Positions 1 through 45,517 of a DNA stretch of 45,517 bases are shown here, piece after piece. Positions within the stretch are counted from its first letter, which is position 1; every line of letters starts with the position of its first letter. The DNA is from a virus, in the IMG/VR virus record IMGVR_UViG_3300017971_000402, positions 1 to 45,517 of that record. One strand, given 5' to 3'. The notes under the pieces are model-generated. The model saw only the letters and a program-made list of their open reading frames with translations, was not told the origin of the DNA and ran no database searches. Made by a program: the position numbers and the translations under genes.

Positions 1-11
1 CCCACTGGGGG
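1..11. repeat. 11-bp terminal direct repeat, left copy
   Basis: CCCACTGGGGG is identical to the last 11 bases (45507-45517). The match stops exactly there on both sides. It sits upstream of the terminase genes once the ends are joined, where cos or pac sites usually lie. It could be a filled-in cohesive end, a short assembly overlap or chance; the length is in the range known for cos overhangs. Confidence 0.8.
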
Positions 12-132
12 TATTAAGGGCGGGGGGTAGTGGCCCCCTCCCCGGGGGGCATACCTTACGAATTAAATACTCAACATAATCCATGCGTATCTCTTCGGGA
101 TACCGTATGTCCTCGGGTGTTGGTGTCAACAC
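1..132 (-). CDS. possible small protein crossing the contig junction (partial)
   Basis: A GTG at 132 overlaps the stop of the RG-rich peptide gene. It opens 44 codons to the contig edge, starting MLTPTPEDIR and containing an acidic/aromatic helix-like stretch, then a Pro/Gly-rich part coded by the GC-rich block. If the ends are joined through the 11-base repeat it continues 12 more codons (SRETRILNRGGV) and stops before the small terminase gene. Function is unknown. The first 25 residues look protein-like; the Pro/Gly tail could simply be read-through of a structural DNA element. Low confidence. Confidence 0.3.
   Translation of the reverse strand, partial: MLTPTPEDIRYPEEIRMDYVEYLIRKVCPPGRGPLPPALNTPSG
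12..50. other. GC-rich block with alternating G and C runs
   Basis: Two six-G runs (22-27 and 44-49) alternate with C5 (34-38) and C4 (40-43) runs, so several alternative hairpins can form, for example 23-27 with 34-38. The surrounding phage DNA is moderately AT-rich, so this block stands out. It may be a packaging-site element or a terminator-like structure between the left operon and the terminase genes. No T-run follows on either strand, so a standard terminator is not supported. Confidence 0.4.
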
Positions 133-251
133 TTTCCTTTCTTGCCGCCCAGCTTGCGGCCCTGTGGTCTGCTTTTACCACGGCCACGTCCTCTGCCATG
201 ACCATCTCTCGGTCCTCGTCCTCTTGGGCCGCGTCCATCTTTTCGTGCCAT
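126..251 (-). CDS. small Arg/Gly-rich basic protein (DUF5320-like start)
   Basis: Forty-one codons begin MARKDGRGPRGRGP and continue as an Arg/Gly/Lys-rich chain ending KKGKC. The opening resembles the short family that starts MPRxDGTGPxGxGP (DUF5320-type), known from many bacteria and archaea without a defined role. A GGGGG ribosome site lies just before the ATG, and the gene follows the preceding stop by 10 bases, so it reads as the last or next-to-last gene of the left operon. The RG repeats would suit nucleic-acid binding, but that is inference. Confidence 0.5.
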   Translation of the reverse strand: MARKDGRGPRGRGPRDGHGRGRGRGKSRPQGRKLGGKKGKC

Positions 252-261
252 TAATAACCCC

Positions 262-603
262 CTATGGTGTTAATACCCTTAATCTTTCCATTGTTTCATC
301 ATGTGTGAAGTCAAACCGATGCTTTTCGTTGCCCACACTCCAAATGACAAAATATTCGCCAAACAAATAATCGTATTCCACCTGGTGATATTCGCCAGGG
401 TCTAATTCGCCACCGGCCAGATTTGCTGGCAGAGAGTAATCGAAAGGATGGTCAACCCAATAAAACAAATAAACAACCTTCTGGTCGGTGGTGTTCTCAA
501 ACGCCACATTCCAAAAGTTATCCGCTGAATTACCAGCGTGGCTTGTCGAAATGCCACCACTTGCTAAAACAAGCAGACATATTAATATAAGCAAGCGTTT
601 CAT
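262..603 (-). CDS. small exported protein with Sec signal peptide
   Basis: 113 residues. The N-terminus (MKRLLILICLLVLASG) is a Sec signal with probable cleavage near SHA (about residue 23). The mature part is rich in aromatic residues (FWNV, YLFYWVDHPF, EYHQVEYDY) and looks beta-rich and compact, with no recognised domain. The ATG overlaps the stop of the upstream ClpP-like lipoprotein gene by 4 bases (ATGA), so the two are probably made together and both go to the envelope. A joint role in changing the lysogen surface or blocking superinfection is inference only. Confidence 0.75.
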   Translation of the reverse strand: MKRLLILICLLVLASGGISTSHAGNSADNFWNVAFENTTDQKVVYLFYWVDHPFDYSLPANLAGGELDPGEYHQVEYDYLFGEYFVIWSVGNEKHRFDFTHDETMERLRVLTP

Positions 604-1322
604 TCGATTTTATCCACCAATCCCCAATCCAATGCACGCTCAGCGTCGAACCATGTAGTTTCCTGTTCCAACCTGCCCCAGAAATCATAATCTTTGTTAG
701 TATTGGCAATGAGTTTATCCATATACCTATCACGCAACAATTCCATTAATGTGTTCTGGCTGCGTATGTCTGATGCTGTTTCACGCCCCGGCCATTTCCA
801 CAAAGCTGCCTCGTGAACCATAAAGATTGTACCTGGAGCTGCAAAGCGCTGATTGCAAACCGCAAATACCGGCACCGCTGCACTCGCTATAATGCCAGAA
901 GCGTGGGCTATTACATGAAATCCCTTGCGTTTCGCTCTTTGTATTTGATCCGCCAAGGCAAGGCCCGAAAACGCATCACCCCCAGGTGAATTGATAAATA
1001 AATTAATTTCTCTAATCTTTGTATTGTTTTCCAATACAACAATATCATTCCATAATCTCGTTACGTCCGATACCGACAGCCCTGAAAATATCTTTACAAA
1101 AGCCTTGTTGTTTGAAATGAACGACAGGTTCGAAAGATGACCTTCTTGGTTGGGGATATCCATTGAACGCATAATTTCATTTGATTCACCCTCGCATACA
1201 CTCACCGGCTGATTGCTATCAATATGCAAAATAACTTCCTGTGGTGCCTGGGGCGTAACAACCGGGCTTGTCGCACAGGAAGCTAATATAATGCTTAAAA
1301 TGATTATTATGTATCGTGCCAC
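600..1322 (-). CDS. ClpP/crotonase-fold serine protease as a lipoprotein
   Basis: 240 residues. A GTG start at 1322 is chosen because GAGGAG lies 6 bases upstream; an in-frame ATG at 1361 lacks this. Residues 1-16 form a lipoprotein signal ending in the lipobox LASC, so the protein should be lipidated at Cys16 and held on the cell envelope. The rest matches the ClpP/SDH fold: INLFINSPGG, then AHASGIIASAAVP with the nucleophile Ser in ASA, FMVHEA with the catalytic His, and a C-terminal DAERALDWGLVDKI resembling ClpP and S49 endings. Cytosolic ClpP needs an ATPase partner, so an envelope-anchored form must act alone or with host factors. A lysogenic-conversion role is inferred. Confidence 0.82.
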   Translation of the reverse strand: MARYIIIILSIILASCATSPVVTPQAPQEVILHIDSNQPVSVCEGESNEIMRSMDIPNQEGHLSNLSFISNNKAFVKIFSGLSVSDVTRLWNDIVVLENNTKIREINLFINSPGGDAFSGLALADQIQRAKRKGFHVIAHASGIIASAAVPVFAVCNQRFAAPGTIFMVHEAALWKWPGRETASDIRSQNTLMELLRDRYMDKLIANTNKDYDFWGRLEQETTWFDAERALDWGLVDKIE

Positions 1323-1438
1323 GTTGACTCCTCTGGTTTTCCTTGCAGCGGATATCGCCACTCCCAGTACATTAGCTCCATCCGAGTGGGCAGATGGCTA
1401 AGTAGTTTTGATAATATTTTATGAATGCGTTTGCGCAT
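1307..1438 (-). CDS. 43-residue basic small protein upstream of the lipoprotease
   Basis: ATG at 1438 with a distant GGAG gives MRKRIHKILS... to HDT. The last codons overlap the lipoprotease start, and the lipoprotease ribosome site (GAGGAG) lies inside this frame, a typical coupling arrangement. The N-terminal half is a basic amphipathic helix (RKRIHKILSKLL) and the rest is Trp-rich (MYWEWRYP). No family recognised. It may be a leader peptide that sets lipoprotease translation, or a genuine small protein. Confidence 0.45.
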   Translation of the reverse strand: MRKRIHKILSKLLSHLPTRMELMYWEWRYPLQGKPEESTWHDT

Positions 1439-1468
1439 ATTATAAAACTCCAGTTACAGTATAAATCA

Positions 1469-1696
1469 CTAAAGGGTACAATCAGTTTCTAAATAAAAAT
1501 AATTCTCAGGCCGCCCAGGTTTGCCACCTTCAGTGTATTCAGCAATAGGGAGCACAAAGGTGATCTCATCAATCCACCGGCCCGCAGCTTGTGGGGTTAT
1601 CCCCAACTCATTACCAACCATTGTGCGTGTCAAGTGTCGCCCGGACTCAAACAGTTTAATTAGCCTTAATGCCCGTTCAATCGAGTTTCGTTTCAT
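1469..1696 (-). CDS. small winged helix-turn-helix protein
   Basis: 75 residues from ATG 1696. Residues 1-17 form a helix (MKRNSIERALRLIKLF), followed by a helix-turn-helix with LTRTMVGNELGITPQAAGRW, then a wing-like PGRPENYFYL strand pair. The size and pattern fit MarR/IclR-type winged-helix regulators reduced to the DNA-binding part. The start overlaps the upstream membrane-peptide gene by 20 bases. It could regulate this operon or a host gene. A longer start is open but lacks a better ribosome site. Confidence 0.65.
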   Translation of the reverse strand: MKRNSIERALRLIKLFESGRHLTRTMVGNELGITPQAAGRWIDEITFVLPIAEYTEGGKPGRPENYFYLETDCTL

Positions 1697-1832
1697 CCCA
1701 GATAATAGTAGTTTCGGTTTGTTGACATGTTCCATTGATGGGCGCATCACAAATATAAAAACCAATGCTTACACCCAAGAATATGCCCATTACCAGACCC
1801 AATAGTATCCAATATAAATAATCAGTTTTCAT
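1677..1832 (-). CDS. single-pass membrane peptide
   Basis: 51 residues from ATG 1832, whose ATG overlaps the preceding gene's stop by 11 bases. Residues 4-27 are a continuous hydrophobic segment (YLYWILLGLVMGIFLG...), and a Cys-containing polar tail follows (CDAPINGTCQQ). It looks like an inner-membrane peptide with a short external or cytoplasmic tail. No family recognised. Small membrane proteins in early operons of temperate phages sometimes act in exclusion or lysis control; nothing here decides that. Confidence 0.55.
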   Translation of the reverse strand: MKTDYLYWILLGLVMGIFLGVSIGFYICDAPINGTCQQTETTIIWDETKLD

Positions 1833-2031
1833 CTTTAATGTCCAATACTTCTCGGTAACGATTCCACTCATGGGCAACAGCGTGCATAAACCCCGTTAGA
1901 AGCGCATACTGCCCAGGTGTGGGATTTGTACGTTGTATAATTGTGATGGTACGGTGCATAAATCCCTTGAGATCCACCGTCCATTCCGGCTCGTATTTAA
2001 TGTGGTGTTTTTGTATTATCATAGTCATCAT
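1822..2031 (-). CDS. hypothetical protein, about 69 residues
   Basis: The frame is open further upstream through a TTG at 2061, but ATG codons at 2031, 2028 and 2022 are better candidates; 2031 is used here. The product begins MMTMIIQKHHIKYEPEW and continues through a helical stretch (GQYALLTGFMHAVAHEWNRYREVL). Two His and several aromatic residues could suggest metal binding but no motif is complete. It overlaps the 36-residue gene upstream by about 35 bases. Function unknown. Confidence 0.55.
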   Translation of the reverse strand: MMTMIIQKHHIKYEPEWTVDLKGFMHRTITIIQRTNPTPGQYALLTGFMHAVAHEWNRYREVLDIKDEN

Positions 2032-2107
2032 CCGGCAATGCGTCGCTAAATTGGTAGTCAATCCAATCCAATATTTTATTGATAACCCATGTGAAAATTC
2101 TACTCAT
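1997..2107 (-). CDS. 36-residue hypothetical peptide
   Basis: ATG at 2107 overlaps the stop of the zinc-finger replication gene by 8 bases (ATGAGTAG), which suggests translational coupling. The peptide starts MSRIFTWVINKILDWIDYQF, an amphipathic, Trp-containing helix, and ends in an acidic tail (DDDYDNTKTPH). No family recognised. It is short enough that coding status rests mainly on the tight junctions with both neighbours. Confidence 0.4.
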   Translation of the reverse strand: MSRIFTWVINKILDWIDYQFSDALPDDDYDNTKTPH

Positions 2108-2618
2108 TACCAATATCCACCGCCATTTCTTCGATAGATTTGTATTTTTTGCGCCTCGCAACATAGTCATACGGATAAACCTCATACCCCCTCATTTCCA
2201 ACTTTGCCCTGGTGGACACAGGAATTTTCCGCTTACGGCCAATATCAACACGATAATTATCACACACCTCACAACCAATCACATATTCGTAAGGATAGCA
2301 TCCATCTTCCGGCTCGGGACGAAACCACAACCAACCCCTACCACCGCACTCCGCACAATTTTGCTTTTTCGGCTTTCGAATCATTTGGGGGTGATCTTCG
2401 CGCCACTTATACCAGCCAGAAAAAAAATCATTGATGGTAGGAAACTGCGATGGATTGGGCTTTGTCGCCTTGATCATCTCGTTGACAATATCCACAATAG
2501 CTGCATCTGGGATAAAAGACAGATTGGTATAGTACGTTTCCATCTGGTCGGTGGTTAATGTTTTTTTAAACCACGCTTCCGCTTTTTTTAAGGCGATTTC
2601 GAAGTTCTCTATATGCAT
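2100..2618 (-). CDS. zinc-finger replication partner (possible helicase-loader role)
   Basis: 172 residues from ATG 2618, which has GGGGG 9 bases upstream. The N-terminal 80 residues are helical (IENFEIALKKAEAWFKKTL, PSQFPTINDFFSGWYKW), resembling small phage proteins that follow the replication initiator and load helicase. Then CAEC and CEVC pairs, about 30 residues apart, form a zinc-ribbon or DnaJ-like cluster (CAECGGRGW). It directly follows, and overlaps by 53 bases, the initiator gene, as lambda P follows O. The helicase-loader role is inferred from position; there is no ATPase motif. Confidence 0.65.
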   Translation of the reverse strand: MHIENFEIALKKAEAWFKKTLTTDQMETYYTNLSFIPDAAIVDIVNEMIKATKPNPSQFPTINDFFSGWYKWREDHPQMIRKPKKQNCAECGGRGWLWFRPEPEDGCYPYEYVIGCEVCDNYRVDIGRKRKIPVSTRAKLEMRGYEVYPYDYVARRKKYKSIEEMAVDIGNE

Positions 2619-3471
2619 CGCTATTGCCCCCATCTTTCATGGCCCACGCACTAAATTGCGGGGCGTTTCTAACCCACTGTTGCCAAGCCCTACCCCAATC
2701 CACCATTAAGTTGCCTCGGCCTATGTGGTAGTCTTTAAAAGCTAAAAGCAGTTCATCAATTTTTGCGGGGTTGATGTCTCTATCAACTGCGTATTTTTTT
2801 AAATCATCACTAAGAGAGAAATCTTCTTTTAGTTTATGTTTCTTATTCTTTTCTTTTATAGTTTCTTTTATAGTTTCATCTGGAGTATTCTCAGAACGGT
2901 CTTGGAATAGTTCGGGAACAATCTTGGAACCCTTGTTTTTATTGCATGAAATACAAGCTGTTTTTAAGTTTGTGGGGTAATCAGAACCTTCTTTGCTTTT
3001 AGGTAATATGTGGTCAACCGACGGAAATTTACTATTGGGTCCGTCTGGTTTTTCTTGTATATCTGTATATTCCCCGCACAAATAACAAATAAATGAATCT
3101 CGTTTAAAAATAGCCTCGTGGTATTTATTGTTTTGAATGCTTGGGCAGGGATTTTGAGGTTTTTGGGGCTTGTCTATTCTTTGATGAACCCTAAATTTTA
3201 TTATCCACGCAAAGCTTTGGTTGTTTTTGGTATATAAAAAAATCAGACCAAGCTCCGATAGTTTTCTTAGAGTGTTCTTGATTTTGTCTGTTTTTATTTT
3301 AGAATCATATGGGAAAATAACAGATTTGAGATATAGGGGGTTTGCCTTAATTAAACCCTCATCATCTGCATAATTTAACATCCCCAATAACAGACACTTT
3401 TCAACTGGTTCTAACATTCCAGTTTTTTCATCTGTCCAAAATTCGGGTTTTACCATTCGTGAACGTGGCAT
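2566..3471 (-). CDS. phage replication initiator (winged helix, DnaT-like C-terminus) with an inserted HNH domain
   Basis: 301 residues. The start MPRSRMVKPEFWTDEK and the following helices are typical of phage replication-initiation proteins with an N-terminal winged helix (about residues 1-100). Residues 113-180 form an HNH nuclease module: CYLC, then SVDHILPKSKEG, and CISCNKNKG. The chain then returns to a Lys/Glu-rich linker and a C-terminal DnaT-like segment (about 260-280) with the VDWGRAWQQWVRN signature that binds ssDNA and helps load helicase. The HNH part sits exactly where such proteins normally have a loose linker, so it looks like a domain insertion. The gene starts directly after the stop of 3472-3726. 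Confidence 0.8.
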   Translation of the reverse strand: MPRSRMVKPEFWTDEKTGMLEPVEKCLLLGMLNYADDEGLIKANPLYLKSVIFPYDSKIKTDKIKNTLRKLSELGLIFLYTKNNQSFAWIIKFRVHQRIDKPQKPQNPCPSIQNNKYHEAIFKRDSFICYLCGEYTDIQEKPDGPNSKFPSVDHILPKSKEGSDYPTNLKTACISCNKNKGSKIVPELFQDRSENTPDETIKETIKEKNKKHKLKEDFSLSDDLKKYAVDRDINPAKIDELLLAFKDYHIGRGNLMVDWGRAWQQWVRNAPQFSAWAMKDGGNSDAYRELRNRLKKSGSVV

Positions 3472-3726
3472 CTAATCCATCTTCGCGAGAATCGCCTTTT
3501 CATTGAGATTATAGATTTCGGGTCCATCGCCACCGTTTGTATGAACCCACGGATCTCCAATTGCCCGAAGATAGTCTATTCGTTTCTGACAATCACGACA
3601 TCTGTTTTCCATTATCAGGGCAATTTTTTGGTATGATCCATGTCCTGTATCGCGGGGATTGCAGCGCTGCCAGAATAGCTCTTTTTGTGCTTGCCAGTAA
3701 CATTTTTTGCAGGGATTTTTATTCAT
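3472..3726 (-). CDS. Cys-rich hypothetical protein
   Basis: 84 residues. The start MNKNPCKKCYWQ gives one CxxC pair and CRDCQKR around residue 45 gives the second, so one zinc site is likely. The C-terminal part carries PWVHTNGGDG. No named family recognised. It is the first gene of the leftward operon after the Cro-like gene and abuts the replication initiator (stop and next ATG are adjacent). Tandem TGTAAAAT decamers lie directly upstream of its start. Confidence 0.65.
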   Translation of the reverse strand: MNKNPCKKCYWQAQKELFWQRCNPRDTGHGSYQKIALIMENRCRDCQKRIDYLRAIGDPWVHTNGGDGPEIYNLNEKAILAKMD

Positions 3727-3753
3727 TTTTACACTATTTTACACCATTTTACA
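3726..3753. repeat. three tandem 10-bp repeats
   Basis: Minus-strand TGTAAAATGG, TGTAAAATAG and TGTAAAAATG stand head to tail with a 10-base period, one helical turn, ending at the start codon of the Cys-rich gene. Such phased repeats can be operators for a small regulator or simply an AT-rich leader. A nine-C run (3763-3771) follows at once and then the plus-strand promoter at 3781. Confidence 0.5.
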
Positions 3754-3780
3754 GGTGGGTTGCCCCCCCCCATTTTGTGC

Positions 3781-3809
3781 TTGACAAACAGTAAAATAGT
3801 TAGTATTAA
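3781..3809 (+). promoter_or_regulatory. sigma70-type promoter facing into the Cro-like gene (PRE-like position)
   Basis: TTGACA (3781-3786), a 17-base spacer and TATTAA (3804-3809) make a near-consensus promoter. It points rightward, so its transcript would be antisense to the Cro-like gene (3811-4023) and sense for the CI-like gene at 4081. That is the position of lambda PRE. Lambda PRE has a weak core that needs CII, whereas this core is good, so control could differ. Confidence 0.5.
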
Positions 3810-3810
3810 T

Positions 3811-4023
3811 TTACCCAACAAACGGACCTGAACTGCCCACATTTACCCACGAGGTAACGGGCACCGCCCCTTCGGTTAATTCCTGGATTTTTAATGCGGT
3901 AGTAAGAGACGGCACCCTCCGACCCTTTGTCAAGTGGGTAATATACGACACGTCGACTCCTACTTTCTTTGCAAATTCCGTCTGGGTAATACCGTTGTTT
4001 TTTAACCATTGGATTAGTTTCAT
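3811..4023 (-). CDS. Cro-like repressor (HTH_3)
   Basis: 70 residues from ATG 4023 (an earlier in-frame start at 4059 would run into the promoter). The helix-turn-helix covers residues 10-35: GITQTEFAKKVGVDVSYITHLTKGRRVPS, written here only as its two halves ITQTEFAKKVGV and YITHLTKGRRVPS. It is a single-domain Cro/CI-type DNA binder with no cleavage or dimer domain. It is the first gene on the leftward transcript that goes on to the replication genes, as cro is in lambda, and the promoter with the operator copy lies immediately upstream. Confidence 0.75.
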   Translation of the reverse strand: MKLIQWLKNNGITQTEFAKKVGVDVSYITHLTKGRRVPSLTTALKIQELTEGAVPVTSWVNVGSSGPFVG

Positions 4024-4032
4024 ATTTGTAGC

Positions 4033-4059
4033 ATATACCCAAAATAGTCTTAATGTCAA
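4033..4059 (-). promoter_or_regulatory. leftward early promoter with operator copy 1
   Basis: On the minus strand TTGACA (4059-4054) is followed after 16 bases by TATATG. The 18-base word AGACTATTTTGGGTATAT (4050-4033) covers the spacer and the -10 region and is repeated exactly at 4364-4381. A repressor bound here would block RNA polymerase. It drives the Cro-like gene and probably the replication operon. Confidence 0.6.
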
Positions 4060-4080
4060 TACCTTTTTTAGGATATTTTA

Positions 4081-4341
4081 ATGGACTTGTATAGGAATAT
4101 AATTGGTGAGACGATTAAAAAGTTTCGGGAAGCCCGCGATTTGAGCCAAAAAGAACTTGCTATTTTAGCGTTTGGATATGAAGCAACAAATTGCATGGCC
4201 GGTCAGCGCAAAATCAGTAAAATAGAGAACGGAAAGCAAGAACTGCATATTACAGAGCTGTTTGACATCGCCCGCGCCCTCAGTATAGATCCTCAAATTT
4301 TAATTGCCCACATGATAAAAATGCACAAAAAACAAAATTAA
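4081..4341 (+). CDS. CI-like repressor (HTH_3)
   Basis: 86 residues. The Cro/CI-type helix-turn-helix spans residues 12-60: IKKFREARDLSQKELA, a loop with Cys and Met, then KISKIENGKQELHITELF. A Lys-rich end (IKMHKKQN) follows; there is no LexA-type autocleavage domain. AGGA precedes the ATG. The gene lies between two outward promoters carrying the same operator, exactly as cI lies between OL and OR, so it is the best candidate for the prophage repressor. Lacking a self-cleaving domain, induction would need another signal or an antirepressor. Confidence 0.75.
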   Translation: MDLYRNIIGETIKKFREARDLSQKELAILAFGYEATNCMAGQRKISKIENGKQELHITELFDIARALSIDPQILIAHMIKMHKKQN

Positions 4342-4354
4342 TTAAATTTTTTTC

Positions 4355-4382
4355 TTGACAAGTAGACTATTTTGGGTATATC
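4355..4382 (+). promoter_or_regulatory. rightward early promoter with operator copy 2
   Basis: TTGACA (4355-4360), 16-base spacer, TATATC (4377-4382). AGACTATTTTGGGTATAT at 4364-4381 is identical to the reverse complement of 4033-4050, in the same register relative to -35 and -10. It probably drives the recombination and accessory operon through the integrase. The first ATG at 4395 is only a few bases after the expected transcript start. Confidence 0.65.
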
Positions 4383-4394
4383 CTTATTTAGACT

Positions 4395-4583
4395 ATGAAA
4401 AAAGAATCAAAATATTTTATCAATTGGTACTTATCCACCTCGCACGCTGATTCGCATAGCGGTCAGAATAGTTGTGGATTTAAAAAGCGGTTCTCCGCCC
4501 TGGCACATAAAATAATGGCACGGGGTAAAAGAATTGAGAATGCGCTTTTTCGGCAAGAACCACGAAAAGACAACCCTAAATGA
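4395..4583 (+). CDS. first small gene of the rightward early operon
   Basis: 62 residues, starting MKKESKYFINWYLS, with a basic middle and C-terminus (GFKKRFSALAHKIMARGKRIENALF). The start lies so near the predicted transcription start that the mRNA would be nearly leaderless, and no ribosome site is visible. Position and basic charge recall lambda N-type antiterminators, but there is no Arg-rich motif that proves this. A GGGGCC/GGCCCC hairpin lies downstream. Coding status is moderate. Confidence 0.4.
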   Translation: MKKESKYFINWYLSTSHADSHSGQNSCGFKKRFSALAHKIMARGKRIENALFRQEPRKDNPK

Positions 4584-4656
4584 AAGGAGGCGTTTCGGCT
4601 TAAATTTGGTTAGCTTATCTACTAGGGCAAATAGGTGATTTCATATGATCGGGTTT

Positions 4657-4686
4657 GGGGCCACCCTCCAATAGGAAAACGGCCCC
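4657..4686 (+). other. GGGGCC/GGCCCC hairpin in a short noncoding stretch
   Basis: Between small genes (4584-4696). GGGGCC (4657-4662) can pair with GGCCCC (4681-4686) around an 18-base loop. No T-run follows, so it is not a simple terminator. It might be an antitermination or processing site in the leader of the early operon. Only the pairing is observed. Confidence 0.3.
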
Positions 4687-4696
4687 ACTTAAAACC

Positions 4697-4816
4697 ATGA
4701 CAAATAGGCAACGGCAAGCACTTGCCAAAAGAGTGCAGAAGAAAATTCAGCGCAACAGCCCTCGTTTAAGAAATCTCGAAAAGCGGCGGGAGATTGAGAG
4801 CAAGCTAGATGATTGA
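4697..4816 (+). CDS. 39-residue basic peptide
   Basis: MTNRQRQALAKRVQKKIQ begins a strongly basic, fully helical peptide (about one third Arg/Lys) ending ESKLDD. No strong ribosome site; GGAAAA is about 20 bases upstream. It could bind RNA or DNA. No family recognised. An overlapping ATG at 4809 opens another short frame that competes with the next gene. Confidence 0.4.
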   Translation: MTNRQRQALAKRVQKKIQRNSPRLRNLEKRREIESKLDD

Positions 4817-4885
4817 ACACATTGCAAGTTCATGGATGCTACGGGGCAGTCTTTATTATATAAACGGAAGGTTTGAGGTTATATT

Positions 4886-5053
4886 ATGGGAGACCAAAGA
4901 CAAAAAGAACGCATTGAAGTGCCAACATCAGTCCTCATTTTCTTGCTGGAAAACATTGACCGGCTGGATAGGCGCAGTGTTGAAGCTATTTATTTAAAAA
5001 CCAAAACCATTTTAATTGCAGGGAGAAGTCATGTCGTCTTGGAATCTAACTAG
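4886..5053 (+). CDS. 55-residue hypothetical protein
   Basis: ATG at 4886 with GAGG 8 bases upstream. The product (MGDQRQKERIEVPTSVLIFL to VVLESN) is helical with evenly mixed charges and hydrophobics and looks like a compact soluble domain. It overlaps the next gene start by 23 bases. A competing frame 4809-4997 on the same strand is less protein-like. Function unknown. Confidence 0.5.
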   Translation: MGDQRQKERIEVPTSVLIFLLENIDRLDRRSVEAIYLKTKTILIAGRSHVVLESN

Positions 5054-5258
5054 CATGGAAAACCATGTAAAATGGGCAGGACTCGACACGCCGATCACCG
5101 ATTTGGGATACGCGAATAGTTGGTTTGCAACCCCATATCTTGTTGAGCGGTGTAATGAACTGGGGCATGAAGTACAAGAAGAAAAACTCGGTGAATGCTT
5201 GCGCAAGGTGTCCTGTAATTTGTGTAAGTATAAATACATGGTGGATAGTTCGGGGTAA
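5031..5258 (+). CDS. hypothetical protein with a CxxC motif
   Basis: 75 residues from ATG 5031, preceded by GGGAGAA; a TTG at 5016 is less likely. Sequence begins MSSWNLTSMENHVKWAGL and has C-terminal Cys residues CLRKVSCNLCKYKY. It is followed after 3 bases by the RecB-like nuclease gene. Role unknown; position suggests a recombination or early-takeover accessory. Confidence 0.6.
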   Translation: MSSWNLTSMENHVKWAGLDTPITDLGYANSWFATPYLVERCNELGHEVQEEKLGECLRKVSCNLCKYKYMVDSSG

Positions 5259-5261
5259 ATT

Positions 5262-5927
5262 ATGCCACATCCAAAAGGCGGATACAGAAATAAAGACGGC
5301 AAGAGAATCCCTGGCGTTACTACTATTATAGGGCGGTTTAAAGATAGTGGTGCTTTGTTGTGGTGGGCATATTCACAGGGACAAGCTGCAGAGCGTGGAG
5401 AAATAAATTCACTTTACGACAAACGCGATGAGGCTGCTGAGGCTGGAACACTTGCACATTTAATGGTTGAGTGTCACATCAACAAAGAAAACTTTGAGCC
5501 TGATCAAGATTATTCTGAAGATACATATGCTCTAGCTGAGCAGGGTTTTGAAAATTATCTACATTGGGCCGACAATAATAATTTGGTTATAGTTGAACAA
5601 GAAATAGAACTTGTTTCTGAACTCTATCAATACGGGGGATGTCCGGATGCTATTGGCTACGATAATAGTGGCAATTTGTGTCTTATAGATTGGAAAACAT
5701 CAAACGGTGTATATCCTGATTATATTATTCAGCTTGCCGCATATAAGCAACTTTGGGAAGAAAACAACTCCGACAGGATAACAGGGGGGTTTCATCTTTT
5801 AAGATTTTCAAAAGAACATGCAGATTTCGCACATCATTATTGGTCGGAGCTAGAAGATGCATGGGAACAATTTAAACTGTTTCGCAAGGCTTACGACATA
5901 GATAAAAAGCTCAAAAAAAGAGCATAG
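5262..5927 (+). CDS. RecB/Cas4-type PD-(D/E)XK exonuclease
   Basis: 221 residues. The core is clear: GTLAHLMVECHI with the motif I His (about residue 64), GGCPDAIGY with a metal-binding Asp (about 128), LIDWKTSNG with the D-x-K pair (about 143-145), and QLAAYKQLW with the Q...Y motif (about 157). These are the hallmarks of RecB-like nucleases that resect DNA ends for phage recombination or host DNA breakdown. The next gene encodes an SSB, so together they form a recombination module. No Cys cluster of the Cas4 type is seen. No RecT/Erf/Redbeta annealase is recognised in the window. Confidence 0.85.
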   Translation: MPHPKGGYRNKDGKRIPGVTTIIGRFKDSGALLWWAYSQGQAAERGEINSLYDKRDEAAEAGTLAHLMVECHINKENFEPDQDYSEDTYALAEQGFENYLHWADNNNLVIVEQEIELVSELYQYGGCPDAIGYDNSGNLCLIDWKTSNGVYPDYIIQLAAYKQLWEENNSDRITGGFHLLRFSKEHADFAHHYWSELEDAWEQFKLFRKAYDIDKKLKKRA

Positions 5928-5936
5928 GAGGAATAA

Positions 5937-6569
5937 ATGGACGATCCAACATTATATTTAACACCGGAATGTGTCATTGTTTATCCAAGTTTGTTTGAAC
6001 CATCTTCATATGCAAAAGAAGAACCAACATATTCAGCAACATTCCTTATTTCGCAAGATGAAGACATTTCCGAATTAAAAGAAATTATGAGGAATGCTGC
6101 TTACGGCAGATTCGGTACACAAATTCAGTTAAAAAGCCTACACTACCCGCTCAGAAACGGTACAACAGAAAAGGCAACCGATGAAAATGGCAATGTAGAT
6201 AAAGACAACTTTTATTATAATCGATGGTTTTTAAGGGCTAAGTCTAAATGGCAAGCCCCTGTTGTTAATGTTTACAATGAGATAATTCAAAATGAAAGCG
6301 ACATTTACGGTGGTTGTATCGTACGAGCATACTTATCTTTTTATGGTTATGACTATATGGGTAAAAAGGGTATTGGATGTGGCCTGAGAGCTGTTTGTAA
6401 AATTGAGGATGGAGAACCCCTTGGAAGTGGGCGAATTAATACGGCTGAAGTTTTTGAAAAATTTTTACAAGACAAAGATACTTTTGTAGATTCACCACCC
6501 AAAATACCAGAGATGGATTATGACCCCCCGCAAGAACCTAAATTTGAGCCAGACGACATACCATTCTAA
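5937..6569 (+). CDS. single-stranded DNA-binding protein (DUF2815/gp2.5-like)
   Basis: 210 residues, preceded by AGGAGG. An OB-fold-type body (TYSATFLISQDED, FYYNRWFLRAKS, GCIVRAYLSFYGY, GIGCGLRAV) resembles the phage SSB families related to T7 gp2.5 or DUF2815. The last residues (FEPDDIPF) copy the acidic, Phe-ending SSB tail that recruits partner enzymes. It likely coats ssDNA produced by the upstream nuclease. Assignment rests on the overall pattern and the tail. Confidence 0.75.
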   Translation: MDDPTLYLTPECVIVYPSLFEPSSYAKEEPTYSATFLISQDEDISELKEIMRNAAYGRFGTQIQLKSLHYPLRNGTTEKATDENGNVDKDNFYYNRWFLRAKSKWQAPVVNVYNEIIQNESDIYGGCIVRAYLSFYGYDYMGKKGIGCGLRAVCKIEDGEPLGSGRINTAEVFEKFLQDKDTFVDSPPKIPEMDYDPPQEPKFEPDDIPF

Positions 6570-6588
6570 TATCACCCCCGCAGAAATA

Positions 6589-6915
6589 ATGCAGGGTATG
6601 TCTAATGATAAGCGGTTGCTGTCGTCAAAAAACGCGGAATATTTACGTTATATTGAGCAACGTGCAGAAGCTGAAAAGGTATATTCAATAGCGGTGGCTG
6701 AGAAAACCTTATATTTTAAATCTGAGGGGCATCCAGTGAGCATTTTGAGAGACATTGTAAGGGGTGACAAGTATGTTGCAGACTTGAAAAGAAACCTTGA
6801 TATCGCAGATGGAATTGCAAAAGCATGTCACGAATCCATGAAGGATATAAGGGCAAGCATCGACTCGGCAAGGAGTTATTTAAGTTGGCTAAAAGCAGAA
6901 ATGCAATCCCAATAA
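6589..6915 (+). CDS. helical hypothetical protein of the recombination module
   Basis: 108 residues from ATG 6589 (MQGMSNDKRLL); the frame is open further upstream into the SSB gene, and ATG 6598 is an alternative. Nearly all helical with charged heptads (AEYLRYIEQRAEAEKVYSIA, LKRNLDIADGIAKACHESM), ending in WLKAEMQSQ. Probably a coiled-coil or bundle protein partnering the SSB or nuclease. No named family recognised. Confidence 0.65.
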   Translation: MQGMSNDKRLLSSKNAEYLRYIEQRAEAEKVYSIAVAEKTLYFKSEGHPVSILRDIVRGDKYVADLKRNLDIADGIAKACHESMKDIRASIDSARSYLSWLKAEMQSQ

Positions 6916-7076
6916 TCAACTCACAATACTGCCCGATATGTCCGTCAGTATGCTATTCGGGTGTTAAAATAAGAACCTGTTGGAATTGCGGATACAAGTG
7001 GAGATATGAACATAGGGAATCCGAAACCGAAGCGAGTCAAGCTGGAAACCAGCGAATACCGCAAGTTCAAAATTGA
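6885..7076 (+). CDS. small zinc-ribbon protein
   Basis: 63 residues from TTG 6885, chosen because AAGGAG lies 8 bases upstream; longer ATG starts overlap the previous gene by 90 bases. CPIC near residue 16 and CWNC near 33 form a four-Cys zinc ribbon (CPICPSVCYSG, TCWNCGYKW). The end overlaps the HNH gene by 71 bases. It may bind DNA or a partner; the role is unknown. Confidence 0.5.
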   Translation: MAKSRNAIPIINSQYCPICPSVCYSGVKIRTCWNCGYKWRYEHRESETEASQAGNQRIPQVQN

Positions 7077-7251
7077 ACTTTATAACAGGGCAAAAGAGTC
7101 CTGTGAAATATGTGAGCGGTGGGTAGCGCTAGATCAATGTCAGGTGCATCATATTAAACACCGATGGCAGGGCGATGATACCCCCGATAACTGTCTAATT
7201 TTATGCTGGCAATGTCACAGAAGGGTACACGATGGACAAATTAAAGGTTGA
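7006..7251 (+). CDS. HNH endonuclease
   Basis: 81 residues. CEIC (about 33), QVHHIKHRWQGDD with the catalytic His pair, DNCLILCWQCHRRVH with the conserved Asn and second CxxC, and the final His make a compact HNH nuclease with a structural zinc. Such small HNH proteins nick or cut DNA in phage recombination, packaging or homing. Here it sits in the recombination module rather than beside terminase. Its last 20 bases overlap the protease gene. Confidence 0.8.
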   Translation: MNIGNPKPKRVKLETSEYRKFKIELYNRAKESCEICERWVALDQCQVHHIKHRWQGDDTPDNCLILCWQCHRRVHDGQIKG

Positions 7252-8173
7252 GGCATGGAAAAGAGGGGCTGTTACTGTTGGCTGGGGCCGAAAGCGTGTG
7301 GATGAACCGATACGAATGCTGTTCGGTGTTCCGCAAAAAATCAAACCGATTCCGTGGGAATTAGACTTAAACCTGATTACTTCCGAATACACGGGGGTTG
7401 TCGAAGTCGGTAGAATAACCGCATTTCAATCAAGGATGAGACCGGCTTTCCCTGGGTGTTCCATCGGACACAAAGACATTACAGCCGGGACATTCGGGTG
7501 TACGGTGGTAAGAAACGGTGTGCGTTTTATTTTATCCAATAATCATGTATTGGCAAATAGTAATAATGCCGAAATCGGGGATGCTATATTGCAGCCCGGA
7601 CCTTATGATGGTGGTCGAGACCCCGAAGATCAAATTGCAACATTACACGATTTCGTCCGGCTACGATTCCTTGGCGAAGACTCAACCTGTAAATTTTCCC
7701 AAATGGAGGCTAGTTTCCTAAACAAGAGAAACGCCTTATTTAAGAAAAAAACACGGCTAAAGCCCATCGCGCACACCACAATAAGGGACGCTGCAATTAA
7801 TAAGGTAGACGCAGCGATTGCACTTCCATTACAACCCAACCTGATCGGGGACACTATTATTAATATTGGCTCAATCAACGGTGTTGCAGAGGGTGAGTTG
7901 GATTTAGGTGTGCGGAAAACCGGACGCACCACAAGTTTAACAAGCGGCAATATTATCCAAACAGATGTTACAGTCTCCGTGAAGTACGGTGATAAAACTG
8001 CCGTGTTTGAGGATCAACTCATGGCCGGCGCTATGAGTCAGGGCGGTGACAGTGGCTCAGCCGTAGTGGACAACGGAAACCGTCTGGTGGGGCTTTTGTT
8101 CGCCGGCAGTAACTCAACAACTATTATAAATCGAATACAAAACGTGTTTAACGCACTAGAAGTATCACTTTAA
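7232..8173 (+). CDS. trypsin-like serine protease (chymotrypsin fold)
   Basis: 313 residues. The triad is visible: His in ILSNNHVLA (about residue 107), Asp in NKVDAAIAL (about 192) and Ser in SQGGDSGSAVV (about 272), in chymotrypsin-fold order. The start MDKLKVEAWKRGAV is cytoplasmic in style, with no signal peptide. Similar intracellular trypsin-like proteins occur scattered in bacteria and related to plant NAL1. It is followed 16 bases later by a lipoprotein gene with a strong ribosome site. Possible roles are host protein cleavage, defence or abortive infection, or maturation of a phage protein. None is shown by sequence. Confidence 0.85.
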   Translation: MDKLKVEAWKRGAVTVGWGRKRVDEPIRMLFGVPQKIKPIPWELDLNLITSEYTGVVEVGRITAFQSRMRPAFPGCSIGHKDITAGTFGCTVVRNGVRFILSNNHVLANSNNAEIGDAILQPGPYDGGRDPEDQIATLHDFVRLRFLGEDSTCKFSQMEASFLNKRNALFKKKTRLKPIAHTTIRDAAINKVDAAIALPLQPNLIGDTIINIGSINGVAEGELDLGVRKTGRTTSLTSGNIIQTDVTVSVKYGDKTAVFEDQLMAGAMSQGGDSGSAVVDNGNRLVGLLFAGSNSTTIINRIQNVFNALEVSL

Positions 8174-8189
8174 AACAGGAGGTATTTGA

Positions 8190-8864
8190 ATGAATGTCAG
8201 GAAACTCGTAATTTTGTTAATACTATCTAGCTTTTTTGTCAGTTGTGCCGGGGTGGGGATTAGCCCCGCAGACCTGAAATCTCCCCACGCAAGGGGTCGG
8301 TATGTTAACCGGATTTATCAAATGGCTTATGCAGACCATATAAGATACGCCAATCTGGAAAACTTGAAACCCGAAGCCAAAAAGCTCTTGAACACCAAAC
8401 GGGAGATTCTTATTCAGCTCACTGAGCCGATTTATGGTCCGATTATTGTATTGAACAACCACATCCAAACAGGTTCAGCAATTACGGATGAAATGTTTTC
8501 CGCACTGTTAGATCGGTTGCTGCTGCTTGAAACAGGATGGTACACCGACGACTCACAAGCGCAAGCATTTAAACTGACTCCACAATCAGTATTTGAAAAA
8601 CCCGAGCAACAGACTGAGGAAAACCTTGACAAGATACTGACCCGGACTGCACAACAGGCACATCTTCTTGCTGATGGACCACAAGCACAGCTATCCGGGG
8701 TGTTGGTTGGGGCCTTATTGGAATTGGCGAAGGTGGGTATTCATGCACTTCGAGCAATGATCGAACAGCGCAACTGGGACGAAGCGCAACTATCAGAAGC
8801 CTATCAGGAGTCTTGGACAGCGGTTCAAAAACTTGATGCAAACACCCTAAAGGTTCTTGAATAA
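8190..8864 (+). CDS. lipoprotein, helical
   Basis: 224 residues with AGGAGG before the ATG. A lipoprotein signal ends in the lipobox FVSC (about residue 19). The mature part is mainly helical with many Leu/Gln/Glu (PEAKKLLNTKREILIQL, FSALLDRLLLLETGW, LSGVLVGALLELAK). No named family recognised. As it directly follows the trypsin-like protease, the two may work as a pair across the membrane, or each may be an independent lysogenic-conversion gene. Confidence 0.75.
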   Translation: MNVRKLVILLILSSFFVSCAGVGISPADLKSPHARGRYVNRIYQMAYADHIRYANLENLKPEAKKLLNTKREILIQLTEPIYGPIIVLNNHIQTGSAITDEMFSALLDRLLLLETGWYTDDSQAQAFKLTPQSVFEKPEQQTEENLDKILTRTAQQAHLLADGPQAQLSGVLVGALLELAKVGIHALRAMIEQRNWDEAQLSEAYQESWTAVQKLDANTLKVLE

Positions 8865-8957
8865 CTAATTTCAAATCAGGTGCTTTGAGGGTTGGCATAA
8901 TCGTGGGGCCATTATTTATTGCGGCGGTGTAAAAGCACTTTATTCAGGATCATTAGG

Positions 8958-9176
8958 ATGAAACCAAAACCATGTCCCTTTTGCGGTAAAGAACCAATCG
9001 TAAAACCATTTGATCCCGAAATTGAGGGAACTGCCTGGGGTGCTGTTGAATGTATTTATGGTAGATGCCCCGCAAATCCAATGGTTTTTGATGGCGCAAA
9101 AATAGCCGATGACCGTGGACCAAACAAATACAAGCAAGCGGCAATTAGACGCTGGAATCGCAGAAGCACTTTATAG
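8958..9176 (+). CDS. Lar-type restriction alleviation protein
   Basis: 72 residues from ATG 8958, preceded by AGG; an earlier start at 8919 is not supported. The start MKPKPCPFCGKEP, an internal CIYGRCPANP, and AAIRRWNRRS at the end match the Lar/DUF family seen in Rac-type prophages, where Lar lowers type I restriction by altering host methylation. These motifs form one zinc ribbon. The anti-restriction role is known for the family; activity here is inferred. The stretch 8865-8957 upstream shows no gene. Confidence 0.7.
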   Translation: MKPKPCPFCGKEPIVKPFDPEIEGTAWGAVECIYGRCPANPMVFDGAKIADDRGPNKYKQAAIRRWNRRSTL

Positions 9177-9184
9177 AGCATTAG

Positions 9185-9349
9185 ATGGAAATTAAAACAC
9201 AAGAAGAATATAATGAAGCATGGCGTTTTTTGGGCTGGCTTGCCATGAAACCCGAATATGGTGGTCCTAAAAAATTCAGTCGTGAAAAATTTGGTATGGT
9301 TATGAAAGCCATAGAAGAATATGAACGCAAAGCAGATAATCAGCATTAG
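9185..9349 (+). CDS. 54-residue hypothetical protein
   Basis: Begins MEIKTQEEYNEAWRFLGWLA and ends YERKADNQH. Helical, with an acidic-basic pattern and a FSREKFGMVMKAIEEYE stretch. No family recognised. Its end encodes ADNQH using the 15-base word also found at the end of the next gene (9331-9345 and 9516-9530), which hints at a shared origin or recombination junction. Confidence 0.55.
   Translation: MEIKTQEEYNEAWRFLGWLAMKPEYGGPKKFSREKFGMVMKAIEEYERKADNQH
9331..9345. repeat. 15-bp direct repeat, copy 1
   Basis: AGCAGATAATCAGCA at the 3' end of the 54-residue gene. It is identical to 9516-9530 at the 3' end of the following gene. A weaker third copy (AGCAGGTAATCGG) lies at 9555-9567. Ends of adjacent small genes share the word, which suggests a gene-junction module. 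Confidence 0.6.
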
Positions 9350-9357
9350 GAGATTAT

Positions 9358-9570
9358 ATGTCTGGATATGAACCCGATTGGTTAAAAAAATATGTTGGAC
9401 CGATAATTAAAGATCCATGTAAAACTTGCGAGTATCTTGATTGGGATAATAAACGGCAATATGATATCTGCTCTATTAATAACAAAAAAATAAATGAAAT
9501 AGACAAATGCCCAATAGCAGATAATCAGCAGTTATCATCTGATGATAACCATAAAGCAGGTAATCGGTAG
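9358..9570 (+). CDS. Cys-rich small protein
   Basis: 70 residues with AGGAG before ATG. CKTC (about 21), C (about 37) and C (about 49) could bind one metal (DPCKTCEYLDWD, YDICSINN, DKCPIADNQQ). Similar short CxxCxxx proteins are common in phage early operons, but no exact family is recognised. The 3' part carries the 15-base repeat and an inverted repeat. Confidence 0.6.
   Translation: MSGYEPDWLKKYVGPIIKDPCKTCEYLDWDNKRQYDICSINNKKINEIDKCPIADNQQLSSDDNHKAGNR
9516..9530. repeat. 15-bp direct repeat, copy 2
   Basis: Identical to 9331-9345; directly followed by the inverted repeat at 9531-9549. Confidence 0.6.
9531..9549. promoter_or_regulatory. 19-bp inverted repeat
   Basis: GTTATCATC T GATGATAAC, perfect 9-base arms around one base. 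It may be an operator or a small hairpin inside the 3' end of the Cys-rich gene. No T-run follows, so it is not a terminator. Confidence 0.35.
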
Positions 9571-9574
9571 ACAC

Positions 9575-9700
9575 ATGCGAATCAAATTCAAAGAAATAAA
9601 ATGCCCCCACTGCAAAGCAACCACGACTTATGCCGAACCGGTAAGCGATAGGGTCCGGTGCTCATGGTGTGATCGGTGGATTAAAACTAACAAAGAATAA
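9575..9700 (+). CDS. 41-residue zinc-ribbon peptide
   Basis: MRIKFKEIKCPHCKATTTYAE... ends with CSWCDRWIKTNKE. Two CxxC pairs about 18 residues apart form a classical zinc ribbon of the Com or transcription-factor type. It is compact and basic, so it could be a DNA- or RNA-binding regulator. No strong ribosome site. Mu Com, which controls mom translation, has a similar size and fold, but sequence identity cannot be judged here. Confidence 0.5.
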   Translation: MRIKFKEIKCPHCKATTTYAEPVSDRVRCSWCDRWIKTNKE

Positions 9701-9710
9701 AGACGACTAA

Positions 9711-9803
9711 ATGACCGTTAAGGCGGTAAAATGTCTTATAAATGCACCAAAAAACAGGTGCAAACGTGCCTATAATGGGTGTATTTCCCGCTATAGCGGC
9801 TAA
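9711..9803 (+). CDS. possible 30-residue peptide
   Basis: MTVKAVKCLINAPKNRCKRAYNGCISRYSG, three Cys in a basic peptide. The first half is written here only as MTVKAVKCLINAPKN and the second as RCKRAYNGCISRYSG. It starts 10 bases after the previous stop. The spacing of Cys resembles phage zinc knuckles, but the frame is very short. Low confidence. Confidence 0.25.
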   Translation: MTVKAVKCLINAPKNRCKRAYNGCISRYSG

Positions 9804-9812
9804 TATAGTATT

Positions 9813-9980
9813 ATGCGAAAATTTTTAATAATAGAATTAAACAATTGTTATAAATGCCCATTTAGAATCACGGTAAATTGTAGGAATCATTTCTGCAATA
9901 AAAAAGACCGAAAAGAAATAGAAACTAATATTTTTACAGAGATTCCAACTTGGTGTCCGTTACCAAATACCAAAGGATAA
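9813..9980 (+). CDS. 55-residue Cys-rich protein
   Basis: MRKFLIIELNNCYKCPFRI begins a peptide with five Cys (CYKCP, CRNHFC, WCPLP). The end WCPLPNTKG resembles the common small phage pattern that closes with WCPL. A single metal site is likely. The gene follows the 30-residue frame by 9 bases. Function unknown. Confidence 0.5.
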   Translation: MRKFLIIELNNCYKCPFRITVNCRNHFCNKKDRKEIETNIFTEIPTWCPLPNTKG

Positions 9981-9986
9981 AGTGCT

Positions 9987-10409
9987 ATGAAAAGACCCCG
10001 AAACACAATCATAACCAAATTGGAAGAATTGGTTGGGAAACATATTCTGACGGGTGTTGACTTCGAAACGATACAGCTACCCGAAGATGCGTGGGAACCG
10101 GAAGCCCAGGGTATTAATTTCGTTTTGGATGGTAAAACCTACACTGCAATTGAAGATCCTAACGATGGATATCGCAGTTGCATGGATAAGATATTTGTCA
10201 GCGATAAAAAAATCAAGAATACTTTTAAAGCTGTTGAAGTTGTTGGTTCTATGAAACCAGAAAGCAATTATGAGGTTAATGAAACAATTCAATTCATAGA
10301 TACTAAAAATGGAAAACTTATCCTTGAGGTCGGAACTGACAATATTAATGATTATTATCCTTATTTTGTCGCCGATTTTATACCCGAAAATATTCATTAT
10401 AACGAATAG
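9987..10409 (+). CDS. 140-residue hypothetical protein
   Basis: Begins MKRPRNTIITKLEELVGKHIL, then a beta-rich region: FVLDGKTYTAIEDPNDGYRS, FKAVEVVGSMK, KNGKLILEVGTDNINDYYPY. The combination of GKTYTAIEDPNDGYRS and a closing ...NDYYPYFVADFIP suggests a folded alpha/beta domain acting on or mimicking a small ligand or partner. No family name recognised. It is soluble with no signal peptide. Confidence 0.65.
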   Translation: MKRPRNTIITKLEELVGKHILTGVDFETIQLPEDAWEPEAQGINFVLDGKTYTAIEDPNDGYRSCMDKIFVSDKKIKNTFKAVEVVGSMKPESNYEVNETIQFIDTKNGKLILEVGTDNINDYYPYFVADFIPENIHYNE

Positions 10410-10442
10410 CAACTTCTTAGAGATAACTAAAAGGTATCAGGA

Positions 10443-10652
10443 ATGGAAAAAATATGCTGTTTTTGTAAACATTTTTATCTCGATATGGGAGACCCGGGGT
10501 ATTCAGAATTGACCCCTGGATATGAAGGCTCGGTTGAATGCTTAAAAGGTCATTGGAAAATGCGTACTTTTGATACTGTCGAAACCTATCGCGAAAATAT
10601 TTTAACAGCTAAAAAATGTAAGGATTGGGAGTTTTTTAAACCAACTACTTAG
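10443..10652 (+). CDS. 69-residue Cys-rich protein
   Basis: Begins MEKICCFCKHFYLDMGDPGY, with CLKGHW about residue 33 and CKDWE near the end. The order CxxCxxF...C.KGHW...C.DW is shared by many short phage and prophage proteins of unknown role, likely with one zinc. It lies within the run of small Cys-rich genes before the integrase. Confidence 0.6.
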   Translation: MEKICCFCKHFYLDMGDPGYSELTPGYEGSVECLKGHWKMRTFDTVETYRENILTAKKCKDWEFFKPTT

Positions 10653-10661
10653 AGATTAGCT

Positions 10662-10784
10662 ATGAAAATTATAATCTTAATATTGGTAAATATTCATTAT
10701 TGGTCGGGTAGGATAGCCTACAAAATGTCCCGTCAAAAAGGCGAATCATATCTTGATTGGCTCAAAAGGATGAAAATTTGTTGA
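10662..10784 (+). CDS. 40-residue hypothetical peptide
   Basis: MKIIILILVNIHYWSGRIAYKM begins with a hydrophobic segment of about 16 residues and continues as a basic tail (SRQKGESYLDWLKRMKIC); each part is given separately. It could be a membrane-anchored peptide. The gene starts 9 bases after the previous stop, consistent with an operon. Low to moderate confidence. Confidence 0.4.
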   Translation: MKIIILILVNIHYWSGRIAYKMSRQKGESYLDWLKRMKIC

Positions 10785-10837
10785 CCTTCGCCAACCATAA
10801 GGTTAATCCTTCTTTCAAAACGAAGGGAGGGTTAGCC

Positions 10838-11920
10838 ATGAAAGGGAATATATACCAAACAAAGTCCGGTTGGTTGGTGTGGTATCCTATGGGCAAAGAA
10901 AAGGATATCCGTAAACGATTCATTAAATACGACGACGCCGAAAAGTTTCTGGTAGGGCTTAATTTCAAGGATGCAGAAGGAACCCTTGATGGGCGTGATT
11001 ATAGGGCTGACAATCCTTTGGGTTTTTCTAATTTAGTCGATAGGTTCATGGAATCTAAGCGGTTATTAAAAGACCCAGGAGCATACCGTAAACGACTCAG
11101 GTTTGGAGTCGAAAGATGGGGCAATCGCAACATTAAGACCATAGGATATGCCGATATTGAAGCCCTGGTGCTGGATTTACAAGAGCGAGAATATTCATCC
11201 CGGTATCGGCATGAAATCAGCGTAAGTCTTAAACACTTTTTTAAATGGTTAGTACAGGGAAAGGAGATTAGACCCGATGAAATACCGGACTTCCCGGTTA
11301 TCAAGCATTCAAGCCCTTACCGAAAAATTGTGGATAAACATACACAACAAAAAATTCTCGATGGCGTTAGGAAAATCACGCTATTCAATCCACGCATATA
11401 TATCGGAATCCTTTTCCTATCGACCTATATCAATGTACGTCCTGGTGAACTTGTATCCATCAAAGAAAAAGACATCGACCTCGAGAACGAACGAATCCTG
11501 ATCCGGCACTCAAAAACCGGCCAAGACAAATACATATTCCTGCTGCCGGATGATGTTGAATTTCTCAGACAGCAACCGAGGGGTTTTCCTGAACTTTACT
11601 TTTTTCGTCATTTGAAGGGAAGACACGGAGCTAAAGCCGGTCAGCGGTTTGCCAAAAACTATTTTTATCGCTGGTGGAAAAAGGCGTGTACCAACATTGG
11701 GGTCGATTGTGACCTATATGGTGGCACAAGACATTCATCTGCTGTGGCATTAAGACAGCACAACACACCGGAAGCCATTAAGCGTGCTACGGGGCATAGA
11801 TCAAAGTCATCCTTTGACCGTTATTTACAGATCACAGGGGACGAGCTTAAGGGAATATATGCCCAGACCCGTGATAAATCCGTGATAAAACTTTCAGACC
11901 ATATAAAAGATGCTAAATAG
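10838..11920 (+). CDS. int: tyrosine-type site-specific integrase
   Basis: 360 residues from ATG 10838, chosen for the GGGAGG site 8 bases upstream. The N-terminal part (about 1-60) may be the arm-binding domain, followed by a SAM-like core-binding domain (about 65-165). The catalytic part shows Arg in NVRPGEL (about 203), Lys in HSKTGQDKY (about 230), YGGTRHSSA (box II Arg, with Tyr in the usual first-His position), GHRSKSS (about 312) and the nucleophile Tyr in FDRYLQ (about 322). It should join phage and host attachment sites. It is the last large gene of the early operon, and the attachment region probably lies just downstream. Confidence 0.95.
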   Translation: MKGNIYQTKSGWLVWYPMGKEKDIRKRFIKYDDAEKFLVGLNFKDAEGTLDGRDYRADNPLGFSNLVDRFMESKRLLKDPGAYRKRLRFGVERWGNRNIKTIGYADIEALVLDLQEREYSSRYRHEISVSLKHFFKWLVQGKEIRPDEIPDFPVIKHSSPYRKIVDKHTQQKILDGVRKITLFNPRIYIGILFLSTYINVRPGELVSIKEKDIDLENERILIRHSKTGQDKYIFLLPDDVEFLRQQPRGFPELYFFRHLKGRHGAKAGQRFAKNYFYRWWKKACTNIGVDCDLYGGTRHSSAVALRQHNTPEAIKRATGHRSKSSFDRYLQITGDELKGIYAQTRDKSVIKLSDHIKDAK

Positions 11921-12051
11921 CTTAAATTATATAGTAAATCGAACAGATTGCGGGAGTCCACCACACCGAAATCGTATTGATATTATTGGTACTTTTCGGT
12001 AGGGTGTTAAGGGTGTGATAAACCAACCAAGTTAAAACAAGGGGGGGATAA
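11921..12051. other. noncoding region after the integrase; candidate attP
   Basis: ACCGAAA (11967-11973) and TTTCGGT (near 11994-12000) form inverted arms, and GGGTGT occurs twice (12002-12017). Short inverted and direct repeats beside an integrase gene are typical of attP, with arm and core sites. An adjacent GCGGGAGTCCACCA recalls a tRNA 3' end but does not fold as one. No core can be set without the host sequence. Confidence 0.3.
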
Positions 12052-12339
12052 ATGAAAACGTTAATTATAATAACACTAAGCATTTTATTAATTGGGGGGG
12101 TATCAATGGCTGAACAAATTCAAGTTGTTACCACGGCGCAATGGTGTGCCCATCCAGATAATAAAGATGATGAAATATGTAAAGAGTACCAAAAAAGAAC
12201 AGAAAACAAAATTGATAAGTTTGAATTTGCTATTAGAAATGGAACTGTTTATTATAAAGAGGTGGGGTGCCGTGCATGTACATGGGAAGACATAATGCCA
12301 GCATGGATGGTAAGGGAATTAATTAGGAAAAGCAACTGA
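12052..12339 (+). CDS. small exported protein
   Basis: 95 residues after a GGGGGGG site. A Sec signal (MKTLIIITLSILLIGGVSMA) with cleavage near SMA-EQ. The mature part has four Cys (WCAHPDNKDDEIC, GCRACTW) that could form disulfides, and a conserved-looking EDIMPAWMVREL end. Probably periplasmic. Placed after the integrase like many lysogenic-conversion genes. No family recognised. Confidence 0.7.
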   Translation: MKTLIIITLSILLIGGVSMAEQIQVVTTAQWCAHPDNKDDEICKEYQKRTENKIDKFEFAIRNGTVYYKEVGCRACTWEDIMPAWMVRELIRKSN

Positions 12340-12402
12340 GTTAAAAATATGCGGAACTTGCATAAATATAGTATGCAAACATAAACTGATTTAAACAAGT
12401 GT

Positions 12403-12601
12403 GTGCCATTGGAATAGCAAAGACGGTTGATAACCGACCCCACCATACAGGGGAAAACAGCGCCAAGATAAGTCCGTTTAATCAACGGCAGTCTGGACCC
12501 ACTAGAGGGTCTGGTTATTATCTCTGGTGGGCGATCTTTGGAGTTGCTTGCCGGTTGAGAACTCCGACAAAGCCCTTAAAATCATCGTATGGTAATGGCA
12601 C
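12403..12601 (+). ncRNA. unidentified structured RNA (about 200 nt)
   Basis: Read as RNA, GTGCCATT (12403-12410) closes with AATGGCAC (12594-12601). Inside are CGGTT/AACCG (12424-12428, 12432-12436), CCCC/GGGG (12438-12441, 12450-12453), CCGTT/AACGG (12474-12478, 12484-12488), a 10-bp stem with one G-U pair (12498-12507 with 12522-12531), and CTTTG-GAGTT/AACTC-CAAAG (12536-12545 with 12560-12572, 3-base bulge). So a closed multi-branch fold with five hairpins. It ends 30 bases before a small membrane protein, so it may be its structured leader, a riboswitch, an antisense-type regulator or an independent RNA. Orientation is set only by this neighbour. No Rfam-type match is recognised. Confidence 0.55.
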
Positions 12602-12631
12602 CTATTTTAAACTTAGGTGATGGGGAGTACT

Positions 12632-12805
12632 GTGGAAAAAATATTTAATCATCCAATTTATATTCTTTTTGTTTTCATCGTTGTTATGCCGGTAAATGGG
12701 CTTATTGCATCAATGGGTGGCAGTTGGATTCTATTCGGTGTGGCTTTGATTTGTATGCAAATTCCCTGGATATTGGGCATTGTGTCTAAACTAAGAAGCA
12801 ACTAA
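12632..12805 (+). CDS. two-TM small membrane protein
   Basis: 57 residues from GTG 12632, which has GGGGAG 5 bases upstream; an ATG at 12620 is an alternative. Two hydrophobic segments (IYILFVFIVVMPVNGLIA and WILFGVALICMQIPWILG) with a short loop and a basic end (SKLRSN). It resembles small holin- or toxin-like peptides. With the structured RNA right upstream, a riboregulated membrane peptide is possible. Function unproven. Confidence 0.5.
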   Translation: MEKIFNHPIYILFVFIVVMPVNGLIASMGGSWILFGVALICMQIPWILGIVSKLRSN

Positions 12806-12848
12806 TTCATAGAAACCTGTTCACAAAATGTGACTAACAAAAAATAAA

Positions 12849-12874
12849 CTATAGTTTCCTTTTTTAAACTATAG
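12849..12874. terminator. bidirectional terminator
   Basis: CTATAGTTT (12849-12857) pairs with AAACTATAG (12866-12874). On plus, a T-run follows (12877-12881); on minus the transcript ends TTTATTTTTT. It separates the rightward early operon (ending 12805) from the leftward late operon (ending 12880). Confidence 0.7.
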
Positions 12875-12879
12875 GGTTT

Positions 12880-13056
12880 TTAATCTTCCTCAAAAAACAT
12901 CTCTGCAAGCTGCTGCTTTATCCTGATAATCCACAATGCAATTCTCGGCGGGTATCGTTGATCAGAAAAGGCATATCCGCAGATTGGGCATTTTACAAGA
13001 CTTTCCCGTTGATGATCTTCTTGTTTGATACGCTGAAGTCTCCCTGGGAATCCCAT
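12880..13056 (-). CDS. 58-residue zinc-ribbon protein at the end of the late operon
   Basis: ATG at 13056 gives MGFPGRLQRIKQEDHQRESL and then VKCPICGYAFSDQRYPP, a single CPIC pair, followed by a basic/acidic amphipathic helix (IRIKQQLAEMFFEED). It overlaps the metallophosphoesterase 3' end by 64 bases in another frame, and its stop abuts the terminator. The CPICGY motif argues for coding. Function unknown. Confidence 0.5.
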   Translation of the reverse strand: MGFPGRLQRIKQEDHQRESLVKCPICGYAFSDQRYPPRIALWIIRIKQQLAEMFFEED

Positions 13057-13925
13057 TCAACGATTCCAAAACCATGATTCCACTTGTTTACGGGTGAGTA
13101 TTCCTGGCTTAATTTACATAAACAACCAATAGACCATGCCCCATCGTGTGAATGATCCAATTTGCGCTCTATGTTTTCCTGTGTTCTATGATAATGTGCC
13201 ACTAGAACATTAACTAAGCACCTTTGATAGTAAATACGCGGGATATTAACGACACTATAATTAACCTTAACTTCGTGACCGTGTAAAACATTTAGCTTGC
13301 CCAATCTGAATGGTTGCATTTCTTCCCTTAACAACTGGGCGTTGTCAATATACTTCCAGCGCAATTCGTCCAATTCGTATATATTGGGAATTGTCAAAAT
13401 GTCCAGACCGGCCAGTTTTTTAGAACCGGACCACAACTCCCTCCGCAACCTGTCCTCGTGGTTGCCGCAGATAAATATCTTTTCTTTAATCGACTTGCAC
13501 TTATCGATCTGCGCATTATACCCCTTAAAAATATCAATTGATTGTCTTACTTCAGACCCGTAATCGGGTCTCAATGGGTCTGTCTTCCAGCTACTAACAG
13601 TATAACAGTCAAACGTATCTCCGTTAAGAATGATCATATCGGGGTTTTTAGACAGGCCCCAATCAAGCGCAGCCCGTATTGCAAGGTCGTCATGGTAGGG
13701 AATGTGCATGTCGGCCATTACAAGGGCTGTCATCGTCTTGCCAGATTTTGGTCTCAGGCGGGTTTCGTAATGAGCAACTATTTTTCCGTACTGGTGAAGA
13801 TAAGCAAACACCCGTGCATGATGTTGTGTAATGTTTCCCTGTTGCTCAAGACCCCTTCTTGAAATCTTGGGGTAGGTCCTAAAAAGTTCTGCAATTTCTT
13901 CCGGTATTTCTACAACTACTTTCAT
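12993..13925 (-). CDS. calcineurin-like metallophosphoesterase
   Basis: 310 residues with GGAGCAAGGGGT before the ATG. After an HTH-like N-terminal part (about 1-60) come the metal motifs: MADMHIPYH (D-x-H), ILNGDTFD (GD), ICGNHEDR (GNHE), LHGHEVK, and VAHYHRTQE in place of GHxH. These define the two-metal phosphoesterases that cut nucleotides, RNA or DNA. A phage DNA-processing or nucleotide-cleavage role is plausible. It lies after the lysis genes, outside the usual structural set. Confidence 0.85.
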   Translation of the reverse strand: MKVVVEIPEEIAELFRTYPKISRRGLEQQGNITQHHARVFAYLHQYGKIVAHYETRLRPKSGKTMTALVMADMHIPYHDDLAIRAALDWGLSKNPDMIILNGDTFDCYTVSSWKTDPLRPDYGSEVRQSIDIFKGYNAQIDKCKSIKEKIFICGNHEDRLRRELWSGSKKLAGLDILTIPNIYELDELRWKYIDNAQLLREEMQPFRLGKLNVLHGHEVKVNYSVVNIPRIYYQRCLVNVLVAHYHRTQENIERKLDHSHDGAWSIGCLCKLSQEYSPVNKWNHGFGIVEWDSQGDFSVSNKKIINGKVL

Positions 13926-13982
13926 ACCCCTTGCTCCGTTGCGGTAAATCTCTGCTTACCCGAGAGACTTTAGGGGTGAGGG

Positions 13983-14222
13983 CTAAATCAATCTGTCATC
14001 TAATTTCTCGCCATTGGTTTGGCAGGCATCGGGTTCGATTTCATAATGCTTGTCGTTATATGGGATTGACGGGACACCGAATGCAAGCGCACTTTCAACC
14101 GTTTGTTTTGCAATGGCATCTACGCTTTCCGCCCTTGCTTCAAGCATTTTTATCCTGCGCTCTAAATCTTCAATGCGTTTCCGATGCGCCTTTAAGACAT
14201 TGTATAGATTTTTAAGTGCCAT
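13983..14222 (-). CDS. coiled-coil small protein (lysis region)
   Basis: 79 residues. Residues 1-45 are a clear coiled coil (LYNVLKAHRKRIEDLERRI, KMLEARAESVDAIAKQT), then a polar C-terminus. It overlaps the previous small membrane protein by one base. Possible spanin-, holin-regulator- or structural-accessory-like protein; no transmembrane segment or lipobox. Function unknown. Confidence 0.6.
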   Translation of the reverse strand: MALKNLYNVLKAHRKRIEDLERRIKMLEARAESVDAIAKQTVESALAFGVPSIPYNDKHYEIEPDACQTNGEKLDDRLI

Positions 14223-14395
14223 TACTCGCGCGGTTGTTTGTTGTAAAATCCGTCAATAATTATATACAGTGCAGCCATTACGCCGACAATTTGCTGCCAC
14301 ATTTCCGGTTCAATCACTATACCGATTAGACCCCCGATAATATTAATCACCCTTAAACTACTCGGCTGTTTCAGCCACTCCCAAAACCATTTCAT
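14222..14395 (-). CDS. small membrane protein, holin-like
   Basis: 57 residues from ATG 14395, with AGGAGG upstream; the longer frame is not needed. Hydrophobic stretches INIIGGLIGIVI and QIVGVMAALYIIIDGF give two short TM helices with a basic, Trp-rich N-terminus (MKWFWEWLKQ). Size and position near the peptidase fit a holin or antiholin. The XhlA-like gene upstream is an alternative or partner. Confidence 0.6.
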   Translation of the reverse strand: MKWFWEWLKQPSSLRVINIIGGLIGIVIEPEMWQQIVGVMAALYIIIDGFYNKQPRE

Positions 14396-14397
14396 TT

Positions 14398-14610
14398 TTA
14401 CCTCCTGTGCCACCAGTCTTCTATGCTGGCGGTTTTGTTTGTATATGCGCCGTTTTGAGCCTTGGCACATCCACAATGTTCTATATCACTAAAATAATAG
14501 TCACAAATTTCACCTTCCGATTCAAAATACTTACAATGCCCTTTACCTCGGCCATGAACTTTGCATATCGTTAAAACGTCTTTACATTCAGCCTGACTCT
14601 CCAATTCCAT
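14398..14610 (-). CDS. Cys-rich small protein
   Basis: 70 residues, six Cys (MELESQAECKDVLTICKV, GHCKYFE, EICDYYFSD, HCGCAKAQN). Its start overlaps the peptidase end by 23 bases. Likely metal-bound or disulfide-linked; no signal peptide. No family recognised. Confidence 0.55.
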   Translation of the reverse strand: MELESQAECKDVLTICKVHGRGKGHCKYFESEGEICDYYFSDIEHCGCAKAQNGAYTNKTASIEDWWHRR

Positions 14611-14962
14611 TTTTTACGGTTCTCGATGATACCTGGCAGTGAAAATGTATCCCCTTATCGCGCACATTATGCTTTATCATTACCTTCATTTTTTCACGCT
14701 GAGGATCATAAGTAAAGGTCTCGTTGACTTCTTTTAAAAGAAATTCCTGGAAGCCATCTGAATATATCCATGAGCGCAAATCCACGGCCCTCAACGGATC
14801 GGTTCCATGAACCCCCCTGTCGCCATATCGATAAGCAGAAGTCACAACAACTTCACCGCATTTTTCCAGAATGTACCAAAGCACTTCAATTAAATTGGGG
14901 TGGTGGGGCTTCGCTACAAAGTTTCGAAATACTTTTTCATTTTTAAACTGTAAGTAATTCAT
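14588..14962 (-). CDS. M15-type peptidoglycan peptidase (endolysin)
   Basis: 124 residues. SAYRYGDRGVHGTDPLRAVDLRS contains the zinc-site His (GVHG) and Asp (AVD) in the H-x6-D spacing of M15A/DD-peptidases; GIHFHCQV supplies the last zinc His. The N-terminal helix (EVLWYILEKCGEVVVTSA) fits the family. It should cut peptidoglycan cross-links at lysis. No signal or cell-wall-binding domain, so release would rely on a holin, consistent with the two small membrane proteins beside it. Confidence 0.75.
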   Translation of the reverse strand: MNYLQFKNEKVFRNFVAKPHHPNLIEVLWYILEKCGEVVVTSAYRYGDRGVHGTDPLRAVDLRSWIYSDGFQEFLLKEVNETFTYDPQREKMKVMIKHNVRDKGIHFHCQVSSRTVKNGIGESG

Positions 14963-15189
14963 TTAACAAACAACGCCCATACTGCTCGGGCTGTTAAAAA
15001 AGTTAATAGGGGTGCGCCTATCGCAGCAATTATTTTAAAATATGTTTTGTGTATTGCCACTTGGGTTTTAAGTCCAGCCCGACCGTTGCCCTGCAAAATA
15101 TCCAGGATAGTTTTTACATCAGACAAAATAGTTTCCTGATGCGTTTTTAAGGTAGTGATTGTTTCTTTTTCCGTACATGGTTGCGTCAT
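14959..15189 (-). CDS. XhlA-like membrane protein, putative holin component
   Basis: 76 residues. A coiled-coil N-terminus (TITTLKTHQETILSDVKTIL) and a hydrophobic C-terminus (FKIIAAIGAPLLTFLTARAVWALF). This layout matches hemolysin XhlA-type proteins that help release phage lysins. The ATG overlaps the stop of the upstream spike gene by 4 bases; the peptidase start overlaps its end by 4. So spike, holin-like and lysin are translated in a chain. Confidence 0.65.
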   Translation of the reverse strand: MTQPCTEKETITTLKTHQETILSDVKTILDILQGNGRAGLKTQVAIHKTYFKIIAAIGAPLLTFLTARAVWALFVK

Positions 15190-16898
15190 GGATTAATCGA
15201 TACCCCGCTAATTTCTCCTCCGCTAATAATTTCAAATGCCCCAACGTCAGGATTTGAATCTCTATTTGCCATACAGTCGCCAATAGTTAATGCAAATGTA
15301 TCATAATCAATACAGGATGGTTTTATGCCCAAGTTTACGCCATGTGTAACACTAGCTATTTCTGGCGCACCCGTTACGGTCAGCCCCGTTTGACCATAAT
15401 CAACTACCGGGCTTCCCGCCGATGGCTCTCCGTGAGAATCAAGACTTAAAGTTGTCTTGTAGTTATCGTCTATGCTGCAATCTGTATGGTCGGAAACGTC
15501 TGCATAATTCCAGTTGTCCGTTGGAGTCGAATCGTTGTCGTTTTCGCTTGTCGGAAGTACATAATCGTCGTTGGCATCGTCTTCGGGATCAAAAAAAACG
15601 TCATATGTGGCGTGGGGCGCATCCTCAAATATGTTATTCTGTATAGTAACCGACCATGTTTGATTACCGTCAGAATTTTTTAAGCAGAAATTCATATCTG
15701 TCCAGCGGTTACCCTCGGATTGCTGATCATCTTCCTGGTAGACATCATCTGCAACATTATTGGAAAATTGATAGGTGTATGCTTCGAACGCATCTGCGGC
15801 AGAATTCCCGGATTCATACACACCCTCAGCAATATTCTTGAAAGTATTGTGCCACCAAAAAACATTGTTGCCAGATTCATCAAGCCCGTAGTCAACATTG
15901 TAGATAGCAAAATTTTTATTATCACACCCACCAGCCCAATCATCATAATTATCACGAGCTGCGCAGGTGCCGCTTGAATAGTCATTGTCGCAACATGCTA
16001 AAAAATCAGTGAACAAATTATTATAGCCATACCCCGCCGTACCACTGCCCATATTAGAAATGTGACTACCTGTAGCTACGTTGTGAATCCAATTTTCGAA
16101 AACATAAACATAACCGGAGTCAAATTTTACACCAAACGCTCTGCCGTAAGCCCTATCTGGATTATAGATTTCGTTCCAATAAATATAAATCGGGCCGTCA
16201 GTTCCCGTGGTTGTTCCAATTGCCGTGTGGCCCCAATTTTTAAAATAATTTCCTTTTATTGTAATGGTTCCATCACAACCATATGGATCGTTAAAGCCGT
16301 CCCGAGAAGTCATAGCGGCTGCAAGATAAGAAGCGGTGTCTTCAATCTTGCAATTTTCAATCGTTACATGATCTACTGAAGACGACTTGACTTCTACCGC
16401 CGTGTTGCCTGTATCGTCAGTATCGTGTGCCACATAAACTTGTTTAATCGTTACATAGTCTGAATAGATACCAACAACCCGATCTCCGCCACCAATTATG
16501 CTCAGGTTGGGGCTTGCCCCATAAGGCATATCAGAATCGTTACCATCTATGGTTATATTGTCTGCTCCGGCATTAAAATCCATCGCCACACCGGATAGGT
16601 GAATAGTAACCTGGACACCCGATTCCGGCTGAATAGTAATCCCCGCATGGTCTGAATCAAGCTCAAACGAAATAGAGTCATAATCATTACCATCGTCGCA
16701 CAATACTACGGTATCGCCCGAGGAAAAAGACTCACCATTAAAATCTTCAACATCCATAAAATCCGAGGCTGAACCACTGTTGCAAGCAGTCGTCCCCTTA
16801 CTGCCCTTTGTTCCGTCCGCCCTCATATAATAGGTCGTTGCAGCAAAACAGTTTACTGAAAGAAGAAGAAACAGTAATAATATCAATGTTTTTTTCAT
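15186..16898 (-). CDS. exported beta-helix protein, tail-spike-like (cassette protein 5)
   Basis: 570 residues. A Sec signal (MKKTLILLLFLLLSVNCFA) precedes a long right-handed beta-helix body with repeated short turns of hydrophobic, Asn and Asp residues (VTIKQVYVAHD, DHVTIENCKIED, GTITIKGNYF, GPIYIYWNEIY). Such folds form phage tail spikes and pectate-lyase-type polysaccharide enzymes. It ends ISGVSINP, the same ending as the next spike. A signal peptide on a virion-type protein is unusual. Start MKKT overlaps the previous stop by 4 bases (ATGA). No catalytic residues can be fixed from the sequence alone. Confidence 0.75.
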   Translation of the reverse strand: MKKTLILLLFLLLSVNCFAATTYYMRADGTKGSKGTTACNSGSASDFMDVEDFNGESFSSGDTVVLCDDGNDYDSISFELDSDHAGITIQPESGVQVTIHLSGVAMDFNAGADNITIDGNDSDMPYGASPNLSIIGGGDRVVGIYSDYVTIKQVYVAHDTDDTGNTAVEVKSSSVDHVTIENCKIEDTASYLAAAMTSRDGFNDPYGCDGTITIKGNYFKNWGHTAIGTTTGTDGPIYIYWNEIYNPDRAYGRAFGVKFDSGYVYVFENWIHNVATGSHISNMGSGTAGYGYNNLFTDFLACCDNDYSSGTCAARDNYDDWAGGCDNKNFAIYNVDYGLDESGNNVFWWHNTFKNIAEGVYESGNSAADAFEAYTYQFSNNVADDVYQEDDQQSEGNRWTDMNFCLKNSDGNQTWSVTIQNNIFEDAPHATYDVFFDPEDDANDDYVLPTSENDNDSTPTDNWNYADVSDHTDCSIDDNYKTTLSLDSHGEPSAGSPVVDYGQTGLTVTGAPEIASVTHGVNLGIKPSCIDYDTFALTIGDCMANRDSNPDVGAFEIISGGEISGVSINP

Positions 16899-18739
16899 GG
16901 ATTAATTGATACACCCGATATGCTACTATTGATATTTGTTTCCAGGGAACTCCAGTTGTGATCAACGTCTGCGTATCTAATCTCCGATGAACCCGAAAGG
17001 TTATCCCTGTCAGCGTACAATTCTACTTGCGTGTAGTTATTAGAACCATCGTGTCCCTGCGCTAATGCGCCCTGACTAAAAGGCCACCTTGCAGTTGCAC
17101 CCAAGCCAGAACCCGAATCGGTGGCTGAACTTCCGTTATTTGTGGGTGCAGTAAATTCCCAAACACCGGGATCTGTTTCTTGCGCAGATGTTGAATCGTC
17201 AGTATTTCCACTAAAATTAACGGCATCACCGCCACCACAATCAGAGCCTTGTGTCAGATAAGACGCCCACCCCCATGTATCGGGATCACCACTACCCCCA
17301 AGATTTGCCCCCCACGTATTGTTTGAAACCGTGACATTTGAATCAAACTTATCTCCCGCAGCATTTCCAAAGTGAATAGCGTAGCGGTCACTTGTAGCAG
17401 CATTTATTGAAAGGGTGTTCCCGTCGATCAAAATGTCAGTCAGTGAGGAACAATCGGCAGGGCCATAATTAAACCAAATTGCCGAAGAGGAAGAAGTTGT
17501 ATTACGATACATTTTATTGTTTAAAATATGGATATGTAAAAGGTCTATTTCTTCGGCTGAGTAAACCTGTATAGCGTGCTTGTCTGAATCAATATAATTT
17601 CCAACCCAATAATGGTGCTGCATGTCCGACCCGGACGCAGTATTGTATGATCGCATTAGGGCTTGCTCACAAGTATTAGAGAAAATTATATTTTCGACTC
17701 CAAACACATAATCCCTACCGGCACCCGTATATATTAAGACATCATTTGCCCTTGAATTGGTATAATAACACCGCCACAAAACAGAATTGCCGGAAGCATA
17801 CCATGTAGATGTCTTCCCATCTCCCCGGCAATCGGTATCTACTGCTCCCATATCAACCAAATTCACACGGCGCACAACGGAAGCGGAATTGCTCGTTATT
17901 GAAGTGAAATCATCGAGCGTAATGTTTTCAAGTGTGGCTCCACCTTGATTGACAGCCCAAACATTATCATAATCTGTTCTGGTTCCGGTGTAATAATATT
18001 GCAAGGTCATGCCGCCAGTGACCAGAACATTACTGGCTGAGTTGTCCTCAATGTCTAAAAACTCATCTCGGTTGTTATCACACCCACTAGCATCCTGCCC
18101 GTAGGTGTTTCCTGGGTCAAATCTCAGCGTGACCCCTGGGCCACCAGTTAGAGTCGTGTTGCTATATAGGCTCAATCCGTAGGTGTGCCCAGTTGCCCCG
18201 CCTTGATAGTCTCCTGCAATTCTATAGGTTCCATCCTCAAAACTAAGAACACCACCGCTTGATAAATGGGTGTTTATGCAAGTTTGTAGCGCCAAGGTGT
18301 CATCCGTTGAACCATTTCCCGCAGCGCCACAATCTGCTTTCGCAGCCTTTGTTACCGATCTTGACGCATACATCTGCACCCGCACAATAGCCATTTCGGT
18401 TGCGTTGCCATTACCCGTATCTGTTACAACTACTTCGATGTCATAATTGCCGGGAGAGTTTAGGCTTATGGACGGATTTTGGTCATCATAAGTATAACCT
18501 CCATCAGTGACGTACCTGTCTTTTAAGCCGTCAAGCCAAGGGAAATTCCAAGCATAAGTATATGGCCCCGTACCACCCGAAGGAGTAACGCTAAAGTTAA
18601 GCGTTTGGGTTCCGGTGATCTGATACACTCCACCAGACCACGAACCGGACCCCCCGGATACAGTGGCAGATAGGTTGAAAGCTGCTGCGACAAGCGGAAA
18701 GGCTAATAGGGCAACTATGTAAACATATAGTTTTTTCAC
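16895..18739 (-). CDS. exported PKD plus pectate-lyase-like beta-helix protein (cassette protein 4)
   Basis: 614 residues from GTG 18739, directly after the previous stop; the longer frame lacks support. Signal MKKLYVYIVALLAFPLVAAA, then a PKD-like domain (about 22-125; YTYAWNFPW, DNYDIEVVVTD-type pattern), then a Pectate_lyase_3-type start (CGAAGNGSTDDTLALQ, GGVLSFEDGTYRI) and beta-helix turns to the end, which is SISGVSINP. PKD domains often bind glycans. Likely a spike or depolymerase. The start codon position relative to the lectin gene (2 bases apart) suggests coupling. Confidence 0.78.
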   Translation of the reverse strand: MKKLYVYIVALLAFPLVAAAFNLSATVSGGSGSWSGGVYQITGTQTLNFSVTPSGGTGPYTYAWNFPWLDGLKDRYVTDGGYTYDDQNPSISLNSPGNYDIEVVVTDTGNGNATEMAIVRVQMYASRSVTKAAKADCGAAGNGSTDDTLALQTCINTHLSSGGVLSFEDGTYRIAGDYQGGATGHTYGLSLYSNTTLTGGPGVTLRFDPGNTYGQDASGCDNNRDEFLDIEDNSASNVLVTGGMTLQYYYTGTRTDYDNVWAVNQGGATLENITLDDFTSITSNSASVVRRVNLVDMGAVDTDCRGDGKTSTWYASGNSVLWRCYYTNSRANDVLIYTGAGRDYVFGVENIIFSNTCEQALMRSYNTASGSDMQHHYWVGNYIDSDKHAIQVYSAEEIDLLHIHILNNKMYRNTTSSSSAIWFNYGPADCSSLTDILIDGNTLSINAATSDRYAIHFGNAAGDKFDSNVTVSNNTWGANLGGSGDPDTWGWASYLTQGSDCGGGDAVNFSGNTDDSTSAQETDPGVWEFTAPTNNGSSATDSGSGLGATARWPFSQGALAQGHDGSNNYTQVELYADRDNLSGSSEIRYADVDHNWSSLETNINSSISGVSINP

Positions 18740-18740
18740 G

Positions 18741-19496
18741 TTAAAACGGCGCCCCCGGAAATGTAGTTTCCACATAAACATCATCAATAAAAGGTTCATG
18801 TCTCTCCATATCAATAACTCCAACTGTACCCACCCTGATTGCTGTTGGTTCATTCGAAAAGGTGCAGGTGGCGGTTGAGTCACTAGCTTGAGCGGTGTCG
18901 TTTACCTCAAGATATATATTATCACCAGTTGAATCCCACCAAGCCTCTATTTTATTCCAACTGTCTATGGTTATTGCATTGGTGTCTGTTTGACAAAATC
19001 CATCAGCACTACCCGCAGCGGATGAATAATGATAAAATCTAACTCTCTCCGAACCGTCTGCGCTTATGTGTTGAAAATTGTTGGAATCGTACTCAACATC
19101 CCAAAACACAGTAACATTAGTACCATCAAGAGTATAATAAACCCACAACAATATATACCCTTCGCTACTATTCCAAACATCTCCCGAACTAATTGCCCAG
19201 CTAATGTACTTACTTGGATCGTCGAAATAAAAGCTCTCACCCGAACCAGTAGTGTGGTCTTGGGTGTCCGAAATAGTGCCGCCATTTTGTGTGCCTTCTT
19301 TTGTACCCCCACTAATACACGCAAACAAATCTCCGCTAGTATGATCTGCATCCCAATAAAATTCATACGACCCCAACTTTCCATCGCAATAGTCACCACC
19401 AACGGCCCCGCTGCCGATCAACATGCCCGCATTAACAGGGCACGTTAAAAGAAAAAGACAAATAACAACGCTAAGGAATAACGATTTTCGTACCAT
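18741..19496 (-). CDS. exported lectin-like (LamG/concanavalin) protein (cassette protein 3)
   Basis: 251 residues from ATG 19496, with AGGAG 9 bases upstream; ATG 19502 is only 3 bases from that site. A Sec signal (VRKSLFLSVVICLFLLTCPVNA) precedes a jelly-roll pattern: SYEFYWDADHTSG, ESFYFDDPSKYISWAI, EGYILLWVYYTL, NKIEAWWDSTGDNIYLEV, FIDDVYVETTF. The alternation and the closing D-D-V-Y-V strand are typical of LamG/laminarin-type domains that bind carbohydrate. It overlaps the end of the upstream beta-helix gene. Probably host-glycan recognition. Confidence 0.7.
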   Translation of the reverse strand: MVRKSLFLSVVICLFLLTCPVNAGMLIGSGAVGGDYCDGKLGSYEFYWDADHTSGDLFACISGGTKEGTQNGGTISDTQDHTTGSGESFYFDDPSKYISWAISSGDVWNSSEGYILLWVYYTLDGTNVTVFWDVEYDSNNFQHISADGSERVRFYHYSSAAGSADGFCQTDTNAITIDSWNKIEAWWDSTGDNIYLEVNDTAQASDSTATCTFSNEPTAIRVGTVGVIDMERHEPFIDDVYVETTFPGAPF

Positions 19497-20928
19497 AATC
19501 ATAGGCTCCTATGTCACAATCTAAAATACAGGGTACGGTTAAAACACCATCCGGCCAGCTTGAACCGGGCAGTAATTTTTCGTAATCTAATGATGTTCCG
19601 GCATCAATAGCGTTTGCGCCGCTTTCAAGCGTGAAGTCACCACTCGCCTCGTCGTTTAAGCCGGGATCTGTGCCGTATGAGTGCGTTTCCTGCACGCCAG
19701 TTTCAGGGTCGCCGTTTTGGACTTCGGCTAATGTATAGCCGCTGGTATCATCGTCGCCATCATAAAATACATCACTTCCCTGATCGGCGTGAGGAACAAG
19801 AAAATTATAGTCCGAAACAAAAGATATCGAATCTCCGTTGCACCTAAACGCATACTCATCAACCTGTGAACCGTCATTGTCGGAAGCATCAAAAATGTTA
19901 TTTTTTATAATCCAGCCGTCACAGTTAGCGGTTCCATCGTCTATAACAATACAGTTGCCCGAAACCTTGTAAATCGTGTTGTTATAAACTTTTCCGGTCT
20001 GAGAATCGTGGTTTATATCTACACCGTTCCACAGATTAGTACTGTTTGTGCCGGTATTAAAAATCAGATTTCCATAAATCTCGTTATTGTCAGAATCGTA
20101 AGCAACCCCAATCCCCAACCCTGCATTTGCGTCATGTATTTTGTTATATTTTATGATCGTTCCGTCAGAATTATGGCTTATAATTCCTCCACCCCAATAA
20201 TTTGTAATGTCGTTTTCATAAACCTCGCAATTTGAATTATCGTCGTTATCACCAGCAGTGGATTTTAACAGCCTTATTCCGGTAACATATGTCGTGCTAA
20301 CGGTATTATTATATATCTTTAAACCGGATACCCCCTGTGCAACAATCCCATTTCTATTAAAGGTGTCGTTGTTGGCGTTTGAGATAGTACCAATCGAGCA
20401 ATTTTTTATTTCTATGCCGGTAAGTAATGAACCCCCGGTTCTTTGCATCTGAATACCGTGATCTGGGTTGGACCCGTCACCACCGGAAATTGTGCAGGAG
20501 TCAACAATAATACTGTCGCTGTTCTGGTTGTAAATTCCACGACCAGTAAAATTGGTAATGGTAATATTTTGAATCGTCCAATAGTCATCAGTGGTTAGAT
20601 GTATTCCGTTAGCTGTTCCATTTATCGTGGCGTCTGTACCTCCCTCACCAGAACAGGCACCGTCAAGAATTATCGGGTTGCCGGATGTACCACTTTCCCG
20701 TGTGTCAAATTCGGTTGTAATAGTGCCGCACAGATAAATAGTATCGCCGGGGTCAAGCGAAGCATCCAAATTTCCAGCACCATAATTTGCCATGCTCATT
20801 CTGTTAGCATAACTTGAACCGTCACCATCTCCATTGCCACTTTGATCTATAAAATAATCTGTCGCCCAAACCGGAGAAGTAAGCAGCGGTATTAAAAGCA
20901 TTAAAAGTGCAATGAGATATTTTTTCAT
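19471..20928 (-). CDS. exported PbH1 beta-helix protein (cassette protein 2)
   Basis: 485 residues with signal MKKYLIALLMLLIPLLTSPVWA. The body shows many PbH1-type turns: YWTIQNITITNFTGRGI, DSIIVDSCTISGG, GLKIYNNTV, CEVYENDITNYWGGGI, NEIYGNLIFN, GKVYNNTIYKV, GWIIKNNIFD. This is a right-handed beta-helix of the spike or polysaccharide-lyase kind. DPGDTIYLCGT near the start is a common lead-in. Start ATG overlaps the stop of the long fiber gene by one base. Confidence 0.75.
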   Translation of the reverse strand: MKKYLIALLMLLIPLLTSPVWATDYFIDQSGNGDGDGSSYANRMSMANYGAGNLDASLDPGDTIYLCGTITTEFDTRESGTSGNPIILDGACSGEGGTDATINGTANGIHLTTDDYWTIQNITITNFTGRGIYNQNSDSIIVDSCTISGGDGSNPDHGIQMQRTGGSLLTGIEIKNCSIGTISNANNDTFNRNGIVAQGVSGLKIYNNTVSTTYVTGIRLLKSTAGDNDDNSNCEVYENDITNYWGGGIISHNSDGTIIKYNKIHDANAGLGIGVAYDSDNNEIYGNLIFNTGTNSTNLWNGVDINHDSQTGKVYNNTIYKVSGNCIVIDDGTANCDGWIIKNNIFDASDNDGSQVDEYAFRCNGDSISFVSDYNFLVPHADQGSDVFYDGDDDTSGYTLAEVQNGDPETGVQETHSYGTDPGLNDEASGDFTLESGANAIDAGTSLDYEKLLPGSSWPDGVLTVPCILDCDIGAYDYGTKIVIP

Positions 20929-23900
20929 TAATCACCAGCATTAATCCGGTAGGTAATTGTGATTATCAACATGGGAATATCATCGTCCCACCCGCTTATG
21001 TCTGCCACAATGTAATCATCAGCGGCGGGGCTGTTGTCAATCGTTCCATCATCTTCAGCATTATCAACGCCGGTCATGTCAATATTTTCCATTGTGTCAG
21101 GAGATCCGTCATCTTCACCGGTCCACCTTTCAAAGTTAATCGAATCGTTAGTAACATCGGTTCCGTCAGTTCCAACATGGATGCTTACCATTGTAACACC
21201 ATGCGGATAAGCCTCTGCAACAAACTGCTTTAATAGAACCTCATCCTCGATACCGGCAATCGTATCGGGTTCTATAATTGAAAACGATTCTGCTATGATT
21301 GAACCGACTATTCGCGAGGCGGTTCCGTCGTAAAATTCTATGAAATCATCGTTTGAATCAATTGCGATCTCACCGGTTTCATCGGTGGTTGGATTCGCAT
21401 CCGCAACAATTTCAACCGAAGTTGCCCCGCCCATATCGACAACACCCGTAAGCGTCGGGCTTGTAAGCGTGCCGTTAAAATAGGTCGCTGAAAGCGTCCC
21501 GCTGTTTGGGTTGTAGGTCAGGTCTCCATCAGATTCCAGGTTAGTATTGTCTGTCGTAAATACAACCTCGTGAGAATCGTCGGTGCTCTCATCGTCTGAA
21601 ACCGTGACCGTTGTTGCCAGTGAGGCCGTTCCGGTAAAGTTGCTCGCTATGATCGTTTGACCCGAAGCATCTATTCCTGCACTCGCCTGAATTTCCTGTG
21701 AGAACGTGGCTTCACCGTTGGCCGCTATCGCTATCGCGTCGGTATCAGAAGCAGAGCCAATATTTCCAGCGTCCCCTATTACAACGTTCGTAGTTGCTGT
21801 AACAGCCGCATCTGATGTAATGGTGCCGGCCGTAAAGTCATTTACCACATCCACATCGCCATCAGCAGCAATACTCATGGCATCGGTGTCTGAGGCGGAG
21901 CCGATTGTGCTTGTATCGGGAATTACAATACCACCAGAACCAAGGGTTAACACACCGGCAGAACTCAACGCCATTTTTTCAGAGGCAACTTCACTTGCCC
22001 CTGTTTTAAAGCTCAGTTTCGTGGCGTTTGAGGTTGCCGAAAAATCTCCCTCCGATACCGCCTCGATCCCCGCTGCCACCAAAATAGCGTCTGTTCCGGT
22101 TCCCTCATCAGGGGCCTGGAAGTAAATGCCGCCCAACACATCACTGGCAGCAATGTCAGTTTCACCAGTTTGAATTGTCAGAACAAACGGATTGTCGTCA
22201 GTAGTTGCCGCTGACTTCATAAAAAGCCCATCATCCGGGTCGTGTTTTATATAAACATCTTGGTTATCACCAAATGATAATTCAACATTATCAGCATCCA
22301 AATCAACAGCCGGTTCTGAACCGTCTATAATGACTGCCCAATCCGTTCCACCATCGTCCACATTAAAGATAATGTCTTGGTCATTTGCCTTGGCGTTTAG
22401 AATAACATCACCAGCAGTTGACGTAAGGTTGATAGCCGACCCCTGCGTGTCTGTAATTGCCCAACTTGAACTTGTCGGGGTAGCATTGCCGGTCAGCGTA
22501 AAGGATAATGCTTCGGAGGTGTCACCAGCAGCGTCGGAATCCGCATCGCCTTCTATCTGAAACGAAACATTATTATCATTCGGTGATGCCTGCCCGACTA
22601 TAACCACATCGTTCGCACCGTCAAACACCATATAGTCAACAGCGGTACCGCCTTCGTCCACCTGAATATTACCAACAACATCGTAAGCACCGGATGAAGC
22701 AAAAACAAAATCGATGTCCCCTGCTGCACCCGTGCTGTCCTCAAGGGTTAAAACCGGAGCCGTATGGGTTGAAGTAATTGCCCCGCCGTCCTGATCAATT
22801 GCCCCGTCAATATCCATTGCATCTGTTTTTAACGTAGCTATTTGAATGTCTAATTGACTTGTGCTTGATGGAGAAGAAATTGTGACCTCGGCATCAGTTG
22901 CAGTATTAAAGTCAAATTTTAAAGATTCATACCCAGACTCATCCGCTGCAGTCCAATCTGCTTGGTTGTCAAACGCCAACACACCCATTTGCAGGGTCGT
23001 ATCAGAACCCAACCAAACCAAAGAACCCTTATAGGCCGCATTCGCATTCGTCACACCATCATCGTGCATGTAATCAATACGCCAATCGGCAACCTCATCA
23101 TCCTCTGTAACTGTTGCCAGATTTGCATGGATCCGCATAGCTGCCTCGTCAGTCGTTGCACCACCCGCAGCATCAGAATCATTCCACGTCCACACCGGGG
23201 CAGCTGCCCCTGCAACCTCTAGGGCTCCCAGCGTTAGCGTACCGTCTATTTCGACATCATCTGTAATGTAGACATCCCCACCGTCGAGGGCATTTGTTGG
23301 TGTTCCCGTCCCAACCTTAACGCCGTCCTCGTCTGCTTCGTATAGGGTCGTACTGTTGGCAACCATCGTCAGAAAGTTTAGCTGCCCTGTACTAGACCCT
23401 TCGCCATCAGAAAATGATAGTGTCAAGAGTTCTGTCGCGCCGGCAACGGTTGCAACTGTGTCGCTAATAAAAATCCCATCCCACCCACTTGACGAAGATG
23501 TGTATGTTCCAGTGTAAGACGCAAACGAAATAGAACCACTCGCATCGGGATTTTGGATATCGTCATAAGCCGTATTCGTTACCGCAATGGCTCCATCGAG
23601 GTCATTCAAAACCCCCTGCACTGTTGTTGAATTTGAATTGGTAAACTCATCATATACCCCAATTATATAAGCACCCGAATCGGTAGCACCCGTTGACTCG
23701 TCCAGGGATGTAGACCCGGAATATACAGATGTTACTGTTACCGAATCGGCGACATCCCATGTAGAACCAGCCTGGGCTGTCACTGTAAGCGTGTCGGCCA
23801 CCTCGTTGTCAGCCCACGGGTTTGCAGTATTTACTAAATTTTCTGCAATTGTCCCATCTGCAATATCTGTTAGTGTAGATTCAAGGGGTTGTATGTTCAG

Positions 23901-25988
23901 CTCCGCCAATGTGTGCCATTCAAAATCACCCGTAGTTGATTCGAAAGTGAAAATATCTTCGTCTGTTGGTGAATTAACAACCTTTAAATGCTCCTCGTCA
24001 ATACTAGCCGCAGCATAGTCGGCACTATCTATTGTATCATCTTTAATATCTGCGCTAACCACAATGCTATTCGGGAGACCGCCTTCCGATATTCCCGTCA
24101 CTGTTCCATCCCCGGCGAGGGTCACTGTGCCATCCGTTACTGTTCCGCCAGTAACAGCACCCGTCCCCGTTAAACCCGCCACCCCTGTAACATTGTTTGA
24201 ATCATCAACAGATATCCCGGTGGCCTGGGTCAAGTTTCCGGTCCCATCCGTTTTTACAAGAATGTTATCCGTTCCCAGACCAGCGGGACCGAGCAGAAAG
24301 GTTCCGGTTTCATTCGGGATTGTCGCAGTTGTTGCAGAAGACGGGTCGGCCACGGCCAATGTTGTAACATTTGTACCATCATCCGTGCTGCCCTCAAACT
24401 CTATCGAACTTTCAAGATGAACTGCGCCATTGGCACCTATGCTAAATACCGTATTCGGCGTCCCGCTGGAACTGTCTACCGCTTTTAAGAAAAAACCATC
24501 TGCGTCAGCATCGTCAACCATTTTAAGACCTAAAACAGTCATCGTATTGGATAGGTCTGCATCTGTATTTGATAGTGTGAAAAAATATTCACTCACCGCA
24601 CTATCTAGTGTAGAAGTAAATAAAGTCGTATATCCGCCATGGGCTAATGACTCGTCGGCATCAGGCACCTGTAAATCATCCCAAGCCGTGTTTTGTGCTG
24701 TACCACTCGCCGTTGATATCTGACCAGTAGCGTCCATCTGCAAATACAACGTTGACCCAGGAGCCGCCGCGGGCCACTTAACCGCTAAATTATCTGTGGT
24801 TGTCCCGTGCGGCTGCATGGAGAGTGTGTGACCCTGGTCAGAATGCATCGTAATTATACCGTCAAGCACACTTGTTTCACCGACCTCTATGCCGGCATCA
24901 TCAATCTGCAAAATTTGGGCTTCGTCTATTTTAAATAAAACCTTACCAGAATCAGCACCAGCCTGTGATGTTTTTGTAGTAAACGTAACACTGTCAAGAA
25001 GCTGATCGCTCTCCCCGAGATCACCAGTGATATGTAGTGCCTCGGCGGTAGCCGCGCCAAATTCTATGAGTGGATCTCCGTTGTTTACGGCATCATAAAA
25101 TCTCCAACCACCGTCAGACACGAAATCCGTATAGGAATCAGCCCCCATGTCAATATAAACGCCGGTATCGTACCCCTCAAGCTTGTCAAGACTCTTTATG
25201 TCGTAATCCCCGGCGTCTGCATCAGCATTAAGCGCAAAATCCTCAACTGTCGCAGACCCGCTCGACCAACTTACCATCCCATGATCACCGTCAGCCATTT
25301 CCGCAGCAGCCACCACATCGGCATCAAGCGTCCATGAGCCCGAAGCAATACTGATGTCTCCAAGGTCTTCATTGGCAAAATCTGCCCCCGACACTTGGTT
25401 CGTTCCGGTCCCCCAATCAATGAGAGTATCGTCAATACCATTAGCGACAAGCGCCAAACCACCCGAACCCTCTGTCATGTGATCCGAGCTATACTTCACC
25501 TGAAGCGCATCTTGTTCCGAAATTAAAGTTGCCGAACCGTCGGAGGGGCCGAGATCAATTGAAATGTTAATTTCCGTGTCTGGGTCTTCAGCGATCACAA
25601 ATTCACCGGCTGCAAAATCAAGGCTGACAATATCAGCACCACCAACCTGAGAATCTCCTTCCTCAACAGTAGTCACGGAACCAGAACCCGCGCCACCCGT
25701 GCCATCCCCGACTGCAACCCAAGCACTGCCGTTACTCACACACACGTTATATGTAGATCCGCCACCACTTGTACAGTCAGCCGCCGTTGACCCATCAGTA
25801 ACGAGATACATCTCGCCCGCATTGCCAGACGCCGCGGTCGGGAGGCTACCAATCGTTGTGCTTTTTATGGCACCATAATAATCCAACTTGCCCGTATGAG
25901 GGTTGTACCTGAAAAAACCTTTTCCCCATGCCGTAGTAGCAAATAGGATCGCAAAGCAAATTATTAAAATCTTTTTAAACATATTCAT
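20928..25988 (-). CDS. large exported Asp-rich fiber protein (cassette protein 1)
   Basis: 1686 residues from ATG 25988, which has AGAGGG 6 bases upstream; the longer frame is a read-through. A Sec signal (MFKKILIICFAILFATTAWG) is followed by GFFRYNPHTGKLDYYGA, a common start of phage fibers, then repeated Asp/Gly/Thr-rich motifs such as IGSASDTDAMSIAADGDV and IGSASDTDAIAIAANGEA, SLGD-type turns and long beta-solenoid-like stretches. It ends in a small hydrophobic beta part (DDIPMLIITITYRI). It is probably a trimeric tail fiber. Export of a fiber is unusual. No collagen-like or chaperone domain is evident. Confidence 0.8.
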   Translation of the reverse strand: MNMFKKILIICFAILFATTAWGKGFFRYNPHTGKLDYYGAIKSTTIGSLPTAASGNAGEMYLVTDGSTAADCTSGGGSTYNVCVSNGSAWVAVGDGTGGAGSGSVTTVEEGDSQVGGADIVSLDFAAGEFVIAEDPDTEINISIDLGPSDGSATLISEQDALQVKYSSDHMTEGSGGLALVANGIDDTLIDWGTGTNQVSGADFANEDLGDISIASGSWTLDADVVAAAEMADGDHGMVSWSSGSATVEDFALNADADAGDYDIKSLDKLEGYDTGVYIDMGADSYTDFVSDGGWRFYDAVNNGDPLIEFGAATAEALHITGDLGESDQLLDSVTFTTKTSQAGADSGKVLFKIDEAQILQIDDAGIEVGETSVLDGIITMHSDQGHTLSMQPHGTTTDNLAVKWPAAAPGSTLYLQMDATGQISTASGTAQNTAWDDLQVPDADESLAHGGYTTLFTSTLDSAVSEYFFTLSNTDADLSNTMTVLGLKMVDDADADGFFLKAVDSSSGTPNTVFSIGANGAVHLESSIEFEGSTDDGTNVTTLAVADPSSATTATIPNETGTFLLGPAGLGTDNILVKTDGTGNLTQATGISVDDSNNVTGVAGLTGTGAVTGGTVTDGTVTLAGDGTVTGISEGGLPNSIVVSADIKDDTIDSADYAAASIDEEHLKVVNSPTDEDIFTFESTTGDFEWHTLAELNIQPLESTLTDIADGTIAENLVNTANPWADNEVADTLTVTAQAGSTWDVADSVTVTSVYSGSTSLDESTGATDSGAYIIGVYDEFTNSNSTTVQGVLNDLDGAIAVTNTAYDDIQNPDASGSISFASYTGTYTSSSSGWDGIFISDTVATVAGATELLTLSFSDGEGSSTGQLNFLTMVANSTTLYEADEDGVKVGTGTPTNALDGGDVYITDDVEIDGTLTLGALEVAGAAAPVWTWNDSDAAGGATTDEAAMRIHANLATVTEDDEVADWRIDYMHDDGVTNANAAYKGSLVWLGSDTTLQMGVLAFDNQADWTAADESGYESLKFDFNTATDAEVTISSPSSTSQLDIQIATLKTDAMDIDGAIDQDGGAITSTHTAPVLTLEDSTGAAGDIDFVFASSGAYDVVGNIQVDEGGTAVDYMVFDGANDVVIVGQASPNDNNVSFQIEGDADSDAAGDTSEALSFTLTGNATPTSSSWAITDTQGSAINLTSTAGDVILNAKANDQDIIFNVDDGGTDWAVIIDGSEPAVDLDADNVELSFGDNQDVYIKHDPDDGLFMKSAATTDDNPFVLTIQTGETDIAASDVLGGIYFQAPDEGTGTDAILVAAGIEAVSEGDFSATSNATKLSFKTGASEVASEKMALSSAGVLTLGSGGIVIPDTSTIGSASDTDAMSIAADGDVDVVNDFTAGTITSDAAVTATTNVVIGDAGNIGSASDTDAIAIAANGEATFSQEIQASAGIDASGQTIIASNFTGTASLATTVTVSDDESTDDSHEVVFTTDNTNLESDGDLTYNPNSGTLSATYFNGTLTSPTLTGVVDMGGATSVEIVADANPTTDETGEIAIDSNDDFIEFYDGTASRIVGSIIAESFSIIEPDTIAGIEDEVLLKQFVAEAYPHGVTMVSIHVGTDGTDVTNDSINFERWTGEDDGSPDTMENIDMTGVDNAEDDGTIDNSPAADDYIVADISGWDDDIPMLIITITYRINAGD

Positions 25989-26223
25989 AACTCGCCCTCT
26001 CAGTCCACCTCTTATCGAATGCTTTGCTCCCGCCAGCAAATAGTTTAGAAACCATCCTGTTGCTTGTGTCATAAACCAACTGGTGTATAACCCATTGGTC
26101 ATCGGACTCATCCGCACCCGGACGAGCATATCCGATATACTGCTCATACCCGTCAGAATTGTACGCAATTCGTTGGGTTAAAAGCAGCGTTTCTTCAAGC
26201 ATTACATTTGTGTAATGTGCCAT
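25975..26223 (-). CDS. 82-residue protein before the fiber cassette
   Basis: MAHYTNVMLEETLLLTQRIA begins a small alpha/beta protein (DGYEQYIGYARPGADESDD, QWVIHQLVYDTSNRMV) with a basic Trp/Arg end. No signal peptide or family recognised. Its start lies directly after a hairpin whose 3' arm is the ribosome site (see 26224-26266), and it overlaps the fiber gene by 14 bases. It could be a fiber adaptor that makes the join to the virion. Confidence 0.7.
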   Translation of the reverse strand: MAHYTNVMLEETLLLTQRIAYNSDGYEQYIGYARPGADESDDQWVIHQLVYDTSNRMVSKLFAGGSKAFDKRWTERASYEYV

Positions 26224-26266
26224 AATAAAAAAGCCTCCCTGAAACAGAGAGGCTTTCGCGTGTCTG
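26224..26266 (-). promoter_or_regulatory. hairpin with overlapping ribosome site, copy 2 (fiber cassette)
   Basis: On the minus strand CAGACACGC (26266-26258), three bases, then AGCCTCTCTG-TTT-CAGGGAGGCT (stem 26254-26232, one G-U), then T6-A-TT and the ATG at 26223. GGGAGG is both the 3' arm and the Shine-Dalgarno. Layout and words match 39979-40021 before the scaffold gene. It is either a terminator that doubles as ribosome site or a translation switch. Confidence 0.6.
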
Positions 26267-26294
26267 AATTACTATAAAAATTATTTATGTTTCG

Positions 26295-27860
26295 TTATTT
26301 TGAAAAACCAATCTCCTGGCGAAAATCAACGAGTTGCCCACCAATATGAAGGCCCGCCTTTAACCCACCCTTTGTTGCGTGCCTTGCAACCAACTGCACC
26401 GCCTTTTTGCCCGTTGGCGACAGTAAAGAATAAGCACTTATTGCCCCAAAACCCTCAACAATTGGTATGCCAACCGGACCAAACATCGCATAAGCCCCAG
26501 CACCAGCTGCAAACGGCGAAGCTCCAGAAGATATTGCACCAGCAACAGACCCCGCCGTTCCCATCATCCCCGGCCTAATCCCAACATTTTGAGTCGCTTT
26601 TTTAAAATATGGCACGATATCTGCGTAAAACTTTGCCTCCCCCTCAAGTTTGGGCCAATAGGGTTCTAAACCGGCAGCAGTTCTTTTTGTATCTATTTTT
26701 AAAACCGCATCTTTGTTCATGTAAATATTTTTTGAAAGTTTATAGGGGTCAATTGATTGCATCCCTAAATCAGCTTCTTTTATGGATTTGTCGAATATTT
26801 TCTTTATGTCAAGGAAATCCCTATATTCCATATATAGTTTGTCAGCAGCCCCCTTCGCCTCTCCCGCAACTTCGTCCATATCCATCAAATACGCTTTTTT
26901 AAGAGCCCTTCTATTTGTCTGCTGGGTCGGAGTAACCTTTAAAAAAGATCCCCCGCTTTTGGGTTTTTCCCTAAACACATGATCCAACAACCAAAAGAAA
27001 TCATCAGAATTAGGAGACTCGCCAGTGTCTATAATTCTTTTTAATTGTCTGCCATACAACCCACCCGGGGCATACCCAAACTCCTCGGCCAACAAGCGCA
27101 TTGTTACTTGCTTGTCTGTTAACTTCGGATATTGAGTAGTATATTTCTGCTTTAAAAACTTAAAATATTCTTCGGTATTTATCGTTAAAAATTTACCCTC
27201 TTTGCTTTTTTTCTTTAACGGCTCCTTGTAGGCATCGTAAATTTTGCCAATTTCTTCCTTGCCCTTCGCTAACTTTAAAGCGATATCGTCAAAATCAACG
27301 GTTTGTTTTTTAACCATATCGGGGGCGATATCATACAAAAAATTATTTGCACGCCCCACTGTCTTTTCAATTAATTTATTAGACAGCATTTTGTTTCCAA
27401 TTTGCCCAGACAGAGTAATTTTAGAAAACAACGGAAATAGCGGCTTTGCCAAGCCCTTGCCAACCACCCCCATGGCGGTTCCGCCCAACTCCCCGGCAGC
27501 GCCCAGCGCAGCCTGCTTACCCGCCTCCGCAGGGTCTAATTTTTCACCAGAAATAAACTGGCCCAAATATTCACCCACACCACCACCAGCAGCAGACCCC
27601 GCCATTCTGGAAGCAACATTTGCCATCTTTCTACCAATGGTCGCAACCGTTCCTATCCCGTGCGGGATTGCAAGTTCTGGCGCTACAACACTCCCGACAA
27701 TATCAAGAGCTATCGGCAAAATATCCCTCGCCACCTCAACACTTGGACGGGGTTGCCAATCGGGCCCAAGCGATTCTTTTTTAAATTCTTTCGTCGGTGT
27801 GTATTGTATCTCGTCAAACACATCGGCATTTTTTGCTATTTTATCAAAAATGTCGGCCAT
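26295..27860 (-). CDS. ejection-type internal virion protein, large
   Basis: 521 residues. The first 70 residues are polar; then Gly/Ala-rich, weakly hydrophobic helices (ARMAGSAAGGGVGEYLGQF, AALGAAGELGGTAMGVVG) and a C-terminal AGSVAGAISSGASPFAAGAGAYAMFGP. Such Ala/Gly segments are typical of proteins that are ejected and insert into the cell envelope to pass DNA (P22 gp16/gp20 class). No lytic transglycosylase motif is seen. ATG overlaps the previous stop by one base. Length is near the family's. Confidence 0.7.
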   Translation of the reverse strand: MADIFDKIAKNADVFDEIQYTPTKEFKKESLGPDWQPRPSVEVARDILPIALDIVGSVVAPELAIPHGIGTVATIGRKMANVASRMAGSAAGGGVGEYLGQFISGEKLDPAEAGKQAALGAAGELGGTAMGVVGKGLAKPLFPLFSKITLSGQIGNKMLSNKLIEKTVGRANNFLYDIAPDMVKKQTVDFDDIALKLAKGKEEIGKIYDAYKEPLKKKSKEGKFLTINTEEYFKFLKQKYTTQYPKLTDKQVTMRLLAEEFGYAPGGLYGRQLKRIIDTGESPNSDDFFWLLDHVFREKPKSGGSFLKVTPTQQTNRRALKKAYLMDMDEVAGEAKGAADKLYMEYRDFLDIKKIFDKSIKEADLGMQSIDPYKLSKNIYMNKDAVLKIDTKRTAAGLEPYWPKLEGEAKFYADIVPYFKKATQNVGIRPGMMGTAGSVAGAISSGASPFAAGAGAYAMFGPVGIPIVEGFGAISAYSLLSPTGKKAVQLVARHATKGGLKAGLHIGGQLVDFRQEIGFSK

Positions 27861-28987
27861 TAAAAAGAATACCCCTCATCCCGGGCAAGTTTTCTTGCCT
27901 TTTCCTTGTCCCCACCAGCCAATTCAAGAAACATCATCGCCTTGTCTTTTGTGAGCCTTGCCTCCCCGGGACTCAAAACATATTTATTTCCGTCTTCGCC
28001 GGTCATTATAATATCGGTATTTCTGTAATTTTTATTTGGATCCAACTTTTCAACTGTACCAGACAGGTATCGCTCCAACCTATCAAGTTTGAGCCGTATC
28101 AATTGTGGAGTATCAAACACACTTGGCCTAAACCTTATCGCTGCCCGCTTTACTTCCGGGTCGGGAACAGCTGCCCCGGACTCTATTCTAATCTTACCCT
28201 CAAGCGCATCATCAATTAAAGATCTCGCCTCACGGCCAGCCGTCCAGGGCATATTTGTTTGCATCTGCCCAATTATCTCATAGGTTTGTCTTGTTACACG
28301 ACCCTCGGGCATTAATATCGATTTTGCCCTTTTTAATGCGTCAAGACCGCTTTCAAGCATCCCCATCTTGCCAGCGGTCTCTGCCGGCATTGCCTTTTTA
28401 CCAGATATCGAAACAGGGGGGCCAACAGGTTGCTTTGTTTGCTCATTAAATGTCTGCCGAAACCTTTCCCCACCCTTCTCAAATTCCCCGAAAACAACCT
28501 TATTCTTTGCAAGGTTTAGATTTTCTCTTGAAATATCAAGTCTTTCTTCACCCTGATCTAATCGCCCCTGCCCCTGCTGCGCCATAACATCATGATAACG
28601 GCGTGTTTCAGAACGCGATTGTGCACCACCCAACCCCATAATGTCAGCAAGAATCGGATTTATATTGGCAAGAGATTGTTTTGCAAGGTCCCCCGAAAAA
28701 CTACTGCCCAACTTTGTTTCTGTGGGTTGCCCAAGTGACTCTTTAACACCCTGACTTTCTAAAGAAGATTTCTGCTCTTGCTCACCCAAAAAGGCTTGTA
28801 TTAACTGTTGTCGGAAATCCGCTTCTTTTTGCTTTGTTTTCTCCGCGGCAATTTGGGCCTGCATTAATTGTTTTTTTAAATCCGCTTCTTGCTTTTCGCG
28901 CTCATCTTCCCTTTTGCGTGATTGACCCCTTGCAAAACCCTGGACAAGACCACTGAATAAATTTAAACCACCGGCACCTGTGTTCAT
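27860..28987 (-). CDS. ejection-type internal virion protein, coiled coil
   Basis: 375 residues. The N-terminus is NLFSGLVQGFARGQSRK and then a long highly charged coiled coil (about residues 22-70; KQEADLKKQLMQAQIAAEKTK), a typical feature of the second ejection protein. The middle is Gln/Glu-rich. The C-terminus is helical. Located between two other ejection-type genes; overlap ATGA with the upstream gene. Role inferred from order and composition. Confidence 0.65.
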   Translation of the reverse strand: MNTGAGGLNLFSGLVQGFARGQSRKREDEREKQEADLKKQLMQAQIAAEKTKQKEADFRQQLIQAFLGEQEQKSSLESQGVKESLGQPTETKLGSSFSGDLAKQSLANINPILADIMGLGGAQSRSETRRYHDVMAQQGQGRLDQGEERLDISRENLNLAKNKVVFGEFEKGGERFRQTFNEQTKQPVGPPVSISGKKAMPAETAGKMGMLESGLDALKRAKSILMPEGRVTRQTYEIIGQMQTNMPWTAGREARSLIDDALEGKIRIESGAAVPDPEVKRAAIRFRPSVFDTPQLIRLKLDRLERYLSGTVEKLDPNKNYRNTDIIMTGEDGNKYVLSPGEARLTKDKAMMFLELAGGDKEKARKLARDEGYSF

Positions 28988-29472
28988 TTTTTACCACCTA
29001 ATATTTCACCGACACCCGATCCTATCCCACCAAGGGCCCCGAATATTCCGCCTGTTAATGCAGCCTGCTCCGCCGCTTGACTTGAAGCCACACCAGCCAA
29101 ACCACTAAGGGTTGTTTGAGGCGCCCCCATTGCAGCACCGTAAATCTTATTGTATTCATCCATAGAAATATCCGCACCCAGTTGCCCTATCTGATTTGCA
29201 CGACCCATTTCTATGTTTGCAAGAACATCCTGCAACGCCCCGCCCGTTGGCATGTTCGCTATTGCGTTTTGTCTTGCGTTCTGGTACTGACTTTCAAGAA
29301 CCTGCTTGGTCGGATCCCACACAGGACTTGACGCGGGATCGAACCCACCCCGCAGAAACTCTGTCCCACGATCTAAAATAGACTCTCTCGCCGGATTTGT
29401 TTGGCTCCACAACCTTTTTGCAATCTTGCCCGCATCCTTTGCGGCGTCGTTGTCACTGCCCTTATCGCCCAT
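28984..29472 (-). CDS. ejection-type small virion protein
   Basis: 162 residues. Polar N-terminus (GSDNDAAKDAGKIAKRLW), a middle with NPARESILDRGTEFLRGG, and a Gly/Ala-rich end (ALTGGIFGALGGIGSGVGEILGG) that recalls P22 gp7-type ejection proteins. First of three such genes in a row, as in P22-like phages. Overlaps the GNAT-fold gene by 11 bases. Confidence 0.65.
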   Translation of the reverse strand: MGDKGSDNDAAKDAGKIAKRLWSQTNPARESILDRGTEFLRGGFDPASSPVWDPTKQVLESQYQNARQNAIANMPTGGALQDVLANIEMGRANQIGQLGADISMDEYNKIYGAAMGAPQTTLSGLAGVASSQAAEQAALTGGIFGALGGIGSGVGEILGGKK

Positions 29473-29980
29473 TGTAACCCTCTCTTGTCACATAACTAAA
29501 AACCATCCCCGTATCACCCAACCCGCATTTAATATGGGGGATAGTCCCCATTACTGTAAGCCCCACCTTTTTTAAAAACCCAACTGCTTTTTTATTGTTA
29601 GCGGGAGTGAAACCCAAAATAACATCTAAAATAGACTCATCACCCCGCTTAAAACTAAACCAATATTCCAGACATTTTCTACCGAGAACCACTGAATTTT
29701 TGCCCCACGTTTTAGGAAAACAACAAAAATGCCCGAATGCATAATTAGACCCAAAACCGTTCAACCATGCGATCATACTTATTCCGTTTTCTTCCCATAT
29801 AGTATGAACAACATTGCTTTCCTTTTTCACAAACCCCAAAAACTTGTCTTCGTTCATGTTCCCAGTATAAAATACAGTCTTATCCAAACCGTAATGCACC
29901 ATAATGCGCCAAATTTTTCTCATCACATCATCCGGCATGGAATAGCCCCCACCACTTTTCACATACGGTATTATATTCAT
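29462..29980 (-). CDS. GNAT-fold protein (gp13-like acetyltransferase homolog)
   Basis: 172 residues: MRKIWRIMVHYGLDKTVFY, HTIWEENGISMIAWLNG, FGHFCCFPKTWGKNSVVLGRKC, DVILGFTPANNKKAVGFLKKVGL. The last is the GNAT 'N-x-x-A-x-x-F-x-x-K-x-G' acetyl-CoA site. T7-like phages have a GNAT-like protein (gp13) at the same place, next to the ejection proteins, where it may be structural. Catalysis is not shown. Confidence 0.7.
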   Translation of the reverse strand: MNIIPYVKSGGGYSMPDDVMRKIWRIMVHYGLDKTVFYTGNMNEDKFLGFVKKESNVVHTIWEENGISMIAWLNGFGSNYAFGHFCCFPKTWGKNSVVLGRKCLEYWFSFKRGDESILDVILGFTPANNKKAVGFLKKVGLTVMGTIPHIKCGLGDTGMVFSYVTREGYNGR

Positions 29981-31593
29981 TCGCTCTCTACCATCCTTAT
30001 CTCTATTGGCCCGGACCCACTTATTCTGTGCGAAAGCCTTCGCCCGTTTCCGGGTGTTATCAAACGCCTTTTTGTTTTCCTCGCTGCAGTTAAAGAATGT
30101 GTTTGGTGGATCTCCCCGTCTAATAAAACATACCCATTAGCAGAATCCGCAGATGACGCATCAACATCATATTTCGCCCATCTCGGGAAGTGCCTCCTGG
30201 TCTGCAATGTAAAATCCTTACCTTCCACTTCCCATGTAATCGCCGTGTTATGGTCTGTTGTTGAGTTTCGGTGTTCTATTATCCACGCATATCCGTTTTC
30301 ATCCACCGCAACCATTCTATTGTTATAATGGTCAACACCAACAGCGTGGATTTCCTCACCCCGGGTAAAATAACTGGCCCGCTGTTCGTCCATATAATAA
30401 ACAATAATATTAGATGGATAGGTATCGTTCTCGCCCGCATACCCGAAATAAACTTTATTTTCCCAATAACACAACCAGGAAGTAGACAAGTCGCCAGCCG
30501 CAGCGACCCCGCCAACACTCTCACCCTTAAAAACCGGGTCAAACGGAGAACTTATTTTTTCGTCCTTACCATATTTATAATCCGTCGAAGGAAGGAATAA
30601 ATAAACCCCATCAGACCCCACATGAAATATTCCATATCCCTCAACAGCAAGTGCCCCGTTTTGAGATTGGGTGCCGGTCTTGGCCGCCATGTCCTTGGGA
30701 ATAAAATCCGTAGCAGATGATCCATAAATATAAAATATTTTATTTTTAGTTAAATAATATGGCTGCTTGTCATACAGGACCACACACTGCCCACCATACT
30801 GAACCGAGCTCACATCAACATAATAAGTGGCTGGGAAATACTCGGGTTGCTTTGTTTTGGAAAAATACAGCTTATTATCCTTGATCACAAAAACCGTACC
30901 GTTAAAAGACGGCCCCGCTACATAACTGCCAATCGGGGGGCGGTTATGATCCGTTGCTACCGTTGTCCCCAAAGAAGCATCTGCCGTGTCTGTATCTATA
31001 TCAAGATCAATATAAGACTCGGCAGCCGATGTGGGATGTGTCGCGTAATCGGTCCCGGCATACTGGTTTCTATAAATCTCCCACGAATACATATCCTCAG
31101 TGTTATCAATAGTATTTTCTATCGTCGGGCGGTATGCCACTCCGGTTATATACCCGCCGTCAGCTTCCCAATCAAAACACGCTGAATAATCCCTGTTGCA
31201 ATAATTTAATTCATAAGCGTCGAGAGAATACGTCGATCCGCCAGCAGCGGTTCGGTAAAACCGAATTGCATTTATCTGGCCGTCCGGCGGCTCCTCTACT
31301 GTCACCTTTAACGACTCGTTAGCAAGTGCAACCACCGCAGACGCCCCGTTGCTCGGGTTTGATTCGCATACAACCGTTGCCCGTTCTTTTCGACAATATG
31401 TGTACTTAACATCATAATCACCAGTTAGCCCTGTTGAGCTTCCCGCTACAATTATCGGCCTTACGGTAGGAGCATCAATACCCCACTCCCACGTCTCACT
31501 GCCATCTATCCTTTTGCGATACGTTCCGTTTAGCGCAAAGATCGACTCTGTTGTCGAATTATAAGGACTATATAATACTGCCGACCAACCCAT
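29977..31593 (-). CDS. tail nozzle / stabilization protein, main part
   Basis: 538 residues, beta-rich, with repeated sheet motifs like a propeller: RTAAGGSTYSLDAYEL, FVIKDNKLYFSKTKQPEYFP, KQPYYLTKNKIFYIYG, GVYLFLPSTDYKYGKDE, FGYAGENDTYPSNIIVYYMDE, DENGYAWIIEHRNSTTDHN. KLYFSKTKQPEYFP is the signature of phage nozzle/stabilization proteins (P22 gp10-like, T7 gp12-like). Normally the N-terminal blade is in the same protein. Here a matching N-terminus is in 32409-32993 and a fiber-like gene intervenes, so the nozzle seems split. Confidence 0.7.
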   Translation of the reverse strand: MGWSAVLYSPYNSTTESIFALNGTYRKRIDGSETWEWGIDAPTVRPIIVAGSSTGLTGDYDVKYTYCRKERATVVCESNPSNGASAVVALANESLKVTVEEPPDGQINAIRFYRTAAGGSTYSLDAYELNYCNRDYSACFDWEADGGYITGVAYRPTIENTIDNTEDMYSWEIYRNQYAGTDYATHPTSAAESYIDLDIDTDTADASLGTTVATDHNRPPIGSYVAGPSFNGTVFVIKDNKLYFSKTKQPEYFPATYYVDVSSVQYGGQCVVLYDKQPYYLTKNKIFYIYGSSATDFIPKDMAAKTGTQSQNGALAVEGYGIFHVGSDGVYLFLPSTDYKYGKDEKISSPFDPVFKGESVGGVAAAGDLSTSWLCYWENKVYFGYAGENDTYPSNIIVYYMDEQRASYFTRGEEIHAVGVDHYNNRMVAVDENGYAWIIEHRNSTTDHNTAITWEVEGKDFTLQTRRHFPRWAKYDVDASSADSANGYVLLDGEIHQTHSLTAARKTKRRLITPGNGRRLSHRISGSGPIEIRMVESE

Positions 31594-32412
31594 TTACATC
31601 CCCACAGGGAAAAACCACCCACTTTGCCAAACGTCTGTAACCGTATCGGCACCACTGGCATATATTTCAAATTTCTGTGAACTATCCGTATCAACTATAA
31701 CAGAAGCCGAATCATACGTTGAACCCGAAGCAGTTTCCAATACCCTGTGCCCCGTTGTACCCGTTTGACCGTTTGTTCTCCAGTTTAACGTTCTGGGGTT
31801 CGCATTAGCACCCGTAATAACTACAATCGCCTTTGTTGAAAATGCCGGTGAAATACACGTTACATCAGTCCACGTTTGCGATGTCGGTGAATTGGAATAA
31901 AGCGAAGCATGATCAGCAAAATGGACTATCTCACCCGAATGATAAAACTCAGGTAATTGCGACGAACCATCCGTTCTAAACCCGAAAATACACCTATCAG
32001 CACTATTATACCAACCGCGATAAGTTTGCGAATAACTGGGCGCAGTGGAAGATATCGCAATCTCCGATGCTGTAATCGCCGTTCCCGAAGTAATCCCAGA
32101 CTCATCAAGATATACATAGTATTTAGTGCTTGCGCTTAACGACCCAATTGACTTTGTTAATTTAGAAGTCCAACCCGCATATTTGCCAGCCACGTCATAA
32201 AACCCTGCCCCGATATACAACTCATCAGCATCTTTCCACGAAAATTGCGGCCTTAAAAATTGCCCCGTTATAATCAGGTCGTCCCTTATGGTTTCCCATT
32301 CGACCTTCTTACTTTTCTCAGACGAACTTTCGCTATCGTCCGTCACGCAAAATAAATCATCTGCAGCAAGACTTGTTAACTCTGTTAAATCCGAAAACGC
32401 TACATCTGTCAT
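31594..32412 (-). CDS. fiber/knob-like virion protein between nozzle halves
   Basis: 272 residues. Start FSDLTELTSLAADDLFCVTDD is common to phage head or tail fibers. Then an extended Ser/Thr-rich beta body with GAGFYDVAGKYAGW, SASTKYYVYLDESG, EIVHFADHASLYSNSP, TGHRVLETASGSTYD and a final DVWQSGWFFPVG. No enzymatic motif. Stop of the upstream gene overlaps its ATG by 4 bases; the next gene starts directly after its stop. Confidence 0.6.
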   Translation of the reverse strand: MTDVAFSDLTELTSLAADDLFCVTDDSESSSEKSKKVEWETIRDDLIITGQFLRPQFSWKDADELYIGAGFYDVAGKYAGWTSKLTKSIGSLSASTKYYVYLDESGITSGTAITASEIAISSTAPSYSQTYRGWYNSADRCIFGFRTDGSSQLPEFYHSGEIVHFADHASLYSNSPTSQTWTDVTCISPAFSTKAIVVITGANANPRTLNWRTNGQTGTTGHRVLETASGSTYDSASVIVDTDSSQKFEIYASGADTVTDVWQSGWFFPVGM

Positions 32413-32993
32413 GATGTACCTTCCCCTATAAAATCGCTGTTATCTGTTTCTGTCCACATATTGTCTGAATCCGTTTCTGTCACAAAATCTATCTTTGTAG
32501 CAGTATAATACGAAGACTTTATTTCTGAATCTAAAAACCCATCTCGAACCGCAACCGCTTTTAGTGTTGTGAGAAGTGGCACGGTTATTGCAGAAGCGTA
32601 TTTAAAATCCGCTTCTGTTGGTGTGCTGCCATCAAGGGTGTAATAAATATCCGCCCCAACCGTGTCACAGGTTATCGTTACAGTCTGTGCGCTACCATAC
32701 GAACCGCCATCGGGAGAAAACTCAGGGGTTGAACACTGAACACCTTCCGCAATTTGTGTTTCATCCCTGTAAATATATTTGCCACCCAATATATATCTGT
32801 GGCCCCCTTGCTCAATAACAAAATCCATCGTCCCAACAAGAGCCGTTGTGTTTATTTTAAAAGACCCATCCCGAAGTTTTAAAACACCCTTCTCGTCAAG
32901 GCGCAAGTTCTTACACCGCTTCATTCCATCGTCAGGAAGGTCAGATGGGTCTGTCGCAACATCCAATGTCCCAAGTGGTTTAAATATTATCAT
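32409..32993 (-). CDS. nozzle N-terminal fragment with CHB_HEX_C domain
   Basis: 194 residues. IFKPLGTLDVATDPSDLPDD and CKNLRLDEKGVLKLRDGSFK are the classic start of podovirus nozzle/stabilization proteins (first propeller blade); GGHRYILGGKYIYRDE continues it. Then an embedded chitobiase C-terminal-like (CHB_HEX_C) domain: FSPDGGSYGSAQTVTIT, ADIYYTLDGSTPT, LKAVAVRDG. The chain then stops instead of continuing into the rest of the nozzle. So this is likely a shortened blade protein that pairs with 29977-31593. The overlap of 4 bases with each neighbour supports co-translation. Confidence 0.65.
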   Translation of the reverse strand: MIIFKPLGTLDVATDPSDLPDDGMKRCKNLRLDEKGVLKLRDGSFKINTTALVGTMDFVIEQGGHRYILGGKYIYRDETQIAEGVQCSTPEFSPDGGSYGSAQTVTITCDTVGADIYYTLDGSTPTEADFKYASAITVPLLTTLKAVAVRDGFLDSEIKSSYYTATKIDFVTETDSDNMWTETDNSDFIGEGTS

Positions 32994-33229
32994 ACGAGCA
33001 ACATCGGTAAAATTTTAATTGCCATAGTTGCCAACATTGATGCAAAATCACCATCAATACCACCGCCTGAACCCCGTTTCTTTCCTTGCGCAGCCATGTT
33101 TTGCTGCATCACAAAATCGTTTTGCATGATAGAATTTAGTCTTTGCTGTTCAAGCAAATAATCCATAAAACCCATGCCTTTATTCCAATTGCCAAATACC
33201 GCCTCATTATTATTATAATTGCCAATCAT
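32990..33229 (-). CDS. 79-residue virion-associated protein
   Basis: N-terminus rich in Asn (MIGNYNNNEAVFGNWNKGMG), then Gln/Asn-rich helices (NSIMQNDFVMQQNMAAQGKKRG) and a hydrophobic C-terminus (ASMLATMAIKILPMLLV). The last 16 residues could be a membrane or hydrophobic anchor. It may be an ejected small protein or an assembly factor. No family recognised. ATGA overlaps with neighbours. Confidence 0.6.
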   Translation of the reverse strand: MIGNYNNNEAVFGNWNKGMGFMDYLLEQQRLNSIMQNDFVMQQNMAAQGKKRGSGGGIDGDFASMLATMAIKILPMLLV

Positions 33230-34578
33230 GGATATGTACTCGGATATGTCGATGGAAGTCTAGGGTGTCTTCTTGACCTGGACACCATCGGGTTTCGTGG
33301 TTGCAATCTGTAATCCCTATCTGACATCCTTTTTGCAAGATATCTCTTTATTGCCCTTACCCCAACTTCTTTTCGCATCTGCCAGTATTCCGAAAGAGAC
33401 GGTATTCTGCCGTCAGTATTCCCACCATAGGCCCGGGCAATAACGCCCTTTTCTATGTATTTGTGTAGAAATGTAGCGAAAGCAGATGAATCAGTATCTG
33501 CCGAAAGATCGGTGGTGTTTTTATCAAAAATCACTATCAGATTATCGTCCACATCAAGGGCCGTGGTCGAATACGCCGCCTCGTCGGGGTCTGTGTCAAT
33601 CGATGTCACGCCCAACGTGACAGCTCGAACTTCAACATTATCGACATTACCAACGAAGTCTTTATTCGCTGTTAGTAACAAATCCGTACTTCCCGAACAC
33701 TTTATGTATTCGGTATAAGTCCCATCGGCAGATCGTGCCGTTCCCGCGCCAGCTGAACCCACACTAATTGTTATTGTGCCGGCAGTACGCCCAGACACGG
33801 TGTAGCGTGTCCAGTACAAAACCGCATCCGTCAATATTGCCGATTGCGTCAAATTAGAATTAGCCGACTGAGAACCGTCACTACTCGCCACCCCACTGCT
33901 TATAGACCAGCCCGTCCCCAACGACCATGTACCAGAATCATCAAACCCGCCATTTACAACAAGGTCTGTCCACAACCTGTAATCACTCCATGTTACAGAA
34001 CTCGGCAGGGGATATAAAAAGTGTTTGTTCGATAATTCCTCGTCCCGATAATAAAACATCGGATCTCCCTGGCGGGTTTTCCATGTCCTGTCCCTATCCT
34101 GAAGTTCTTTTCTTGTGGTTGGTTCTATTGGTTTTCTGTCCCACGCAACAAACTTCGCCCTGTAAAAACCATTCGGAAACGGCACCGGGGGTGGTTCACA
34201 GGGGGTGGAAATCTCCCACACCTCCCAGGGTTGTGTATAAAACTCACCATAGGAACTCGTTGTCGGTGTTAAATCGTCAAGGTGTTCATGTTCCCAAATA
34301 TTCGTGCAAACATAGGTGTTTGTGTCATTATAATATCCAGGTTGGAAAGTCTCACCGTTTGCATTGTCGTTATGCGGCCACTCCCAATTATACAGGTAAC
34401 AACTCTGCATCCTTGATGGAATCATAACAACCCGTACATCTTCCACCTGGCCGATTTCATTTTGAAGGTCGTTTTGCTCGTCGTTAAAAAGACGCAACAA
34501 AAAAGCATCCGCCCATATCCTGCTGTCCGGGTCTCTTAAAAACCGCCTTACCCGTGTTTTATGGCTCGACCAATTCAT
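33226..34578 (-). CDS. head-tail adaptor-type protein with inserted carbohydrate-binding-like domain
   Basis: 450 residues. RRFLRDPDSRIWADAFLLRLFNDEQNDLQNEI at the start (given in two parts: RRFLRDPDSRIWADAFL and RLFNDEQNDLQNEI) is the adaptor N-terminal helix pattern. After GFYRAKFVAWDRKP and YYRDEELSNKHFLYPLP an insertion (about residues 205-320) has LVVNGGFDDSGTW and WSISSGVASSDG-type strands, typical of galactose-binding/CBM_4_9 folds. The adaptor then resumes with a helical end (SEYWQMRKEVGVRAIKRYLAKR). Likely a ring protein with an external sugar-binding arm. Confidence 0.65.
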   Translation of the reverse strand: MNWSSHKTRVRRFLRDPDSRIWADAFLLRLFNDEQNDLQNEIGQVEDVRVVMIPSRMQSCYLYNWEWPHNDNANGETFQPGYYNDTNTYVCTNIWEHEHLDDLTPTTSSYGEFYTQPWEVWEISTPCEPPPVPFPNGFYRAKFVAWDRKPIEPTTRKELQDRDRTWKTRQGDPMFYYRDEELSNKHFLYPLPSSVTWSDYRLWTDLVVNGGFDDSGTWSLGTGWSISSGVASSDGSQSANSNLTQSAILTDAVLYWTRYTVSGRTAGTITISVGSAGAGTARSADGTYTEYIKCSGSTDLLLTANKDFVGNVDNVEVRAVTLGVTSIDTDPDEAAYSTTALDVDDNLIVIFDKNTTDLSADTDSSAFATFLHKYIEKGVIARAYGGNTDGRIPSLSEYWQMRKEVGVRAIKRYLAKRMSDRDYRLQPRNPMVSRSRRHPRLPSTYPSTYP

Positions 34579-35209
34579 CTGGTTTATGCGCCCATTGCCT
34601 TTCGTGTGTTTCGGGGTACAAATCTATAAGGCCCAGTTTTTTTAAATATCTCATAAAATAATCTGTTGCGGATTTTGCATCCCCCACACTTGCCCAATAT
34701 TCACTTACCGCATAATTCACAATCGCCCATTGGTGTTCGTCTCGGACACTTATTCTGTCAGAATCCAACGTGTACCTGTCTGGAATTGCCACTGCATCAA
34801 TTTCCAAAGAATACGAATCACTTCCGGGTAATGGGTGAATACCCATTTTGTTAGTCCCAACAAGAAAATATCTTTCCGGAGTTCCGGTATCGTACATCCA
34901 GCGGTAGTTTAAATTAAGCAGATATTTAATATCTACCATTTTTAATCGCCACTTAATATCGGTAAGCCAAACACTAACCGGCCATGCAAAATATCCACGA
35001 TCATCTGTAATCTGATAGAAGTTCTTACCGCTTTGAACCGGGATTATATAACGCCTACGGTGGCAACCCGTAACCATACAAACTTCTTCAATCGCATCAT
35101 TAAGGGAATCCCTTATCTGTGCCATTCCGGTAGAATCGTCGGTGAACACATCGGGAGATTCTGTGTCTTCACCGATTAATTCTAAAACCCTGGTTTCAAG
35201 TACGTTCAT
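34559..35209 (-). CDS. head-tail adaptor protein
   Basis: 216 residues. MNVLETRVLELIGEDTES and IRDSLNDAIEEVCMVTGC form the helical N-terminus; the middle is a beta domain (VSVWLTDIKWRLKMVDI, ERYFLVGTNKMGIHPLP); the end (QWAIVNYAVSEYWASVGD, YFMRYLKKLGL) is helical. This is the usual order of gp6/gp4-type connector proteins of short-tailed phages. It overlaps the longer adaptor gene by 20 bases, which has a similar helical arrangement. Confidence 0.7.
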   Translation of the reverse strand: MNVLETRVLELIGEDTESPDVFTDDSTGMAQIRDSLNDAIEEVCMVTGCHRRRYIIPVQSGKNFYQITDDRGYFAWPVSVWLTDIKWRLKMVDIKYLLNLNYRWMYDTGTPERYFLVGTNKMGIHPLPGSDSYSLEIDAVAIPDRYTLDSDRISVRDEHQWAIVNYAVSEYWASVGDAKSATDYFMRYLKKLGLIDLYPETHERQWAHKPDELVEP

Positions 35210-35411
35210 CCCAGAACCCCTTTGACCAATCGGCTTTGTATTCCCTTAATTTTTTGGTCATAGCCTTTGCCATCGAAACCGCCACCCTTAACCGAAACTG
35301 AATATCAGGATCGTCTGTCATATTATAAATATCCCGCAATGTCTGACAAATTGTGTTTTCGCCAAACTGCTTTTTCATGACATTCGGATGTACCGGTTCG
35401 TGTTTTCTCAT
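35196..35411 (-). CDS. 71-residue hypothetical protein
   Basis: Charged and helical (QTLRDIYNMTDDPDIQFRLRVAV, MAKAMTKKLREYKADW). Seems a small virion or assembly factor preceding the adaptor; its 3' end overlaps the adaptor gene by 14 bases. 35412-35475 upstream is noncoding. No family recognised. Confidence 0.6.
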   Translation of the reverse strand: MRKHEPVHPNVMKKQFGENTICQTLRDIYNMTDDPDIQFRLRVAVSMAKAMTKKLREYKADWSKGFWDERT

Positions 35412-35475
35412 AATTTGAGCGGGGGCTCACGCAGGATAGGGCTGCGCAAATTAAGTGCTTCACACCCCCATAAAA

Positions 35476-35811
35476 TTATCTTCCAGCAGAATCAAAATTG
35501 CCGGTTTTCCGAAATACCCTTGTCTGCACATCCCCGCCATGAATGGGTGGGTTGTCCTCGCCATGAGAAAGAACTGTGTTCTCCTTGCCAACCCCGATAT
35601 TAACAAGATTATCAACCCGGGTCATCGGATCCGACAAGTCAAAATCAACAAAACTCGTTGTCGGCAACTCCCTGGTATTTACCTGAAACGGCTCCACCAT
35701 CGTTCCGAGGGTTGTGGTGGTCATCGCCCACCCGATAAAATTGACAAGACTCAGGTCGCCCTTTCCCCTGCGCTTTTTAGTATACAGGACGTCCCTTCTT
35801 AAAATACTCAT
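35476..35811 (-). CDS. 111-residue hypothetical virion-region protein
   Basis: Begins MSILRRDVLYTKKRRGKGDL and continues as a beta-rich polar chain (TTTTLGTMVEPFQVNTREL, TTSFVDFDLSDPMTRV, GGDVQTRVFRKTG). No recognised motif. The first ATG overlaps the stop of the glycosyltransferase-methyltransferase gene by 4 bases. Possible head-completion or decoration protein by position. Confidence 0.55.
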   Translation of the reverse strand: MSILRRDVLYTKKRRGKGDLSLVNFIGWAMTTTTLGTMVEPFQVNTRELPTTSFVDFDLSDPMTRVDNLVNIGVGKENTVLSHGEDNPPIHGGDVQTRVFRKTGNFDSAGR

Positions 35812-37214
35812 TTCTTTTTCTTCCTTTCTGTTTTTACGTTCATGGCCCCACCCATATAATTGTCGTCCTTCATCCAGATCATGTCACTTTTGGGAAATAC
35901 GCTTCTACTCAATAAAAAATCCCTCACAGCTGCATGGTTCATTGATATGTGTTCTGGATTTCTAAAATCCATGTTTTTAAAAAAATTTGTTATTAAAACG
36001 GATTTTTCTTTCATCCTTCCGATAGCATTATCAAGAATTGCTTCCCAATCTCCCAGATGTTCAATTACATCTAAAAATAAAACAAAATCGTAGGGGCCCT
36101 CTATTTTCCACCCAACCCTGTGATGATAACCGTCTTTATTGACCCGCCATTTTAAAAACTCATAACCAGCAGCACCCTCAACATCAACAAAGTCCATACG
36201 ATGGCCCATCTTCAACAACTCAAAACCAATCGGTGCCGTTCCGCATCCGAAATCAAGCCCATACGCCCGAACACCCTGCCGAAACTGCTTTAAAATTATC
36301 AAACCCTCCCAGGCAACATTTTTTTTGGAGTGATAATACATCTGCCGGCAGATTTGCGAAACACCACGAGACCGATAATACTCCTCTAAATCCCCTTCTT
36401 TGGAAAACTCTTTCGCACTAATATCATCATACCTAAAGGCCCCCTCAACAATCTTGTCTACCGTAAGGCCGGTATATTCAAGCACATCTTCCCGGTAATC
36501 CTTCAGCCAGTTTTCGGCCATCCAATCATCGGCAATGTGACCCTTCATAATGTTATCGGCAATAAAAGAAGACCTGTTTAAATGGGTAACAACTTCATTT
36601 TCCTGTTTTAAGTGCCCCACAACAATACTCGTGTCACACCACACAGAAAAACCCTCCGCCTTCGCCTTTTTACAAAGCTGAATGTCCGTTCCGAGATTTT
36701 TACCAACACTCTGCTGCTCGGGCTCAAAATACGGTGGTGTTATCTTATTAAAAATCTTCATGTCAATAAGCATCACCCCACCACCCTGAACATCAACTTC
36801 CTGCAAACCACCCGTAATCTCGTCATCTGTCAAAAACGTGTACTGATGTTCCCCGGTCTTTTTCATCAAAACCGGACGGTAATCACCCGCACGATGATAA
36901 TAAAGACACCCGACAATCGGCTTTTTGTGATCCAGAAGTTTCTTCAAAAAATCGTATTGCGAATGCTCACAGGTTTCCTGCCAACTGAAAACATGATCAT
37001 CATCTAAAAAAAGAAGATAATCCATGCCAGTTCTTAGAGCAGTCTCAACTATGGCATTTCTCGCCCGAAACTGTTCGGATTTCGTTCTTGCGATAAGAAA
37101 AAACTCATGTTCCTGATAGCGCCGGCCAAAGTGGTACATCATCCGCATATAATCAAATGCGACTTGCGGCTGAAGCGACTGAAAGAGTGGAATCCCTATC
37201 CCTATCCTACTCAT
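35808..37214 (-). CDS. glycosyltransferase-methyltransferase fusion
   Basis: 468 residues. The N-terminal half is a GT-A glycosyltransferase: RARNAIVETALRTGMDYLLFLDDDH with the DxD-type DDD (about 69-71; split here as RARNAIVETAL and DYLLFLDDDH), KPIVGCLYYHRAG, VQGGGVMLIDMKIF and GTDIQLCKKAKAEG. The C-terminal half (from about 280) is a SAM methyltransferase: GLDFGCGTAPIG (motif I), MDFVDVEG, FVLFLDVIEHLGD. A sugar transfer plus methyl transfer by one protein would make a methylated glycan. It sits inside the capsid-to-tail block, so the target may be a virion protein; host surface glycan is an alternative. Confidence 0.8.
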   Translation of the reverse strand: MSRIGIGIPLFQSLQPQVAFDYMRMMYHFGRRYQEHEFFLIARTKSEQFRARNAIVETALRTGMDYLLFLDDDHVFSWQETCEHSQYDFLKKLLDHKKPIVGCLYYHRAGDYRPVLMKKTGEHQYTFLTDDEITGGLQEVDVQGGGVMLIDMKIFNKITPPYFEPEQQSVGKNLGTDIQLCKKAKAEGFSVWCDTSIVVGHLKQENEVVTHLNRSSFIADNIMKGHIADDWMAENWLKDYREDVLEYTGLTVDKIVEGAFRYDDISAKEFSKEGDLEEYYRSRGVSQICRQMYYHSKKNVAWEGLIILKQFRQGVRAYGLDFGCGTAPIGFELLKMGHRMDFVDVEGAAGYEFLKWRVNKDGYHHRVGWKIEGPYDFVLFLDVIEHLGDWEAILDNAIGRMKEKSVLITNFFKNMDFRNPEHISMNHAAVRDFLLSRSVFPKSDMIWMKDDNYMGGAMNVKTERKKKK

Positions 37215-37476
37215 CCTTTATGTCCTCCGCTTCTTCAAACTGTTTTAAAAAATTAGGGTCAATCTTATATGGAATATCCAAGCCTATTTTCAGGGTGCCG
37301 TTTTTCAAACCGTAATATTCGTCCTCTTCAAGACCACGGACATTCTTAAACCGCTTGTTTCCGCAATTTACACACCCTGCATATTTCTTTATATACGCAC
37401 GGTGCGTAATCTTAGCACACTGCTCACACCTGACTATCGGATCATTAAAATCCCGTCCCTGATAATCTATTGCCAT
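37207..37476 (-). CDS. small zinc-ribbon protein
   Basis: 89 residues. CEQC and CVNC pairs about 16 residues apart (RCEQCAKITHRAYIKKYAG, CVNCGNKRFKNVRG) form one ribbon; the tail is acidic (EEAEDIKDE). ATG is 17 bases after a very stable hairpin. It overlaps the glycosyltransferase gene by 8 bases. May be a virion or modification cofactor. No family recognised. Confidence 0.6.
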   Translation of the reverse strand: MAIDYQGRDFNDPIVRCEQCAKITHRAYIKKYAGCVNCGNKRFKNVRGLEEDEYYGLKNGTLKIGLDIPYKIDPNFLKQFEEAEDIKDE

Positions 37477-37493
37477 CCCTATCTCCTTTTATG

Positions 37494-37511
37494 AGGGGGC
37501 CGAAGCCCCCT
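37494..37511 (-). other. UUCG-capped hairpin after the decoration gene
   Basis: On the minus strand AGGGGGC-TTCG-GCCCCCT is a seven-base stem with a UUCG loop, exceptionally stable. It starts 7 bases after the stop of 37518-37973 and precedes the next gene's AAAGGAG site. No T-run follows, so it is likelier to guard the 3' end of the upstream transcript or cut down read-through than to terminate fully. Confidence 0.45.
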
Positions 37512-37517
37512 TCGGTT

Positions 37518-37973
37518 CTACATTGCGTAAATAACAGCCTTGATCGTACCCGTGGTCCCAACAGAACCATAAGCCTCCAAGGCCACCGCAACCGGACGAT
37601 GCTCAACATAAAGCTCGTCGGTCGTACCTGATGCCAAATACGGGCCTTCCAGGTTGAACGCATTGGCCGACATAAACAACGGGCAACCCGTCCAAATATC
37701 AGCGGTCGTTGAAGAATCAACGATAACGGCACTGTGATACCCGTAAACCTGAACCAAACCATATTCACCGGCAGCAATCGTTTCGGATGCAACGCCGGCA
37801 AAATTAGCCATTCTCTTAAAAGCGGTTCCGGGTTTGGTTACACTAACACCATCAGCGTCGGAAAGATCCCACATTACCGGCTGGCCATTGGTCAGCGATG
37901 CCGTGGTATAGCCATTACTGCAAACAATAAATACCCTTTCGGGATCACTTCTTGAAATTCTTTTGAATAACAT
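37518..37973 (-). CDS. capsid decoration/head-fiber-like protein
   Basis: 151 residues. A basic start (MLFKRISRSDPERV) and then a beta-rich domain (FIVCSNGYTTASLTNGQPV, GLVQVYGYHSAVIVDSST, GTTGTIKAVIYAM). Small beta-rich proteins directly after the coat gene commonly decorate capsids in this phage class. The stable hairpin after its stop would favour abundant message. Assignment is by size, composition and position. Confidence 0.65.
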   Translation of the reverse strand: MLFKRISRSDPERVFIVCSNGYTTASLTNGQPVMWDLSDADGVSVTKPGTAFKRMANFAGVASETIAAGEYGLVQVYGYHSAVIVDSSTTADIWTGCPLFMSANAFNLEGPYLASGTTDELYVEHRPVAVALEAYGSVGTTGTIKAVIYAM

Positions 37974-38034
37974 TAAAACAATCTCCTTTTGTTACTGACG
38001 CAACCCCTACCCTTGCCGTTTTGTTAAAGATTTA

Positions 38035-39147
38035 CTACGCTACAATTGACTGAGAAATATCAATTGCAACACCATGCTTCCTCATGTTCGATACACCAGC
38101 ATTACCCATAAATAAAATCTTCGCGGTTTTCGCCGTCTGGTTTTCCGGTTCCACAAAGGGCGTTGTAATCACATCCGTTTGTGAATCAATAAACAACTCA
38201 TAGAACTTCGTGTTAAGGAAAAACGCAGTTCCATAGGTCATTGTAGATGAACCGCTGTAAACATCGGGAACCTTTTCATCCCAAATACACGTTGCACCCC
38301 GAAGTTTAATCGTATCAAAACCCAAATCCGCCATCTTTGTGTTCATGTATCTAACAGCAGTCTGCAGGCTGTTCTCATACGTTTCAAATGTCACCTGATC
38401 GGCAACAACCAAATCAGGGGCTCCGCCCGTTCCACGCGCACAGTAATTATACATTCTGCGCATCGCTACGTTAAAATCACCATAGCTGTCACTGCTCAAC
38501 GAAAAGTCTTCATTTGAAACACTGCCAGCATTTGAACCCAAAACGCCAACCCGGTGTCTCCACCACGAATAACTTGAACCACTAATATTGCCCACGCTCG
38601 TTGTGGTCGGATCCGTCGCTTTCTCCTTACGCAAAAAATACCCCAAAGGGTTCAATCCATAACTACCATCCTCTGCGGTGTCCTGAACAAACGTGCTACT
38701 TGAAATCGTACCCAAAACAAGGTCGTTATTCAGTTTTTCGCGCATCGTCATCTCGGCCTGTTTGATTTTTGCTTCCAGAAGATTCAAAAGACGCCCCTCA
38801 CCAGAGTTTTGCCTTTCTTCTTTCCTCGAAATAGAAATCGTACCGGCCACTTCCGCCCACTCATAAAACGCAGACGTAATACCTTCTTGTGGTGTGGTAT
38901 CCAACGTGGAATACCCACCGTGGGTTTTAACCGTCGAATTGTCAGCATACATCAACGGCACCTGTATTCTCTCCCCGCCGTCCTGCTTTCTGATGGCATC
39001 GCTCATACGAAGAAACGCCAAAAACGCAGAATCCTTAAAAATATTATCATATAAGGTTTTTCTATATGCGTTCAGCGTTGTCGAAAGCAACGCATCATAA
39101 TATACAGTATTGGTTGAAGGAGAATTTGAATCACCTATTGTCGCCAT
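38035..39147 (-). CDS. major capsid protein (HK97 fold)
   Basis: 370 residues. N-terminal arm (SPSTNTVYYDALLSTTLNA), E-loop-like and spine regions (AFLRMSDAIRKQDGGERIQV, GTISISRKEERQNSGEGRLL, KIKQAEMTMREKLNNDLVLG) and A-domain beta segments (GTAFFLNTKFYELFIDSQTD, FMGNAGVSNMRKHGVAI). It follows the scaffold by 9 bases. AAAGGAG precedes the next gene. Length and order fit the major capsid proteins of short-tailed phages, and no other gene in the block does. Confidence 0.87.
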   Translation of the reverse strand: MATIGDSNSPSTNTVYYDALLSTTLNAYRKTLYDNIFKDSAFLAFLRMSDAIRKQDGGERIQVPLMYADNSTVKTHGGYSTLDTTPQEGITSAFYEWAEVAGTISISRKEERQNSGEGRLLNLLEAKIKQAEMTMREKLNNDLVLGTISSSTFVQDTAEDGSYGLNPLGYFLRKEKATDPTTTSVGNISGSSYSWWRHRVGVLGSNAGSVSNEDFSLSSDSYGDFNVAMRRMYNYCARGTGGAPDLVVADQVTFETYENSLQTAVRYMNTKMADLGFDTIKLRGATCIWDEKVPDVYSGSSTMTYGTAFFLNTKFYELFIDSQTDVITTPFVEPENQTAKTAKILFMGNAGVSNMRKHGVAIDISQSIVA

Positions 39148-39156
39148 GTTTTACTC

Positions 39157-39978
39157 CTAGCCACCCAGTGGGGCAATCCCGTCCTCCGCCAACTTCTTTT
39201 TTGCGGCCTTAACCGCATCATCAAAAGAAACCGGCTTGTCAGGCAGTCCCCCCTTGGGCTGTTTCGTTGTTGTAGATCCACCCGAAACTTGTGCCGATTT
39301 TCCCTTCGCGTCCAACTTTGCAAGAGCCGCCTGGGTTGCCCGAGACTCCAAAACCCCCTCGGGAACCGCCATTTTGTAAAGCAACGCCGCATCGTTAGCC
39401 AGCGTGGGATGCATCTCCATTAACCGCCTCATATCACCCTCATACTGCTGCCATGTCGGGTCAATTTCGCTCAACTCCCTTTCAATGCTCGTTTTTTTGA
39501 TTGCCTGGACCTCCTGTAAAACCGGACCAAACTTTTGCATTAAATTTTGCTCGGCCACTTGCGTGGCCCTCGACATAACATCGTCCCAGCTTTGCGGTTG
39601 CCAATCCTCGCCTTGTTGCTGAATCTGTTGCTCCGCTTCTGCCCGGGTGAGGTTGTAACCGTATTGCTTGGCATAACGCTGGAGACTTGTTACTGGATCC
39701 GCGTTAAACGCATCGTATGCCTCGATTTTCTGCTTATCCGCAGTTAATGATTCCATTTTCTTGGAAAATGCCCGCTGCATGTTCTTGTAGGCCGGCAGCA
39801 AATCGTCTGGCACCTGTTTCGGATCGAAGAAAGTCTGTTCCTGAGTTCCTTGCATGGTTGTCTCAGCAGCAGGTTGTCCTTCACTCCCTCCGGGTGCCCC
39901 TTCGGTTGTCTCAGCGCCCTGAGTTCCTTCGGCGGCTTGTCCTTCAGTTGTTTCAGTTCCTTCTGTGACCTCTTCCAT
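39157..39978 (-). CDS. scaffolding protein
   Basis: 273 residues. N-terminus rich in Glu/Thr/Gly/Gln (TEGTETTEGQAAEGTQGAE), middle with FDPKQVPDDLLPAYKNMQRAF and coiled-coil segments (KKMESLTADKQKIEAY, LTRAEAEQQIQQQGEDW), a C-terminal Ala/Lys-rich helix (FDDAVKAAKKKLAEDG). This is the typical scaffold layout just upstream of the coat gene. Translation starts after a hairpin that overlaps the ribosome site (39979-40021). Confidence 0.8.
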   Translation of the reverse strand: MEEVTEGTETTEGQAAEGTQGAETTEGAPGGSEGQPAAETTMQGTQEQTFFDPKQVPDDLLPAYKNMQRAFSKKMESLTADKQKIEAYDAFNADPVTSLQRYAKQYGYNLTRAEAEQQIQQQGEDWQPQSWDDVMSRATQVAEQNLMQKFGPVLQEVQAIKKTSIERELSEIDPTWQQYEGDMRRLMEMHPTLANDAALLYKMAVPEGVLESRATQAALAKLDAKGKSAQVSGGSTTTKQPKGGLPDKPVSFDDAVKAAKKKLAEDGIAPLGG

Positions 39979-40021
39979 AAAAAATACCTCCCTGTTTCCA
40001 GAGAGGCATTCTGCGTGTCTG
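39979..40021 (-). promoter_or_regulatory. hairpin with overlapping ribosome site, copy 1 (scaffold)
   Basis: On the minus strand CAGACACGC (40021-40013), six bases, CCTCTCTG-GAAA-CAGGGAGG (stem 40006-39987, one G-U pair), then TATTTTTT and ATG. The GGGAGG arm is the Shine-Dalgarno. TTGACA occurs upstream (40044-40039) but no good -10 follows. The same element is at 26224-26266. As an RNA, folding would close the ribosome site or end transcription before the start codon. Confidence 0.6.
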
Positions 40022-40048
40022 TAAAATTTAATCTAAATTGTCAAAGAA

Positions 40049-40168
40049 CTATAACTTTTGCGCTATTACCAGCGCAGCCTTAATCATCCCTATCAGGTGT
40101 CTATACATTTCCGGGGCTTTGTTTTTTAGCCTCGAAAGCAATCTCGCAAGCTCATCTGGTTCAAGCAT
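40049..40168 (-). CDS. 39-residue helical peptide
   Basis: MLEPDELARLLSRLKNKAP and then EMYRHLIGMIKAALVIAQKL form an amphipathic helix pair. It starts 10 bases after the glycosyltransferase-like gene stop and is followed by the hairpin/ribosome site before the scaffold gene. No family recognised. The even hydrophobic spacing supports coding. Confidence 0.5.
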   Translation of the reverse strand: MLEPDELARLLSRLKNKAPEMYRHLIGMIKAALVIAQKL

Positions 40169-40178
40169 ACCCTACCCC

Positions 40179-40757
40179 TCATATAAACCTTAACTCTACT
40201 TTATTTTTTGTTGCAAATTCGGTTGTTATCTTGTGTTCCGCTTGATAATCGTGTGAACTGTCTTTAAATTGCCGATTTTCCCAAATGGCCGAACCGACAT
40301 AATATTTTGTTTCCTTTAAAGAATCGCGTATCGAATCACACCCAAACGCCGTAACCGGAAGATTAAAAAACGAAATCGCCGCAATAATCGCAACCCCACC
40401 ATGGCTAAAATAAGGATGTGCGGCATCTTTTAAATAGCGCCCCTGCCAAAACTTAACCTGTTCCGTAATTTCCTGGCCGCCAAACTTACTTATTAAAAAC
40501 TTATACTCATCACCGATCGGGTTGCCATTTTTCGCCCAAAGATAATAACCCTCTTCGGGCAATTCCCGCCTAATTCTTTTGTTTAATCGGTTTATATTGG
40601 AAAACCAATAAGTTGTCCTTTTCCCATAGTCTATCGGTATCTGCCAATCTTTAAGATATGGAAATCTGATGACTATTCGATAGTCATCTATGTACTTCCC
40701 ATACCCCGCGCCCCTCATTGAGGGCCCGTGACCGATTATGGCAACACCGCCCTTCAA
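40179..40757 (-). CDS. glycosyltransferase family 29-like protein
   Basis: 192 residues. VAIIGHGPSMRGAGYG is the N-terminal 'nucleotide-sugar' G-loop of GT29 sialyltransferase-like proteins; RIVIRFPYLKDW and TTYWFSNINRLNK follow, and the core ends with YFSHGGVAIIAAISFFNLPVTAFGCDS, shown here as YFSHGGVAIIAAIS and FFNLPVTAFGCDS, with its conserved His and Gly-Cys-Asp. Possible target: phage virion or host glycan. It is the second glycan-type gene in the morphogenesis block. Confidence 0.6.
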   Translation of the reverse strand: MKGGVAIIGHGPSMRGAGYGKYIDDYRIVIRFPYLKDWQIPIDYGKRTTYWFSNINRLNKRIRRELPEEGYYLWAKNGNPIGDEYKFLISKFGGQEITEQVKFWQGRYLKDAAHPYFSHGGVAIIAAISFFNLPVTAFGCDSIRDSLKETKYYVGSAIWENRQFKDSSHDYQAEHKITTEFATKNKVELRFI

Positions 40758-41032
40758 ACCCAGGCATCTCCGTCCGGTTTTGGGGTCGCTCCCTTCGGCG
40801 TAACCCCCTTCTGTCTCATAACTTCTCGTTTTTGCCTGTTTGTAGATATACCCATTTCCAACTGATCATCATAATAACCATAAGCCCCAACACCCATATT
40901 TATGTTAAAACCGTTTGGTATTCGTCTAGACTCCTGATGGCATAACGGACACGCTGGTTTTTCACCATCCCGAACGATACGTTCAAATTTGTAATTACAA
41001 TTCGTGCATTGAAAATCGTATAGCCGCCACAT
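40754..41032 (-). CDS. FmdB-type zinc-ribbon protein
   Basis: 92 residues. MWRLYDFQCTNCNYKFERIV and CPLCHQESRRIPNGF make the two CxxC pairs of the FmdB/CxxC_CxxC_SSSS family. The C-terminus is Lys/Pro-rich. Similar genes occur between portal and scaffold in many phages. Role unknown. ATGA overlap with the next gene. Confidence 0.7.
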   Translation of the reverse strand: MWRLYDFQCTNCNYKFERIVRDGEKPACPLCHQESRRIPNGFNINMGVGAYGYYDDQLEMGISTNRQKREVMRQKGVTPKGATPKPDGDAWV

Positions 41033-41307
41033 TATGCTGATATCGGTGCGCCACCACTCATCGGTGTCACCCTTGTTTTGTCATCCCCAAGTTCTAACTG
41101 AATAACCGGCTGCCCATCGTCAAACCTGTGAATAACCCTTGTTATTTTTTTGGTTCTCCCCGCACTCGATTCAACAAAATCCCCCTCGCGTGGCACAACC
41201 CTAAATTCACTCGGCCACTGATCATCTGTAACCGAAAATAAATCGGGAATTACACATTGCGCCCTAACCCATTTATTTTCTGGGGGTTTTGCGAATGGAA
41301 GAATCAT
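41032..41307 (-). CDS. 91-residue small virion-region protein
   Basis: Beta-rich (FRVVPREGDFVESSAGRTKK, VIQLELGDDKTRVTPMSG) with no cysteines beyond one. VVPREGDFV-type patterns occur in small phage proteins beside the portal. Its start overlaps a possible 33-residue frame. No family recognised. Stop abuts the FmdB-like start by one base. Confidence 0.6.
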   Translation of the reverse strand: MILPFAKPPENKWVRAQCVIPDLFSVTDDQWPSEFRVVPREGDFVESSAGRTKKITRVIHRFDDGQPVIQLELGDDKTRVTPMSGGAPISA

Positions 41308-41374
41308 CTTTTTTCCCTGTCTTTCGGCCCATGCCCTTTGCGCACGACCTTATTACCCCATTTTTAATTATCAT
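41273..41374 (-). CDS. possible 33-residue basic peptide
   Basis: ATG at 41374 overlaps the previous stop (ATGATAATTAA). The product is MIIKNGVIRSCAKGMGRKTG, then KKDDSSIRKTPRK, strongly basic. It overlaps the 91-residue gene by 35 bases. Coupled start supports it; no further evidence. Confidence 0.28.
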   Translation of the reverse strand: MIIKNGVIRSCAKGMGRKTGKKDDSSIRKTPRK

Positions 41375-41561
41375 CTATTTTTCTTGCTATAATCAGCTTG
41401 CAATAAACACCCGCCAAGGCAAGCCAATATTCGTATTCGTCCTTTTTGCCCGATTCAAACGCCTCTTTTGCAAAATCAATACATTTTTCAGCGGTGGACA
41501 AATTCGTATTGTTCGCAATACCCCTTATCTCTTCTCTTATTGACGCATTTAACCATTTCAT
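41364..41561 (-). CDS. 65-residue helical protein after the portal
   Basis: MKWLNASIREEIRGIANNT, then KCIDFAKEAFESGKKDEYEYW and ALAGVYCKLIIARKIDDN. Looks like a TPR-like helix set. The ATG overlaps the portal stop by 4 bases. Possible head assembly factor. No family recognised. Confidence 0.6.
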   Translation of the reverse strand: MKWLNASIREEIRGIANNTNLSTAEKCIDFAKEAFESGKKDEYEYWLALAGVYCKLIIARKIDDN

Positions 41562-43390
41562 GGTGTCATTCCGCCAGCCTGACCACCAATCGCGGATACA
41601 GGTCTGTTTTCCCCAACCCCCGGCTGGCTGCCAACATTGCCCGGTGCAGGAATTGCCCCACTCATCATTTGTTTCGCTATTTTTAACAACTCCTCCAACA
41701 TGGCCTCATCCTCAATATGGTGTTGCTCCGCCATGTTTTTCATCAACCGCTTACTAAGCATCAATTGTGGAAAATTCGCTAAAAGATTCAAAAATGCTTG
41801 CCAGCTAGCCCGTTCCATCTGCGGCATTCTCGGTATGGTCGCGCCGACATTTACACCATACTCAAACTCACCGGCAATTTCCTCATAATCAGACGCCCTC
41901 ACAAGTTCCCAAAATTCCCCCTGTGGGCCTACTACCCTTACCGCTTCGTCCCTTTCAATGTTCGCCTGAACAAGCATGTCTAATTTTCGCGCAATGTCTT
42001 TGGCAAAATCGATAACCATGCTCATCGCATCGCCCTCTTTCATCTCGAGACGCTTGTCAAGTATCCCTGCCTGGGTCGCGGTTTCAGATTTCGCCAGACC
42101 TAAATTTTCGGGTGTGTTCTGACCATACAATTCGTTCATTTCCATCTTGAGATATCCCAACTCCTGATATCTCATCTGGTCAAGCGGCGCATCTTTTACC
42201 GGATGAATACCTATGGTCTGACCACGATTTTTAATAATCGCACCGTCATCGCCATTTTCCAAATCACCCAAGGCGTCTTCATCAATTAATTGCTCAAAAA
42301 CCTCATATTTACGGTTAAATCTTTTACGGTGCCTCATTATATCCGACCGGGCCATATTATATTCACGACTGGGGTCAAGCCCTTGAGACATCGGCGGTAT
42401 CGGATAGGGAGAATCGTCTCTCAATGTAAATCTTAAAATTGAAAACGGGTGTTTTTCTATACCCGCAGGAATCGGGCCCTCATCCAAAAGCGGAATTTCG
42501 CCATTTTCAGCAATTACCAACCACGTCCCCTTGCGAATGTTGTAAATTTCCCACCTAACGACAATTTCCGGTTCTATTTTTCTCGCAGGCCGCTTTTTCC
42601 CGTCACCGCCCCGGCCCTTAACGTCCGAACCCTTTTTCCTTTCCTCCCTATCTTTGCGCTCATCGTCTTTTTCCTCACCCTTGCCTTCAAGTTTTTTAAT
42701 CGCAGCCCTGCTAAACAAACGATTTTTCTTTACATCTGCATAGGGTTCTCTTATGCACTGCGCAACCCAATCCCAATCATCTTCCAGGGGCCCCGCATCC
42801 TCTCCCCAAACAAAATCGTCTGGATGAATGCGTGTTATTTTATATCTAGAATTAATCGGGATGGTTTCTGGTTCCAAAAGCGGGTCGCCGGCATCGTTAA
42901 CAAGCGGCGTTTCATTGTCATCTGCATATATTGGTTGGCCGGCATCAGGATTTTCCACAATATCCGAAGTATGGTGAACTTTAATTACACCATACGAAAA
43001 ATGCGCATCCTGAATCGACAATCTTGCCTTTTTCTTTAGGCTTAACTCCTCTTTAAGATAATTAAGCATCGATTGCCGTATTTTTGCCTTCTGCTCATAT
43101 AAACCTATTGCCATCGGATGGGGATTATAAGACCGCCTTAATTTTACATAAAAATATGGATCCGCACTGTAAAGACTCGGCAATTGACTTTTTAAGTTTG
43201 AATAAACTGAATTAATAGTTATCCAATCCCCCTCAGTATACCCCGGGGGACGTTGTTTACCGTCCAAATAATTTAAAGCAAGCTGCACGCGGAAAAGATC
43301 CTTCCAGTTCCCCCGAACCTTTTTTGCACGCAAGATTTTTTCTTCCCAAACCCTTTGGTTTTCAACAGATGATTGTGAAATTCTCGGCAT
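41558..43390 (-). CDS. portal protein
   Basis: 610 residues. Basic N-terminus, LALNYLDGKQRPPGYTEGDW and SVYSNLKSQLPSLYSADPY, then a Lys/Glu-rich clip insertion (ERKKGSDVKGRGGDGKKR), IYNIRKGTWLVIAEN, and GLDPSREYNMARSDIMRHRK, GLAKSETATQAGILDKRLEM with its stem helices. These are hallmarks of portals of P22/N4-like short-tailed phages. It starts at the last base of the terminase gene, and its end overlaps a small gene. It forms the 12-fold ring for DNA entry. Confidence 0.9.
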   Translation of the reverse strand: MPRISQSSVENQRVWEEKILRAKKVRGNWKDLFRVQLALNYLDGKQRPPGYTEGDWITINSVYSNLKSQLPSLYSADPYFYVKLRRSYNPHPMAIGLYEQKAKIRQSMLNYLKEELSLKKKARLSIQDAHFSYGVIKVHHTSDIVENPDAGQPIYADDNETPLVNDAGDPLLEPETIPINSRYKITRIHPDDFVWGEDAGPLEDDWDWVAQCIREPYADVKKNRLFSRAAIKKLEGKGEEKDDERKDREERKKGSDVKGRGGDGKKRPARKIEPEIVVRWEIYNIRKGTWLVIAENGEIPLLDEGPIPAGIEKHPFSILRFTLRDDSPYPIPPMSQGLDPSREYNMARSDIMRHRKRFNRKYEVFEQLIDEDALGDLENGDDGAIIKNRGQTIGIHPVKDAPLDQMRYQELGYLKMEMNELYGQNTPENLGLAKSETATQAGILDKRLEMKEGDAMSMVIDFAKDIARKLDMLVQANIERDEAVRVVGPQGEFWELVRASDYEEIAGEFEYGVNVGATIPRMPQMERASWQAFLNLLANFPQLMLSKRLMKNMAEQHHIEDEAMLEELLKIAKQMMSGAIPAPGNVGSQPGVGENRPVSAIGGQAGGMTP

Positions 43391-44832
43391 TATCTAACCC
43401 TATTGTAAGCAGCTTCCAGGCTAACCCCGTAACGCTGTGAATATTTCTTAGCCCGTATATACCGCCGGCGCTCCGCCTGAAACGTCCCTTGTGGAATAGG
43501 ATCGTGTTTCTTCGGAATAATCGGACGGCTCATAAACGCATACCTTGTAGTGTCATACATATGATCCTCTTGATCCGTATCAACATCTTCGGGCCGCTTT
43601 GGACTTTCCCGCAAGTTGACCATTGTGCGCCACCAATTTTTGCAATTATTAAAAGCGACAAAGCGGGGATACTCTGCCTCGACTTCTCCTGTCTGGGAAT
43701 TCGTTTCTTCCACTATCTGAAAACGCTGATGGCATTGTTGCTTTCCCCGCAACCTGTCGTTGTCTGCCTGCATAAAAAACAAACCCTCCCGAGAAGCGTC
43801 TTCAGTAAAAGACGGCCCGAAATGCTTGTTTGAACCCTTTAGCTTTGTTGGTGCCCAACAAGCTGGATCCGCAACGCGATAATCAATTTTTACCCTGAGT
43901 TCGTCCTCCGCCTTCATAATCTCCCGGCAAATTTCGGTGTTTGTCTGCCGCAAGCCAACATCAGACTCACCCTCTTTGTGACCGTAAACCTCTTTGACAA
44001 GATAAATAACCTCGTCAAAATCTACTGCAAACACCAAATAACACCAAGGCTTCGCATAACCCCAATCAAACGCACCGAAATATTTCCATTCAAGAGGAAG
44101 ATCAAACGGCTCAACCCCATGAACCTTCGGACTCAAATTGCCAAAGACCTGACCGGCGAATGTCTCCCAATCACCATATAAAAGTCTTTTTTTCTCTATT
44201 TCCGGCAACGCTTCTAATCGTTTCACATAATGGGGGTCGGTCTCCATTAATGCAGGATTATCGGTCACCTTTGCCGGAATAAACACCCGGGATTGACCCG
44301 TATCGGGATCAATATACGCCCTTCCGGGTTTGGCCACATCAACAAATCTTTCCTTGCACCATACATGCCCAATTCCACCCGGGTTGGTTGTTGCCCTTAT
44401 CTCTACCGGGATGTCCGGGTTAACACTTCTAACCCGCGACAAAATATATGTATACTGCGTCTGCGTAAACTGTGTTAGTTCATCGAAACCGGCAAAATGA
44501 TACTCACGACCTTGGTGGTTGTACTTGTCATCTTCGTGCTGTAAGTGAGACAAGCCAATTTTAGCCCCGGAAGGAAACCACCAACGATGCTCAGTCGCAC
44601 GGTATTCTCCTCCAAGCTTAGGATACCATTTCCAGCAACGATCGATAATCTCCTGCAGCTGTGGAAAGGTGCGCCGGAATATGACCGCCCTGTAATCCCC
44701 GTGGTCGATCCCGCCCAGCGCAACCATTATCAAACAATCTGTCTTCCCAGGACCAGCCGCCCCGCCAAACAACACCTCGTATTCCCCGCGGGAACAAAAA
44801 TTCTCCTGTGGGCCTGGAAACGGTTTCCACAT
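43390..44832 (-). CDS. terL: terminase large subunit
   Basis: 480 residues. Walker A GGAAGPGKTD (about 23-32), Walker B with FAGFDELTQF (about 115), the coupling motif TTNPGGIGH (about 150), and the RNase H-like nuclease with FDWGYAKPWCYLV (about 252), KIDYRVADPACW and EDHMYDTTRYAFM at the end with its acidic residues. This is the motor that packages DNA through the portal. The MWKPFPGPQENF start is typical. ATG follows the stop of the small gene by one base. Confidence 0.95.
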   Translation of the reverse strand: MWKPFPGPQENFCSRGEYEVLFGGAAGPGKTDCLIMVALGGIDHGDYRAVIFRRTFPQLQEIIDRCWKWYPKLGGEYRATEHRWWFPSGAKIGLSHLQHEDDKYNHQGREYHFAGFDELTQFTQTQYTYILSRVRSVNPDIPVEIRATTNPGGIGHVWCKERFVDVAKPGRAYIDPDTGQSRVFIPAKVTDNPALMETDPHYVKRLEALPEIEKKRLLYGDWETFAGQVFGNLSPKVHGVEPFDLPLEWKYFGAFDWGYAKPWCYLVFAVDFDEVIYLVKEVYGHKEGESDVGLRQTNTEICREIMKAEDELRVKIDYRVADPACWAPTKLKGSNKHFGPSFTEDASREGLFFMQADNDRLRGKQQCHQRFQIVEETNSQTGEVEAEYPRFVAFNNCKNWWRTMVNLRESPKRPEDVDTDQEDHMYDTTRYAFMSRPIIPKKHDPIPQGTFQAERRRYIRAKKYSQRYGVSLEAAYNRVR

Positions 44833-45110
44833 TAGGCCTCGTTCGTCCCTGTCTCACGAACTGGTTTAACTTTTTTGGAACGTCCTCCACTTTTCTTCGG
44901 GGCGCTAACCTTTTCAGCCAGCTTTTCCAAAACGTCAATTAGGGGATAACACTCACCACCCCCGGGGAGATCCAGGCGCGGTTCTTTCCACGCCATGTTA
45001 AATGTCGCAACCCTATCAAGACCCAACAATTTCCCTATTTTCTCACCCTTTTCTAAAAGCTCTTGCGCTTGCCGCTTATTCAGATTCGGATGCATCCTTC
45101 TTGCCTCCAT
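44832..45110 (-). CDS. 92-residue terminase-linked protein
   Basis: Helical (LNKRQAQELLEKGEKIGKLL, LIDVLEKLAEKVSAPKK) with a Lys-rich end. It overlaps terS by 35 bases and terL by 1. Could be a second terminase component or a regulator. No family recognised. The Gly/Lys-rich C-terminus suits DNA binding. Confidence 0.6.
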   Translation of the reverse strand: MEARRMHPNLNKRQAQELLEKGEKIGKLLGLDRVATFNMAWKEPRLDLPGGGECYPLIDVLEKLAEKVSAPKKSGGRSKKVKPVRETGTNEA

Positions 45111-45456
45111 TTATTGATATTATTTTAGCAGGATCATTCTTTTTCTTGGGCAAATAAATCTCCGGCTTTCTTTCATCCTTGTGCGTCGTTGTACTCTCAC
45201 TCTCCCGTATTACCAAAACGTCAGCATACCATTTTGCTATACCCGACTTCGCAGTAGGGTGAAACTTATCATCATAAAGAAGTCGCAAAATACACTCTTC
45301 AATACCGTACCCAAACTCTTTTTCAAGTTTTTCCGCTGCGTTACGAACCCTTTCCTTTACCCCAAGCGAAAAATTACGACTCTTTTTGGGTGGCCCAGAC
45401 CCCTTACGGGCCCCACCGTGCCCCGAAGCCTCTTTTATTTTCTTTTTACCAGCCAT
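45076..45456 (-). CDS. terS: terminase small subunit
   Basis: 126 residues. Basic N-terminus (MAGKKKIKEASGHGGARKGSG, split as MAGKKKIKEASGHGG and ARKGSG), then helices (SLGVKERVRNAAEKLEKEFG, IEECILRLLYDDKFHPTAKS), then a Lys/Asp-rich tail (KPEIYLPKKKNDPAKIISI). It is the first gene of the late block, 60 bases from the contig end and just before terL, the usual terS position. The AT-rich stretch in front may include its promoter. Sequence families of TerS are weakly conserved, so confidence rests on place and layout. Confidence 0.65.
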   Translation of the reverse strand: MAGKKKIKEASGHGGARKGSGPPKKSRNFSLGVKERVRNAAEKLEKEFGYGIEECILRLLYDDKFHPTAKSGIAKWYADVLVIRESESTTTHKDERKPEIYLPKKKNDPAKIISINGGKKDASESE

Positions 45457-45506
45457 GTATATATTTTTTATACACCCCCACGGTTCAAGATGCGCGTTTC
45501 ACGGGA

Positions 45507-45517
45507 CCCACTGGGGG
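45507..45517. repeat. 11-bp terminal direct repeat, right copy
   Basis: Copy of bases 1-11. Joining the two copies gives a continuous minus-strand reading frame from the RG-rich peptide region into the region before the small terminase gene, which supports a circular or cohesive-ended molecule. The rest of 45457-45506 shows no gene of its own apart from the tail of that frame. Confidence 0.8.

Follow-up and report, generated by a model that had tools for sequence, protein, structure and literature searches.

A candidate structured leader RNA preceding a small membrane protein gene in a phage genome record

RESULTS

Genetic setting of the locus

The window analyzed here is IMG/VR virus record IMGVR_UViG_3300017971_000402 over its full length of 45,517 nucleotides, a 45.5-kb virus record of class 'linear'. 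Its terminase is about 37% identical to those of the nearest isolated-phage relatives, e.g., Pelagibacter phage HTVC033P. The nearest phage relative found, L045, has a terminase 84% identical to it but is a 4.8-kb fragment without the region described below. The record also encodes an Enc34-type single-stranded DNA-binding protein, a replication-initiation-like protein carrying an inserted HNH nuclease domain (2566-3471, minus strand), and two consecutive tail-like proteins with the C-terminal end ISGVSINP in common (15186-18883, minus strand). Short frames with gene-like codon usage in the gene gaps at 40754-41705, 35196-35883, and 4072-4341 are probably real small genes.

The region of interest lies downstream of a tyrosine integrase gene (10757-11920) and a 95-amino-acid (aa) open reading frame (ORF) (12052-12339), in a 292-nt gap without assigned gene, whereas the surrounding genes are mostly tightly packed. 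The GC content of the region is 0.48 to 0.50, versus 0.31 on both flanks. The gap is followed on the plus strand by a gene for a 57-aa hydrophobic protein (12632-12805) that starts with GTG and has a Shine-Dalgarno sequence, GGGGAG, at 12622-12627. A metallophosphoesterase gene on the minus strand (12993-13925) converges on this side of the locus. The 57-aa protein appears from its sequence to have two transmembrane (TM) segments and matched no known family. Searches for relatives of the integrase and of the 95-aa and 57-aa proteins found none.

A perfect 7-bp palindrome, TTGCATA-N7-TATGCAA, is located at 12358-12378, with one exact copy in the whole window, and may mark an operator or promoter region. 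Twenty-one bases over it (12359-12379) exactly match the human-gut phage contig MT835736, with an E value of 1. A consensus scan revealed no good sigma-70 promoter directly upstream of the RNA, and no plus-strand terminator-like site was detected by the scan close to its 3' end; the 57-aa gene is therefore probably on the same transcript. One transcript spanning the RNA and the 57-aa ORF would be the simplest reading. An imperfect inverted repeat with T-runs between the convergent genes (12831-12892), which was not among the sites of the terminator scan, is a possible shared terminator. The heptamer TTTAAAC flanks the RNA (12390-12396 and 12606-12612), as in a MITE-like insertion; this idea was dropped, as no second copy was found and the heptamer is AT-rich.

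Predicted fold of the RNA

Thermodynamic folding of positions 12403-12601 gave a minimum free energy (MFE) of -64.6 kcal/mol and recovered the structure drawn in the preliminary description. The 8-bp perfect outer stem, P1, is exact in the sequence, with GTGCCATT (12403-12410) facing AATGGCAC (12594-12601); in the computed fold one G-U pair extends its 5' strand to 12403-12411. Inside P1, the five hairpins described earlier are all well defined in the MFE fold, with an additional, weak sixth. H1 (CGGTT-GAT-AACCG) occupies 12424-12436, and H2 (CCCC-ACCATACA-GGGG) occupies 12438-12453. The P3 domain (12462-12528) is built on the expected 10-bp stem (12462-12471/12518-12528), which contains one bulge and surrounds two hairpins (12472-12489 and 12493-12514). 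The P4 stem, GGGC/GCCC (12529-12575), encloses an inner hairpin, GGAGTT...AACTCC. Pair probabilities were 0.8 to 1.0 in almost all stems, on the plus strand only. An 11-base near-repeat, CGGTTGA(T/G)AAC, is present twice within the RNA, at 12424-12434 and 12552-12562.

A possible pseudoknot of 6 to 7 bp, absent from the preliminary description, was found between the H2 loop (12442-12448) and 12587-12593. The loop sequence ACCAUAC is complementary to GUAUGGU, which lies immediately 5' of the P1 3' strand and is contiguous with it. When P1 is lengthened by its G-U pair, the loop half runs from 12443 to 12448 and the pseudoknot has 6 bp with 1-nt linkers. Single-nucleotide linkers across a 6-bp helix are a comfortable geometry for an H-type pseudoknot. 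Such a flush, loop-filling pseudoknot was present in 0.7% of the dinucleotide-shuffled sequences and in 1.3% of the windows of this phage, a statistic that is suggestive only, because the test was devised after the feature was seen.

Statistical support for the fold

The folding energy corresponded to a z score of -2.53 relative to dinucleotide shuffles, with 2 of 200 shuffles as stable. As 24 of the 606 200-nt windows of this phage (4%) reach the same z score, and the value drops to just -1.25 when flanks are included, the fold might be a chance structure of ordinary intergenic or leader DNA, devoid of function. The frequency of long-range inverted repeats points the same way: 126 8-mer inverted repeats with spacers of 120 to 260 were observed in the whole window, for about 107 expected, and the probability of finding at least one in the 292-nt gap is 0.14. 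The outer stem by itself thus carries no meaning, since such stems are expected often by chance. The failure to find homologues also fits a chance fold. However, on the plus strand the definition of the ensemble ranked among the best 2 to 3% of both shuffles and phage windows, while the minus strand was ordinary, and just 0.4% of phage windows had both a low ensemble entropy and a low energy. The rarity of the flush pseudoknot in shuffles and the local rise in GC are also at odds with a chance structure, which we regard as possible, if somewhat unlikely.

The same analyses drew attention to other places in the record. The intergenic segment 9701-9812 has a z score of -3.6, with one of 200 shuffles reaching its stability; this is a stronger statistic than that of the RNA. 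Its MFE structure is identical to the centroid. The most extreme fold of the scan was at 26101-26300, with z scores of -6.0 on the minus strand and -4.1 on the plus strand; it surrounds a gap (26169-26294) between tail-region genes.

An open frame overlaps the RNA

The preliminary description had seen no convincing gene in this stretch. This was only partly borne out: the positional composition is not gene-like, but a 73-codon open frame with gene-like codon usage spans the RNA on the plus strand. The frame is open over 12390-12620, a run of 76 codons, and runs of at least 77 codons on one strand occurred in 3.8% of shuffles. It could thus represent a small protein gene from GTG 12399 to 12620, in tandem with the 57-aa gene, with the RNA fold being incidental. 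The 73 codons stop 11 nt short of the next start, just before its Shine-Dalgarno sequence. Their codon log-odds of 0.018 falls at the 20th percentile for true gene windows, and 1.5% of wrong-frame windows score at least as high; open frames with higher scores mostly occupy the gaps of the gene list and appear to be real genes missing from it. Nevertheless, the frame has no ATG, GTG 12399 has no Shine-Dalgarno sequence, and GC is highest at the second codon position. The positional composition score is below that of 98.7% of true windows, although low scores are also seen for several real small genes. AlphaFold2 run on the single sequence returned a pLDDT of 57, compared with 82 for the neighboring 57-aa protein, and neither a family match nor a tblastn match was obtained in the libraries searched. 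Of the synonymous-codon shuffles, 98% folded less stably than the RNA, a result also seen for 4% of gene windows. Taken as a gene, this frame appears unlikely.

Search for relatives and known RNA families

No homologue of the RNA was found in phages, plasmids, or IMG/VR or GTDB genomes, collections that may omit near relatives. blastn with the RNA region yielded no relative in phages or plasmids, the phage run returning just the 21-nt match (E = 1). A 26-nt exact pattern and six degenerate in-frame patterns run against IMG/VR and GTDB yielded no relative. The pattern of the 15-nt 3' strand had 81 matches; a single-sequence covariance model gave no score in the 80 of these loci that were searched, and three loci compared by eye bore no resemblance to the RNA. 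Model R1, which was built from one sequence and which distant members would escape, had no match at 43 loci around metallophosphatase relatives, in eight relative records, or in Omnitrophota genomes.

The suggestion that the RNA might be a riboswitch found no backing in Rfam 15, where no family, including riboswitches, ribozymes, and phage RNAs, reached its gathering cutoff. At E values up to 5, the sole match was CRISPR-DR10, below threshold with 16.9 bits for a cutoff of 39. This match involves H2 and would fit an RNA acting in trans, such as a CRISPR-repeat mimic, a retron-like donor RNA, or another small RNA, but its E value of 0.56 is at chance level. The layout, with an a1/a2-like end-pairing stem, a nearby AGC, two short hairpins, and then a long stem, resembles that of retron noncoding RNAs. 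However, the reverse transcriptase domain RVT_1 is absent from the 45.5-kb record, itself possibly a fragment (the control search was positive in 4 of 14 genomes). Retron membership was rejected because the record has no reverse transcriptase. Nor did the scan detect a terminator that would separate the RNA from the gene behind it, and we consider a trans-acting RNA quite improbable.

A type I toxin-antitoxin-like unit had also been proposed; in such a unit the 57-aa protein would be the toxin, accompanied by an antisense RNA. A small hydrophobic protein preceded by a long structured leader is in keeping with this idea. It found no other support: the consensus scan detected no sigma-70-like promoter on the minus strand between 12403 and 13000, the minus-strand fold is ordinary, and the protein lacks a match to any known family. 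This arrangement is thus very improbable.

DISCUSSION

Our tentative conclusion, and the most likely of the readings considered although still short of an even chance, is that the RNA serves as the structured 5' leader of a transcript that also carries the gene of the 57-aa two-TM protein, whose start codon is 30 bases beyond the end of the RNA, as first described. This is supported by the high probability of the stems and the strand-biased definition of the ensemble, by the rarity of the flush pseudoknot with good H-type geometry, and by the raised GC content within a gap free of assigned genes. The stability of the fold relative to synonymous-codon shuffles, the lack of a terminator near the 3' end, and the Shine-Dalgarno sequence and GTG just downstream argue for it as well. 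It is weakened by the lack of homologues, and hence of covariation, by the proportion of phage windows that match its z score and the lower value obtained with flanks, by the gene-like codon usage of the overlapping frame, and by the lack of a good sigma-70 promoter just upstream.

According to this leader model, an RNA of about 200 nt would be transcribed from the AT-rich, palindrome-bearing segment 12340-12400 and run into the mRNA of the 57-aa protein. P1 and the putative pseudoknot would use one unbroken 15-nt 3' strand (12587-12601), which may close the RNA into a compact, coaxially stacked body beside the ribosome-binding site. The leader would most likely act in cis on the translation or stability of the membrane protein mRNA. 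CCCCA in H2 (12438-12442) is complementary to UGGGG in the Shine-Dalgarno region (12621-12625); this complementarity, like the others and the computed fold, is directly observed, and one may speculate that opening of H2 allows the two to pair in a switch. It is conceivable, though doubtful, that the RNA represents a new class of phage leaders, in which a continuous 15-nt 3' strand pairs with both the 5' end and a hairpin loop and the whole acts as a compact switch for a tiny membrane protein encoded close to an integrase gene.

Candidate structured 5' leader motifs, including manA and wcaG, have been found in phages by comparative genomics (Weinberg 2010, PMC2864571). The present RNA resembles them in being a structured RNA ahead of a gene in a phage genome, but those motifs rest on covariation among many sequences, whereas ours is one sequence with no match to an Rfam model. 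Compared with retron msr-msd RNAs, the difference is the reverse transcriptase, which the present record lacks. H2 very weakly resembles the repeat hairpin of RNA-based anti-CRISPRs (Racrs; PMC10651486), but with a subthreshold match, a chance-level E value, and no host repeat for comparison. Type I toxin-antitoxin loci likewise combine a structured leader with a small hydrophobic protein; they differ in their antisense promoter and structure, which were not found here.

The RNA is thus a well-drawn candidate leader from a single sequence, with modest statistics and a competing, less likely coding interpretation, and at present it is chiefly useful for seeding covariance searches of larger metagenome collections. 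In temperate phages, the combination of a structured RNA and a small membrane protein has frequently been connected with lysogeny or with exclusion. If real, this RNA would provide a case of that combination in which the structured RNA is a previously undescribed one.
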